The notes beneath the pieces are model-generated. The model did not search any database and was not told the DNA's origin. It saw only the letters and a list, made by a program, of their open reading frames with translations. Source: Phytopythium helicoides (lineage: Eukaryota; Oomycota; Peronosporomycetes; Pythiales; Pythiaceae). Taken from it: 64,000 nucleotides of DNA. Position numbers and translations under genes: made by a program. The stretch is taken from the NCBI GenBank assembly GCA_024867545.1, contig JANFNE010000016.1:62001-126000 (forward strand). The letters run 5' to 3'. Of this stretch, positions 1-64,000 are shown one piece after another; the first letter of the stretch is position 1; every line of letters begins with the position of its first letter.

Positions 1-1
1 G

Positions 2-3000
2 TCCGGTGACGTGAGTGCCGGTACGTCCGGCGCGGTGACGATCGGCTCTGGGTCGAATAGCGCGGGTACGAGCGGCTCTGTGTCTATCGCTGGTGGTTCT
101 TCAACTACGGGAAGCTCGAGCGGCGTGGGAGGCGGGGTGACTGTTTCCGGCGGCACCACGTTGACGAGCGGGACAGCTGGCGGGTCTGTGTCAGTGTCCA
201 GCGGCTCGGGAACAAGCACGGGCGGCTCGGTGTTGGTGGCAAGCGGGAGTGCAAGCAGCGCAAGTGGTGTGAGCGGCGCGCTGAGGCTGACGACGGGCCT
301 ATCGGACGGCAGCAGCAGTCCTTCTGGCGCGAGCAGCGGCGCGGTGGAGCTGTCATCTGGCATCGCATCCAGCGGGACGAGCGGCGCGGTGACGATCAAG
401 TCCGGGACCTCAAGCAGCGCGGGATCGGGCGGGGCCATCACGCTGTCTGTGGGAGGCGGTGCGTCGGGAAGCGGCGGCACCATCAGCGTGACGAGTGGTG
501 CGACGACGGATGTGGCGACGACGACCCCTGCTGCCAGCGGTGCGGTGACGGTGCAGTCGGCTGCCGGTTCGGTTGGTGGCGTGGCATCGATGGCATCTTC
601 TGGCGCGATAACGCTGTCTTCAGGCGTTGCGTCTGGCGGCTCGTCGGGTGCGGTGAGCGTGAAGTCTGGTGCCAGCACGAGCGGCTCGAGCGGTTCAGTG
701 ACAGTGAGCGCGGGAACTGCGAGCGGGGGTTCCGGTGGTGGCATCACGCTGGCCGCCGGTAGCGGTAGCAGCGGCGGTGGTCTGGTGTCGATCGCGAGCG
801 GCGTGTCTACGGCTGGTCAGAGCGGGTCGCTGAAGCTGACGACTGGCGCACAAGACGCGGCGTCGACGCCAATATACAGCGTGACGAGCGGCGCGGTGGA
901 GCTGTCGTCCGGCGGTGCGTCGAGCGGCTCAAGCGGTGCGGTGACGATCAAGTCTGGTGGCGCGACGGGCGGCTCCGGCGGCACGATTTCGGTGTCAGTG
1001 GGCAATGGCGCGAGCGGCACAGGCGGAGCGATCAGTCTGACGGCCGGCGTTGGCGCGTCGACGGGTGGAGCCATCAGCTTGACAGCCGGTGTGGGTGCCA
1101 CGGCGGGTGGTGCGGTGACCGTGTTGAGCGGTGCTTCTGTATCGGGCTCCTCGACGATAAGCGGCGCGGTGTCTATCAAGTCGATGGGGGACAAGTCGTC
1201 TGGCGACGCGACGCTGATGTCCGGTGACGTGAGTGCCGGTACGTCCGGCGCGGTGACGATCGGCTCTGGGTCGAATAGCGCGGGTACGAGCGGCTCTGTG
1301 TCTATCGCTGGTGGTTCTTCAACTACGGGAAGCTCGAGCGGCGTGGGAGGCGGGGTGACTGTTTCCGGCGGCACCACGTTGACGAGCGGGACAGCTGGCG
1401 GGTCTGTGTCAGTGTCCAGCGGCTCGGGAACAAGCACGGGCGGCTCGGTGTTGGTGGCAAGCGGGAGTGCAAGCAGCGCAAGTGGTGTGAGCGGCGCATT
1501 GCTGTTGACGACGGGTGTGCCGAACGGCAGCGGCAGCGGCAGCACCAATCCTTCTGGCGCGAGTAGCGGCGCGGTCGAGCTGTCGTCTGGCATCGCGTCC
1601 AGCGGCAGTAGCGGGACGGTGACGATCAAGTCTGGTTCCTCAAGCAGCGCGGGATCCGGCGGCGACATCACGCTGTCGGTGGGCGACGGAGCGTCGGGAA
1701 GCGGGGGTGCCATCAGCCTGACGAGTGGCGCGACGACGAGTACGACGGCACCTGCTGCCAGTGGTGCGGTGACGGTGCAGTCTGCTGCCGGTTCGGCGTT
1801 GGGTGTGACGTCTGCGGCGTCTTCTGGCGCGATAACGCTGTCTTCTGGCGCTTCCTCCGGTGGCTCGTCAGGTACGGTGAGCGTGAAGTCTGGTCCCAGC
1901 ACGAGCGGCTCGAGCGGTGCGGTGACTGTGAGCGCGGGCAGTGGCAGCGGGACGAGCACTGGTGGCGTGACGATCTCGGGCGGCGCTTCGACGAGCTCTG
2001 GCGGTGTGGGCGGCACCGTGTCGGTGTCTGCCGGCGCTGGGAGCTCAGGCTCCGGTGGTGGCATCACGCTGGCCGCCGGTAGCGGTAGCAGCGGCGGTGG
2101 TCTGGTGTCGATCGCGAGCGGCGTGTCTACGGCCGGTCAGAGCGGGTCGCTGAAGCTGACGACTGGCGCACAAGACGCGGCGTCGACGCCAATATACAGC
2201 GTGACGAGCGGCGCGGTGGAGCTGTCGTCCGGCGGTGCGTCGAGCGGCTCAAGCGGTGCGGTGACGATCAAGTCTGGTGGCGCGACGGGCGGCTCCGGCG
2301 GCACGATTTCGGTGTCAGTGGGCAATGGCGCGAGCGGCACAGGCGGAGCGATCAGTCTGACGGCCGGCGTTGGCGCGTCGACGGGTGGAGCCATCAGCTT
2401 GACAGCCGGTGTGGGTGCCACGGCGGGTGGTGCGGTGACCGTGTTGAGCGGTGCTTCTGTATCGGGCTCCTCGACGATAAGCGGCGCGGTGTCTATCAAG
2501 TCGGTGGCGGACAAGTCCTCTGGTGACGCGACGCTGATGTCTGGCGACGTGAGTACCGGCGCATCCGGTGCGGTGACGGTCGGGTCGGGATCGAACAGCG
2601 CGGGTACGAGCGGCTCTGTGTCTATTGGCGGCGGCTCGGCGACGGGCAGTAGCGGTACTGGTGGCAGCGTGACTGTTTCGGGCGGCGCGACGAAGACGAC
2701 GACGAGCGGAGTAGCTGGCGGGTCTGTGACTGTGTCTGGCGGCTCGGGTGTGAGCACCGGTGGCTTTTTGTCGCTGGCTAGCGGGGGTGCAAGCGGCGCA
2801 AGTGGTGTGAGCGGCGCATTGCTGTTGACGACGGGTGTGCCGAACGGCAGCGGCAGCGGCAGCACCAATCCTTCTGGCGCGAGTAGCGGCGCGGTCGAGC
2901 TGTCGTCTGGCATCGCGTCCAGCGGCAGTAGCGGGACGGTGACGATCAAGTCTGGTTCCTCAAGCAGCGCGGGATCCGGCGGCGACATCACGCTGTCTGT

Positions 3001-6000
3001 GGGAGGCGGTGCGTCGGGAAGCGGCGGGCACCATCAGCGTGACGAGTGGTGCGACGACGATGTGCGACGACGACCCCTGCTGCCAGCGGTGCGGTGACGG
3101 TGCAGTCGGCTGCCGGTTCGGCGTTGGTGGCGTGGCATCGATGGCATCTTCTGGCGCGATAACGCTGTCTTCAGGCGCTTGCGTCCTGGCGGCTCGTCAG
3201 GGTGCGGTGAGCGTGAAGTCTGGTGCCAGCACGAGCGGCTCGAGCGGTGCGGTGACAGTGAGCGCGGAGTAGCGGCAGCGGGCACGAGCACTGGTGGCGT
3301 GACGATCTCGGGCGGCGCTTCGACGAGCTCTGGCGGCGTGGGCGGCGCGGTGTCTGTGTCTGCCGGCGCTGCGAGCGCAGGCTCCGGTGGTGGCATCACG
3401 CTGGCCGCCGGTAGCGGTAGCAGCGGCGGAGGCCTGGTGTCGATCGCGAGCGGCGTGTCTACTGCCGGTCAGAGCGGCTCGCTGAAGTTGACGACTGGCG
3501 CACAAGACGTGGTGACGGCGCCTGCGACGGCGACGTACAGCGTGACGAGTGGCGCGGTGGAGCTATCGTCCGGCGGTGCGTCGGGTGGCTCAAGCGGTGC
3601 GGTGACGGTCAAGTCTGGTGGCGCGACGGGTGGCACTGGCGGCGCGATCACGTTGTCTGTGGGCAATGGCGCGAGCGGCACAGGCGGTGCGATCAGTCTG
3701 ACGGCCGGCATTGGTGCGACGACGGGTGGAGGCATCAGCTTGACAGCCGGAGTGGGCGCCTCGGCGGGTGGTGCGGTGACCGTGCTGAGTGGCGCTTCTG
3801 TATCGAGCTCCCCGACGATAAGCGGCGCGGTGTCTATCAAGTCGGTGGCGGACAAGTCCTCTGGTGACGCGACGCTGATGTCTGGCGACGTGAGTACCGG
3901 CGCATCCGGTGCGGTGACGGTCGGGTCGGGGTCGAACAGCGCGGGTACGAGCGGCTCTGTGTCTATTGGCGGCGGCTCGGCGACGGGCAGTAGCGGTACT
4001 GGTGGCAGCGTGACTGTTTCGGGCGGCGCGACGAAGACGACGACGAGCGGAGTAGCTGGCGGGTCTGTGACTGTGTCTGGCGGCTCGGGTGTGAGCACCG
4101 GTGGCTTTTTGTCGCTGGCTAGCGGGGGTGCAAGCGGCGCAAGTGGTGTGAGCGGCGCATTGCTGTTGACGACGGGTGTGCCGAACGGCAGCGGCAGCGG
4201 CAGCACCAATCCTTCTGGCGCGAGTAGCGGCGCGGTCGAGCTGTCGTCTGGCATCGCGTCCAGCGGCAGTAGCGGGACGGTGACGATCAAGTCTGGTTCC
4301 TCAAGCAGCGCGGGATCCGGCGGCGACATCACGCTGTCGGTGGGCGACGGAGCGTCGGGAAGCGGGGGTGCCATCAGCCTGACGAGTGGCGCGACGACGA
4401 GTACGACGGCACCTGCTGCCAGTGGTGCGGTGACGGTGCAGTCTGCTGCCGGTTCGGCGTTGGGCGTGACGTCTGCGGCGTCTTCTGGCGCGATAACGCT
4501 GTCTTCTGGCGCTTCCTCCGGTGGCTCGTCAGGTACGGTGAGCGTGAAGTCTGGTCCCAGCACGAGCGGCTCGAGCGGTGCGGTGACTGTGAGCGCGGGC
4601 AGTGGCAGCGGGACGAGCACTGGTGGCGTGACGATCTCGGGCGGCGCTTCGACGAGCTCTGGCGGCGTGGGCGGCGCGGTGTCTGTGTCTGCCGGCGCTG
4701 CGAGCGCAGGCTCCGGTGGTGGCATCACGCTGGCCGCCGGTAGCGGTAGCAGCGGCGGAGGCCTGGTGTCGATCGCGAGCGGCGTGTCTACTGCCGGTCA
4801 GAGCGGCTCGCTGAAGTTGACGACTGGCGCACAAGACGTGGTGACGGCGCCTGCGACGGCGACGTACAGCGTGACGAGCGGCGCGGTGGAGCTATCGTCC
4901 GGCGGTGCGTCGGGTGGCTCAAGCGGTGCGGTGACGGTCAAGTCTGGTGGCGCGACGGGTGGCACTGGCGGCGCGATCACGTTGTCTGTGGGCAATGGCG
5001 CGAGCGGCACAGGCGGTGCGATCAGTCTGACGGCCGGCATTGGTGCGACGACGGGTGGAGGCATCAGCTTGACAGCCGGAGTGGGCGCCTCGGCGGGTGG
5101 TGCGGTGACCGTGCTGAGTGGCGCTTCTGTATCGAGCTCCCCGACGATAAGCGGCGCGGTGTCTATCAAGTCGGTGGCGGACAAGTCCTCTGGTGACGCG
5201 ACGCTGATGTCTGGCGACGTGAGTACCGGCGCATCCGGTGCGGTGACGGTCGGGTCGGGGTCGAACAGCGCGGGTACGAGCGGCTCTGTGTCTATTGGCG
5301 GCGGCTCGGCGACGGGCAGTAGCGGTACTGGTGGCAGCGTGACTGTTTCGGGCGGCGCGACGAAGACGACGACGAGCGGAGTAGCTGGCGGGTCTGTGAC
5401 TGTGTCTGGCGGCTCGGGTGTGAGCACCGGTGGCTTTTTGTCGCTGGCTAGCGGGGGTGCAAGCGGCGCAAGTGGTGTGAGCGGCGCATTGCTGTTGACG
5501 ACGGGTGTGCCGAACGGCAGCGGCAGCAGCACCAATCCTTCTGGCGCGAGTAGCGGCGCGGTCGAGCTGTCGTCTGGCATCGCGTCCAGCGGCAGTAGCG
5601 GGACGGTGACGATCAAGTCTGGTTCCTCAAGCAGCGCGGGATCCGGCGGCGACATCACGCTGTCGGTGGGCGACGGAGCGTCGGGAAGCGGGGGTGCCAT
5701 CAGCCTGACGAGTGGCGCGACGACGAGTACGACGGCACCTGCTGCCAGTGGTGCGGTGACGGTGCAGTCTGCTGCCGGTTCGGCGTTGGGCGTGACGTCT
5801 GCGGCGTCTTCTGGCGCGATAACGCTGTCTTCTGGCGCTTCCTCCGGTGGCTCGTCAGGTACGGTGAGCGTGAAGTCTGGTCCCAGCACGAGCGGCTCGA
5901 GCGGTGCGGTGACTGTGAGCGCGGGCAGTGGCAGCGGGACGAGCACTGGTGGCGTGACGATCTCGGGCGGCGCTTCGACGAGCTCTGGCGGCGTGGGCGG

Positions 6001-9000
6001 CGCGGTGTCTGTGTCTGCCGGCGCTGCGAGCGCAGGCTCCGGTGGTGGCATCACGCTGGCCGCCGGTAGCGGTAGCAGCGGCGGAGGCCTGGTGTCGATC
6101 GCGAGCGGCGTGTCTACTGCCGGTCAGAGCGGCTCGCTGAAGTTGACGACTGGCGCACAAGACGTGGTGACGGCGCCTGCGACGGCGACGTACAGCGTGA
6201 CGAGCGGCGCGGTGGAGCTATCGTCCGGCGGTGCGTCGGGTGGCTCAAGCGGTGCGGTGACGGTCAAGTCTGGTGGCGCGACGGGTGGCACTGGCGGCGC
6301 GATCACGTTGTCTGTGGGCAATGGCGCGAGCGGCACAGGCGGTGCGATCAGTCTGACGGCCGGCATTGGTGCGACGACGGGTGGAGGCATCAGCTTGACA
6401 GCCGGAGTGGGCGCCTCGGCGGGTGGTGCGGTGACCGTGCTGAGTGGCGCTTCTGTATCGAGCTCCCCGACGATAAGCGGCGCGGTGTCTATCAAGTCGG
6501 TGGCGGACAAGTCCTCTGGTGACGCGACGCTGATGTCTGGCGACGTGAGTACCGGCGCATCCGGTGCGGTGACGGTCGGGTCGGGGTCGAACAGCGCGGG
6601 TACGAGCGGCTCTGTGTCTATTGGCGGCGGCTCGGCGACGGGCAGTAGCGGTACTGGTGGCAGCGTGACTGTTTCGGGCGGCGCGACGAAGACGACGACG
6701 AGCGGAGTAGCTGGCGGGTCTGTGACTGTGTCTGGCGGCTCGGGTGTGAGCACCGGTGGCTTTTTGTCGCTGGCTAGCGGGGGTGCAAGCGGCGCAAGTG
6801 GTGTGAGCGGCGCATTGCTGTTGACGACGGGTGTACCGAACGGCAGCGGCAGCGGCAGCACCAATCCTTCTGGCGCGAGTAGCGGCGCGGTCGAGCTGTC
6901 GTCTGGCATCGCGTCCAGCGGCAGTAGCGGGACGGTGACGATCAAGTCTGGTTCCTCAAGCAGCGCGGGATCCGGCGGCGACATCACGCTGTCGGTGGGC
7001 GACGGAGCGTCGGGAAGCGGGGGTGCCATCAGCCTGACGAGTGGCGCGACGACGAGTACGACGGCACCTGCTGCCAGTGGTGCGGTGACGGTGCAGTCTG
7101 CTGCCGGTTCGGCGTTGGGCGTGACGTCTGCGGCGTCTTCTGGCGCGATAACGCTGTCTTCTGGCGCTTCCTCCGGTGGCTCGTCAGGTACGGTGAGCGT
7201 GAAGTCTGGTCCCAGCACGAGCGGCTCGAGCGGTGCGGTGACTGTGAGCGCGGGCAGTGGCAGCGGGACGAGCACTGGTGGCGTGACGATCTCGGGCGGC
7301 GCTTCGACGAGCTCTGGCGGCGTGGGCGGCGCGGTGTCTGTGTCTGCCGGCGCTGCGAGCGCAGGCTCCGGTGGTGGCATCACGCTGGCCGCCGGTAGCG
7401 GTAGCAGCGGCGGAGGCCTGGTGTCGATCGCGAGCGGCGTGTCTACTGCCGGTCAGAGCGGCTCGCTGAAGTTGACGACTGGCGCACAAGACGTGGTGAC
7501 GGCGCCTGCGACGGCGACGTACAGCGTGACGAGTGGCGCGGTGGAGCTATCGTCCGGCGGTGCGTCGGGTGGCTCAAGCGGTGCGGTGACGGTCAAGTCT
7601 GGTGGCGCGACGGGTGGCACTGGCGGCGCGATCACGTTGTCTGTGGGCAATGGCGCGAGCGGCACAGGCGGTGCGATCAGTCTGACGGCCGGCATTGGTG
7701 CGACGACGGGTGGAGGCATCAGCTTGACAGCCGGAGTGGGCGCCTCGGCGGGTGGTGCGGTGACCGTGCTGAGTGGCGCTTCTGTATCGAGCTCCCCGAC
7801 GATAAGCGGCGCGGTGTCTATCAAGTCGGTGGCGGACAAGTCCTCTGGTGACGCGACGCTGATGTCTGGCGACGTGAGTACCGGCGCATCCGGTGCGGTG
7901 ACGGTCGGGTCGGGGTCGAACAGCGCGGGTACGAGCGGCTCTGTGTCTATTGGCGGCGGCTCGGCGACGGGCAGTAGCGGTACTGGTGGCAGCGTGACTG
8001 TTTCGGGCGGCGCGACGAAGACGACGACGAGCGGAGTAGCTGGCGGGTCTGTGACTGTGTCTGGCGGCTCGGGTGTGAGCACCGGTGGCTTTTTGTCGCT
8101 GGCTAGCGGGGGTGCAAGCGGCGCAAGTGGTGTGAGCGGCGCATTGCTGTTGACGACGGGTGTGCCGAACGGCAGCGGCAGCGGCAGCACCAATCCTTCT
8201 GGCGCGAGTAGCGGCGCGGTCGAGCTGTCGTCTGGCATCGCGTCCAGCGGCAGTAGCGGGACGGTGACGATCAAGTCTGGTTCCTCAAGCAGCGCGGGAT
8301 CCGGCGGCGACATCACGCTGTCGGTGGGCGACGGAGCGTCGGGAAGCGGGGGTGCCATCAGCCTGACGAGTGGCGCGACGACGAGTACGACGGCACCTGC
8401 TGCCAGTGGTGCGGTGACGGTGCAGTCTGCTGCCGGTTCGGCGTTGGGCGTGACGTCTGCGGCGTCTTCTGGCGCGATAACGCTGTCTTCTGGCGCTTCC
8501 TCCGGTGGCTCGTCAGGTACGGTGAGCGTGAAGTCTGGTCCCAGCACGAGCGGCTCGAGCGGTGCGGTGACTGTGAGCGCGGGCAGTGGCAGCGGGACGA
8601 GCACTGGTGGCGTGACGATCTCGGGCGGCGCTTCGACGAGCTCTGGCGGCGTGGGCGGCGCGGTGTCTGTGTCTGCCGGCGCTGCGAGCGCAGGCTCCGG
8701 TGGTGGCATCACGCTGGCCGCCGGTAGCGGTAGCAGCGGCGGAGGCCTGGTGTCGATCGCGAGCGGCGTGTCTACTGCCGGTCAGAGCGGCTCGCTGAAG
8801 TTGACGACTGGCGCACAAGACGTGGTGACGGCGCCTGCGACGGCTACGTACAGCGTGACGAGTGGCGCGGTGGAGCTATCGTCCGGCGGTGCGTCGGGTG
8901 GCTCAAGCGGTGCGGTGACGGTCAAGTCTGGTGGCGCGACGGGTGGCACTGGCGGCGCGATCACGTTGTCTGTGGGCAATGGCGCGAGCGGCACAGGCGG

Positions 9001-12000
9001 TGCGATCAGTCTGACGGCCGGCATTGGTGCGACGACGGGTGGAGGCATCAGCTTGACAGCCGGAGTGGGCGCCTCGGCGGGTGGTGCGGTGACCGTGCTG
9101 AGTGGCGCTTCTGTATCGAGCTCCCCGACGATAAGCGGCGCGGTGTCTATCAAGTCGGTGGCGGACAAGTCCTCTGGTGACGCGACGCTGATGTCTGGCG
9201 ACGTGAGTACCGGCGCATCCGGTGCGGTGACGGTCGGGTCGGGGTCGAACAGCGCGGGTACGAGCGGCTCTGTGTCTATTGGCGGCGGCTCGGCGACGGG
9301 CAGTAGCGGTACTGGTGGCAGCGTGACTGTTTCGGGCGGCGCGACGAAGACGACGACGAGCGGAGTAGCTGGCGGGTCTGTGACTGTGTCTGGCGGCTCG
9401 GGTGTGAGCACCGGTGGCTTTTTGTCGCTGGCTAGCGGGGGTGCAAGCGGCGCAAGTGGTGTGAGCGGCGCATTGCTGTTGACGACGGGTGTGCCGAACG
9501 GCAGCGGCAGCGGCAGCACCAATCCTTCTGGCGCGAGCAGCGGCGCGGTGGAGCTGTCATCTGGCATCGCATCCAGCGGGACGAGCGGCGCGGTGACGAT
9601 CAAGTCCGGGACCTCAAGCAGCGCGGGATCGGGCGGGGCCATCACGCTGTCTGTGGGAGGCGGTGCGTCGGGAAGCGGCGGCACCATCAGCGTGACGAGT
9701 GGTGCGACGACGGATGTGGCGACGACGACCCCTGCTGCCAGCGGTGCGGTGACGGTGCAGTCGGCTGCCGGTTCGGTTGGTGGCGTGGCATCGATGGCAT
9801 CTTCTGGCGCGATAACGCTGTCTTCAGGCGTTGCGTCTGGCGGCTCGTCGGGTGCGGTGAGCGTGAAGTCTGGTGCCAGCACGAGCGGCTCGAGCGGTTC
9901 AGTGACAGTGAGCGCGAGTAGCGGCAGCGGCACGAGCACTGGCGGCGTAACGATTTCGGGCGGCGCTTCGACGAGCTCTGGCGGTGTGGGCGGCACCGTG
10001 TCGGTGTCTGCCGGCGCTGGGAGCTCAGGCTCCGGTGGTGGCATCACGCTGGCCGCCGGTAGCGGTAGCAGCGGCGGAGGCCTGGTGTCGATCGCGAGCG
10101 GCGTGTCTACTGCCGGTCAGAGCGGCTCGCTGAAGTTGACGACTGGCGCACAAGACGTGGTGACGGCGCCTGCGACGGCGACGTACAGCGTGACGAGTGG
10201 CGCGGTGGAGCTATCGTCCGGCGGTGCGTCGGGTGGCTCAAGCGGTGCGGTGACGGTCAAGTCTGGTGGCGCGACGGGTGGCACTGGCGGCGCGATCACG
10301 TTGTCTGTGGGCAATGGCGCGAGCGGCACAGGCGGTGCGATCAGTCTGACGGCCGGCATTGGTGCGACGACGGGTGGAGGCATCAGCTTGACAGCCGGAG
10401 TGGGCGCCTCGGCGGGTGGTGCGGTGACCGTGCTGAGTGGCGCTTCTGTATCGAGCTCCCCGACGATAAGCGGCGCGGTGTCTATCAAGTCGGTGGCGGA
10501 CAAGTCCTCTGGTGACGCGACGCTGATGTCTGGCGACGTGAGTACCGGCGCATCCGGTGCGGTGACGGTCGGGTCGGGGTCGAACAGCGCGGGTACGAGC
10601 GGCTCTGTGTCTATTGGCGGCGGCTCGGCGACGGGCAGTAGCGGTACTGGTGGCAGCGTGACTGTTTCGGGCGGCGCGACGAAGACGACGACGAGCGGAG
10701 TAGCTGGCGGGTCTGTGACTGTGTCTGGCGGCTCGGGTGTGAGCACCGGTGGCTTTTTGTCGCTGGCTAGCGGGGGTGCAAGCGGCGCAAGTGGTGTGAG
10801 CGGCGCATTGCTGTTGACGACGGGTGTGCCGAACGGCAGCGGCAGCGGCAGCACCAATCCTTCTGGCGCGAGTAGCGGCGCGGTCGAGCTGTCGTCTGGC
10901 ATCGCGTCCAGCGGCAGTAGCGGGACGGTGACGATCAAGTCTGGTTCCTCAAGCAGCGCGGGATCCGGCGGCGACATCACGCTGTCGGTGGGCGACGGAG
11001 CGTCGGGAAGCGGGGGTGCCATCAGCCTGACGAGTGGCGCGACGACGAGTACGACGGCACCTGCTGCCAGTGGTGCGGTGACGGTGCAGTCTGCTGCCGG
11101 TTCGGCGTTGGGTGTGACGTCTGCGGCGTCTTCTGGCGCGATAACGCTGTCTTCTGGCGCTTCCTCCGGTGGCTCGTCAGGTACGGTGAGCGTGAAGTCT
11201 GGTCCCAGCACGAGCGGCTCGAGCGGTGCGGTGACTGTGAGCGCGGGCAGTGGCAGCGGGACGAGCACTGGTGGCGTGACGATCTCGGGCGGCGCTTCGA
11301 CGAGCTCTGGCGGCGTGGGCGGCGCGGTGTCTGTGTCTGCCGGCGCTGCGAGCGCAGGCTCCGGTGGTGGCATCACGCTGGCCGCCGGTAGCGGTAGCAG
11401 CGGCGGAGGCCTGGTGTCGATCGCGAGCGGCGTGTCTACTGCCGGTCAGAGCGGCTCGCTGAAGTTGACGACTGGCGCACAAGACGTGGTGACGGCGCCT
11501 GCGACGGCGACGTACAGCGTGACGAGTGGCGCGGTGGAGCTATCGTCCGGCGGTGCGTCGGGTGGCTCAAGCGGTGCGGTGACGGTCAAGTCTGGTGGCG
11601 CGACGGGTGGCACTGGCGGCGCGATCACGTTGTCTGTGGGCAATGGCGCGAGCGGCACAGGCGGTGCGATCAGTCTGACGGCCGGCATTGGTGCGACGAC
11701 GGGTGGAGGCATCAGCTTGACAGCCGGAGTGGGCGCCTCGGCGGGTGGTGCGGTGACCGTGCTGAGTGGCGCTTCTGTATCGAGCTCCCCGACGATAAGC
11801 GGCGCGGTGTCTATCAAGTCGGTGGCGGACAAGTCCTCTGGTGACGCGACGCTGATGTCTGGCGACGTGAGTACCGGCGCATCCGGTGCGGTGACGGTCG
11901 GGTCGGGGTCGAACAGCGCGGGTACGAGCGGCTCTGTGTCTATTGGCGGCGGCTCGGCGACGGGCAGTAGCGGTACTGGTGGCAGCGTGACTGTTTCGGG

Positions 12001-15000
12001 CGGCGCGACGAAGACGACGACGAGCGGAGTAGCTGGCGGGTCTGTGACTGTGTCTGGCGGCTCGGGTGTGAGCACCGGTGGCTTTTTGTCGCTGGCTAGC
12101 GGGGGTGCAAGCGGCGCAAGTGGTGTGAGCGGCGCATTGCTGTTGACGACGGGTGTGCCGAACGGCAGCGGCAGCGGCAGCACCAATCCTTCTGGCGCGA
12201 GTAGCGGCGCGGTCGAGCTGTCGTCTGGCATCGCGTCCAGCGGCAGTAGCGGGACGGTGACGATCAAGTCTGGTTCCTCAAGCAGCGCGGGATCCGGCGG
12301 CGACATCACGCTGTCGGTGGGCGACGGAGCGTCGGGAAGCGGGGGTGCCATCAGCCTGACGAGTGGCGCGACGACGAGTACGACGGCACCTGCTGCCAGT
12401 GGTGCGGTGACGGTGCAGTCTGCTGCCGGTTCGGCGTTGGGCGTGACGTCTGCGGCGTCTTCTGGCGCGATAACGCTGTCTTCTGGCGCTTCCTCCGGTG
12501 GCTCGTCAGGTACGGTGAGCGTGAAGTCTGGTCCCAGCACGAGCGGCTCGAGCGGTGCGGTGTCTGTGTCTGCCGGCGCTGCGAGCGCAGGCTCCGGTGG
12601 TGGCATCACGCTGGCCGCCGGTAGCGGTAGCAGCGGCGGAGGCCTGGTGTCGATCGCGAGCGGCGTGTCTACTGCCGGTCAGAGCGGCTCGCTGAAGTTG
12701 ACGACTGGCGCACAAGACGTGGTGACGGCGCCTGCGACGGCGACGTACAGCGTGACGAGCGGCGCGGTGGAGCTATCGTCCGGCGGTGCGTCGGGTGGCT
12801 CAAGCGGTGCGGTGACGGTCAAGTCTGGTGGCGCGACGGGTGGCACTGGCGGCGCGATCACGTTGTCTGTGGGCAATGGCGCGAGCGGCACAGGCGGTGC
12901 GATCAGTCTGACGGCCGGCATTGGTGCGACGACGGGTGGAGGCATCAGCTTGACAGCCGGAGTGGGCGCCTCGGCGGGTGGTGCGGTGACCGTGCTGAGT
13001 GGCGCTTCTGTATCGAGCTCCCCGACGATAAGCGGCGCGGTGTCTATCAAGTCGGTGGCGGACAAGTCCTCTGGTGACGCGACGCTGATGTCTGGCGACG
13101 TGAGTACCGGCGCATCCGGTGCGGTGACGGTCGGGTCGGGGTCGAACAGCGCGGGTACGAGCGGCTCTGTGTCTATTGGCGGCGGCTCGGCGACGGGCAG
13201 TAGCGGTACTGGTGGCAGCGTGACTGTTTCGGGCGGCGCGACGAAGACGACGACGAGCGGAGTAGCTGGCGGGTCTGTGACTGTGTCTGGCGGCTCGGGT
13301 GTGAGCACCGGTGGCTTTTTGTCGCTGGCTAGCGGGGGTGCAAGCGGCGCAAGTGGTGTGAGCGGCGCATTGCTGTTGACGACGGGTGTGCCGAACGGCA
13401 GCGGCAGCGGCAGCACCAATCCTTCTGGCGCGAGTAGCGGCGCGGTCGAGCTGTCGTCTGGCATCGCGTCCAGCGGCAGTAGCGGGACGGTGACGATCAA
13501 GTCTGGTTCCTCAAGCAGCGCGGGATCCGGCGGCGACATCACGCTGTCGGTGGGCGACGGAGCGTCGGGAAGCGGGGGTGCCATCAGCCTGACGAGTGGC
13601 GCGACGACGAGTACGACGGCACCTGCTGCCAGTGGTGCGGTGACGGTGCAGTCTGCTGCCGGTTCGGCGTTGGGCGTGACGTCTGCGGCGTCTTCTGGCG
13701 CGATAACGCTGTCTTCTGGCGCTTCCTCCGGTGGCTCGTCAGGTACGGTGAGCGTGAAGTCTGGTCCCAGCACGAGCGGCTCGAGCGGTGCGGTGACTGT
13801 GAGCGCGGGCAGTGGCAGCGGGACGAGCACTGGTGGCGTGACGATCTCGGGCGGCGCTTCGACGAGCTCTGGCGGCGTGGGCGGCGCGGTGTCTGTGTCT
13901 GCCGGCGCTGCGAGCGCAGGCTCCGGTGGTGGCATCACGCTGGCCGCCGGTAGCGGTAGCAGCGGCGGAGGCCTGGTGTCGATCGCGAGCGGCGTGTCTA
14001 CTGCCGGTCAGAGCGGCTCGCTGAAGTTGACGACTGGCGCACAAGACGTGGTGACGGCGCCTGCGACGGCGACGTACAGCGTGACGAGTGGCGCGGTGGA
14101 GCTATCGTCCGGCGGTGCGTCGGGTGGCTCAAGCGGTGCGGTGACGGTCAAGTCTGGTGGCGCGACGGGTGGCACTGGCGGCGCGATCACGTTGTCTGTG
14201 GGCAATGGCGCGAGCGGCACAGGCGGTGCGATCAGTCTGACGGCCGGCATTGGTGCGACGACGGGTGGAGGCATCAGCTTGACAGCCGGAGTGGGCGCCT
14301 CGGCGGGTGGTGCGGTGACCGTGCTGAGTGGCGCTTCTGTATCGAGCTCCCCGACGATAAGCGGCGCGGTGTCTATCAAGTCGGTGGCGGACAAGTCCTC
14401 TGGTGACGCGACGCTGATGTCTGGCGACGTGAGTACCGGCGCATCCGGTGCGGTGACGGTCGGGTCGGGGTCGAACAGCGCGGGTACGAGCGGCTCTGTG
14501 TCTATTGGCGGCGGCTCGGCGACGGGCAGTAGCGGTACTGGTGGCAGCGTGACTGTTTCGGGCGGCGCGACGAAGACGACGACGAGCGGAGTAGCTGGCG
14601 GGTCTGTGACTGTGTCTGGCGGCTCGGGTGTGAGCACCGGTGGCTTTTTGTCGCTGGCTAGCGGGGGTGCAAGCGGCGCAAGTGGTGTGAGCGGCGCATT
14701 GCTGTTGACGACGGGTGTGCCGAACGGCAGCGGCAGCGGCAGCACCAATCCTTCTGGCGCGAGTAGCGGCGCGGTCGAGCTGTCGTCTGGCATCGCGTCC
14801 AGCGGCAGTAGCGGGACGGTGACGATCAAGTCTGGTTCCTCAAGCAGCGCGGGATCCGGCGGCGACATCACGCTGTCGGTGGGCGACGGAGCGTCGGGAA
14901 GCGGGGGTGCCATCAGCCTGACGAGTGGCGCGACGACGAGTACGACGGCACCTGCTGCCAGTGGTGCGGTGACGGTGCAGTCTGCTGCCGGTTCGGCGTT

Positions 15001-18000
15001 GGGTGTGACGTCTGCGGCGTCTTCTGGCGCGATAACGCTGTCTTCTGGCGCTTCCTCCGGTGGCTCGTCAGGTACGGTGAGCGTGAAGTCTGGTCCCAGC
15101 ACGAGCGGCTCGAGCGGTGCGGTGACTGTGAGCGCGGGCAGTGGCAGCGGGACGAGCACTGGTGGCGTGACGATCTCGGGCGGCGCTTCGACGAGCTCTG
15201 GCGGCGTGGGCGGCGCGGTGTCTGTGTCTGCCGGCGCTGCGAGCGCAGGCTCCGGTGGTGGCATCACGCTGGCCGCCGGTAGCGGTAGCAGCGGCGGAGG
15301 CCTGGTGTCGATCGCGAGCGGCGTGTCTACTGCCGGTCAGAGCGGCTCGCTGAAGTTGACGACTGGCGCACAAGACGTGGTGACGGCGCCTGCGACGGCG
15401 ACGTACAGCGTGACGAGTGGCGCGGTGGAGCTATCGTCCGGCGGTGCGTCGGGTGGCTCAAGCGGTGCGGTGACGGTCAAGTCTGGTGGCGCGACGGGTG
15501 GCACTGGCGGCGCGATCACGTTGTCTGTGGGCAATGGCGCGAGCGGCACAGGCGGTGCGATCAGTCTGACGGCCGGCATTGGTGCGACGACGGGTGGAGG
15601 CATCAGCTTGACAGCCGGAGTGGGCGCCTCGGCGGGTGGTGCGGTGACCGTGCTGAGTGGCGCTTCTGTATCGAGCTCCCCGACGATAAGCGGCGCGGTG
15701 TCTATCAAGTCGGTGGCGGACAAGTCCTCTGGTGACGCGACGCTGATGTCTGGCGACGTGAGTACCGGCGCATCCGGTGCGGTGACGGTCGGGTCGGGGT
15801 CGAACAGCGCGGGTACGAGCGGCTCTGTGTCTATTGGCGGCGGCTCGGCGACGGGCAGTAGCGGTACTGGTGGCAGCGTGACTGTTTCGGGCGGCGCGAC
15901 GAAGACGACGACGAGCGGAGTAGCTGGCGGGTCTGTGACTGTGTCTGGCGGCTCGGGTGTGAGCACCGGTGGCTTTTTGTCGCTGGCTAGCGGGGGTGCA
16001 AGCGGCGCAAGTGGTGTGAGCGGCGCATTGCTGTTGACGACGGGTGTGCCGAACGGCAGCGGCAGCGGCAGCACCAATCCTTCTGGCGCGAGTAGCGGCG
16101 CGGTCGAGCTGTCGTCTGGCATCGCGTCCAGCGGCAGTAGCGGGACGGTGACGATCAAGTCTGGTTCCTCAAGCAGCGCGGGATCCGGCGGCGACATCAC
16201 GCTGTCGGTGGGCGACGGAGCGTCGGGAAGCGGGGGTGCCATCAGCCTGACGAGTGGCGCGACGACGAGTACGACGGCACCTGCTGCCAGTGGTGCGGTG
16301 ACGGTGCAGTCTGCTGCCGGTTCGGCGTTGGGCGTGACGTCTGCGGCGTCTTCTGGCGCGATAACGCTGTCTTCTGGCGCTTCCTCCGGTGGCTCGTCAG
16401 GTACGGTGAGCGTGAAGTCTGGTCCCAGCACGAGCGGCTCGAGCGGTGCGGTGACTGTGAGCGCGGGCAGTGGCAGCGGGACGAGCACTGGTGGCGTGAC
16501 GATCTCGGGCGGCGCTTCGACGAGCTCTGGCGGCGTGGGCGGCGCGGTGTCTGTGTCTGCCGGCGCTGCGAGCGCAGGCTCCGGTGGTGGCATCACGCTG
16601 GCCGCCGGTAGCGGTAGCAGCGGCGGAGGCCTGGTGTCGATCGCGAGCGGCGTGTCTACTGCCGGTCAGAGCGGCTCGCTGAAGTTGACGACTGGCGCAC
16701 AAGACGTGGTGACGGCGCCTGCGACGGCGACGTACAGCGTGACGAGTGGCGCGGTGGAGCTATCGTCCGGCGGTGCGTCGGGTGGCTCAAGCGGTGCGGT
16801 GACGGTCAAGTCTGGTGGCGCGACGGGTGGCACTGGCGGCGCGATCACGTTGTCTGTGGGCAATGGCGCGAGCGGCACAGGCGGTGCGATCAGTCTGACG
16901 GCCGGCATTGGTGCGACGACGGGTGGAGGCATCAGCTTGACAGCCGGAGTGGGCGCCTCGGCGGGTGGTGCGGTGACCGTGCTGAGTGGCGCTTCTGTAT
17001 CGAGCTCCCCGACGATAAGCGGCGCGGTGTCTATCAAGTCGGTGGCGGACAAGTCCTCTGGTGACGCGACGCTGATGTCTGGCGACGTGAGTACCGGCGC
17101 ATCCGGTGCGGTGACGGTCGGGTCGGGGTCGAACAGCGCGGGTACGAGCGGCTCTGTGTCTATTGGCGGCGGCTCGGCGACGGGCAGTAGCGGTACTGGT
17201 GGCAGCGTGACTGTTTCGGGCGGCGCGACGAAGACGACGACGAGCGGAGTAGCTGGCGGGTCTGTGACTGTGTCTGGCGGCTCGGGTGTGAGCACCGGTG
17301 GCTTTTTGTCGCTGGCTAGCGGGGGTGCAAGCGGCGCAAGTGGTGTGAGCGGCGCATTGCTGTTGACGACGGGTGTGCCGAACGGCAGCGGCAGCGGCAG
17401 CACCAATCCTTCTGGCGCGAGTAGCGGCGCGGTCGAGCTGTCGTCTGGCATCGCGTCCAGCGGCAGTAGCGGGACGGTGACGATCAAGTCTGGTTCCTCA
17501 AGCAGCGCGGGATCCGGCGGCGACATCACGCTGTCGGTGGGCGACGGAGCGTCGGGAAGCGGGGGTGCCATCAGCCTGACGAGTGGCGCGACGACGAGTA
17601 CGACGGCACCTGCTGCCAGTGGTGCGGTGACGGTGCAGTCTGCTGCCGGTTCGGCGTTGGGTGTGACGTCTGCGGCGTCTTCTGGCGCGATAACGCTGTC
17701 TTCTGGCGCTTCCTCCGGTGGCTCGTCAGGTACGGTGAGCGTGAAGTCTGGTCCCAGCACGAGCGGCTCGAGCGGTGCGGTGACTGTGAGCGCGGGCAGT
17801 GGCAGCGGGACGAGCACTGGTGGCGTGACGATCTCGGGCGGCGCTTCGACGAGCTCTGGCGGCGTGGGCGGCGCGGTGTCTGTGTCTGCCGGCGCTGCGA
17901 GCGCAGGCTCCGGTGGTGGCATCACGCTGGCCGCCGGTAGCGGTAGCAGCGGCGGAGGCCTGGTGTCGATCGCGAGCGGCGTGTCTACTGCCGGTCAGAG

Positions 18001-18800
18001 CGGCTCGCTGAAGTTGACGACTGGCGCACAAGACGTGGTGACGGCGCCTGCGACGGCGACGTACAGCGTGACGAGTGGCGCGGTGGAGCTATCGTCCGGC
18101 GGTGCGTCGGGTGGCTCAAGCGGTGCGGTGACGGTCAAGTCTGGTGGCGCGACGGGTGGCACTGGCGGCGCGATCACGTTGTCTGTGGGCAATGGCGCGA
18201 GCGGCACAGGCGGTGCGATCAGTCTGACGGCCGGCATTGGTGCGACGACGGGTGGAGGCATCAGCTTGACAGCCGGAGTGGGCGCCTCGGCGGGTGGTGC
18301 GGTGACCGTGCTGAGTGGCGCTTCTGTATCGAGCTCCCCGACGATAAGCGGCGCGGTGTCTATCAAGTCGGTGGCGGACAAGTCCTCTGGTGACGCGACG
18401 CTGATGTCTGGCGACGTGAGTACCGGCGCATCCGGTGCGGTGACGGTCGGGTCGGGGTCGAACAGCGCGGGTACGAGCGGCTCTGTGTCTATTGGCGGCG
18501 GCTCGGCGACGGGCAGTAGCGGTACTGGTGGCAGCGTGACTGTTTCGGGCGGCGCGACGAAGACGACGACGAGCGGAGTAGCTGGCGGGTCTGTGACTGT
18601 GTCTGGCGGCTCGGGTGTGAGCACCGGTGGCTTTTTGTCGCTGGCTAGCGGGGGTGCAAGCGGCGCAAGTGGTGTGAGCGGCGCATTGCTGTTGACGACG
18701 GGTGTGCCGAACGGCAGCGGCAGTGGCAGCACCAATCCTTCTGGCGCGAGTAGCGGCGCGGTCGAGCTGTCGTCTGGCATCGCGTCCAGCGGCAGTAGCG
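2..18800 (+). repeat. Coding macrosatellite: about 14 tandem units of about 1.33 kb
   Basis: A fixed landmark (codons for SIKSVADKSSGDATL or its variant) recurs about 14 times, first near 1170 and last near 18360. The spacing is 1329 bp for most neighbouring units. Exceptions are 1218 and 1320 bp in the first three units, one 1326 bp unit (a lost 3-bp AGC/GGC step near 5525), one 1335 bp unit (8782-10116) and one 1233 bp unit (11446-12678) lacking 96 bp. All length changes are multiples of three. Units from 3469 to 18000 differ at only scattered positions, for example gtgacgagtggc versus gtgacgagcggc. Units before 3300 belong to a distinct sequence class. The pattern fits recent unequal exchange and homogenisation. 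Confidence 0.95.
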
Positions 18801-20947
18801 GGACGGTGTCGATCAAATCGGGCGCGGCCTCTGCTGGTACGTCGGGTTCGTTGAGTTTTTCTGTTGGAACCTCGGGTAGCGCCAGTGGATCGGCTTTGAG
18901 TTTGAAGTCGGGAGCAAGCATCGCCACTGGTGTAGCTGGAGTTGGTGGTGACGTGACGATCGAAGCTGGAGCATCGAACTACTCGACAGGAGGCGGCATC
19001 ACGATGACGTCTGGTATTGGTTACACCAAGAACTCGGGAAGCATTTCTTTGAAGAGCGCGGATGGTGGATCAAGTGGTGTCAGCGGAGATATTACTGCGT
19101 CAACGGGGACTACAAGCGCCGGGAGCTCCGGAGCCTTGACCCTGTCGACTGGAACTGCTGTTGGAGGCGCCGGCGGAGATATTACCATTGCGGTCGGATC
19201 CGGTTCAGTTGGTGTCGGAGGCATGCTCTCGCTATCTGCTGGTGAAACCACAGCCTCTGCTGCGACTGGAGGAGAGTTAGCATTGGTGTCAGGCAAAGGT
19301 GGAAGTAGCGGCGGTGCAGTTACCCTTCGAAGTGGTGACGGAGGCTCAAGTGCTGGTGGTGCGATCTCCATTCAAAGTGGCACCAGTACATCAGCAGCAA
19401 GCGGCGCCATCACGATCTCAAGCGGACAGAAGGCGTCAACAAGCGGCAATACCGGCTCAATCTCGTTATCCTCTGGAACTACGTCAGCAGGCACAAGTGG
19501 CGCTATTACACTGTCGTCAGGAGCTGCGACTGGTGGGGCGGGAGGATCAGTCTCTCTGTTTGTCGGAGATGGAACTACAGCTACTGGCGGTAGCGTGACT
19601 ATCACAGCAGGAAAGAGCTCAAGCGCTTCAGGCACAGGTGGCGGTGTTACGCTCCAAGCAGGTGGAAGTGTTGCTGGTGGAGCTACTGCGATATCTGGCG
19701 GAACCGCTTCAACTGGATCGGGAGGATCAATCAATCTCTCAAGTGGATCAAGTTCAAGTGGCGCTAGTGGCGCAGTTCAGCTTTTGTCGGCATCTGGATC
19801 TTCTGGATCGGGAACTGTTACAGTCGGATCTGGAGGAGCAAGCGGACCGACTGGGTCATTGACTCTGTCTACAGGCACATCAACCAGTGGCTTATCTGGA
19901 GACATTACTCTCGGTGTCGGTGTCGGCGCTACGACCGGCGGCTCGTTCACAGCATCTGCTGGCCAAGGATCTGCTGGTGCGGGAGGCGCAGTTTCGCATA
20001 CTGCTGGCGGAGGTTCAACAACCGGTGGCGGTGTTAGTGTGACTGCAGGAAGCGGTGGCACTGGTGCTGGCGGATCTCTAGCTTTAACGTCCGGCACAAG
20101 TACCAGCGCTGCAGGTGGTGGAGCAACTATCACAACTGGTGCTGGCGCGACAAGCGGCGCGATTGGACTATCAACTGGCCAAGGGTCAAATGGAGCTAGT
20201 GGCGGCATTACTCTGTCTACTGGCGGATCCAGTGGCGGCGCAGGCGGTTCCGTGTCGGTGTCTGTCGGAAGCGGAAACACTGGCAATGGCGGGGCTGTGA
20301 TGCTAACTGCTGGCACGACGACTGCATCCGCCGGAAACGGAGGGTCAGTCGAGCTGACTGCTGGCGGCGGGGGCTCATCAGGACTTGGCGGGTCGGTGAA
20401 CATTCACACTGGCTCCGGATCGACGAACGGAGGCTTCTATGTCTACAGTCCAGCTTCTGCGACGGCGGCATTCAAGATCACGGATCTGCAGCTTCTTGCG
20501 TCGAGCGCGGCGATTTCGTTGACTTCAACGGCATCGAATATCCAGCTGTCAGCACAGACGGCGGTCGCGATCACGGGAACATCAACGACGATCTCGGGCG
20601 GCCCACTTTATGTGGACTCGCAGGACTTTGTTGTGTCAAACGGCGGCGCGGATGTCTTCTTGGTTGATGTGAGCACGGGCGATGTGGATGTGAAGCAGCA
20701 GCTCAAGTTCAGCGCCAACAGCGCGGCGATCAACCACTCAGGCACGACATCGTTGACTGTGTCAAGCCCTCAAGTTGTGTTTGCAACTGGCGACGTGGTG
20801 CTGGACGGAAGCTGGAAGTCGACGGGTCCAATCGTCAACTCCGCATGCGTCTTGGGCATGATTCAGCACGACAGCAGCTACCTGTACCTGTGCATGGGCG
20901 ACCGCACGTCTGCAGTCTGGAAGCGAGTGGAGTTGCTGGCTCAGTAA
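2..20947 (+). CDS. Giant Ser/Gly/Ala-rich tandem-repeat protein, 5' partial
   Basis: One frame is open from base 2 to the TAA at 20945-20947, about 6,980 codons once a cluster of indels at 3027-3285 is allowed for. No intron is apparent. The true start lies upstream; the GTG at 11 is an internal Val codon. The protein is built from short rungs of about 15-16 residues of the form GGA-[VI]-[TS]-[VLI]-x-SG, the spacing expected of a parallel beta-solenoid (inference). Rungs are grouped into about 14 near-identical units of 443 residues, ending near 18800. From 18800 to 20420 the rungs continue but are diverged and use more A/T-ending codons. The last about 170 residues are non-repetitive, mixed in composition, and contain the only cysteines I see (about 20846 and 20891). 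I see no C-terminal membrane segment or GPI-type tail. A cell-surface, matrix or adhesive role is plausible but unproven; I recognise no named family. Confidence 0.85.
3027..3285 (+). other. Cluster of about 9 indels inside the giant gene (probable assembly error)
   Basis: Aligned with the intact copies at 471-720 and 9680-9930, this stretch shows an extra g in gcggcgggcacc, a lost g before atgtg, a lost g after it, two extra bases in ggttcggcgttgg, extra c in gcgcttgcg, extra c in cgtcctgg, extra a in gtcagggtg, extra g in gcgcggagtag and extra g in cagcgggcac. The net change is +6, so both flanks stay in the same frame. The local break produces a stop at 3095-3097 and a TAG near 3270. Insertions dominate. 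Confidence 0.85.
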
Positions 20948-21158
20948 CTTCATGCATTGATTTGCATGTTTGGATATGAGGTAGGAAGAAAAAAAAAGTA
21001 GGTCTGCATGAGAACATCCTGGGAAAGACAGGAAGGAATACATAGCATTTGCATTTCATCTCTGCGTTGCTTGGTGACTCCATCACTACGCGTTGAACTG
21101 CGTCATTACTCCGCAACTTCCACCTTCCCAACATTCAACCCAATTAGAGCTCCCCATT

Positions 21159-21166
21159 TTCACTCC
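21159..21166 (+). promoter_or_regulatory. Initiator-like element upstream of the transportin gene
   Basis: TTCACTCC matches the oomycete initiator consensus YTCANTYY and lies about 32 bp before the ATG at 21198, within a pyrimidine-rich stretch. This is a consensus match only; a transcript 5' end would decide it. Confidence 0.35.
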
Positions 21167-21197
21167 AATCCCCCTTTGAACCGAAGAACTCGCAGCG

Positions 21198-24100
21198 ATG
21201 GCCGAGCCGCCGCTCGCCGTGGTGCTCGGCGCCGTGCAGGCGCTCTACGGACTGGTGCGGCTCCCCTCGGCCGCCGACTGACGCTCGCTGGCTGTGGCCG
21301 CGACTGACGAGCGGCTGCGCGCAGGAAGGCGCCGAGCGACAGCGCGAGGCCAACGAGTTCCTGCTCGCGTTCGCGGGCTCCGAGGTGGGAGTCGTGTGGG
21401 GAGGCGAGAGATCGCACTGAGGACTCACTGGCTGGTGCTTGTCGACGCGCTTCAGGCCGCGTGGGGTGTGGCGCTCCAGTTCCTGCAGGACGAGGCGCTC
21501 AACCTGCCGCCAGAGGCGCTCTTCTTCGCCGCCAACATGCTGCACACCAAGGTCTCGAACCGCACGTCGATGGCCGTCGGACGGAAGTGTCGCTAATGAC
21601 TACTGCCTGCAGATGCGGAGGGAGTGGGCCAAGGCGCAGCCAGAACGCAAGACTGCGGTGCAGCAGGGCATTGAGGCGGTGATCGCCGCGCTGCAAGCCG
21701 GCAGTGCGCGGTTCAGTGGACCCATCTACAGCAAGCTCTGTGCGGTATACGCGGTCGCGATGGTGTCGGATCCTGAGAATTGCAAGGCGCTGCTGGAGAA
21801 TATGCTAGCGCAGGCAGGAGGTTCGGGGAATGCCGCACAACTCGCGTTCTTGCTGACTTTCGCGCGATGCGTGTGCGAGGAGACCGAGGAGGCGGAGATC
21901 TCGTTTGCTGCCAAGGATGCGATGGAGATGACTCTAGTGACTCTGAGCGGATCGGTCGTGCAGCTAATCGGAAAGGTGGTTCTAACTCGCGACCACCCTG
22001 CAGTGGTGGGGCTGCATGGAGAGGCCTTTGCGTGCTTGAAGGTCTGGATCAAGAAAGCGGGCGTGTCTCTCGCATCGATCTTTTCGCAGGATTCGGGGAT
22101 GCTTTACACCTTGATTGAGGCCCTGTGCTCCAAGTCCAGCCACTTACCAGTTTGTGCAGAGATTCTCGGGAAGCTCATCACTGTTTCTTCTTACCCGACC
22201 TCGGCGGATCTAGACCGTGCTATTGAGGCTACCGCACATGGCCTTCTGAAAACTCGCGCAGCCTTTGAAAGTGCTATTGAGGCTGAAGAAGATGAAGTTT
22301 GCCATGCCATCACGGATGTGGTGTCAACATTTTGTGAAACCTATGCCGACTGGATCCTTGAAGGTTCTACTCTAGAGTCGATCGCGCTTGCTGAAATGAT
22401 GTTGTTTCTTGGTTCGCAGCCGCGACGGCAAATCGCATCCTTGACGTTGGAGTTCTGGCTCGTGGTGCAAGAGGAACCAGTCGCATCGCGTCACGTATTT
22501 TTCCAGCGCGAAGCCTTTGCTCGGCTTCTGGATGTGCTGCTTCGTCAGTGCACGTACCCTGGCGATCTGGATGCCGTTGATGAACTTGAGTTAGACGACC
22601 TGACTGACTTCCGAACTGGGTTTCAAGGCGTCAGTGATGCGTTTTTGGCAATTTTTGGTCTTTTGAAAGATCAGTACGTGAGTCACATCCTCGCAGCGGT
22701 GAAGGCACCATCAAGTTCGTGGCAGGTTATCGAAGTTGGGTTGTTTGCAATTTCAGCGGTTGCAGACGATCTGAAAAAGAGTTTACTCAAGAAAACGGTG
22801 ACAAACAACGGCGCTGCCTTGGAATCTTTGATGATGGACATTTTCCAGTCCGTGTTTAATGCGCGTGATGCCCAGCCAATGGTTATCACTGCAGCCTCAA
22901 AATTGTTGGGGCAATTTGGATCTTGGTTTAGCGAAAAATCGAAGGAAGTCCAGTCATTCGATACGGTTGCCACAGTCATTCAGTACCTTACGACTGCGCT
23001 AGCCGTCGACCGAAGCTGTGCGGTCGCGTCCAAGAGTTTTATGCAGATCGCTACAAGCTGTGAACCCTGCTTCGCTGAAATGCCACCAGCGTATCTTTTG
23101 AGCAGTGTACCGCATTTTAACGACGCGCACATGTCTATCGCCGATCGTTTGCTGATCGTAGAAGGTCTTGTACGAGTAGCCGCGGGGTCTGTGCATTGCT
23201 CTGCGATCTTGCAAGCAGTGCTGGCGGATTCTCTTGCCAAGCTGGACCACGTTTTATTGTCATCAAGCAATGGAGCTGACGAGTTGGTCCCGATTTTGGT
23301 TTGCAACGAGCTACAGGTATTGAGTAAAGTGATTCGCTTCTTAGACGCCCCAGCAGACGTGGCTGGCGGACGAGGCGTCACTGCATGGGCTGTCGAGCTG
23401 GTGTGGCCACACCTTGAGCCCATCGTTACACGGCTAGATAGCAACGAGGCAGTGATGAACGAGCTGTTCCAGCTGTACAGCTGGTGTTTGCAGAGCCTGC
23501 GGCAAGAAATGGCGGGTCAGCTGGGCTTCATCGCCAACTTGATCGTTCACGTCTTTGAGCGCTTTCGATTTGTATCGGCGCTTGAGTGTGCATCGGTGGC
23601 TATTGACGTATTCGGCAAGGCTGCTAGCAGCGACGAGCAGATTGTGGAAAGCTTTCGCGGTCTGATGGGAGTGTTGAGTCAAACTGCGTTCCAGTACTTC
23701 ACGACCCACTCACTCAGCGACTCGCCTGAAGTGTTGCGATCATTCTACGATCTGGCTTATCGCTTCCTCCTGTTTTGCCCCGCGGCAGTGCTTACAGCGC
23801 AAGAGTTTCCTGTGCTGATGGAGCTGAGTCTAGCGTGTGTGGGGAATCAAGATCGGGCGTCGACGAATGCGGTGCTGGTTTTCCTGACGTATTTGCTCAA
23901 CGAGAGTGATACTAAGCTGCTGGCTTTCCAGAATGTCGTGAACGAGAGTGTTCTCGGCGCAGGTCAACCCAGCAAATGGATTGACAACTTGCTGCTTGCA
24001 CTGTCCAGTAAGTCGCCAAGCGTGCTGTTCGACTCACTTGGGAAGCTCTTCTTCGCGTTGATGACAACGTATGGCACCCAGGAGCAGCTCGGGTCGACAC

Positions 24101-24315
24101 TTCATAGTGCCATGGCGACTCGATACGAATCGCTTGGGATGTCGGAGCTAACCTCGGAGGATCGCGAGCGTGTGTTGACGTGCTGGGTCGCTCTTGCAAG
24201 CTCTCCATCTCGCATGTCAGAGCGCAAGTTCCGCGGCTTGTGCGCTGACTTTGCTAAGGTCTGCCGGAAGGAAATGACTGCAGATGCGTTGCACGCGTTT
24301 GAAATTGACGGGTAG
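21198..24315 (+). CDS. Importin-beta family nuclear import receptor, transportin-3/Mtr10-like
   Basis: Proposed exons are 21198-21254, 21325-21384, 21456-21551 and 21613-24315, giving 971 residues, close to the 920-970 typical of transportin-3/importin-13 proteins. The first three exons encode the N-terminal HEAT repeats: MAEPPLAVVLGAVQALYG, then EGAERQREANEFLLAF, then FLQDEALNLPPEALFFAANM, the pattern found at the start of these receptors. Introns are 61-71 bp, and the third has a CTAATGAC branch-like site before CTGCAG. The large last exon is all helical HEAT-like sequence. Such receptors carry cargo, for example SR-type RNA-binding proteins, through nuclear pores and release it on RanGTP. 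Family assignment rests on the N-terminus, length and overall character. Importin-13 is the main alternative. Confidence 0.75.
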
Positions 24316-24485
24316 TGTCGCCGTCGAAAAGAGTAGGAACATTCACAATAGGAAACAAAGTGGATGTGGGGGGCGAAACGCCAACAAGTAGATTTGACCG
24401 CTACGAACTCGCTATATCACCGAACGTCTAATGAGGTGGCAGATGCGAGATGTACAAAAACATCAAGGTTCACCATGTCGTCCTT

Positions 24486-25358
24486 TTAGACGAGCACGCC
24501 GACCTGAACGAATGCAAGCACGATAGTGAGGTCTCAGCTCATCTACACATCAAACACAACGACAAATAACATACAACGGGGTACTTGTCGAAGTAGAACT
24601 CCTTGGTCTCCTCGAGCGACTTGATCTGCTTCTCGGTGAAGTCCGACACGTCGTCGTTGATGTCCTGAACCCGACACAACACTTGCAGCGTTAGCAACAA
24701 CCTGCATGCCACCACTACCTCGTCCACAAGCAACTTCGTACCTCCTTCTTCAGCGAGCTGAGCGCCAGCGCGCGCGTGCAGGCCTTTCCATCCCACACGA
24801 CATTCATCATCCAGGGCTCTCACATTGAATCATCAAGTGAGTCATCCACACGTACCGTGCCGGCGAACTGGTGGTACGTCTTTCCCGGCGCGTAGAACTT
24901 GGCGCCGCTGGTCACGTCCAGCACCTGCGCCACCGCGCGCATTCAGTAGCGTCCTCCCCTCCATTCTCCAGCAACATCACCGCTCACCTTGCCGGACACC
25001 GCGAGCAGGATGGGTAGGCTCTCGTCCGAGCCGTCGTACCTGCGCGTCCAACCGCATGAGTCTCCTCTCCCTCCCGTCACCCACTCAGGCAGCGCGCGCA
25101 CTTCTTGAGCTCCTCGAGCGTGTAGGGGCGCAGCGGCAGCACTGCGTCCTCGTCGAAGGCCGCGGCGTCGCCCTCGGCGTCGCCCGCCTGCTTAGGGAAG
25201 GCCTTCTCGGCCGCCGAATGGCCGAGGTACTTGGAGATCGGCCACGGGCAGCCGACGCCCTGCGCCGCCAGCTGCTGCTCGATCTGCGGCCAGAAGAGCG
25301 CGATGGCCGCGCCCAGCAGCGCCAGCACCAGCAGCGCCGTCGAGCCCGCGCGCGCCAT
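24486..25358 (-). CDS. Membrane-associated progesterone-receptor-like protein (MAPR, cytochrome b5-like haem protein)
   Basis: Read on the minus strand, six exons are proposed: 25358-25081, 25039-24988, 24924-24856, 24783-24742, 24664-24575 and 24503-24486, for 182 residues. An N-terminal membrane anchor (ALLVLALLGAAIALFW) is followed by the MAPR signature: LRPYTLEELKK, YDGSDESLPILLAVSGK, VLDVTSGAKFYAPGKTYHQF, ACTRALALSSLKKE and a final FDKYPVVGVLV. Human PGRMC1 has 194 residues and the same order. MAPR proteins bind haem through a non-canonical b5 fold and support cytochrome P450 and sterol metabolism in the ER. The first donor (GTGACG at 25080) is the least certain splice and adds the residues CLSG. 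The last intron could be retained, giving a slightly different tail. Confidence 0.8.
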
Positions 25359-25625
25359 GTCGGTCGGTTGGTCGGTCGGTCGGTCGGTCGGAGGCGAAAG
25401 CGCGAATGAAGCAGCAAGCGCCGCGTGCTGGTGGTCCGGCAACTTGCCAAGTGTCCGCACTTCTACGCGTGCTGTGGCCGGAAAGAGTGTGGGGCGCTCC
25501 ACCTATCTGGAGCGCTCCAGAAGTGTCGACGCCAGTCACTCCTCGATTGAATGTCATCCTAGTGGCGGGGGTCTCGGTTGCTTTTCCGCCGCTAAAGGTT
25601 CAAGGCGATCGATCGACCCATCCAC
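25359..25625. promoter_or_regulatory. Shared divergent promoter region, MAPR gene and mitochondrial carrier
   Basis: Only 267 bp separate the two start codons, which point away from each other, so both genes must draw their promoters from this interval. No TATA box is obvious. The end next to the MAPR gene is filled by a GGTC tetranucleotide repeat. Confidence 0.6.
25360..25391. repeat. GGTC/CGGT tetranucleotide microsatellite
   Basis: About eight units of GGTC with one interruption (ggttggtc) lie directly before the MAPR start codon on that gene's strand, so they would sit in its 5' leader or core promoter. Length variation could affect expression (inference). Confidence 0.85.
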
Positions 25626-26492
25626 ATGGCGTCGACACCTGCGCCGCGGCTGTCGGCGCGCGCAAAGTCGGTGGCCGCCGGGTCCGTGGCGGGCATGGCG
25701 AGCGTGGTGGCCTGCCACCCGTTCGACACGATCCGCACGCGCCTGCAGCTGTCGCCCGCGCGCTTCCGCGGGTTCGCCGACTGCGCGCGGCAGACGGTGG
25801 CGCGCGAGTCGCCCTGGGGGCTCTACAAGGGATTCCTCCCGCCCTTCTTCAGCCAGGCCGTCTACAAGGCCGTCATATTCACCACATCCTCCGCGCTGCG
25901 CTCCGACGTGTTCGACCGAGCGCCGCCAGCCACCGCCGCGCTATGCAGCGGCGCGGTCGCCGGAGGCGTCAACGCGCTGCTCGTCGCGCCCGTCGAGCTC
26001 GTGCGCAACCGACTGCAGGTGCAGTACGACAACCAGCGCAGCAGCAGCCTCTACCGAGGATCCTGGCACTGCGTCACGCAGGTCGTGCGCACCGAGGGAC
26101 TGCTAGGGCTGTGGAAGGGACTCACCACCACCATCGTGCGCGACTCGCTCGGCGTCGCATGCTACTTCCTAGGATACGACTTCGCCAAGCAGCGCCTCCA
26201 GCGCGCGCAGCTGCTCAGCGACAGCGGCACGCTGCTCGCGGCCGGCGCCTGTGGAGGACTGAGCTTCTGGGCCATCGCGCTCCCCTTCGACACGCTCAAG
26301 TCGCTCATCCAGGCCGACGGACGAGAGGGCAAGTACACGGGACTCGTGACCGCCACGCGACACCTCGTGCGCGAGCACGGCGTCAGCCACCTCTTCCGCG
26401 GATGGCAGGCGGCCTTCTCGAGAGGCATCCCTAGCGCCGCCATCACCTTCTGGGCGTTCGAGCGCGCCTCCAAGTACCTAGACGAGCTGTGA
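25626..26492 (+). CDS. Mitochondrial carrier family (SLC25) protein
   Basis: Intronless, 288 residues, the usual length for this family. Three tandem modules each carry the PX[DE]XX[RK] signature: HPFDTIR near residue 31, APVELVR near residue 121, and LPFDTLK near residue 220. Each is followed further on by an aromatic-Gly motif such as LYKGF, LWKGL and LFRGW. Six transmembrane helices are implied. The closing PSAAITFWAFE resembles carnitine/acylcarnitine and ornithine/basic amino-acid carriers (SLC25A15/20/29 group), so transport of a carnitine ester or basic amino acid across the inner mitochondrial membrane is most likely. The exact substrate cannot be read from the sequence. Codons are strongly GC-ending. 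Confidence 0.9.
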   Translation: MASTPAPRLSARAKSVAAGSVAGMASVVACHPFDTIRTRLQLSPARFRGFADCARQTVARESPWGLYKGFLPPFFSQAVYKAVIFTTSSALRSDVFDRAPPATAALCSGAVAGGVNALLVAPVELVRNRLQVQYDNQRSSSLYRGSWHCVTQVVRTEGLLGLWKGLTTTIVRDSLGVACYFLGYDFAKQRLQRAQLLSDSGTLLAAGACGGLSFWAIALPFDTLKSLIQADGREGKYTGLVTATRHLVREHGVSHLFRGWQAAFSRGIPSAAITFWAFERASKYLDEL

Positions 26493-26602
26493 GCCGCGCG
26501 GAGGTAAGCACAACACGACGGACACACCATAGACCATGTAGACGACCCAAACAAGCCTTGCCATTGCTTTGACGAGCTCAGCTGTTCCTGTACTCCATTC
26601 AC

Positions 26603-27461
26603 TCATGCGGCCGAAGCCGTCAACCGAGCAGCGACGCTCGAGACGCGCTCTCCGAGCCCCACGGCCTTGTTCCTGAACATGGCGGCGACCGCGTTCGGGT
26701 CGGTCGGGTAGCAGATGGATGGGAAGTCGCGGTCCTCAGGGCGGTTCTTGCCCATGGGCTCGAACGGACCCTCGCCCACGACAGCTGAGGCGCCGAACGC
26801 ACTCGTCCAGTGCTCGCCGCCGACGATCACGAGCCGGAAGATCATGAGCGAGTGCAGCAGGTTGACCATCGTGAGCTCCTCGCCTGCCGAGATACCGCCG
26901 CCCGTCACGAACACGGCGCCGACCTTGTCGCTCAGGTCCTCAGCCAGCGACCAGCTCTTGAGGAACTCGACCACCTGCAGCAGCCACGAGCATCAGCACC
27001 CAGCTCCATACAGCCAACCTCAACTACCGGCGTGCCTTGGGCTCCACGTTGGCGTTCATGACGTGTGACCCGAGCACCACGGCGTCCGCCCAGAGCACGT
27101 CGTCCCTGAACGAGGCCTGCTCGACCGTGCGCGAGCGCACTTGGGTCCCCTCTACTCGTCGAGCGCCTTCCTCCACTGCACTGGCCAGCTGCTCCAGGTG
27201 CGGGCCGCTCGCATACACAACCAGGACGTTCGTGCCATTCGAGGATCCGCTCGAAGGCCCAGGCGAGCGCGAAGCTGAGACCGAGAGCGCAGCAGGAGAC
27301 TGCGCGCTCCGCCCACGCAGCTCCGCCAGCACCGCGTTCTGCTGCTGCACGAGCACCGCGACGCCCAGGAGAGTGGCGATCCCGAGCGCAAGCAGCGCCA
27401 GCGCCAGCCCGTGGCCGCCGCGGCGGCCGCCAAGCAGCGGGAGCTGCTCATGCATCATCAC
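26603..27461 (-). CDS. Membrane-anchored WrbA-like flavodoxin-fold oxidoreductase
   Basis: Two exons on the minus strand, 27461-27036 and 26974-26603, give 265 residues. Residues about 15-40 (GLALALLALGIATLLGVAVL) form a signal anchor, which ordinary WrbA proteins lack. A flavodoxin-like domain follows: NVLVVYASG for the phosphate loop, ADAVVLGSHVMNANVEPK corresponding to the WrbA GTPTRFGNM region, and VGAVFVTGGGISAGEELT plus FRLVIVG. WrbA proteins are FMN-dependent NAD(P)H:quinone reductases. The reading frame requires joining AAG at 27036 to GTG at 26974, which uses a GC donor (AAG|GCACGC) with a normal CTGCAG acceptor; the nearby GT donor would put exon 2 out of frame. The quinone-reductase role is inferred from the family, and the anchored form suggests action at a membrane. 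Confidence 0.65.
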
Positions 27462-27520
27462 GAAAGACTCGTACTGCTCATCACCCCATGGTTTATCGCT
27501 GTAGCCATCTACGTCACTCG

Positions 27521-30500
27521 CTACTCAGCCGCCGCGACGTACTTGAGTTGATGGAAGCCGCAGTTGGCGATGGCGCCTGGCCCGCCACGGCCGTCGCTGC
27601 CGCCGTAGTTGGCGTCGCACGTGCAGAGCCCCGTGGAGAAGTCGCAGTAGCCGTGGTTCGAGCACAGCGCGTTCTCGCGCGTGCCCTTGACGCTTGCCTG
27701 CCCCTGCAGCAGCTCGCCCCCCGCGGCGATCGACACCTTGCCCGACCCGTCCAGCCCGTTGCCGTTGACGCTGTCTCGCAGAGATGTGGTGGAAGCTGCG
27801 AGTCGAGGAAGGTCGCCGAGTTCCCACAGGAAGTCCACAGTGATGACTGTCGTGGACACGGAGCACGCCGTCGCGCCGCCTATGAAGCCGACGGTCACCT
27901 CCTCGATGTTGTTCAGGGCGTCAAGAGCTGCTTTGACAGTCGCTGCAGTTGCATCAAAGCGGATACTCGTCGTCCATTCATCGCGGAATGATAGCATGAA
28001 AGTCCCAGCTGTAGCGGTGCACTGGATCACCTGGCGCTCGATTGCGTCCTCGTTTGTGTTGAAGTCGTCTCCACGCGGACACTCACCTGGCAACTCAGCG
28101 GTTTAGTCATGTCCAAAGGTTATACACGAATGCATGGGGGCGACGTACGCATCGAGCAATCGTATCCGAGGAATGACGGATCACAAAGACATGAGCGGAT
28201 CTTGGTGCCGTCCCACGTGAGCGGATTGTTCGGGTCTTCCCCGTACGTGAACCCAGCTAGCGTCCCCTTGACCTTGATCAGCGGTGCGAGATCGCGAAGA
28301 GCTAAACACCGTCCGTTGCCAGAGCACTCCACCGAAGCTCCACCGCACAGCACTAACACAACAAAACCAAGACACGATTAGCACCCGATCTGTACTCTCC
28401 AGTAGCCGCGAAAAAAGCAAGCCTACTCAGCTCGCATGCTGCTCCAGTGTACGGTCTTGGACATCGGCAAATGCCTGAACTGCGATCACAGGAGCCGACA
28501 CTGCTGCACTCTGTTCGCGATTTGTGCGCTACGTTGACACCACTCGGGTAGTCAAACCACGATGTACCAAATGGACAGGTGCGCTCGGAGCAATCTCCGC
28601 TACGCCATCCCTTTGCACATGAGCAACGATATGACGGGCTCCCCGAGCATGTACCATGGCCACTGCAAGCTAGTTCTCCTGGGCATGCAACAGGAATTCT
28701 CGAGAGAGCACCACAATCGCCACGGTTCACGGCTAAAGTGCCGATATCGCCACGCCCGTTGCTGTTCGTGTAGCCGACGTAGCAATTGCACCGACCGAGC
28801 TTGCTGTCATCGCAAGAACCGCGATTGGAGCAGCTATCACTCTCTTTAGTTCCATCAACCGATAAAATTGTGCCAAAAGAAGATCCACCGCCTGCAACAG
28901 CGATAGAAGATCCTGGAGATAAACCGGATCCATCAACCACAACAGTTGGAAGACTTTCATCAACACACTACCAGGTTAGTTTGTCAGCATTTAATGACGA
29001 TCGTAAAAAAGTTGTACGTACTTGCCGAAATTCTGTGTAAACGTCAAGCTCATGGTGTTAGTTGGAGTCTCGCACGCTTGGGCCCCCGAAAAGCTAACGT
29101 TTACACCTTGTAGTAAGGGCAACGACTCTAAGAGGATTCGTTGTACACGCGCCGGAGAGGCGTTTGCAATAATTGACTTGGAAGTAAAACCGCGAAATGC
29201 AACAGTGAATGTGCCTCCACCAGCATCAACGGAGTGACTCATTTGAGTGCTTGGGCTCTGTACAAATGGCTGATCAAACGGGATGCACACAGAACCTTTC
29301 ACGACTTCAGTAAGCGCTATAGGGAATTGGAGTCGGTTAGAAATGTGTGCGAGTCCATTGTTTCCTCTGTTTGTTTGGTCAGCAAGAAGTTCTCTCAAAT
29401 CCCCATCACCTGCCGACCCTGTGGACTTGACGACGACAAAGCTAATGGTGATCGTAGTACCAGCCACGGTACACGCTGTAGTGATGTTGCTCGAATATAC
29501 CACATCTATGTCAACGAGGTAGGGAACGCCGACCACAAGCTTATTGCGAAGATCTGTTGCAGAAATGTCGAACGAAATATCAGAGACAACAGTGCCATCT
29601 TCAAAAGTGAGCGCAAAAGCTCCACTGGTCGCCGCACAGAGAAACGATTGCTGCTCGATGACGCGGCAAGAATCAACGCCTTTGACAAGCTCTTTCGTTT
29701 CCGTGTCGATAAACCCGTCGCCTCCGTTTAGTGTGAGGGTGACAACGACACCTTTGACATCCAACTTGGAAAATGTCATGGCTGGGAGGTCACCGACGAG
29801 ATCTCTTCTCCACAACTGGGCGAATGACAGAGTTACATAGGTACCTGACGTTGAGCAAATTGTGGTTGCCCCGCTTGAGAGTGTTACATCGATTCGGCCA
29901 GCGAAACTAAGCTGGTTGAGATATGTCTGGAAAGTATTGGTGTCGGCGTTGAATGGGATGTTCCTCACCGTTTCATTTCCGAACGTAAAAGAAAACGTCC
30001 CTCCATCAGCAGCGCAGATGAACTGCTGCACTTCCAATACTTTCCATCTCGGAACGAGAGCATTGTGCATCGCGTTGGATGGAGGAAAAGCAATCTGCCA
30101 GTTTCTTTGTGTGGCAGAAACGTCTGTGCGAGTCACAGTGACAGCCGCAACACCTTGAAGTGCTAAAAGCGATGTCGCGACTGATCTCCCGTTTGAGTCG
30201 ATGGATGCAAGAGCGTTGAACGACATTGGTCGAGTCGACTGCTTGCCGAAGTTTAGTCGGAAAGTCCCCGCTGTGAGTGGTGCATCCGACTGTAACGAGA
30301 CTGTTTGAAGCGGGTATGCTGTCTGGCACTGAATGAGCTGTATTTCGTCAAGCTGACCAGTGGTGAGCGGGTCATCGCCAACCGGACAAATCTTGAGTGC
30401 GCAACTTGGTCCTGTGTACCCGGTGTCACACTCACAACCATACAACACGTCTGCGTCCCACACGTCTTCATAGCGCAGCAGGAACGAGTCGTACAGTTCT

Positions 30501-30892
30501 CGAGACAAGGGCTCGTTTGTTGCGTGCTTTTTCATTGTGACGCACCGACCGTGGGCTGTGCAAGCGTCTGGGCACTCTGAGTACTGACAAGCATGCCCAG
30601 TAAAGCCCGATTGACATGAGCAAGTTCCCGAAGCGTATGAGCACGTGCCTCTCCCGGAGCATTCTGCTTCCGAATGAGCGTTGTTAGTACCAGTGATCAC
30701 ACTCCAGGCTCTCCCCGCGGGGCATCGACGCAACGAGCAGTCGTAGCCAAAGAAGTCGCCATAGCAGCGGCAGACTAGGTACTTGGAGTCACAGAAGCCG
30801 TTGCCGGAGCAGCTATTCGGGCAGTAAGCATTGGCGCTAGCAACAAGGAGCGTGAAGATGAGTGTTGTGAGCAGCGGAAAGCTCATTACCAC
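27521..30892 (-). CDS. Secreted EGF-like multidomain protein (tenascin-like) with a repeated extra module
   Basis: Four exons on the minus strand, 30892-29018, 28967-28427, 28352-28149 and 28086-27521, give 1061 residues; a second Met at 30886 is also possible. A signal peptide (LLTTLIFTLLVASANA) is followed by EGF-like units such as CPNSCSGNGFC, CSGRGTCSYASGTCSC and CSGNGRC. At least five copies of another module of about 90-120 residues lie between them, starting with a pattern like QxxxCxAxxGxFxLxF, continuing IxFxAxxxxLxxxL and ending near an xCxxxxTxxTIxF strand; examples begin CAADGGTFSFTF and CTATAGTFMLSF. Junctions such as ACEL|M|LCGG and CSM|R|ECPRGDD restore conserved spacing and support the splices. 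No transmembrane segment or GPI-type end is seen, so it is probably released or wall-bound. Codons are less GC-rich than in the flanks. An adhesive or structural surface role is likely. Confidence 0.8.
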
Positions 30893-31036
30893 ACAGACAG
30901 CAGCTCTGCTCTATCCGATTGACAGCGCGCAAATTCCACTTGCAGTTTCGTGTCGCTTCAGAGAAGATATTTGATTAGGCGAAGAGCCGCTCCAAGCTTT
31001 TGCTTTCGTATCCTCACGACTGCTTTTTGAGCAGCG
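30893..31036. promoter_or_regulatory. Short divergent promoter, EGF-like gene and IQ-motif gene
   Basis: Only 144 bp separate two divergent start codons, so the two genes probably share regulatory sequence. No recognisable element stands out. Confidence 0.5.
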
Positions 31037-33406
31037 ATGTCGCTATCTACTGGCGTGTCTTCTGTCTCGTGGTCAAGCCGTACCTCGACGCTAAGAGACC
31101 CGGAGAGTCCTTTGTCGAGGTTTCGCAGGAAGGCACAGCATGTGCGGCTATCACCTGATACGCAACCGAGAACATCTACATCGCGGAGAACAGTTCATCC
31201 CTCGAGTTTTCAAGAGAGCCCAAACTTTGGGTCCTCTATATTATCTGCGTCGAAGCAGCCCCGAGAGTCGCTGAGTCAAGCGCGCAGCTCAATCGAGAAG
31301 GACTTGCTTCTCAAGATACGCGAGTCAAAGCAACTTCGGGCAAGTGTTGACCACTCGCAATTCACGCCACCAGACATATCCTCGCATAAAGCGAAACTAC
31401 CATCAACGTGTGCGGCATCAAAGCAAGGCGGAACAAAGGCTGCACGGTCTGTAACTCGTGAAAATTCCAGTCGTCTGTTTGAGATTCAAACGAACAACTA
31501 TCGACATGACCAGGCCCGGTACGTTTTGACATCGTCGCTTTACCAACCCGATACCCAACCATTGGAGCCGCCAGTGCCTCACCGTAAACCAGAGATACCT
31601 TCTGTTCCAACACAAGCCGGTGGGTTTCTTTTGCAAGAGCACGACATGACCCAAACTATGTCCGTGAGCTATAAGTCAAGGCAAACTATTGAATCGGTTC
31701 GACTTAGTACAGCAAATGCTGCCACTCGAATTCAGCGGGCGTGGAGAAAGAAGAGATTGCAGTTTGGGAGCCCAGTAGAGACTCCACTATGTGTCCTAGT
31801 AGTGGACAAGGTGGGGAAGTCGAGTGAAACTCGATACACTGAAGAGAGAAACAAGGCGGATACGGTACCATCACCACTTGATGTTGCTACTGTTGATGAT
31901 GAGTTGTGTCTCCCAGCACCAGCAACAGATACTCTATCAATTCCCGCCGTATGGAGTGAAGATGAATGGAGCTACCTCGAAGAAGGGCGAGCTGCAGCTG
32001 ACGTACTGCTGAATGGAAAGGGTCCCGGTGCCAGAATCGAGGACAGTGAGCTCGTATGGAGATTCCCTCAGAAAGTGATTCGCAAACAAGAAGCTGATAG
32101 AATAGCAGCCGTGAGAAGCATGCGAAGGAAGAAGCCGCGCACTTCCAATGTCGAACTCGATGGGAAGCCTCGAGCTGGGGAGTGGGGGAGCGCTCCAACT
32201 GATAGCCAAGAAGCAACCTCAACAAAACCGCAACCAGTGTGTTGCCTGCTCCACCATCCAAAATCCTCTCGACAATTGCGACGGTCGATATTTCGTCGTC
32301 TGTCGCGAAAGAAACACTCTTCTCAATTCATCAATCGATCAATTCCAGGGCTCTCGGCAAAGATCCCTCCTTCTCAACAAGATGATAAAGACAAACTCTC
32401 AACCATGCCCACAAATGAGATACCACATATTAGCTCTCCAGTGCTTCGATCGTGCAAGGAATTGTTGGACACAGGCACAATCGTTTCATCGCTCGAAAAA
32501 TCGATTTCGACCTGCAAGCGAATAAACAAAGCAGATACGACATTCTTCACATATTCAAACGCACAGAATGCCGACCGCAATGATCTAATCTGCTTGGGCG
32601 ATCTCGGCGTAGCAGGTCAGCTCCTGACAACATTGGATGGCGTCTCTGGTGATGCAAGTGACAAACACAACTACATGGCCACGGAATTGTTGGCGTGCAG
32701 TCGGCACTTGATTCCGCTTTCCTCGCTGACAAGGGTGTCGACGGAAAGGCAAACGGCAGCGTCTCTCAATTTAAAAGATATAAGCACATTAGCAGCGAGT
32801 CAACAGCGTCCAGCATCCGGATACGCCAGCTCGATACGTGGATGCCATGCGTTGCCAAACTCGGGATATCGCGGCTCTCATGGGGGAAGCCGATGTTGGG
32901 ATGTACCCTCGTCTTTGGAAGGAGCTTGTACGGGCAATCAGAATCTTGCATTAGAGGACCTCCGAAGGAGTTGCTGCACCGTTGGACCGCTTGACTCTGT
33001 GAACGCGCTCGAAGAGCTCGATAGGAGGATCAGACGAGTGCTGGGGAGCGTTGAGACTCATAATCAAGGTGAAGTCCATTCATCTCCACACAAGGACTCC
33101 AGTCAAATGCCACGACCACCACCACGACCACCACCAGTCCTCACCCCAGCTGACAACAAACCTTTCGAGGGCAGCGAGCAGCAGGAGTTCCGGCAGATCC
33201 TGGGCGACTTTCGGCAGTTCCTCCAGCTCTCATCGTCCGAGCCGGCGCGCTTTCGTTCGCGAGCACCTCGTTCTCACGCTGGCAGCAGCTCTTCGTCCTA
33301 CGATTCCTCGACTCTGGCAGAAGAAGACAACAACTCTGACCTTCGTCTCATGATGAGCGAGATCCGCGAGTGTCGGCGTCATGTGGCTCAAGCGCTGCAG
33401 CCATGA
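31037..33406 (+). CDS. Hypothetical IQ-motif protein
   Basis: A single uninterrupted frame of 789 residues starts at ATG 31037. I do not recognise the family. Most of the protein is Ser/Arg/Gln-rich and probably disordered. An IQ calmodulin-binding motif (AATRIQRAWRKKRLQ) lies at about residues 228-242. A proline-arginine stretch (RPPPRPPPVLTP) lies near residue 695, followed by a more ordered C-terminal segment containing QEFRQILGDFRQFLQL and ending LMMSEIRECRRHVAQAL, likely helical. Single IQ motifs with disordered flanks are common in centrosomal, ciliary and cytoskeletal proteins, which makes a flagellar or cytoskeletal role possible, but this is a guess. Codon use is less GC-rich than in the downstream genes, as in the EGF-like neighbour. 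Confidence 0.75.
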   Translation: MSLSTGVSSVSWSSRTSTLRDPESPLSRFRRKAQHVRLSPDTQPRTSTSRRTVHPSSFQESPNFGSSILSASKQPRESLSQARSSIEKDLLLKIRESKQLRASVDHSQFTPPDISSHKAKLPSTCAASKQGGTKAARSVTRENSSRLFEIQTNNYRHDQARYVLTSSLYQPDTQPLEPPVPHRKPEIPSVPTQAGGFLLQEHDMTQTMSVSYKSRQTIESVRLSTANAATRIQRAWRKKRLQFGSPVETPLCVLVVDKVGKSSETRYTEERNKADTVPSPLDVATVDDELCLPAPATDTLSIPAVWSEDEWSYLEEGRAAADVLLNGKGPGARIEDSELVWRFPQKVIRKQEADRIAAVRSMRRKKPRTSNVELDGKPRAGEWGSAPTDSQEATSTKPQPVCCLLHHPKSSRQLRRSIFRRLSRKKHSSQFINRSIPGLSAKIPPSQQDDKDKLSTMPTNEIPHISSPVLRSCKELLDTGTIVSSLEKSISTCKRINKADTTFFTYSNAQNADRNDLICLGDLGVAGQLLTTLDGVSGDASDKHNYMATELLACSRHLIPLSSLTRVSTERQTAASLNLKDISTLAASQQRPASGYASSIRGCHALPNSGYRGSHGGSRCWDVPSSLEGACTGNQNLALEDLRRSCCTVGPLDSVNALEELDRRIRRVLGSVETHNQGEVHSSPHKDSSQMPRPPPRPPPVLTPADNKPFEGSEQQEFRQILGDFRQFLQLSSSEPARFRSRAPRSHAGSSSSSYDSSTLAEEDNNSDLRLMMSEIRECRRHVAQALQP

Positions 33407-34010
33407 TTGACAAATGTTGAAGTTGAAGAAAGCTGGTCCAGCGTTCCAGAAAAGGTTGTGCGGGCACCAGAACCGCCAGCTGGCGCGTCCGATAGGCGCG
33501 CCATGCGGTTCTTGGGTCAACGAAGCGAACGGCGGGAGCTCAAGCGTTCAAGCATAGGAACGAGCATCTGCAGGCAGCGGGCGGTGGCGCCGCTCCTCGG
33601 CGTCGGAGGAGCGCGGCGCAAGTGTCCCGCCCGCTTCCACGGTCGCGCGAGCGTTCCATTTCAACCAGTGCACAACGTTCCATCTTGCGCAAAGTATATA
33701 GCGTGCAATCCCCCCCTCTCCCTTTGAAAGGGCCAGAGAAAGGCGCTGGGTTGCTGAACCCCCCTCCTCCAAATACAAACGCCCCGTCCAGCCGCCGCGG
33801 AGATAAAAGGGAAGGCGCCGGCGCTGCTTCCCGAGCGCTCGCCGCGGCACTTCTCCCTCCGCTTCTCCCTCCGCGCGTGCGTCCCCAGCGCACGAGCGCG
33901 CGCCCGCCTGCTTCCCGAGCGTCAGAGCGCGCGCCTGCGCGTCCATCGAGCCCTCCCGCGCGTCTGTAGGCGGCGTACGAGCCGAGTTACGAGCCAGGAA
34001 ACCCAGCAAG
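33407..34010. other. Intergenic region, promoter side of the J-protein gene
   Basis: I see no supportable gene in these 600 bp. A TATA-like AAAGTATATAGCG lies near 33690 and C-rich runs near 33705-33720. The stretch from 33800 to 34000 is very GC-rich with repeated GCGCGC steps, like a 5' leader. Long open frames on the minus strand here have no recognisable content. Confidence 0.5.
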
Positions 34011-35014
34011 ATGGCGGCGCGCAAGAAGCCGCAGCTGAGCGACAAGGACCTGGAGGTGCACCGCGAGTACATGAAGAAGTACAAGATGCAGTCGAGCGAC
34101 CTGTCCAAGGCGCCGATGAAGTACAAGGACCACTACGAGACGCTGGGGCTCGCGAGGGACGCCACCCACACCGAGGTGCGTGCGCGGCAGGCGCCCGTGC
34201 GGAGAGCAAAAAGGGGGGAAGCGCTAACTGCTTGTACTGGCACTTACTGCTCCCGACAGATCCGCAGCGCGTACAGGAAGCTCGCGCTCAAGTTCCACCC
34301 GGACCGCAACGCGAGCGCAGAGGCGCAGGAGCGGTGGGAGGGCGTGCCCGCAGCCTACGCCGTGCTCTCCAACCCCAACGACCGCATGGAGTACGACGCG
34401 ACGCTCGTGACGCGCGACGCGCTCGTCGAGTTCTACAAGGCGTACAACCCGGCCAAGCTGGACAACGCCACGATTCAGACCATTATCGACGGCTGGTACG
34501 GCCGCGAGGTCGAGCTCTTCCGCATGCTCAACGCCAAGTACGAGATCGCGCCGCACCAGGGCACCAACAAGAGCCTGCAGCGCGCGGCCGCGGCCATGCC
34601 AAACGACAAGTCACGCAGCATCCGCCGCGACTCGGTCGCCGTTCAAGGACAAGGACGCCGCGTCGGCCGAGATCTCGTGGGCCGGCACCATCGGATCCGC
34701 CTTCTGCTGCAAGAGCGCCATGTCCAGGATGGCCACCAAGACCTACTACGAGGTCGACACCAAGAGCCCGGGCTTCGTCACCGTGCATGGGCACTCGGAC
34801 ACGCCCGGACAGGCCATGCCGTCGACGATGGCGTCGCCCGTCACGCCCACGTCGCTCTCCAAACCCATGAGCCCGCCCGACGCGCCGCCCTGCGACTCGA
34901 GGCGTCGACGCCGACAACACATCGACGGCGACCACTGAGGACGAGGGCGGCTCCCCCGCGAGCGTCGTGTCGGAAGAGGGCTCAAGCAAGCCGGCGCTCG
35001 CCACGGCGTGCTGA
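34011..35014 (+). CDS. J-domain (DnaJ/Hsp40) protein, frame broken twice
   Basis: Exon 1 is 34011-34175, the intron 34176-34259, and exon 2 runs from 34260. The intron is in frame and has no stop, but removing it restores the J domain: HYETLGLARDATHTE joined to IRSAYRKLALKFHPDRN, with the HPD tripeptide that activates Hsp70 ATPase. After about residue 180 the coding frame moves by one base near 34634 (ctcggtcgcc; dropping one g gives SSPFKDKDAASAEIS) and again near 34890-34903. With both extra bases dropped the protein is about 305 residues and ends in an acidic Ser/Thr tail at the TGA at 35012-35014. Without the second correction it stops at 34938. It is a type III J-protein, with no Gly/Phe or zinc region. 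The breaks look like sequencing insertions. Confidence 0.75.
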
Positions 35015-35340
35015 GGAAGCAGTGGTGTCGTCGCGTATTATTATTATTGTCGCTGCTTGCGCGTCTGCGAGCTGCTTGTTCGTTCACCAACTGCATGCGG
35101 AAACACGAGAAACAGAGCGCTTTGACATTTTCGCTATTGTTGTTGTTGTTGTTGGAAGGAAGGAAGGTAGGGAGGAAGTAGCTGAACACCTTTGCTGTCG
35201 TTCTCATCGCACGCTACTCGTGTTATCATACCATGGAATACATATCCGCTACTACGCCTAGCCTACTAAATAAATTCATCGACTGCGCTTGGCTGCGTGC
35301 CACGCCTCCCACTCGAGCTTGGGGCGCCAAGCAATTTGCT
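35015..35340. other. Intergenic region between convergent genes, with microsatellites
   Basis: No gene is visible. It holds a TTA repeat (about 35036-35048), a TTG repeat (about 35140-35155) and GGAA/GGTA steps (about 35155-35175). It is AT-rich by local standards and probably carries the 3' ends of both flanking genes. Confidence 0.6.
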
Positions 35341-36551
35341 TCACATGGTGTCCGAGAGCTGCGAGAACGACCAGGACGGGATGCTCATGGCGGCCTCGCG
35401 CCACTGGTGGTCGGCCTCCTCGATCCAGTGGCCGATCGACAGCCGCGTCTTGCTCGTGATCGGCTTCTTGTCGTCCCGCAGCTTCTCCGGCACGTCCACG
35501 TGCAGGTCCATGGGGACCTCGGGTTGGGACATACTGAAGGCCATGTCGCTCGCCATGTCCTCGATCGCTGGGTCCGTCCACTCGTCAAAGCCCACCGGGG
35601 ACACGGCGTCAGGCCGAGCTCAGCTCCTTGCTGCTCGGCGCCGTCAGGTCAAACGAGAGCATCTTGACGTCGCGCAGGTCGAACGAGCTGCTGAACATGG
35701 GCCTGTCCATGCTGTCCTCCGTGTCGGCCAAGCTGGAGAAGGACAGCGAGTGCGTCGGCGCCGCGAGGGCCTTGGCCGGCGAAGGCGAGAGGCTGCCAGC
35801 GCTCTCGGACTTCACTGTCACCTCCGCATCCGTGGACGTGGAGGGCGTCGAGGGAGCGGAGATCGGCGACGCGGGGGGCTTGGCGGCGGGGGTCGAGACC
35901 TCGACCTTCTGGCCGATCTTGGAGGCGAAGCGCAGGAACTCGCGGATCCAGTAGTCTGCCTCGGCGGCCTTGAGCTGCTGGATGTCGAGCGAGTAGCCGA
36001 ACTTGCAGCGGTACTGGATGTGCCAGTAGAAGTGGTTGCGCAGGCTCGACACGCGCTTCTGGAGCTTGACGTGCAGGTTGTAGCAGTAGCCCTTGTTGCG
36101 CTGGTAGAAGAAGTTCTGCTTGCCAATGGCCTGCCCAGTGTACTTTTTGGTGACGCGCAGCGGGTCGCACTGGAGCATGCTGGCGATGAAGCCGCGCAGG
36201 TGCAGCCCGTCCACGAGCGGCAGCGCGCCGGCCTGGAACTGCTTCATCATCATGTTGGCGTACTTGTGCTCGTCAGCGCTCCACTTGCCCTTGCGCGCCA
36301 TCGAGTTGGGCGCGTCGCGGAACTCGCGGAACACGCGCACGGCCGTCACGGGCGCCGCGCACTGCTCGCAGTGCGTCAGCGGCCACGCGTACACGCAGCG
36401 CGGGTGGAAGCGGTGGCCGCAGCCGTCCAGCTCCAGCACGGCGCCGCACGAGCGGCAGGCGTCGCAGCGCGTGCCGCTAGCGGCCTCGCCCGCGAGCTGC
36501 TTCTCCGTCCGCGGTGGAGTCCTGCGATGTGGTGGTGGTGGTGGAGGCCAT
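35341..36551 (-). CDS. RING-like zinc finger protein with a stramenopile-type WxxxEHxYAN module, frame broken twice
   Basis: Read on the minus strand, three overlapping frames make one protein of about 402 residues. The ATG at 36551 opens MASTTTTTSQDSTADGE; one extra base before about 36500 then separates it from the main frame. The main frame holds a C/H-rich finger (CDACRSCGAVLELDGCGHRF, HPRCVYAW, CEQC) and a module with KGKWSADEHKYANMMMKQF, GALPLVDGLHLRGFIASML and CDPLRVTKKYTG, which I know only from stramenopile proteins of unknown role. At 35611 an extra t makes a stop; dropping it joins KELSSA to DAVSPVGFDEWTDPAI and an acidic tail ending FSQLSDTM. If the ATG at 36551 is wrong, the main frame alone could start at 36670. 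The finger suggests ubiquitin ligase or transcription-related work; neither is shown. Confidence 0.6.
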
Positions 36552-36891
36552 GAAGATACACTAGTGAGGTGCAGGCGGGAAGTTGCCGACTGCCGGTGGC
36601 TCCATGTTCGATCGCTCAACCGACATGACCTCCTCGCCGTGCCCACCTGTTTTTTACTGGCGACCATCATTCGGAAAAGGCGAAAGTTCTACGAATGCAA
36701 GTCTGCGATTGGCTGATTTTGTTTTGACCAATGGATACAGAGTCACAAAAATTACAACTTGATGCTTGCAAAAATGGTTATGTAGATGAAATGACCGCTC
36801 ACGGCGCCGAAAATCACTAAAGTAGACGCAACGGCGGCGTGGAATCTGGCGCCAACACCGGCCCGAGATGGCGCCAACTCGCGCGCAGCAC
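36552..36891. other. Intergenic region between two minus-strand genes
   Basis: This stretch is 340 bp and AT-rich around 36690-36800. I see no gene. It should contain the promoter of the RING-like gene and the 3' end of the kinase gene. A GTGAGT-like donor next to the kinase stop (36890 downward) leaves open a short additional exon here. Confidence 0.4.
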
Positions 36892-38391
36892 TCACGGTTG
36901 CAGCTGGTGGATGCGCTCGATGACGTCGAAGACGGTCGGTCGTGCGCTCGCGTCCTGGTTTAGCTGCCACCTGCAGCCACTCGTTCAATGAGTCATTCGC
37001 CCATTTCGCGGCGATCACGTCAACGCGGAGCGTACCGGATGAGCTCGCAGAACTCGGACGAGTACGCGCATGTCTTGGGGAAGCGCACGGGCCCGATGAC
37101 CGCCAGGTACGTGCACTCGACGATCTTGATGTCGCCGTTGTCGAGGAACGAGCACTCGAACGGCGAGTAGCCGAACGCCATGGCGAACAGCAGGCAGCCG
37201 AGCGACCATACTGTGGGCATTCGTTAGCACCGCCATGCAGTCAGGAAAAGCGACAAGCAGACCACGCACCATCGGTCCGGCTTGAGATGTGCGCGTTGTC
37301 GGGGACGTCGTACAGCTCTGACGAGATGAACAAGTCAGCAAACGCACTCCATCAAAGGTAGAGCGACGACAAACCTGGGGCTCGATACGCCATGGAGCTG
37401 TGCTGAGCCGCGTGCTCTTGCAAAAGCAGCGCGTCCGAGCGCGTGGTGATGGTGACGTCAGCGATCGTGACGGAACCAAAGTCCGTCAGCACCGGCTCGC
37501 CGCCATCTGAGAGCAACACGTTCTCGGGCTGATCGCTTCGTGAGTAAACGCTGCCAGGCAGTACAAACAGGCAAGTAGCCAAACCGCATCACGAACCTTG
37601 ATGTCGCGGTGGGCCAGCGGTGGCGACTTGGAGCTCATCTCGGCGACAGCGCGGCAGACCTTGAGGAACAAGTCGAGGAGCTGGCGTTCCGGGATGCGCT
37701 TCCGTCGGCTGGCACACGTGAAAGGCTACACTCAGAGTCCCGTGGAAAACAATCGCTGCTCATGCGATAAAAGCTGCAGCGCAAACCTTAGCGTGATGTC
37801 GATCATATCGCGCAGCGAACCGTTCTGTCGCGCCAAAGCCGGAGTCAAATGCTTGCATCAGGAGCCCACAAAGATGATGAAAAGCTCGACCGTACCTCCA
37901 TGAACGGGAAGAGCAGGTAGTACTCAAACGCGCCGCCTTGGAGCGAGACGACCGCGTAGTCGGTGAGCGGCATGATGTGCGGGTGGTGGAAGGCCTTGTG
38001 CGTCTGGATCTCCTGCTTGGCCGCCTGCACCTGCTCGTCGGTCTGGCACAGGATCTTCTTGAGCGCGAACGTCTCTCCGGTCGACGCGTCTCTCGCGCGG
38101 TAGACGAACGAGAAGCCTCCCTGCGCCACCTCACTTCCCACCACCACGCTGCAACACGCAAAAGCGTCCGCGTTAGTCGCAAGGAGCAAAAGCGCAATGC
38201 GCGAAGGCGACGCACGTGCGGCCGCTCTGCATGCGCAGCGACTGCGAGTAGCCGAAGCAGTGGAGCAGCCGCTGCACGGCCTGCAGCGGCAGCAGCGTTA
38301 CGGCCGAGCAGATGCGCTCGGACGTGGCGTCGGCGCGCCTCGCGACCGGCAGGAACGCCTCGCCCGCCTCCAGGTCTCGCGCATCGGCCAT
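36892..38391 (-). CDS. STK16/NAK-family Ser/Thr protein kinase
   Basis: Eight exons on the minus strand: 38391-38216, 38148-37896, 37824-37787, 37708-37597, 37528-37375, 37317-37270, 37210-37036 and 36970-36892, giving 344 residues (human STK16 has 305). All junctions are GT-AG and restore kinase subdomains. These are the Gly loop AQGGFSFVYRA, ALKKILC with catalytic Lys89, the STK16-like FPFMENGSLRDMID, HRDIKPENVLL with Asp191, TDFGS with Asp209, and YRAPELYDVPDNAHISSRTD leading into VWSLGCLLFAM and DASARPTVFDVIERIHQL. The order and the acidic-aromatic PELYDV segment match the STK16/MPSK branch of the Numb-associated kinases, which act on Golgi and secretory traffic. STK16 itself is N-acylated. 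This protein starts MADAR, so that anchor is not evident. Confidence 0.85.
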
Positions 38392-38594
38392 GGCGGCGGT
38401 CTTTTGGTCAAGTGACGTTCGGCCGGTTGCGGTTTATTACATAAATCAAGTCTATAGTATTTTAAAATAGCTAAGTAGACTTTTGAATGGATAAATATGA
38501 GGCAGAATAGCCGCAAAGTCCGCCGAAATTGGTGGCTGGCTGTAGCTCTTCACAGTGCAAGGTGAAGTGCCCGAGGGCCAAGCGATCGCTCGAC
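38392..38594. promoter_or_regulatory. Divergent promoter, kinase gene and exonuclease gene
   Basis: A 203-bp interval lies between two divergent start codons. An AT-rich core (taagtagacttttgaatgga and the preceding ttttaaaata, 38458-38490) stands out against GC-rich flanks. No defined element is recognised. Confidence 0.5.
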
Positions 38595-39633
38595 ATGCTC
38601 GGCGCTCTGCGCTCGCGGCTCCAGGCGCCGAGGCGCGCCGGCGCCCGGCTCAAGTCCAACAAGGCGGCTGCGTCACCGAGCGCGCGGCCCAAGAGCCTGC
38701 TCGTGGACGGCAACAACGTGCTGCACCACTTCTTCGACCCGCTGTCGACCGTCGAGCGGTGCGTGCAGCTCCAGATCAGAGCGCAGCGCGTGCTGCTGTG
38801 GATGGGCGACGCCATCGCTAACTGCTAGCTGCTGCAGGGACGGAGTCAACACGAGCGCGGTCGACGGCGTGGTGCGGCTGCTCAAACGCATGGACTTGAC
38901 GCACCGCCCCGCGCACATCTGCGTCTTCTTCGACTCGGCGAGACGCCCCACGACGCGCAAACTCATGGCGCCAAACTACAAACGCGGGCGCCGACCGACC
39001 CACGCATCGCTGCGCGCGCAGTTTGGACACGCGCGCGACGTGCTGCGCGAGGCGGGCGTCAACTGCTTTGAGTACCCTGGGTTCGAGGCCGACGACCTCA
39101 TCGCGTCGTACTCGCGCGCGCTGACTGCGGCCAGCCACGACGTGATCATCATCTCCAACGACAACGACTTCCTACAGCTGGTTCGCGACGGCGACGAAGA
39201 GCCTGCCGAGTCCAGCAACGACCTCACCACACCATCCACGACGACAGGATCGGTGCAGCTGTACCAGCCAAGCAAGCGGCGCTACCTGCGCGAGCGCAAC
39301 CTGACGGGCCGCTTTGGTCTGAGGCCTTCACTCCTCCCCGACATGTACGCGCTGTGTGGCGACCGGTGGGGCAAGGTGCCGCGCGTGGTACAGTTGTCGG
39401 AGGCGCGCGCCATCGAGCTGCTAAACGAGTTTGGTGGGCTGTTCCCATTGCTGCGGCAGCTGGACGCCGTCGAGGACGCGGAGCTTCGACAGGCGCTCAA
39501 GCACGGGATCAGCTCGATCGAGACGTCGCATCGTCTCGCGCGGCTTAATGACGCCGTAATGCTCCCGCTGGCGGTAGACGAGCTGCAGTCGCCGGCACTT
39601 GATCGGCTGTCGACAGTCGCAGCGTCCTCGTGA
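38595..39633 (+). CDS. 5'-3' exonuclease/FEN-family nuclease (PolI N-terminal type)
   Basis: Two exons, 38595-38758 and 38838-39633, give 319 residues; the splice joins STVER to DGVNTSAVDGVVRLL. The order follows the 5'-3' exonuclease fold. LLVDGNNVLHHFF carries the first metal-binding Asp (residue 38). VFFDSARRPTTRKLMAPNYK is the helical-arch region. ECPG-like YPGFEADDLIASYSR and VIIISNDNDFLQL carry the acidic metal ligands. A helix-hairpin-helix-like part follows (LLPDMYALCGDRWGKVP). These enzymes remove 5' flaps or RNA primers. The first about 34 residues are rich in Arg, Ala and Ser and lack acids, fitting an organelle transit peptide, so mitochondrial DNA maintenance is plausible. The Asn in SNDND and the insert EEPAESSNDLTT-like loop before LYQPS are unusual. 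Confidence 0.75.
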
Positions 39634-40528
39634 CAAGGCTTGGGTAGAGTTAGCAGTACGTTGCATGCCTTCCGTTGAGACGAATAGAGAAGTGCAATCC
39701 CGTGCACTTATCGCTTCGAGTGTGAATGCTGTGGAGACGAGCTGAAGATGTCCAACTGCCAGTGTTTAGAAGGATTCAATTACCAAGTTCACAAGCGTGC
39801 GTCCACGAACTACTCACACATGATCGTCGCAACAGCTTTCGCAACAACCAGCAGCTCACTGTTTTGCACCAAATCCTCCATGTTGCTTTCCCGGTTTTCT
39901 ATTGCCTTGGATGACGCTTCTCCATCAAAATTGAAAGCCAAAAATGATTTGTCAATCTCTTGACTCGACGGAGAGGATTGATGCATTCCAACAATCTGTG
40001 GCCAGGTCAAGCATTCGCGAGCTTTCCCCGAGCTTGAGCATGCTTGAATCCAAAATCCCACGGCTCTGGTGGGTGAGAAGCCTCCTTGTGGGGTTCGCAG
40101 TGATCCAGCCGGCTTCAGCCAGTGCGAGTCGGAGTGTGGTGACGCGACTTGGAGCCTGACGAACCCACTTTGCTCGGCGAGCCGCGATTAGTCGAAAACC
40201 ATCTCTTTCTCTCGCAATGATTGGCTGGTTCCCAACTGTCAAGTGTCGATTGGCTGTAATTGGGCAGCCGCGTACCCCCCCGCGAAGTGGTGTACCCTGT
40301 ATGGGCGTGTCCGCCTCCCGTTGTATGTGTTTCATGTTGACTCACGGTCGTCGCCCCTCCCGCCGGATCGTACCCCCTCGTCGCAGCGCGTACCCCCTCG
40401 GTGCATAACGACCGCGTATAGGGGGCAGGCAGGAGAGACGCCACCACGAGCAAGAGCTCCATCCGCTCATTTCCCCACTCGAGTCGGGCGGTGAGCAGGG
40501 CCCGGCGAGCAGCAGCGAGGCGAGGCGC
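39634..40528. other. Intergenic region upstream of the PHD-homeodomain gene
   Basis: No gene can be supported in these 895 bp. Short minus-strand frames exist at 39810-40061 and 39952-40335 but show no family signal. Near the downstream gene the motif GTACCCCC recurs: cgcgtacccccccg near 40269, atcgtaccccctcg near 40366 and gcgtaccccctcg near 40388. These could be promoter elements of the gene at 40529. Confidence 0.45.
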
Positions 40529-43500
40529 ATGGCGGACGTGGAGATGGACGCGGCGTCGGAGCAGCAGCGACGCGCGGCGGCCGACGCCGAGACGGAGAAG
40601 AAGAAGGCGCTGCTCGTGTACAAGAACCAGCAGTCGGCGTCGGACGACGACGAGGACGAGGACGACGACAGCGGCGACGAGCGCGACTCGGCGTCGGTCA
40701 AGAGCGCGCGCGACGCCGACGAGGACGAGGACGAGGACGAGGACATGGACGACGTGGACGACGTCGACGAGGAGGACGGCGGCGTGCGCGTCGAGAAGGA
40801 CGACGACGAGTCCATCAACGCGCCGTCCGACGACGACCTGGACAGCACGGCCACGCCGCGCCGCGCCGAGACGGACGAGGAGGTAGACGACGACAGCCGC
40901 AACAACAGCGTCGATGAGGACGCCGCGGGGGCCAAGAAGGCGCAGGGGCTCGTGGTCGACCCGGCCAGCAATGGCCAGGCCGACCCCGCGGGGGACAAGG
41001 AACTCGCGCCCGCAGCGTCGCCCACCAAGGGCGGAGATGCCGACAACGCGTCCGTTACGCTCAAGTCGGGCATGACCTCGGACGTCAACTCGATCATCGC
41101 GGCGCGGCGGCGCACTGGCGCCAAGAAGGAGTGCGAGGTGTGCCACGAACCGCGCAATGGTCGCCGCGCGCTGCTGTGCATCAACTGCAAGTGTATGTAC
41201 CACACCAGCTGCTTCCGCAAGCAGTTCTCCAAGCTCGTGCATGCGTCGGGCAAGCAGTGGCTTTGCCCCGACTGCGAGGAAACGTCCAAGGACTTCCCGC
41301 AGGAGGAGAAGGAAGCGCCAGCAGCAACGACTCCGAAAAAGCGCCGCCCGGAAGGCGAGGCTGCTCCAAAGGCGCGCCGGACCACAAAGGGTGGTGGTAC
41401 TGGTGGTGGTTCTGCAAAGAGCAAGGGCGATGGGGACGATAAGCACTCCTCCGCCGCAGGGCATGCGCCTGGCACGGACATTGAGCTTCACCGCGTCACG
41501 GATATTGCGCTTCGCGGCGGGAAGAAGATCAACGCGCTTATCCTGGAGAGAACAGAAGAGATGCTGCAGCTTACCAAGTCCCTGTCGACTGAAATCGAGA
41601 ACGTTATGGGACCAACATGGAAGCAGGGCGACGCTGTTAACGCAGCCCCAGTTGTCAATGGGAACCTCGCGCCTTCTACTAACAACGAGGCTGTTGTAAA
41701 GGAAGAAGATGTCTCCAAAAGAGCACCTGCATCTCCTCCCCCGCCACCATTCATGCTGGTGGTCCCGTCTCATAGCAACATTCTGAATCCAGCGTCAGGA
41801 GAGCAACCACCGAGCTCAAACGCCACCGCTCCGAATGCTGCCGTGGCGCACGGCGTGTCCGAGCAGGAAGTACTCATCCGACGCTTGCACTCTGGCATGG
41901 AGTCACTCAAGCACATGCTTGAGCAGCTTCAGGTGTCTGGCATCCAGTTTGAAGTGGATCTCATTAAGGATATCAAGCTGCCACCCACCCGTGATAGTCA
42001 CAAGCCTGCAAGTAGCGCGGCATCTCGGAAGCCCCAGACGACTAGCCAGCGTGGCGGTGCTGGAGGTGGCAGCAAGGTCAAGAACGGCGCGAGCCGCCTC
42101 TACTCTTCCAAACAGATTCATAAGCTCGAGGAATGGTACCAGCGATCGTCACGTCCCGAGTCAAGTGAGATCCAGGCGATGTATCGCATCATTAACAGCC
42201 ACGAGTTTGCAGATGCGGATCTGCAGCCTGAAGGTATCTCAGTCAAGCAGATTCGCATTTGGTTTGACAACCGGCGGGCAAAGGAGCGCCTTGACTACAT
42301 GCGGCTGAAGATGAAGGATATTTCGACGACTGACATGGATGCGGAAAGCGTTAAGCGCATGAAGGCGGCATACATTGACGAAGCGAAGGAGGTCCTGGAG
42401 GCGCGGGTGTCGCGAATGCGCGAGAACGGCAACGGATCGGCTCCCAAGATCCTTGACGAAGCTGACTCCATTTTGCTGGCGGGTACGATGGATAATTCCC
42501 TCCCTGCACAGAAAGCCAGCAACGCGAAGGCAAGTCCTGGCAGTAAGGTGCCAGCTCAGCCGAAGGAGAATGCGGATGGGGCCAAGCCTGCAGCCGCAGC
42601 TCCACCGACGAATCAGAAAAAGCGCATCCGTATTGACTATGTGGCATCAGTGCGCAAGGCAGTGAAGGACGCTCGTGAGGCTGGCAAGAATGACGAGGAA
42701 ATCAAGGCTGCGAAGACTGCTGCCATTGAGCGCGCGCGCGAGCGCCTGCACGTTCCGTACAAGAACTCGCGGACGGGTCCTAGTAAGCCATTGGGCAAGG
42801 AGGAAGTGACTCATATCAAGCTCAAGATGCTCAAGCTACTAGAGGAGGACGCACCCGCCGAGGAATTGACGGACGTTATTGAGCTACTGCTGTCATTGAT
42901 TATCCCACGCGACATTCTAATCGACTCGGGTTTCCAGCGTCAGCTGGAGCTGGTTTTGAAGGCTCATAAGGACAACAAGGAGCTCGTGCGCCAGACCACG
43001 AAGCTCATGGATGAGTTCAAGGGTATCATTGAGAGCCAGAACGCCGATAGTGCCGCTGCTGAAGTGCCGGCTGAGCCTGCAGCTCCTGCTCCAAAGAAGA
43101 AGAAGCCTACGAAGGTGAAAGAGGCGCCAGCTGGAGATGATGCGTCAGGTGGAGCGGCAGCGTCCCAGTCCCCTGCTGCCTCTCCCGAGTCGCGTCGGCC
43201 TCGTGTGAAGTTCTCACTGAACCAGCTGGTCAAGTTAGAAAAGTATTTCCACAAAGAGGACACGCCCAGTAAGAAGTTACTCGACAAGATCGCCGGCAAG
43301 TTAAACGGGATCGCCCAGCAGGACCCTAACAGTGATGAAGCGCAAAAGTCGATCGACTACAAGCAGATCCGCTGTTGGTTCTACAAGCGGCGGTCTACCA
43401 ATCAGCCGCCGCAGGCGCTCACTGCTGCCGACATTCATGATTTGTCGCAGGATTCGAGCTCGAGCGACACTGAATCGGACGAAGCGGAGGTCGATGCTTC

Positions 43501-44167
43501 CAAGCGCAAGGGTGGCAACAAGTCTGCTGCCTCTAAGCGGAAAGCCACTCCGGGAGCAGGTTCAACCGACGATAAGCCGACAATCAAGCGCCCGAAGAAG
43601 GACTCTGGTGCGTCCGGGGAGGCGAAGGCTGGCAAGGCTCCCGCCAAGGCCGATCCTACTTCCGCTTCACCGTCTGGCGCTGGATCGGGCCCGAAGACGC
43701 AGCACCCCGGTCGGATATTCAATGTCAAGCAGCTTGCCACCATCATTGAGGAGTACGAGAAGAACCCTCGGCCCAGCGTGGCGCGGCTTGAGGAGCTTCA
43801 GAGCATCCTGAACCAGGACGACCACGCTGACGAGAACCAGGGTGGCGCGCAGCCGGTGACCACACGCCAGATCAAGACGTGGTTTTCGAATCGCCGTGCG
43901 AAGGAGCGGACGGACCTGCTCAAGATGAAAATCAAGGAGATTCAGGGCAAGGCAGTGGTGGATGATGACGATAGTGACCTGGGCGATTCGGATTCCGACG
44001 ATGCCGAGAAGAAGCAGGCGAGCGTAGCTGTGGCAGCGCCGCCACCGCCGCCGGCAGTGGCACGCATTGTCGTTCGCGACGATGACAACGACGACGAGGA
44101 CGACGTGGATGTCGACGAGGACGACGAGGATGGCCATGACGTCGACATGGACGATGATGTGGAGTAG
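40529..44167 (+). CDS. PHD-finger protein with three homeodomain-like modules
   Basis: A single uninterrupted frame codes for 1212 residues. The first 170 are strongly acidic with Asp/Glu runs. A C4HC3 PHD finger lies at about residues 202-250 (CEVCHEP, LLCINC, MYHTSCF, WLCPDC), the type that reads histone H3 tails. Three homeodomain-like modules follow. The first, about 521-590, ends ISVKQIRIWFDNRRAKER. The second, about 890-957, ends YKQIRCWFYKRR. The third, about 1061-1130, ends TTRQIKTWFSNRRAKER. In each, extra residues separate helix II from the recognition helix, unlike TALE proteins, where the extra loop follows helix I. The second module has Lys where the DNA-contacting Asn51 normally lies, so it may not bind DNA in the usual way. 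The C-terminus is again acidic. A nuclear chromatin regulator is the best reading. Confidence 0.85.
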   Translation: MADVEMDAASEQQRRAAADAETEKKKALLVYKNQQSASDDDEDEDDDSGDERDSASVKSARDADEDEDEDEDMDDVDDVDEEDGGVRVEKDDDESINAPSDDDLDSTATPRRAETDEEVDDDSRNNSVDEDAAGAKKAQGLVVDPASNGQADPAGDKELAPAASPTKGGDADNASVTLKSGMTSDVNSIIAARRRTGAKKECEVCHEPRNGRRALLCINCKCMYHTSCFRKQFSKLVHASGKQWLCPDCEETSKDFPQEEKEAPAATTPKKRRPEGEAAPKARRTTKGGGTGGGSAKSKGDGDDKHSSAAGHAPGTDIELHRVTDIALRGGKKINALILERTEEMLQLTKSLSTEIENVMGPTWKQGDAVNAAPVVNGNLAPSTNNEAVVKEEDVSKRAPASPPPPPFMLVVPSHSNILNPASGEQPPSSNATAPNAAVAHGVSEQEVLIRRLHSGMESLKHMLEQLQVSGIQFEVDLIKDIKLPPTRDSHKPASSAASRKPQTTSQRGGAGGGSKVKNGASRLYSSKQIHKLEEWYQRSSRPESSEIQAMYRIINSHEFADADLQPEGISVKQIRIWFDNRRAKERLDYMRLKMKDISTTDMDAESVKRMKAAYIDEAKEVLEARVSRMRENGNGSAPKILDEADSILLAGTMDNSLPAQKASNAKASPGSKVPAQPKENADGAKPAAAAPPTNQKKRIRIDYVASVRKAVKDAREAGKNDEEIKAAKTAAIERARERLHVPYKNSRTGPSKPLGKEEVTHIKLKMLKLLEEDAPAEELTDVIELLLSLIIPRDILIDSGFQRQLELVLKAHKDNKELVRQTTKLMDEFKGIIESQNADSAAAEVPAEPAAPAPKKKKPTKVKEAPAGDDASGGAAASQSPAASPESRRPRVKFSLNQLVKLEKYFHKEDTPSKKLLDKIAGKLNGIAQQDPNSDEAQKSIDYKQIRCWFYKRRSTNQPPQALTAADIHDLSQDSSSSDTESDEAEVDASKRKGGNKSAASKRKATPGAGSTDDKPTIKRPKKDSGASGEAKAGKAPAKADPTSASPSGAGSGPKTQHPGRIFNVKQLATIIEEYEKNPRPSVARLEELQSILNQDDHADENQGGAQPVTTRQIKTWFSNRRAKERTDLLKMKIKEIQGKAVVDDDDSDLGDSDSDDAEKKQASVAVAAPPPPPAVARIVVRDDDNDDEDDVDVDEDDEDGHDVDMDDDVE

Positions 44168-44960
44168 GCAGCGTGTCAGGGGTCGTGGGTCGAGCAAGCA
44201 CGCATGGTTGCCGCCTCGGCGGAGATCGGATGGCACAGCTTGTGCCGAGTGAATAACACAACAACTAGTTATATCTACGCCGCGTTCCTGGCAGTCGTGA
44301 TTGGCTGTAGACGAACTCGGCCAAGTTGAAGATGACTGCAACGCAGTCTAGGGTAGGACAGCTCCTTCATTCGTTTGTCTGGCAATGAGATTCACTGCGC
44401 ATTCAACAGCGCGCTGCTTCGACCCGCATCCTATCACGCACCAAGCGCCTTCATGACGCGCGGCATGCATGTTGAAACGCACCATAGTGGTAGGATGGCG
44501 AATCTGTCCCGCGGCCGACGCGGCCCCACGCGCGCAGGTGATTGGCCGGCGCGTCACCATCCGCCGCCAGCGTCACGCCGCCCCGCAGTCCAAGGCTCGC
44601 GAGCCACGTCAAAGCCACGCACAGGCTTGCTGTGGCTTGGGCGGCGCATCAATCGGCGCGATTGATGCGCCGCTCCGTCGCAGGTGAGCTGCTCGGCCAC
44701 TCGTTGAGCGCTTGAACGTCCTTCCCTCGAGACAGTGGCTTTTGACAGAAACAAAATCCCAGATCACGGTATGGTACGTAGAAGCAGTTAAATGACAGTT
44801 GTATGGAGAAGTGCACCCTGTTTTGGCATTTCGAGCGCACATGCCAGACGACGGGAGGCGACATGCGAGACGGCAGTCCGCGCGCCGATCTTGGCGAGAA
44901 CATGCGTCATTCCCCAGCCCGACGCGTCGGCGCCACCTGCTCCAGCCCCTCGCGCCCGCC
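44168..44960. other. Intergenic region upstream of cystathionine beta-synthase
   Basis: No gene is supported in about 790 bp. It includes a strong inverted repeat at 44641-44673 and a GC-rich stretch at 44500-44690. Short frames on both strands have no recognisable content. Confidence 0.5.
44641..44673. repeat. 14-bp perfect inverted repeat with 5-bp spacer
   Basis: The arm GCGGCGCATCAATC (44641-44654) is exactly complementary to GATTGATGCGCCGC (44660-44673) across the spacer GGCGC. It lies 288 bp before the cystathionine beta-synthase start codon. It could be a dimeric protein binding site or a cruciform/hairpin former. Confidence 0.9.
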
Positions 44961-46628
44961 ATGGCCTCGCCCGTCTCGTTTGCTCCCGGCTCCGCGTGCC
45001 CCGCGCCCGAGCGCTGCTTCGTCAAGGGCGAGCACGTGCACCGCCCTCGGTGAGCAGCTAGCGCCGCCTGTCTCTCGGTATCTTGGAAGCTGTTGCTGAC
45101 GATCGGTGGACTCGCGCAGCGTTGCGGAGCCCAAGATCCTCAACTCGATCCTCGACCACGTGGGCAACACGCCGCTCGTGCGCCTCAACTCGGTGCGTCG
45201 CTGGCTGGTGCGCTGGCGCCAATTGCCGCGCTGACGATCGCTCGTGTCTCGCAGATCGCGCGCAAGGCGGGGCTCGAGTGCGAGCTGTTGGCCAAGTGCG
45301 AGTTCTTCAACGCCGGTGGGTCGGTCAAGGACCGCATCGGCAAGCGCATGATCGAGGACGCCATGGAGTCCGGCCGCATCAAGCCCGGCGACACGCTCAT
45401 CGAGCCCACGTCGGGCAACACGGGCATCGGACTCGCGCTCGCCGCCGCCGTGTACGGCTTCCGCATGATCATCACGCTGCCGGAGAAGATGTCGCAGGAG
45501 AAGGTCGACGTGCTCAAGGCGCTGGGCGCCGAGATTATCCGCACGCCCACTGAGGCCGCGTGGGACTCGCCCGAGTCGCACATCGGCGTTGCACGCCGCC
45601 TCAATAAGGAGATCCCCAACTCGCACATCCTGGACCAGTACACGAACCCGTCGAACCCGCTGGCACACTACGATGGCACGGCTGAGGAGATCCTGGACGC
45701 GTGCGGCGGACAGGTTGACATGGTGGTCATGGGCGCCGGCACGGGCGGCACCATCTCGGGTACCGCGCGCCGCATCAAGGAGGTCGCTCCGTCGTGCATC
45801 GTCGTTGGCGCCGACCCGGTTGGATCCATTCTGGCCGAGCCCGAGTCGCTGAACGATGAGAAGCGTCTGCAGCCGTACCAGGTTGAGGGCATTGGCTACG
45901 ACTTTATCCCGGACGTGCTGGACCGCTCGCTCATTGACCGGTGGATCAAGACGTCGGATCAGGAGTCGTTCCTGCTGGCGCGCCGCCTGATCCGCGAGGA
46001 GGGTCTGCTGTGTGGTGGCTCGTGCGGCTCGGCTGTTGCTGCCGCGCTCAAGGCAGCCAAGTCGCTCAAGAAGGGCCAGCGCTGTGTTGTGGTGCTGCCC
46101 GACTCGACACGCAACTACATGAGCAAGTTCCTGTCGGACGACTGGATGTACGAGCACGGCTACGTCGAGGACATGGCGAAGAGCGCGCTGAGCTCGACGT
46201 GGTGGGCCAAGAAGAGCGTGTCGGAGCTGCCGCTGCAGGAGCCTGTGACCATCACGCCCGACCTCACGTGCAAGGAGGCCGTGGACATTCTCAAGAAGGA
46301 GGGCTTCGACAACCTGCCGGTGGTCGCGGACGACAACTCGATCGTGGGTGTCGTGTCGGAGGGTAACCTCATTGCGCAGCTGATGCCAGGCCGTGTGCGT
46401 CCGACGGACGCTGTGTCGCGCGCAATGTTCCGGCAGTTCAAGAAGGTGAGCACCCAGACGTCGCTGTTCGAGCTGAGCCGCATCTTCGACCGCGACCACT
46501 TTGCGCTCGTCGTGTCTGAGCAGAAGCGCATCCGCAAGGGCGGCCAGATCGAGGTCAAGTCGGTGATCTTTGGCGTCGTCACGCGCATCGACCTGCTCAC
46601 GTACATTACTCGCCACGCGCAAGAGTAG
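44961..46628 (+). CDS. Cystathionine beta-synthase
   Basis: Exons 44961-45049, 45120-45192 and 45255-46628 give 511 residues. The enzyme condenses serine (or O-acetylserine) and homocysteine in transsulfuration. The PLP domain carries [11 protein letters not shown] with the PLP Lys79, the [11 protein letters not shown] loop, the GTGGTISG phosphate loop and the CGGSCGSAV motif. Two CBS domains follow (about residues 365-505: [39 protein letters not shown], and FALVV to [11 protein letters not shown]), the part that binds S-adenosylmethionine in animal enzymes. The N-terminus has [10 protein letters not shown]: His25 lies 54 residues before Lys79, exactly as haem ligand His65 lies before Lys119 in human CBS, and Cys19 is nearby. 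Splice junctions are supported by [21 protein letters not shown]. Codons are strongly GC-ending, as in well-expressed genes. Confidence 0.93.
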
Positions 46629-46750
46629 ACAAACAACAGAGGCAGACGTATGAATACGACCGAAACATTGCATTTTCATGACTCATTCCCGTGCGGATGA
46701 CTCCTGTGCGTTCAACCATCTACACTTGACAAGCAAGGAATGCCGCTGGC

Positions 46751-47647
46751 TTAGAGCTTAGCGTTGGGCTCGAAGAAGAACTCGCCGCCGTCAATGACGA
46801 TAACGCCGCGCTCCTTGACGCGCGCCTGGAAGAGCACGCGGTTGCCGTCCTGCCACATGAGCGTCTCGACGGTCTCGCCCGGGTAGACAGGGGCTGGAGA
46901 AGCGCACGCGCACCGACTTGAAGCGCGCGACGTCGCCGGCGCAGAACTGGTGGAAGAGCGCGCGCGTGGTGACGCCCATGGTGCAGAGGCCATGCAGGAT
47001 GGGCTTCTTGAAGCCGACGCTCTGCGCGATCTCGGGGTCAATGTGCAGCGAGTTGTAGTCGCCCGAGAGGCGGTAGAGCTGCGCCTGGTGGGGCGAAGTC
47101 TTGAACTCGGTCACGAAGTCGGGCGTGCGCTTGGGGATCTCGACGCGCGCGGGCAGGCGGCGGCCCTTGCCCTCGTATCCGGTGAGTCCGCGGATAAAGG
47201 AGCCGCTGATGAGACGCGCGACGACGCCCTTGGCGTCCTCTAGCACGGTCTGGGACTCCATGAGCGTGCCCTTGCCCTTGTTGTAGAAGGAGATGATCTT
47301 GGTGCGCGCCTGCAGCTCGCCGCCCTCGGGATCGAGCGGCCGCACGAGCTCGAGCGCCTGCTCGCCGTGCAGGATCATGGCCGGGTTGACGACAGGGCAT
47401 GCCGTCGGGCGCGGCCGAGAGCGTGGGCGGCGGGTAGGGCACCACGTCATAGGACGTGCCCTTGAACGGCAGCACGACCGGGTAGAGCGGGAAGGCCGAG
47501 AAGCGGTCGTGGTACTCGTACGTGAACTGCAGGTCGCTCTCGCCGATGCCCGCGGCGTACAGCAGCAGGTCGCGCTGCGTGTAGGCTGGCCGTGAAGCGC
47601 TGCTCGGGGCTGCTGAGGATCTTGTTGACGTCCACGCTCTCGCTCAT
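46751..47647 (-). CDS. MaoC/hydratase-2-type enoyl-CoA hydratase with PTS1, three frame breaks
   Basis: Minus strand; 297 residues if three extra single bases are dropped: c at about 47584, t at 47394 and t at 46889. These join FTAS to YTQRDLLLYAAGIG, DGMP to VVNPAMILHGEQ, and RFSSP to VYPGETVETLMWQ. The result has the two hot-dog halves of peroxisomal hydratase 2 (as in HSD17B4/MFE-2). The catalytic motif is SGDYNSLHIDPEIA followed by GFKKPILHGLCTMGV. It ends FFFEPNAKL, and AKL is a working variant of the peroxisomal targeting signal 1. The enzyme would hydrate trans-2-enoyl-CoA to (3R)-hydroxyacyl-CoA in peroxisomal beta-oxidation. No degenerate residues accompany the breaks, so errors in the assembled sequence are likelier than a pseudogene. 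Confidence 0.8.
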
Positions 47648-49006
47648 GGCTGGCGCTGGCGCTGGCTGCGGGGGACCTCGGGGCTTGCTGGACGGACGAG
47701 AAGTGAGCTGCTCGAGCCTCGACGGGTTTTACATGACAAGGGGGTACATCGAGGGGTACGAATGCGTCAACGTCGACAACTTCAAGGGATTGGCAGGCTT
47801 GATGATTGTATGCATCGAATTTGAAAGGGTGGGGGGAGGAGGATGCGAATGTACCCCTACTTCAACGTGAACGGCTTCAAGTGCATCATCTCCAAGGCGA
47901 GTCGTCAGATTGAATACTGATTGACATTGACACACAGAGACTTAGCCAAGGTGGAGTGAACGATGCTCGCTTTAGTTGCGCGATAGCTGAGCGTGATGAC
48001 GTCGTCGTTGGCGTCGTCGTTGGCGCCTCCAATACAACCACCGATAGCTGCTCGATGTACTTCTAGCTCCCTGAGATGCCCATAATACACTATCACTAGG
48101 TTTAAACGAGTGTCTGTGAGCGTCATCAAGAGGAAGATCGACAAATTGAAGTGGGGACTTACCTCCCACGATCCACCTTCGCTGAACGTGTCCGTGCGGC
48201 CGTCCAGGACGACTACAACATGGACCACTACCCTCTTGACGGAGATCATGCTGTTGCTGGGGCTTTGCGAGTCTGAGTCGAGCTATCGGCTGCTGCTATA
48301 TGCTGCTGCAAATCTTTGCCGCAAAGACTATAGTACAGAAGGCGAAGCTACTAAACGCAGTGCACAATTTCTCGTGGCTTGTGGATACTCTGTATCTCCA
48401 TCAATACAAGTTTTGTTGCTCCAAATGCTGACCGTGAAGAATGCGGCAAAGACCACCGACTCTGGAAAGTCCAAGCAATGTCGCGCTGCAACCAATACAG
48501 TAGTATCACATCATGGAACGTAAAGAAGCAGAAACGCACCACCAGTCACGACACGCGCAGCAGCTACCAGTTCACGGCATCGCCTCTTCAGATTTTTGCC
48601 GAGCGAGAAGCGAAGTTGTCCATCCGGAACGACGAGCACGTGCATAATACGATCCAGCTCGATCCCGCACTTCCCCTGGCCGCTCATAGCTGAAGTTGAT
48701 ATCACAAGATGTCACGATCAAGCCGTCTGCAGCAACAAGCTGTTCGAGCACAGACGTCGTCGAAGTGCTGGAACTGGAAGTCGCAGTCACCCCTAGTTGT
48801 TACGAGAGGCAGATCAGACAGCCAACCAAGCTCGGACTGGAGCTGTAGCATTCAGTGGCAGAAGGACAAGCCGCACATCCTCTCGAGTACCCCGACAACA
48901 ACACAAGTGAGCTCCAGCTCCATCTTGGCTTCAAGACCACGCGTCAACGAAACCAATAATTGTTTCTCGACTTGCCTCAGGCTGGCTTGCCACGTAGAGC
49001 TCGACG
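47648..49006. other. 1.36-kb region without a supportable gene
   Basis: Small coding-like fragments appear but cannot be joined. On the plus strand at about 47730-47910 there is GYIEGYECVNVDNFKG, and in another frame YPYFNVNGFKCIISKASRQI. On the minus strand at about 48560-48700 there is GIELDRIMHVLVVPDGQL and RRCRELVAAARVVTGG. They may be remnants of a gene or an unrecognised multi-exon gene. I recognise no family. Confidence 0.4.
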
Positions 49007-51286
49007 ATGCGCGTGGTATGGTGGACCGCGGTGGTGAGCACGGCGCTGGCGCTGGCGTCGGCGCAGCGCAGCGCGCAGCGGCCGCCCGACGAGGACAAGG
49101 AGGAGGACGCGGTGGTGACGTGGGAGCTGCGCGAGCCCTCGCAGCCTGCTAGCGGCACGGCGGGCGATCGCGTGGAGGCGCTCGTATCGCAGATTCTGGC
49201 GGGTGACGCAGCGCTCGAGGCGCTGGACGCGGACACGGCGGCGCTGCTGGCGGCCGCGCTGGACGACGACAAGATTGCGGAGTTGGTGGACGAGGTGCTG
49301 AGCAGTTTGGGGCCCGAGGAGGGGGGAGAAGGCGAGGAGGAACATGAGCTGGAGCCAATTGACGAGGACTTGCTCGCGGCGTTCGGCGAGGGAGCGCTGG
49401 AGGAAGAGGGAGACGAGGAACTGGTGCCATCAGAGAGCTTCCTGGAGCTGGAGGAAGCGGTGTTTCGAGATGGATACACGCCCGAGCTCGTGGAGAGGCT
49501 GGAAGAGGTCGTTCAGCACGCCGACAGCCAGCGAGACTCGATCTTCGCGCTCGAGCACCTCGCGTACCGGCAGCTTTTCGAGCCTCGGACGACGAAAGAG
49601 GCGCAAGAAGACGGGAGAGACGAGGTGGATGCATTCCTCAACGCACTGGCGCAGCTTCGGATGGTGGCGGATGCAGGTGTGCGGTCTGCGAAGAGCGTGG
49701 TGGCGCTACTGGATATTGTCAATGTGCAATTCCCTCCCCAAGACTACGACAACGAGCAGGACCCACACAGCCATCATGAACCTGTACTAACACCGAATGA
49801 GCGACAACTTGAGGCGGAACGTGCACTTATTGAGATCGCAGGACACGACGACATGGTAGCGTCTCTGGCAGTTGCTTATAGACACCTCTCTCGCAAGATG
49901 CTGGTGCGCCAGGCGGAAGATGTGTGCTACGACGCTGCTTGGTACTACCACAAGTGTGCGCAGGAAAATGTCTATGCCATCGACGACGAGGGCGGTGAAC
50001 GCTACTTTGACGTCGTGCGCCTCTCGGAAGAAGCAGTCTTCCCAGAGCTAACATCGGGATACGACGGCGAGCTACGTGACCGAGTTGAAGCTGTGAACGA
50101 GCTCGAATACTATCGAACAGCAGCCAACAACCCACTTGATGAGCAGTATGCCATCGCTCACGAGCGCCTCGGGGAGATGTATTACTTCGGAGACGACGCA
50201 GCTGGTCTTCGCCAAGATTTTGAGGCTGCAGCGCGCCACTTTCGAGTTGCTGCGGATGAAGGCGATGTAATGGCCATGGCAAACTACGGCATGATGCTAG
50301 CAAGTGGCCTTGGCGTTGCACAGAACAACAAGACTGCCATCGAGTATATGGAGCGCGCGGCACAGTACGGAAGCGCGTATGCTCTGCACAGTCTTGGTGT
50401 CATGCACCTCACTGGCGGTGGAGTACCAATCAACGCCACGCGTGCTCGTCTCTACTTTGAAGAAGCCGTCGAGTGGGGGTTCGTCGAGTCGAACACATAT
50501 CTTGGCTCGATGTACCTCAATGGCGAGGGAGTCGATGCAATCGATTATACGCGAGCGTTTGAGCACTTTCAGCTCGCAGCGGAGGTTCAGTCCAGTTTGG
50601 CGTTGTTCAACCTCGGCGTCATGCACTACGAAGGCATCGGGACGCCAATGTCTTGTCTTGACGCGCTTGATCTCTTTCGTACCGTCGCACTCCAGCCTGA
50701 CCAGCTCGCTCGGCACGCCCCATTCTCCCTAATCAAAGGCTACGAGTGCGTCCGCGCCGGTGATCCAGTTCGTGCGTACCTTCACTTTCGCCTTGCCGGA
50801 GAGTTTGGCGATGAAGACGCGCTGTGCAACGCAGCGTTCTTGCTTGAGGAGTTCGGGGACAAGATCTTTCACCACTCTTGGCTTGTGGGTGACCGAAAGC
50901 AACTGCCGCTGACCGGAGCATTCGCATTGTACGAGTTTGCGGCGGGGCTGAACGACTCGGAAGCATTCCGAAAACTTGGCGTTTGCCACGACAAACCTTG
51001 GGAGGGGGTATGCACGCAGAACCGATCGCACGCACTTGAATTGTACGAGCGTGCGGCGGAGCTGGGAGACCCGGAGGCAGCCTACACGGCCGGGGCTATC
51101 ATGCTGGTTGGTGATGAGACGGGAGAGGACGAGTCGACATTCGTCGCCAGCAACTGGGAGAAGGCTCGCGAGCTTTTTGCAATGTGCCGAGCCGCCGAGT
51201 TCCCGCGCAACATGCCATGCGTACTTGCCACGGTTGGGATGGACTCAATGCTGGCAATTCGCTCGGCAGCCCAACTCTTTTGGTAA
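49007..51286 (+). CDS. SEL1L/HRD3-like Sel1-repeat protein of ER-associated degradation
   Basis: A single frame of 759 residues starts at ATG 49007 with a signal peptide (VVWWTAVVSTALALASAQ). An acidic region fills residues 60-160. From about 378 onward Sel1 repeats occur: AIAHERLGEMYYFGDDAAGL, AMANYGMMLASGLGVAQNN, ALHSLGVMHLTGGGVPIN, SNTYLGSMYLNGEGVD, LALFNLGVMHYEGIGTP and later EAFRKLGVCHDKPWEGV. SEL1L/Hrd3 stabilises the Hrd1 ubiquitin ligase and recruits misfolded ER clients. The family usually ends with a transmembrane helix; here the frame stops at QLFW with no such helix. A good donor (TG|GTAAGG) overlaps the stop codon, so a 3' exon may be missing from this model. The gene converges on the carboxypeptidase gene, 166 bp away. 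Confidence 0.8.
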   Translation: MRVVWWTAVVSTALALASAQRSAQRPPDEDKEEDAVVTWELREPSQPASGTAGDRVEALVSQILAGDAALEALDADTAALLAAALDDDKIAELVDEVLSSLGPEEGGEGEEEHELEPIDEDLLAAFGEGALEEEGDEELVPSESFLELEEAVFRDGYTPELVERLEEVVQHADSQRDSIFALEHLAYRQLFEPRTTKEAQEDGRDEVDAFLNALAQLRMVADAGVRSAKSVVALLDIVNVQFPPQDYDNEQDPHSHHEPVLTPNERQLEAERALIEIAGHDDMVASLAVAYRHLSRKMLVRQAEDVCYDAAWYYHKCAQENVYAIDDEGGERYFDVVRLSEEAVFPELTSGYDGELRDRVEAVNELEYYRTAANNPLDEQYAIAHERLGEMYYFGDDAAGLRQDFEAAARHFRVAADEGDVMAMANYGMMLASGLGVAQNNKTAIEYMERAAQYGSAYALHSLGVMHLTGGGVPINATRARLYFEEAVEWGFVESNTYLGSMYLNGEGVDAIDYTRAFEHFQLAAEVQSSLALFNLGVMHYEGIGTPMSCLDALDLFRTVALQPDQLARHAPFSLIKGYECVRAGDPVRAYLHFRLAGEFGDEDALCNAAFLLEEFGDKIFHHSWLVGDRKQLPLTGAFALYEFAAGLNDSEAFRKLGVCHDKPWEGVCTQNRSHALELYERAAELGDPEAAYTAGAIMLVGDETGEDESTFVASNWEKARELFAMCRAAEFPRNMPCVLATVGMDSMLAIRSAAQLFW

Positions 51287-51452
51287 GGCCATTCACCTGG
51301 TAAATTATAGTTGCAGGGATCGCGGTGAAGATCGATTTCGTCAAGATAGATGTGTCCGGCGTCACGTTTCAAAAAGTTTGCTTTTGTTCTGTTTTTCCAA
51401 CATCTTCCACCTGGATCATGACTACAATGCTGCTAAGCGAATGCTCACACGT

Positions 51453-52973
51453 TCACGGGTAGGTCATGAAACCTTCCTCCTCGATGCGCTCGGCCTGGCG
51501 AAGAGTCTCGTCCATCTCGCGGTTGAGCAGCTCTGACGTGAGCTCGTCAAGCGTCGAGTATTGGTTCGGGTGCGCCTTAGGAAGCGTGAACTCCTTCACG
51601 AGAGCAAGCGCATTTGCCGGCTGGTCGAGCGGCACCATGTGCCCTGCCTCGTACACTTGCACAAAGGAGAATGGTCCAGCACTGCGCACCTTGCCGGCCT
51701 TCTTGCCATCCACAATCCAATCCTTGTCCTCGGCAGCAGCAAACTCCGCGTGCTTGCTCCACTCGAGCTCAAGCGTCCAAGCCTTGCAGCCGAACCAGTT
51801 TACAATGAAATCGGCGTCGCCCGCGTACACGAGACCGCGGATGCCGCTCTCGAGCATGGGCACAACCAGTTGATGGAAGTTCTTCATCCAGTCGTAAGCA
51901 AACCCGGCGTGCACTTCCATGTTGCACGACTCCCACTTGGCGCTCTTGGAGCTCACGTGCAGTGCCTCAAGCGTGCTGTCAAGCTGCAGGAACTTTTCCA
52001 CGTTGGAAAAGTCGTAGCAGAGCGGTGGGTATTTGCACTTGGAGCGCACGTCGTAGACATTCAGTCCCGAGGCAGAGTAGGGCGACACGAGCGCGGCGTT
52101 GCAAAACGCCTGGGCAGCCAAGCAGGACGCCTTGTTGGTCTGGCAGCTCTTGATCATGCTAATGCAGGGTTTGACGGCAGACTTCATTGCGAGGTAGACC
52201 GGGTAGGACACGGCCTTGACCTGGTACGTGTTGTTGTACGCCATGTCCGGGTAGTACTTGTACTGCACCTCTGGGTCTGTGAGTCCGTTGCCGATGCCGA
52301 AGCCCTCGAGGTTGATGTGGACGGGTCCGTCTTTGTTCTTGTTGCCCGTGAAGACGCGGTGGGCGATGGCCGGCACGTAGTGTCCGCCGTAGCTCTCGCC
52401 AAAGACGTAGAATGGCTGCTTGGTGTACTCTGGGTGCGACTGGAAGAAGGCCTGCAGGAACTGGTACATGTCGTCTCCGACCTGCTTCTCGTCCGTGTCG
52501 TACTCACTCTTGTCGCCGTAGCTGAAGCCGACGCCGACGGGCTGGTCGATCCACATGATGTTGGCGCGCTCGTTCCACGAGAACGGGTTGCGCTGGGTGG
52601 TCAGGTCGTCCTTGACCGAGCAGGGCCCGTTCTCGACGAGCAGCGCGAGCATGGAGCTGCAGCCGGGTCCGCCCGTGAGCCAGATGATGAGCGGGTCGGT
52701 GGCGGGCTGTCCGCGCGACTCGAAAAACCAGTAGAAGTAGTTCTTGGAGCGCGAGCCCGCGATCTTGAAGTAGCCGCTCAGCTGCTTGGTCGAGTCGCAC
52801 AGCGCTTCGTCCACCGCGTCGGCCGTCAGCGTGTAGCGCGTGTCGTTGAGCGTCGTCGAGAACGCGACGCTCCCGTCTTCAGCGCCCCAGAAGCCGCCGG
52901 GAGTCGCCGCGCACAGCGGCAGCAGCGTCAGCGCGAGTGCGAGCGCCACGCAGCGCGTCGCTCGGCGCGTCAT
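51453..52973 (-). CDS. Serine carboxypeptidase (peptidase family S10)
   Basis: A single minus-strand frame of 506 residues starts at the Met before a signal peptide (CVALALALTLLPLCAA); further in-frame codons lie upstream but add no signal. The oxyanion-hole region WLTGGPGCSS is at about 99-107. The triad is Ser194 in FGESYGGHYVP, Asp388 in YAGDADFIVNW and His445 in EAGHMVPLDQP, and the substrate-binding segment is WNERANIMWIDQPVGVGFSY. Paired cysteines fit the family. Length and order match vacuolar carboxypeptidase Y and plant S10 enzymes, which remove C-terminal residues at acid pH in vacuoles or outside the cell. About 45 extra C-terminal residues rich in Glu and Arg follow the usual end. 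Confidence 0.93.
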   Translation of the reverse strand: MTRRATRCVALALALTLLPLCAATPGGFWGAEDGSVAFSTTLNDTRYTLTADAVDEALCDSTKQLSGYFKIAGSRSKNYFYWFFESRGQPATDPLIIWLTGGPGCSSMLALLVENGPCSVKDDLTTQRNPFSWNERANIMWIDQPVGVGFSYGDKSEYDTDEKQVGDDMYQFLQAFFQSHPEYTKQPFYVFGESYGGHYVPAIAHRVFTGNKNKDGPVHINLEGFGIGNGLTDPEVQYKYYPDMAYNNTYQVKAVSYPVYLAMKSAVKPCISMIKSCQTNKASCLAAQAFCNAALVSPYSASGLNVYDVRSKCKYPPLCYDFSNVEKFLQLDSTLEALHVSSKSAKWESCNMEVHAGFAYDWMKNFHQLVVPMLESGIRGLVYAGDADFIVNWFGCKAWTLELEWSKHAEFAAAEDKDWIVDGKKAGKVRSAGPFSFVQVYEAGHMVPLDQPANALALVKEFTLPKAHPNQYSTLDELTSELLNREMDETLRQAERIEEEGFMTYP

Positions 52974-53985
52974 GAGGAGCGAAGAGCAGGCGGGGGGAGC
53001 GGCGGCGACGGCGGAGATCTTTGGCGAGTGAGGGGGAAGAAGAAAGATTTCTCCCGCAAGTTGAACATCATCGGAGGGATTGTATGGAGCAAAGTATGGG
53101 GACCGTTTTCTCCTCATTGACAGGCATACGAGTGCCAGTTGAAGTCGTTCCTTGCAGTCGCATCTCAAACTCAAACACCCCAGAGACGGCCTTCACCGCT
53201 CCATCGTGAACGAGTCGGCGACGCTCGGTGAGAGAATTCACACAGATATCGTCCTAGTTGTCGACCTACTGGACCCTGTCGGCGGCAGTCACGCTGAAAG
53301 CAACGATCTTCCTGCAGACCTTGGGCTAGATGAATCATGGAGAACTGCAAGGTCGGCAGCTTCGCCCACGTCGATGGGCTTGATGTAAGCCACCCGGAAG
53401 GCAGTGATGTCCAAAAGATCGCAGCCGCTTAAGTCTCAAACATGCTGCGCAACGTCAGTAGCAAGGACGAACGCATCACACTGAGTTGGAGTTTCAGTTT
53501 TCGATCCAACTTGAAGTTGGCTGCAACAACTCAAAGAGCTCAAGCTCATTCATTGCGTGGAGCCGGTTTGCGACTGCTCACGCCACGAGAGACGACAAAG
53601 GTGACTGGTGGTGATCGCATTTAGCGTTTAGCTTGCCACTGTGAGTGGACTAATCTAATCCCAGGTGCGTCCGAAAACAGCTTTGTATTAGCGGTCGGTT
53701 CTGGGCTGTTCCTCTTCAACTTTGTTCGTCTGGCACCACGGCAGCGACACAACCAGTGAGGGCAAGCTCCTTCCTCGCCGCGTCACCCCACCTGACGAAT
53801 ATTTATACTCATCGAGCGTGGTGCTGAAATAGCACGGGTGGGGTGAGCCGTTTCGAAGCGAGAAATAGCGCTGCATCAGCTTTTCCAGCACTAAGCAGGA
53901 GCGCTTGCAGGTGTAGACGATAAAAGACAAGCTGGTGCCGTTCATCGCGGCAAGAATCCAAGCAGCCAGCAGGTAGTCAGTCACC
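52974..53985. other. Intergenic region, 1.0 kb
   Basis: No gene is supported. It should hold the divergent promoters of the carboxypeptidase and GRK-like genes. A minus-strand frame at 53688-54089 contains GTSLSFIVYTCKRSCLVLEK, coding-like in texture, but overlaps the GRK start and has no family signal. A small palindrome, CCAACTTGAAGTTGG, lies near 53507. Confidence 0.45.
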
Positions 53986-56073
53986 ATGGGCGGAGCAGCG
54001 TCTGTCGAAGGCGCGGGAAGTAGCACTGAGATAACAGCCATCCAGAAGCGCTCTCGAATCGTGGCCGCTCTTCTGAACCTGGCTAACAAACCTCATCATG
54101 CGCCATTGGTTGCCGCCAAGACCCAGTGGCGAATTGCGCAGCCTTTCGGAGGAAACAACGGCGAACCATCGACGAATGAGCAAGAGCTGCTGCATATGCT
54201 ACATGATCCCGTGGGGCAGAAGCATATCGGTGCGTTCGCCAAGAAGATTTTGACGTCGGAAACCTTTTTCTGCTGGGTTGAAATCAAGGAATTCCGTGAT
54301 GCACCTTCGGTCGGCTACCGAGTGTCCATGGCTAAGCTCATCTACAAGAAGTACGTCAAGGATGGATCGCCCATGGCGCTGGGGAGCATTACGTCGGACC
54401 TAAAGGCGTACTATGATGTACGTATTGCCTCACTGTTGTTCATGGACACTTCCATTTTGATGCTGAGCATGCCGGGGTGGAATGATTGCAGAAAAAGCTG
54501 GCTGCAGTTGAGAAGGAGGGCGGTGCACACATGGGACCTGACTTCTTTGATCCCTTGATGGCCATTATCGTGAGTGATATGTGTCACAACACGTTCATGC
54601 GATTCAAAGGTACGGCCGAGTACGAAACGTACAAGAAGGAGCTGAAGGATACGTACAACAAGGTCACGGTCGATGACTTTGAATACCTTGAACTACTTGG
54701 AAGTGGTGGATTTGGTCGTGTTGTTCACGCGCGGAAAAAGTCAACAGGCAAGCACTATGGTTCGTGCTGCTTCTGGGCGTTGGACGTGCTAGGTATGGTC
54801 ATTCTAACTTTTTTACCCCGCTAACAGCAATGAAGATTCAGCTCAAGACTGGACTGCTTGACGAGCACCATGACCAGCTAAGCCAGATCACGTCCGAAAA
54901 AGATATCTTGCAAATCTGCCACAATCCGTTCGTACTTGACATGCACTATAGCTTCCAGACTCCAGCCCATGCTATCATTGTGACGGAGCTTGTGCGCGGC
55001 GGTGATCTTGGTGACGCACTCAAATCGTCTCGAGATGGCTACTTGCTAGAGGATCGTGTGAGATTATACGCAGCCGAGATTGGACTCGCGTTGAATCATA
55101 TGCATGAACTTGGGCTCATCTACCGCGACTTGAAACCGGGCAATGTGCTGCTTGGCGAAGATGGTCACGTTATTCTCGCCGACATGGGTCTAGCCGCAGG
55201 GTTCAATAACTCGTACCTGAAACGCGACGATGGTGAGTCGTACCGATACGAGCCCGTGGAACCTCGGTTGACGAGAAGGAAGACGACTGTCGGTACAAGA
55301 GGGTATATGGCACCCGAAATCATATCTGGAAAGCTCGTGAAGCGCGATCAGCGTCCGGGATACACTTACGCCGTGGACTTTTGGTCGCTTGGGGTAACCA
55401 TCTTTGAGCTCATGTGTGGTTTTCAGCCCTTTAGTGTGTATTCTGGTGGAAATTTCTTCCAAGAGGTCGCCAACGAGGAGATTTTCCGTCTCTCTCCACG
55501 CACACAGCACAAAATCGAGCTGCAGAAGATGGCGCAAGGGGTGTCATTCCCTCCACATTTGACCAAAAATGCGCAGGACTTCCTGAAGCGGTTGCTTGAA
55601 GTAAGTGTCGAGCAGCGGCTTGGGTGCCATCCTGAAAAGGGCTTCACGGAGTTTATGGAACACCCATTCTTCGAGTCGATCGATTGGGAAAAGCTCATTA
55701 TGAAGCACATCGAGCCCAAATTCAAGCCGTCGCTACCATTGCTGTCCGATAAGAAGATTTACAATTCGTACGAGCATATGATGTCGCACTTTGATATTCG
55801 CGACAAAGACTTTATCCGCCGTACGTGCCTGTATTGTGGAAGATGTCACGACTCAGCACTAACGATGCCTTTTGTTTTGCAGACGACTGGTATGCTAGCC
55901 CGGACCCAGAGCTGCAAAAGCACTTTGAATCATGGGATTACATTTCGCTGTCGACGCTGCGAGCCGAGTTGGGCATCGCCAAAGAGCTGGACGAGACCAA
56001 CATCCCGTACAAAGTGCTGCAGCTCACTGGCGAGGATTTCAAGTCTAAGCCCAAGTCATCGCGCGCAGTCTGA
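53986..56073 (+). CDS. RGS-domain AGC kinase, GPCR-kinase-like
   Basis: Exons 53986-54417, 54492-54759, 54828-55820 and 55883-56073 give 627 residues. The start MGGAASVE fits the N-myristoylation pattern (Gly2, small residue at 6). An RGS-type region follows, roughly residues 66-195 (LLHMLHDPVGQKHIGAFAKK, FFCWVEIKEFRDA). The AGC kinase domain has LLGSGGFGRVVHA (Gly loop about 214-219), AMK with Lys236, IYRDLKPGNVLL with Asp334, ADMGLA with Asp352 in place of the usual DFG (GRKs have DLG), GTRGYMAPE and VDFWSLGVTIFELM. The C-terminal AGC extension holds HPFFESIDWEKLI and HDDWYASPDPELQ. RGS plus AGC kinase is the layout of GPCR kinases, which phosphorylate active receptors at the plasma membrane. 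Splices at KHY|AMKIQ and FIR|H|DDWYA restore the alignment. Confidence 0.85.
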
Positions 56074-56790
56074 GCAGTCTTTTGTCAATACAGAATATGA
56101 TACAACTACTACACTGTTACTTGCATGCGCTGAGTTGTGGGCAAGTTCTGCAGTAGCCGCACGTCGAACATGCAATGTGTTGAGTGGGGAGTCCTCAGTA
56201 AAAGTTTGATTTCTATGGATAAGTTTTCGTTCATACGAACTCAGTGTGGTGGTACACTTTTCCTCATCGGAAGCTCCCAAGCACAAGCGCTAAAACACGC
56301 AGGAATGCACAACGCGCAGCAATATGCAAGACGTGGATCACGATTCTTCAGGAAAAAATTAGAGTTAAGTTAGCGCATCACCGAGCACCCTGGGGTGCTC
56401 TTCGCGGCTAGCTGTATTTTTTCATCCTCAGAACCCGCACGACACGCTCACGCGAGCCTCCAGGGGACGACGGCACGACGGAACGGGAAAAAAAAAATGC
56501 TGTGGACCAAGTGCGCGAGGAGAAGGAAGAAGCGCAAATGACGTCGATGGCAGCGAAAGCGGCGCTTGACGCCAGCCATTCGCAAACGCAGCATCACCAG
56601 CCACTCACTTCAGTAACATCCACTTACAATAGTGCCTTCTTCATTATGGTAATCCACACGAATTCTCTCTCATTTGATAAACAGACTCTCTCATTTTATG
56701 TTGAAGAGGCGTGGCAATTATAGCGCATCATTTTGACTAAAATCCCCCAAACGAACGAACGCTGCGAGTGGAGAAGGGTGGGCTGATGGA
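56074..56790. other. Intergenic region with a small hairpin
   Basis: No gene is seen in 717 bp. A perfect inverted repeat GAGCACCC-TG-GGGTGCTC lies at 56383-56400, about 310 bp after the kinase stop. An A9 run lies near 56490. Just before the next gene, CATCATTTTGACT (about 56727) resembles the oomycete initiator-type TCATTTY core. Confidence 0.5.
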
Positions 56791-57987
56791 ATGGGCGGCG
56801 CGTGGTCCAAGACGGCATTGTACCGGCAGACGTCGAGGAAGGAGGCGTTCTACCGTGCGTTGCGTGGCAACCAGGAGCTCATTGACAAGCTCAAGGGGGT
56901 AGGACTCGATCGGAAGCAGCTTCATGAGCTTTACAGGATTTTCAGCACGATGGACAAAGGTAAAACTCGCATGACCCACCATTTGACGATGAAAGGCATG
57001 ATTCATAAAAACATCATGGCGATCGCGACAGATCGGTCGGGAGAGATCAATATGATGGAGTTCTTCAATTACATTGGTGAGCTTGAGCACACAGCATCCT
57101 TGTGACTAGAAAAAAATCGTTGACGACCTTTTTCGACCGAAACAGACTTGAATCGCAGCCGATTCTCCGAGAAGGCGTTCGCTGTTATGGACAAGGACGG
57201 CAGTGGCGAGGTGGATTTCCTCGAGTTTGTGCTCGCGGTGTGGAACTACTGCTCGTTCAGCAAGTCCAGCCTGGTACGGTTTGCGTTCGATCTGTATGAC
57301 CTCGACGGCAGCGGAGAGATCGAGCGATCAGAAGCTGCGCAGTGCATCAGAGAGGTGTGGGGCAGTGAGTGGGAGCATAGCACCATTGCACAAAAGATCA
57401 TGGGCAAGCTCGAGTCTATCATGGAAAACAGCGCCAGCGGGCGTCTGAGCGTCAATCTCTTCCAGGATTTCGCAATCCGGCACCCCATGCTACTCTTTCC
57501 TGCGTTTCAACTGCAGACGGAAATCCAGCAAAAGATATTGGGCGAGCGCTTTTGGGCCCAAGCAGCCAAGCGCCGCGGTACTCTCGATCCTCAGGACTTT
57601 CATTGGGGGTCCATCGAAAACATGGCAAAGGTATCAAGACAGAATTCAAACAAACTACTCACTGCTATTGAAGCGGACCTAGGCGAGCAAATTGAAAGCC
57701 AGCTTCGCCGTAAGAAGGTGGGCAAAGATAACGTATCCAAGCTCAAGCGATTTTCGAGTACTTTTTCTGGGAGCTCGAGCGTCAGTGCCGGTATTGCTCA
57801 CATGAATGCTGAGAGCGGTGAGTTATCCAACGAGGCAACAACTGCAGTTACAGAGTTGAAGGCGACGGTAGAGCCATTGAAGCCGACAGAGAGGACTCGA
57901 AAACGCTCTAAACTGCCCAAGAAGGAAAACGCACACGCAAGGGCACGAGATGGGTCACGACTCGTCGTAGAAGACATGGACAAGTGA
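56791..57987 (+). CDS. EF-hand calcium-binding protein with N-myristoylation-type start
   Basis: Exons 56791-56959, 57032-57076 and 57146-57987 give 351 residues. The start MGGAWSK fits N-myristoylation. Three canonical EF-hand loops are present: DKDRSGEINMME (55-66, created by the first splice), DKDGSGEVDFLE (87-98) and DLDGSGEIERSE (123-134). A degenerate fourth may lie at ENSASGRLSVNLF. The N-terminal part resembles calcineurin B-like and neuronal calcium sensor proteins. The remaining about 200 residues are basic and Ser-rich (VSKLKRFSSTFSGSSS; KPTERTRKRSKLPKKE) and probably disordered. It follows the GRK-like kinase on the same strand, 718 bp away. A calcium-myristoyl switch at a membrane is a reasonable inference. 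Confidence 0.85.
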
Positions 57988-58080
57988 CTGTAGTGATTGG
58001 AATAGATCTTAGGAAGTGTGTTTCTACCAAGCCACCTTGCTCGTCTTTGAATCCGTGGGATCAGCCGTAGGGCCGCACCG

Positions 58081-58590
58081 TCAACTTTCATCATTTCGCT
58101 CGTTGAGCTCGCTGTCGACATCCAGGTCACATGCTGAATGAGAGTCTTCGATGTAATGGACTGGCCGAGAAATCTGCTCTTGACCACCGTTTGCTTGGCT
58201 GTAGAAGCGCTGGTTGATCTGCTCGTCCGCCTGGCGCCGTCGATCCCGCAGCGTCTCCTTGATCCCCTGCAGCCGCTCGTTCAGAGCTTCCACCGCCGCA
58301 TCCTACCCCACGAGCGTCAGCTCCCAGCATTCCACGTCGCGACAGGGCCTCTGCTCTACCTGCGCCTCGATGGTGGCGAGCAGCGAGCTGGAGGCGTTGA
58401 GCAGGTTGCCGGCCAGCAGCTCAAGCGCCTCGCGCGCTTGGCGCTGCGCCTCCTGCACGTGCGCCTTGGCCACCGGCTTCCTGGCCGTGAACGACTCCTG
58501 GTAGAGCGCCGCAAGCTGCTTGAGGTACGCCACGCTCTGTGCGAAGCCCGCGGCCGCGTCGTCGTCCGGCGCGTTGTTGCCGGCGTCCAT
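58081..58590 (-). CDS. Short ABI-like protein (possible WAVE-complex subunit)
   Basis: Two minus-strand exons, 58590-58360 and 58302-58081, give 150 residues; the splice joins LLATIEAQ to DAAVEALNERL. The protein is a long amphipathic helix: SVAYLKQLAALYQESFTA, AQRQAREALELLAGNLLNAS and ALNERLQGIKETLRDRRRQA, then a hydrophilic end containing ISRPVHYIED. Helix spacing and the RPVHYI motif match the homeo-homology region of Abl interactors, where an RPVRYI motif follows the coiled helices. ABI proteins are subunits of the WAVE regulatory complex that activates Arp2/3 actin branching. The SH3 and proline-rich parts of animal ABI are absent, as in some protist forms. Alternatives are other small coiled-coil complex subunits. 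Confidence 0.6.
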
Positions 58591-58849
58591 GAGGCTCTTG
58601 GCGCAACTTGAAGTCGCCTCGAATTTCCGCGAATGAAATCGCCGCATTCCCGCTCTCCGCCAATCAAGCCGCGGCAATCCGACGATGCAATGCTCGTACT
58701 TAGCCGAGCCGCGGAAGATCGTGCCACTTCCCCCTCCCTGGAAGCCGAGCAAAGCGGCAAAAGCCGGAGAAGAAGAAGAAGCGCCGGGAGAAGCGCCCGC
58801 GAGGAGCCCGGCGACTAGCGAGGTGCCCGGCGAGCAGCGAGGCGCCAGC
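58591..58849. promoter_or_regulatory. Divergent promoter, ABI-like gene and UIM/SPRY gene
   Basis: A 259-bp interval separates two divergent start codons. It is GC-rich with a purine-rich run (gagaagaagaagaagcgcc near 58765). No defined element is recognised. Confidence 0.45.
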
Positions 58850-61800
58850 ATGAGCGGGCGGCGCCAGACGCGCCTGTCGCGCCAGATGAGCGTGCTGCAG
58901 GACGTGCCCAAGGCGCAGGACAAGGACGCGCTGGACGGCCGCTACTCGCGCCTCATGGCCGAGCTGGCCGCGCTCTGCGGCAACCGCGACCAGGTGCTCA
59001 CGGCCGACTCGCTCGCCTTCTTCGCCGCCAGCGGCCGCGCAGAGCCCGTCAAGCTCGAGCGTGAGCCCGACCGCGGCGGCGTCGATGGACTGCCCAAGGC
59101 CGGCGCCAAGGCCGAGGAGCTGCTCAGCGCCGACGCCGCGCGCAGACAGCGCGTCGAAGAGCTCACGCGCTTCTTCATGGAGGCCAAGTCGGACATTGAG
59201 TTCGCGCTCGGTAGCAGCAGAGAGCTGCGCGACGGAAAGGACAAGGACGCAGACAGCGAGCGAGACGCCGACCGCGAGAACGAGACGGGCGACGATGACG
59301 ACGACGACAAGGCCGATGGAGAGGCCAAGGACCCCAAACGCGAGCTGGCCAAGCTGCACTCGCGGCTGCTCACGGAGACCATCGACAATCACGTGTATAA
59401 CGCGATGCTCAGCCAGATCCGCGAACAGGACCCTGCACTTTATGGCGCCATTTTGTGCCATCCACTCGTGACGGGCGTCGATCCCAAGAAAGACAAGAAG
59501 AAGAAGAAGAAGAGGAAAGATCGGGAGCGCAGCAAGGACAAGACGCAGCAGCCGGCGCAACCGATTAGTTCTATGCTGTCGCCAGACTTTGCAGCCGCGC
59601 CTCTTTCGCCAGGAGATACGAGCATCAATGTGAGCCGATTTGTGGCGCGTAGCATTGCAGATGGATCGATGCAGGGCCTCATGCTTTCTGCCAAGCTCGT
59701 ATTGTCGGTCTTGAGGAGTGAGCACGATGCTCAAGGCAAATGCCCAGAGTTTCCCCTTGCTTCACACCTGCGAGTTTTACTTGGAGAACGTCCGCCAGAG
59801 TACCCGTCTAGAAGATCCGAGCCTTCAACAACGAAACGGGAGACCACTGGTATCGCGGATGGAGAAGGCGCTGGTAGTACACAAGCATCGGCCGCTGCCG
59901 ATATTGACGATGCGGAATCGGAATTCAGACGCGTTGTGGCCGCTGTCGAGGCAGCTGGTGAAATGGACCTGGATTCGGACAGCGGATCTTTGGCAAAGCT
60001 GCGCGCACGTCTAAGTCGGTTTGGCGATACGGGAGATGACGAGGACGAGGATGAGGACGAGGATGAGGAGGAGGACGACCAAGGAAATGATCGCAACAGC
60101 AATGGTGAGGAAGGAGTTGATGAAGACGCACTAATGGCCCGCGCCATTGCCTTGTCACTGTCCCCTGAGGTGACACTGAAGGACCAAGACTCGAAGGATG
60201 GCAAAGATGCGGACACGTCCTCCAATATGGATGTATCGCCATCTGCTGCTCCAGCACCGAAGCCTCGGCCGCCCAAGTTTTCGATCCAAGAGCTCCTGGA
60301 TCTTAGCCCTTTCCAACTCCCAGCGGTCGAAGATGCGTCTGCGATTGTTGACGGTGTCACCGTCGCGGCACTTCTCCTCATTCAAATCAACAAGCTCTGT
60401 CTGGATTATATCGAGTCATGCCGCAAGGGTTTTCTTCCCAACAACTCGCCAGTGCAGCCTCATCCACTCACATTTATGTTGATCAATTCTTTGGTTTCCG
60501 ACTTCCACCAATTGGCTGAATTGATTCCTACTTGGGCGACAGGCGCTGACTCTAGAGCAAAGTGGAGTCTGTTTCGGTCGTGCTCCCTCCTGTCTCTCTT
60601 CCGGGTACTGGAGGCACACTTCTTCCACATTGAGGTCGTGGGGACGGCTCCTGCATCGGTTGGACTGGGCCACGTCTCAAAACCCCGGATAAACAGCCAA
60701 GAGAATGATCCAACTGCTGATCATAACCCACTGCTAACTAGCTTGAAGGGATTTGTAGCGAACTACGTCAACCTGGAAGCAAATAACCGAAGCACTTCTG
60801 GTTTATCTCGCGACGCTATCGGCACTATTTTGCAAGGGCCAGAGGCTTTTTCGGCTGCTGATGTGCAAGATGCTGCAGAAGAATACTTTGCACGAACACG
60901 CGAAGCTGCAACTGCTGCTTGGATCCGTGGCTTTGCGATATTTTATACATCGCAGCAAGAGAGGCACAAGATTTTGGCGTCGAAGCTATTGGAGTGTCTG
61001 AAAATGCTCCGCGCACACGACGCTAGCTCCAAATGGAAGTTTTACCAGCTCGATCTACTGTGCGCTCGCTTCTCTCTCCCCGATCTTGCTCAGGGCTTTG
61101 TGCCCAATTGTGTAGACGTCGTGGAGCACGAGACCGGTGGTGACGATGCTGGCGCGGACACTAGCTCGAATAAGACTCTCGATGACGCGACACTTCAGAA
61201 TGCAGCGCTGAAAACGGGTAAAGCGAAGGCAAAGTGGAGTCCGGCCGTTGTTCGAGCATCCCTTGAAGCGGGAACTTTGAGCACGCACTCCCTCTTTGAT
61301 TACGTTGCTGAGCATGGACCTGCGGGACTTTTAGATGCGACGGGATTGGATGCATCTGGGCCGAGGGAGGACCCGCGTAACGTTGAGATCCTTGCAAATG
61401 CCTACGAGCAGATGTGGGACATTAGGCGCAAGTCGCAAGTTGATGCTCTCGAGTGTATCCAGCGCCTGCCTGGCCTGGTGGACCTATTGCATGAAAGTGC
61501 ACTGTGCCAAGAATGGCCCGTGTTTTCTTTTTCTGAGACGTACGAGCTTGTGCATGCTCCCCTTGTTCCTGTTCTCGAGTCGAGACAAAGTGGCGATACG
61601 AGGGCCGCTCCGAATGCTCGCGTACTTCTTCTTCGCTCTCTCCAAGATATGATGATCCAGCAGCTCGGTGGATCCCGGGGAGATGAGCCGCCAGCTCTCG
61701 AGTTCGATTCGTCGCGTTGCGCAGAAACCATGACTCTGTCAGATGGTAGTCAAACAGCAAAGCAACACACTGCGAAGCAATGGGGAATGGTCATGACGAC

Positions 61801-64000
61801 GACTGGATGCCCTCCCAATACAGGTATCCACGAGTGGGCAGTGCGACTTGACCGATGCGAAAAGGGCCACATCTTCCTGGGTGTGTGTACTCGCGACGCC
61901 TCCGTTGCTACATACGTTGGTGGCGATCGCCAAGGGTGGGGTTTAATTGGCACGCGCGCACTTTGGCACAACCGAAGTAAAGTCCGTGGCGATTACGGTG
62001 ACGGATTCAGCACGGGCAGTGTTGTCCGTGTACGACTGAATACGGACAGCGGTGCACTCTCTTTTGGAGTGGACGACAATGACTGGGGTATCGCGTTCGA
62101 CGGTTTGACTCAACATGGTACACTCTATCCAGCAATTGGACTGTACCAGCGTGATGATCAAGTTACAATACTGCCTGTGCAAGTGTCAAGTGAACCTAGC
62201 GCAGAAGTGACTTCTGGAGAAATTACTGTAGCAAAGGGGATGTCTGTCCCTGCCGTTCTGAAGCCGTTCCTTCATCATACAGGTGTCTTGCTGGAATCCA
62301 CAATCAACTTTCTCCAAGGGCCGATCTTTTCTGATCTGAGTCACTCCCCAGAACACCAAGCATCTCTGACTGACGAGCAAAAGTACTCAATTATCAGAAA
62401 TTCCGAAGAAGCCATTGGATCGCATCCTTTGCTATTCACTCTAGTAACGCCACTCATAAGCTCACTCAGCCTCATTCGAAACTATCACGGGCTTGGGTCG
62501 GTTCTTGCTATGCAATTCGTGCCATGGTGCATCAAGACCATGCAGAGCATTGAAAACGTGATCCAGGCATTACGAACTCTGAGTTTATCTCGGAGTGTCA
62601 GCGATGGGTTCGTTTGCGGGGATTTGGTTCTTGACGTCGCCGGCGAGTGGGAGCTCAAAAGCATGGCAGCTGGAAACATCCCAGCTCAACAGTACCAGCT
62701 GACAATTACCCAGGAAAAGCATGGCGTCGTTCAAGGACGCAGCAGCGGTTCTTTTACCACAGTTACGCTAAATGGTCTCGTGCGTGGCACGAAAGTTTGT
62801 TTCCTCGAAAGTTGGCGCCAAGGAGGGACGTGCCTAGTCGAGGGACGCCTGCGTGCTGACAGCATGGAGTTTAGCGGTAGCTATGAAGATGCCAAGAGCC
62901 ATACCAGCGGGCATATAGTTGGGCGGAAGATTCATCCTGGCTCAAGTAACGCGGAGCTCTCGCGCCGTCACCAGATCAGCAGTAGCTTTGTGATCCTCGA
63001 GATGGCAATTTCGAACTTGCTAGGATTCTTTGCGCACAGTCTGATGCATGCTGGTCGCGAGGATTTGCTTGTTGAGAGCGCTGTCTCTGTTTCGGCTAGT
63101 GTTCCTAGCTCCTCGCTACTTGGAGGTGAAGATGGATCAAGCACCATAGAAGAACCCAAATTTACAACAACTGAGAGCTCGTCAAACGAGTATGACGAAT
63201 GGGCCAGCAGCAATTTGCTCTCTGGTGGGTTGCCTTTGCCAATTGTCCAAGCGCACCTCAAGCACGTGCTCACGCAAGTATCAGATGTTACTGGGATGAA
63301 CTCGCCCACAATTGCGTCGGCAATGCCACGTCTAAACGAAGCGACCATTGCGTGGATGCGCAGCGTCGAGCCGAAGACCATTTCTGCTCCGTCAGTTGGT
63401 CGAGAGGCAACTGCAGCTGTTCGATTCCAAGCACCGAGCTCGTTCCTGGACGATCTCATCAACAGCCGCAATGAAGCGGGAGCCATCGACCGTTGGATAT
63501 CCAAACACGTTGGTGAGTCTCCATTTGTTCGTCTCGGTGGAGAGCCGATGAAGATTGCGCGGCGTACTGTCTGTGCCGCCATGATTTGGCACACGGGGTT
63601 CGAGAGTTCAATCAAAAAGGTGGTAGAGTCTATCAACTCTCTGAACGCCGACAGTGAGAAACGGCCGAACGAAAACCTCATGCACATATGGCGGGCTGCT
63701 CAACGTGTCATCGAGTGGGCAATTCGAGCCAAGAACTCGATGGGCTCCACCTATCCCATTATTGCTGGGCTAGTTATTCGAAAGGCACAGTTCCTTTTGG
63801 AAATTGAGCCAAGTCCTCGAGCGGTCGCAGCATCTGCCGCAGTCCTAGCACTGGGATCTGCAGAAACTGGCGTTCCTGGTGGACCAGGTCTCTCAACGTC
63901 GAAGACCGCGGTGTATGAATACGCGGAGAGAATTTGCAGCGAAGTGCTTCTTCAAATTTCGCGATTCATTGAGTCTCCGATCCGTGTGTCGGTGCTTCAA
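58850..64000 (+). CDS. Giant protein with UIM and SPRY domain, 3' partial (possible E3-ligase-type)
   Basis: One frame is open from ATG 58850 (MSGRRQTRLSRQMSVLQ) to the window end, 1717 codons without an intron or stop. A Lys-rich run (DKKKKKKRKDRER) lies near residue 208 and an Asp/Glu run near 395-410. A ubiquitin-interacting motif (DEDALMARAIALSLS) lies at about residues 423-437. A SPRY domain spans about 950-1107 (GIHEWAVRLDRCEKGHIFLG, GTRALWHNRSKVRGDYGDGF, GALSFGVDDNDWGIAFDGL). After that comes helical sequence such as EPMKIARRTVCAAMIWHTGF. UIM plus SPRY in a very large protein suggests a giant ubiquitin ligase of the HERC1 or related type, whose catalytic domain would lie beyond the window. 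That last step is inference. The AT-richer codon use from about 59700 contrasts with the GC-rich first 850 bp. Confidence 0.75.
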   Translation, partial: MSGRRQTRLSRQMSVLQDVPKAQDKDALDGRYSRLMAELAALCGNRDQVLTADSLAFFAASGRAEPVKLEREPDRGGVDGLPKAGAKAEELLSADAARRQRVEELTRFFMEAKSDIEFALGSSRELRDGKDKDADSERDADRENETGDDDDDDKADGEAKDPKRELAKLHSRLLTETIDNHVYNAMLSQIREQDPALYGAILCHPLVTGVDPKKDKKKKKKRKDRERSKDKTQQPAQPISSMLSPDFAAAPLSPGDTSINVSRFVARSIADGSMQGLMLSAKLVLSVLRSEHDAQGKCPEFPLASHLRVLLGERPPEYPSRRSEPSTTKRETTGIADGEGAGSTQASAAADIDDAESEFRRVVAAVEAAGEMDLDSDSGSLAKLRARLSRFGDTGDDEDEDEDEDEEEDDQGNDRNSNGEEGVDEDALMARAIALSLSPEVTLKDQDSKDGKDADTSSNMDVSPSAAPAPKPRPPKFSIQELLDLSPFQLPAVEDASAIVDGVTVAALLLIQINKLCLDYIESCRKGFLPNNSPVQPHPLTFMLINSLVSDFHQLAELIPTWATGADSRAKWSLFRSCSLLSLFRVLEAHFFHIEVVGTAPASVGLGHVSKPRINSQENDPTADHNPLLTSLKGFVANYVNLEANNRSTSGLSRDAIGTILQGPEAFSAADVQDAAEEYFARTREAATAAWIRGFAIFYTSQQERHKILASKLLECLKMLRAHDASSKWKFYQLDLLCARFSLPDLAQGFVPNCVDVVEHETGGDDAGADTSSNKTLDDATLQNAALKTGKAKAKWSPAVVRASLEAGTLSTHSLFDYVAEHGPAGLLDATGLDASGPREDPRNVEILANAYEQMWDIRRKSQVDALECIQRLPGLVDLLHESALCQEWPVFSFSETYELVHAPLVPVLESRQSGDTRAAPNARVLLLRSLQDMMIQQLGGSRGDEPPALEFDSSRCAETMTLSDGSQTAKQHTAKQWGMVMTTTGCPPNTGIHEWAVRLDRCEKGHIFLGVCTRDASVATYVGGDRQGWGLIGTRALWHNRSKVRGDYGDGFSTGSVVRVRLNTDSGALSFGVDDNDWGIAFDGLTQHGTLYPAIGLYQRDDQVTILPVQVSSEPSAEVTSGEITVAKGMSVPAVLKPFLHHTGVLLESTINFLQGPIFSDLSHSPEHQASLTDEQKYSIIRNSEEAIGSHPLLFTLVTPLISSLSLIRNYHGLGSVLAMQFVPWCIKTMQSIENVIQALRTLSLSRSVSDGFVCGDLVLDVAGEWELKSMAAGNIPAQQYQLTITQEKHGVVQGRSSGSFTTVTLNGLVRGTKVCFLESWRQGGTCLVEGRLRADSMEFSGSYEDAKSHTSGHIVGRKIHPGSSNAELSRRHQISSSFVILEMAISNLLGFFAHSLMHAGREDLLVESAVSVSASVPSSSLLGGEDGSSTIEEPKFTTTESSSNEYDEWASSNLLSGGLPLPIVQAHLKHVLTQVSDVTGMNSPTIASAMPRLNEATIAWMRSVEPKTISAPSVGREATAAVRFQAPSSFLDDLINSRNEAGAIDRWISKHVGESPFVRLGGEPMKIARRTVCAAMIWHTGFESSIKKVVESINSLNADSEKRPNENLMHIWRAAQRVIEWAIRAKNSMGSTYPIIAGLVIRKAQFLLEIEPSPRAVAASAAVLALGSAETGVPGGPGLSTSKTAVYEYAERICSEVLLQISRFIESPIRVSVLQ

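What the first reader, a model, noticed from the sequence alone, without database searches (positions are those of the whole stretch)
2..20947. Giant intronless gene encoding a beta-solenoid-like repeat protein of unknown function
More than 6,900 residues, almost only Ser, Gly, Ala, Thr, Val, Ile and Leu, in regular 15-16 residue rungs with alternating hydrophobic residues, and no cysteine until the C-terminal cap. I know no named family with this layout. Scale and composition suggest an extracellular fibre or adhesive.
Basis: partly seen in the sequence, partly recalled or inferred. Interest (0 to 1): 0.75.

Follow-up and report, generated by a model that had tools for sequence, protein, structure and literature searches.

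The report
Giant oomycete fibre with phage-type chaperone
The window holds the tail end of a much larger repeat gene of an oomycete (a water-mould-like microbe) that probably encodes a secreted fibre close to a micrometre long, and the same array, outside the window, carries a folding domain otherwise known from phage tail spikes, which suggests how such a fibre could be built.

Summary
The repeat protein is real, but the reported gene model is only its last quarter. The window is contig C9:62001-126000 of an oomycete genome (64 elicitin matches). The array runs from the contig's first base to C9:82947: about 27,200 codons of 15-residue, cysteine-free rungs, read in 12 frame pieces and cut off at the contig edge. 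Window 2-20947 is not one open frame: a stop at 3095-3097 lies in a noisy seam. Unit variants differ mostly at silent sites (dN/dS 0.16-0.43 in 9 informative pairs of 15). The cap recurs in another dataset at 85% identity and weakly on a second array, C49. The interpretation changes because of C9:36.6-37.0 kb, inside the array, which encodes a Peptidase_S74 / intramolecular-chaperone domain (39.8 bits, cut-off 22; closest solved structure MYRF ICA). Two ENA proteins share 'S74-like, then rungs'. Best reading: a giant secreted fibre whose chains are trimerised by an internal S74 chaperone. Not shown: expression, one continuous polypeptide, a trimer, or the fold (both AlphaFold models below pLDDT 40).

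The parts
2..3026 (+). End of the upstream subarray (window units of 440 aa; 438-aa units further left) in open frame; the same open frame continues leftwards to C9:46696
3027..3265 (+). Frame-disturbed seam with a stop at 3095-3097. Against one sister unit 12 gap bases and 26 mismatches; against another (C9:71504-72148) the seam has no mismatch but many one-base gaps. Most likely an assembly or consensus fault
3266..18376 (+). 443-aa-type subarray, mostly 1329-nt units from anchors at 3851 to 17048; stop-free and Cys-free
18377..20419 (+). Diverged terminal rungs leading to the cap
20420..20944 (+). C-terminal cap (175 aa, 2 Cys); 85% identical relative P0001, 35% identical region on C49; stop codon at 20945-20947

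Best explanation
Shown: an oomycete gene array of about 83 kb (C9:1-82947, truncated at the contig start) codes for 15-residue Gly/Ser-rich rungs under purifying selection. It contains one internal Peptidase_S74/ICA domain at about C9:36.6-37.0 kb and ends in a small cap inside the window. Inferred: it makes one giant secreted fibre protein. The S74 domain, as in phage tailspikes, Bdellovibrio MAT fibres and animal MYRF, brings three chains together and nucleates folding of the rung shaft. The rungs then stack into a long, cysteine-free rod of roughly 0.9 micrometre, and the cap closes or tips the distal end. Whether the S74 domain also cuts the chain is open. In the window's gene the SDxxxK motif is split between two reading frames; in the two ENA relatives the Ser and Lys are replaced, which would leave a non-cutting trimerisation node. 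The likely place is the surface coat, hairs or adhesive of spores or cysts.
For: Coding in some frame across the 83 kb apart from the S74 stretch itself. dN/dS 0.16-0.43 in 9 informative unit pairs of 15 compared. 15-residue period far above shuffles. PF13884 at C9:36723-36890, 38.9 bits in the genome search and 39.8 bits, E 5.6e-10 by hmmscan, cut-off 22. Best solved match MYRF ICA 7dc3, E 0.0015; next a phage neck appendage protein 3gud, E 0.58, not significant alone. Stalk, core and tail of the domain align in order with P0002/P0005 at 32-48% identity, and the tail's frame runs on into rungs. S74/ICA domains drive trimerisation of beta-helical fibres (passages of PMC3742443, PMC8326128 and PMC10769870). 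The cap is conserved in P0001.
Against: No transcript, protein, localisation or N-terminal signal for this gene. Many frame changes could mean decay, not sequencing error. AlphaFold models uninformative (pLDDT 39.7 and 39.5). The domain is internal, whereas phage and MAT S74 domains are C-terminal. Only the core piece matches PF13884: the stalk piece and the tail piece match no S74 model on their own, and the relatives match it weakly (P0005 E 0.06) or not at all (P0002). The paralogous array C49 has no S74 hit (0 of 9). Copy number in identical tandem repeats may be wrong.
Confidence: 0.58

Rival explanations
1. A monomeric beta-solenoid (or other Gly/Ser-rich fibre) adhesive or wall protein in which the S74 domain is a passenger and plays no part in assembly.
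For: A short alternating hydrophobic strand motif about every 15 residues. Predicted strands about every 15 residues, but nearly all at pLDDT below 50. C49 has the same kind of rungs without a detected S74.
Against: The S74-like domain is kept, with its stalk and the following rungs, in P0002 and P0005, which speaks for a role.
Confidence: 0.22
2. A recently decayed or silent giant gene; intact stretches survive only because the tandem units were copied recently.
For: Frame changes in at least 8 places, one stop inside a piece and one in the window's seam. Fragments of the 916-aa unit lie scattered in the genome with stops and frame-breaking indels.
Against: Stop-free pieces of 7,496, 6,139 and 5,949 codons. 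Low dN/dS between diverged units. In 6 of the 8 seams examined (s1-s5, s7; s5 only in its left part) the indels are one- or two-base insertions relative to sister copies; s6 had no sister copy. The eighth, the window's seam, has 10 gap bases (8 insertions, 2 deletions) against the unit at C9:71504, with no mismatch in between. Indels without substitutions look like long-read errors.
Confidence: 0.15
3. A domesticated virus fibre gene: polinton-like viruses carry PF13884 fibre proteins of up to 3.9 k residues (PMC12220804 passages), and this genome has five S74 hits on contigs of 35-88 kb, of which the three I read look like virus fibre proteins. The host would have captured and expanded one.
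For: Other S74 loci on small contigs; the family's link to PLVs.
Against: The C-terminus has no match in phages and the cap none in viral contigs. The neighbouring genes downstream look host-type (DnaJ, homeodomain-PHD, and an importin-like frame below Pfam's cut-off). Origin was not tested by a tree.
Confidence: 0.15

Closest known systems
Peptidase_S74 / ICA intramolecular chaperone (PF13884): phage endosialidase tailspikes, animal MYRF
   Same: Profile match above cut-off; closest solved chain is MYRF ICA
   Different: Internal, with thousands of rung residues on both sides; not at the C-terminus of a tailspike or ahead of a membrane segment; SDxxxK motif split between frames here and lost in P0002/P0005
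Bdellovibrio MAT (mosaic adhesive trimeric) fibres (PMC10769870, passages seen)
   Same: Cellular, non-viral S74-linked fibres; some members replace S74 with another tip
   Different: Their paper models one fibre as about 550 angstroms long; this array would be more than ten times longer if its rungs stack as assumed; eukaryotic; no sequence comparison was made
PLV fibre proteins with C-terminal S74 (PMC12220804, passages seen)
   Same: Large modular S74 proteins in protist genomes
   Different: Up to 3.9 k residues, S74 often C-terminal, other repeat types
Giant1-5 surface proteins of Apilactobacillus kunkeei (PMC12863079, passages seen)
   Same: Very large extracellular proteins; Giant1-4 have a solenoid part
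   Different: 3,000-8,000 residues; Giant1-3 are mostly alpha-helical repeats with an N-terminal solenoid; no S74 in the passages seen; bacterial
Oomycete large zoospore vesicle glycoproteins such as Lpv (PMC3869178, passages seen)
   Same: High-molecular-mass oomycete glycoproteins (Lpv above 400 kDa) held in zoospore vesicles
   Different: No sequence comparison made; that Lpv is a repeat protein is only recalled; Lpv is retained, not secreted, during encystment

Membership tests
Peptidase_S74 / ICA (PF13884) | Profile match above the curated cut-off | tested here: met
   39.8 bits, cut-off 22, positions 5-55 of 58; 38.9 bits in the genome search (at E up to 10 the same search rings in 2 of 14 control genomes, over the cut-off in 1)
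Peptidase_S74 / ICA (PF13884) | SDxxxK catalytic Ser-Lys motif | tested here: inconclusive
   S-D-R-R-L in one frame, the Lys in the next; Ser and Lys replaced in P0002 and P0005
Peptidase_S74 / ICA (PF13884) | C-terminal position, as in phage and MAT fibres | tested here: not met
   The frame of the domain's tail stays open for 1,430 codons, 1,195 of them in the rung piece 37018-40605; P0005 matches across the join
Peptidase_S74 / ICA (PF13884) | Homotrimer formation and self-cleavage | not testable with these tools
   Needs expressed protein
Beta-solenoid proteins | Stacked rungs of fixed length with inward hydrophobic residues | tested here: inconclusive
   15-residue hydrophobic period, but models at pLDDT 39.7 and 39.5
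Named bacterial adhesins and phage fibre families (NCBIfam, PHROGs) | Profile match of unit, C-terminus or C49 ends | tested here: not met
   0 NCBIfam families for 4 of 4 proteins; one PHROG of unknown function at E 0.063 for 1 of 4
Oomycete Lpv / Vsv1 / Car spore glycoproteins | Their repeat sequences and stage-specific vesicle location | not tested
   No sequences in hand; unit and C-terminus have no Pfam family, so no thrombospondin-type domain was seen

The most novel reading that the evidence does not exclude
One oomycete gene encodes a secreted polypeptide of more than 27,000 residues, among the longest known in any eukaryote. An internal S74 chaperone trimerises it, and possibly cuts it, to give micrometre-scale fibres: a eukaryotic, non-viral use of phage-spike maturation to build an extracellular hair or adhesive filament.
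Probability: 0.28. Interest if true: 0.9.

Novelty: new variant of a known kind. Interest (0 to 1): 0.67.

Why it matters
S74/ICA chaperones are known at the ends of phage spikes, in Bdellovibrio fibres, in virus fibres of protists and in MYRF. An internal one inside a rung array of about 27,000 residues in an oomycete would be a new layout and size class, as far as the searches and passages in this report show. It would also give a concrete candidate for oomycete surface filaments whose composition is unsolved: a passage of PMC5771568 calls identifying the compounds of the Saprolegnia cyst hairs a major research challenge. Whether this species has such hairs is unknown. Gene prediction may well miss such genes (my inference): here the array appears as broken pieces at a contig end.

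Tried and rejected
Tried without result: Pfam on unit and C-terminus (only the relative P0003 gave two hits below their cut-offs), NCBIfam and PHROGs (one weak PHROG), PDB sequences for the C-terminus and for a unit profile, phages with the C-terminus, viral contigs and bacterial/archaeal genomes with the cap, giants of similar length in the protein database (the 870 candidates sharing most words were scored, none passed), Rfam on the window. One search found 4 proteins among 7,992 scored candidates, also a capped list. Paper searches: 'peptidase S74' with 'oomycete' gave 0 papers; no title or abstract start in the listings names this protein. Searches held 464 and 1,717 papers and showed 12 each, and the library holds open-licence PMC papers only, so this is no proof of absence. 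PMC11573180 on huge proteins was searched by terms only: no 'oomycete' or 'stramenopile' in it. Fold searches were not run because both models are below pLDDT 40.

Rejected: satellite DNA without coding meaning (low dN/dS); introns as the cause of the frame changes on C9 (the changes with sister copies are small insertions without a gap; s6 had no sister copy to compare); two separate genes meeting at 36.9 kb (the frame runs on from the S74 tail into rungs, and P0002/P0005 have the same join).

Dropped or weak rows: 2 of 9 pieces were read off-frame. In one search, 6 of 15 pairs were identical or one change apart and give no usable ratio; one of the 9 informative pairs rests on 3 changes. Of the 8 seams, s6 had no sister copy and s5 aligned only in its left part.
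Full report
What is there. The window is C9:62001-126000 of an assembly of 49.06 Mb in 100 contigs. The genome is an oomycete's: 64 elicitin (PF00964) matches here, none in 14 control genomes. The window's first 21 kb is a tandem array with a 1329-nt period that ends in a non-repetitive cap and a stop at 20945-20947. Eight units give identical 443-aa proteins.

The reading frame. Frame 2 is not open from 2 to 20947. It stops at 3095-3097, and about 3027-3265 lies out of frame. Against the unit at C9:66191 this stretch carries 12 gap bases and 26 mismatches between clean flanks. Against the unit at C9:71504 it carries 10 gap bases (8 insertions, 2 deletions) and no mismatch within the seam; the 26 mismatches of that alignment lie on either side. 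Indels without substitutions suggest an unpolished consensus. After the seam the frame is open to the terminal stop, with no Cys before the cap.

The array is four times longer than reported. Protein searches find units back to the first bases of the contig, and the contig starts inside the array. A frame-tracking script finds coding in some frame over C9:1-82843, apart from 36570-36939, where the S74 domain lies; from 82844 on its composition score no longer recognises the cap. The 12 rung pieces taken hold 27,236 codons, 1,494 strand motifs, no Cys and one internal stop. There are at least three unit families: 916 aa (C9:3 to about 36 kb), about 438 aa (from about 50 kb), and 443 aa, with other rungs at 37-49 kb. 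Of the 8 seams examined, 6 show one- or two-base insertions in one copy against its sisters (one of them seen only in its left part), one had no sister copy, and one is the window's cluster. I read this as read error, but cannot show it. Copy numbers of identical units may be wrong.

Coding and selection. Between unit variants dN/dS is 0.16-0.43 in the 9 informative pairs of 15; the other 6 pairs are identical or one change apart. For example dS 0.324 and dN 0.090 between the 438- and 443-aa units, dS 0.068 and dN 0.011 within the 916-aa family. Units are not independent samples. Scattered fragments of the 916-aa unit lie on other contigs; of the 5 examined, 5 have frame-breaking indels, 3 have a stop, and the ratios are 0.37-0.46, as expected if one side of each comparison is no longer constrained.

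Rungs. Hydrophobic residues repeat every 15 residues (autocorrelation 0.26-0.39, shuffle maximum 0.04-0.08, 7 of 9 pieces; 2 rows off-frame). AlphaFold2 on a unit (4 sequences) and on the last 534 residues (5 sequences) gave mean pLDDT 39.7 and 39.5, with strands about every 15 residues. This neither confirms nor excludes a solenoid; a trimeric shaft might not be modelled well as a single chain. At an assumed 0.48 nm per rung (recalled) the pieces would stack to about 0.87 micrometre.

The chaperone domain. At C9:36570-36939 the rungs are interrupted. The stretch translates into a Peptidase_S74 domain: 38.9 bits at C9:36723-36890 in a genome search, 39.8 bits, E 5.6e-10, cut-off 22 by hmmscan. 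The best solved-structure match is the MYRF ICA domain (7dc3, E 0.0015), then a phage neck appendage protein (3gud, E 0.58, not significant alone). The domain is read in three pieces because of two frame changes; only the core piece matches the Pfam model, the stalk and tail pieces do not. All three align in order with P0002, an ENA protein found through the window's own C-terminus: stalk 41%, core 39%, tail plus the first rungs 39%. With P0005 the stalk is 48% identical (28.9 bits against a shuffle maximum of 18.9 in 200), stalk end plus core 32% (E 3.1e-6), and the tail into the rungs 39% (C9:36881-37546, E 8.2e-28). So 'S74-like, then rungs, in one chain' is shared. In P0002 and P0005 the Ser and Lys of SDxxxK are replaced, and their own profile match is weak (P0005 E 0.06, P0002 none). 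In C9 the SD half and the Lys lie in adjacent frames, so activity cannot be judged.

Relatives in the same genome. A second giant array, C49:61.7-95.3 kb, has rungs and a cap-like end (35% identity, E 3.4e-8) but no S74 hit. A signal-peptide-like stretch lies near C49:61149, followed by two in-frame stops, so its N-terminus is unresolved. One search lists 9 S74 matches, 7 over the cut-off: C9:36.7 kb, C9:536 kb, and five on contigs of 35-88 kb. The two sub-threshold ones on C13 are the halves of one domain split by a putative 73-nt GT-AG intron, at the end of a 4,305-codon frame whose readable part holds a different, tail-fibre-like repeat.

How it probably works. ICA/S74 domains act as trimers, chaperone beta-helical stalks and can cut themselves (passages of PMC3742443, PMC8326128, PMC10769870). 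Placed mid-chain, such a domain could register three enormous, low-complexity chains, which might otherwise mispair. If it does not cut (as P0002/P0005 suggest), it stays as a node; if it cuts (C9, open), it would split the product into parts of at least 12,200 and about 15,400 residues. Surface location is inferred from composition, absence of Cys and fibre analogy only.

Verdict. The interpretation as a fibre gains a mechanism from outside the window. I rate it a new variant of a known kind.

Noticed in passing
G000 C13:203353-203608 (L050): A 4,305-codon frame, tail-fibre-like repeats in the part read, ends in an S74 domain with an SDxxxK motif, split by a putative 73-nt GT-AG intron.
   Followed up: partly
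G000 C40, C80, C87, C88, C97 (L045-L049): Five S74 matches on contigs of 35-88 kb; the three read (L045, L047, L049) look like virus fibre proteins, perhaps of polinton-like viruses.
   Followed up: partly
G000 C50:180421-218379 and 318384-319922, with copies on C26 and C28 (L039): A fragment of the 916-aa unit (about 1.65 kb, with a stop) recurs with nearly equal scores; in L039 it lies in a 3.4-kb stretch repeated after 4.9 kb, whose end overlaps a Crinkler-domain frame.
   Followed up: partly
G000 C49:61149-95275: A second giant rung array of about 33 kb with 6 frame changes in the frame-tracking script and a signal-peptide-like start followed by two in-frame stops.
   Followed up: partly
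window 40529-44167: A 1,212-aa frame with homeodomain matches (3 stretches) and a PHD finger.
   Followed up: no
window 28991-30892: A frame on the minus strand with teneurin-type EGF matches.
   Followed up: no
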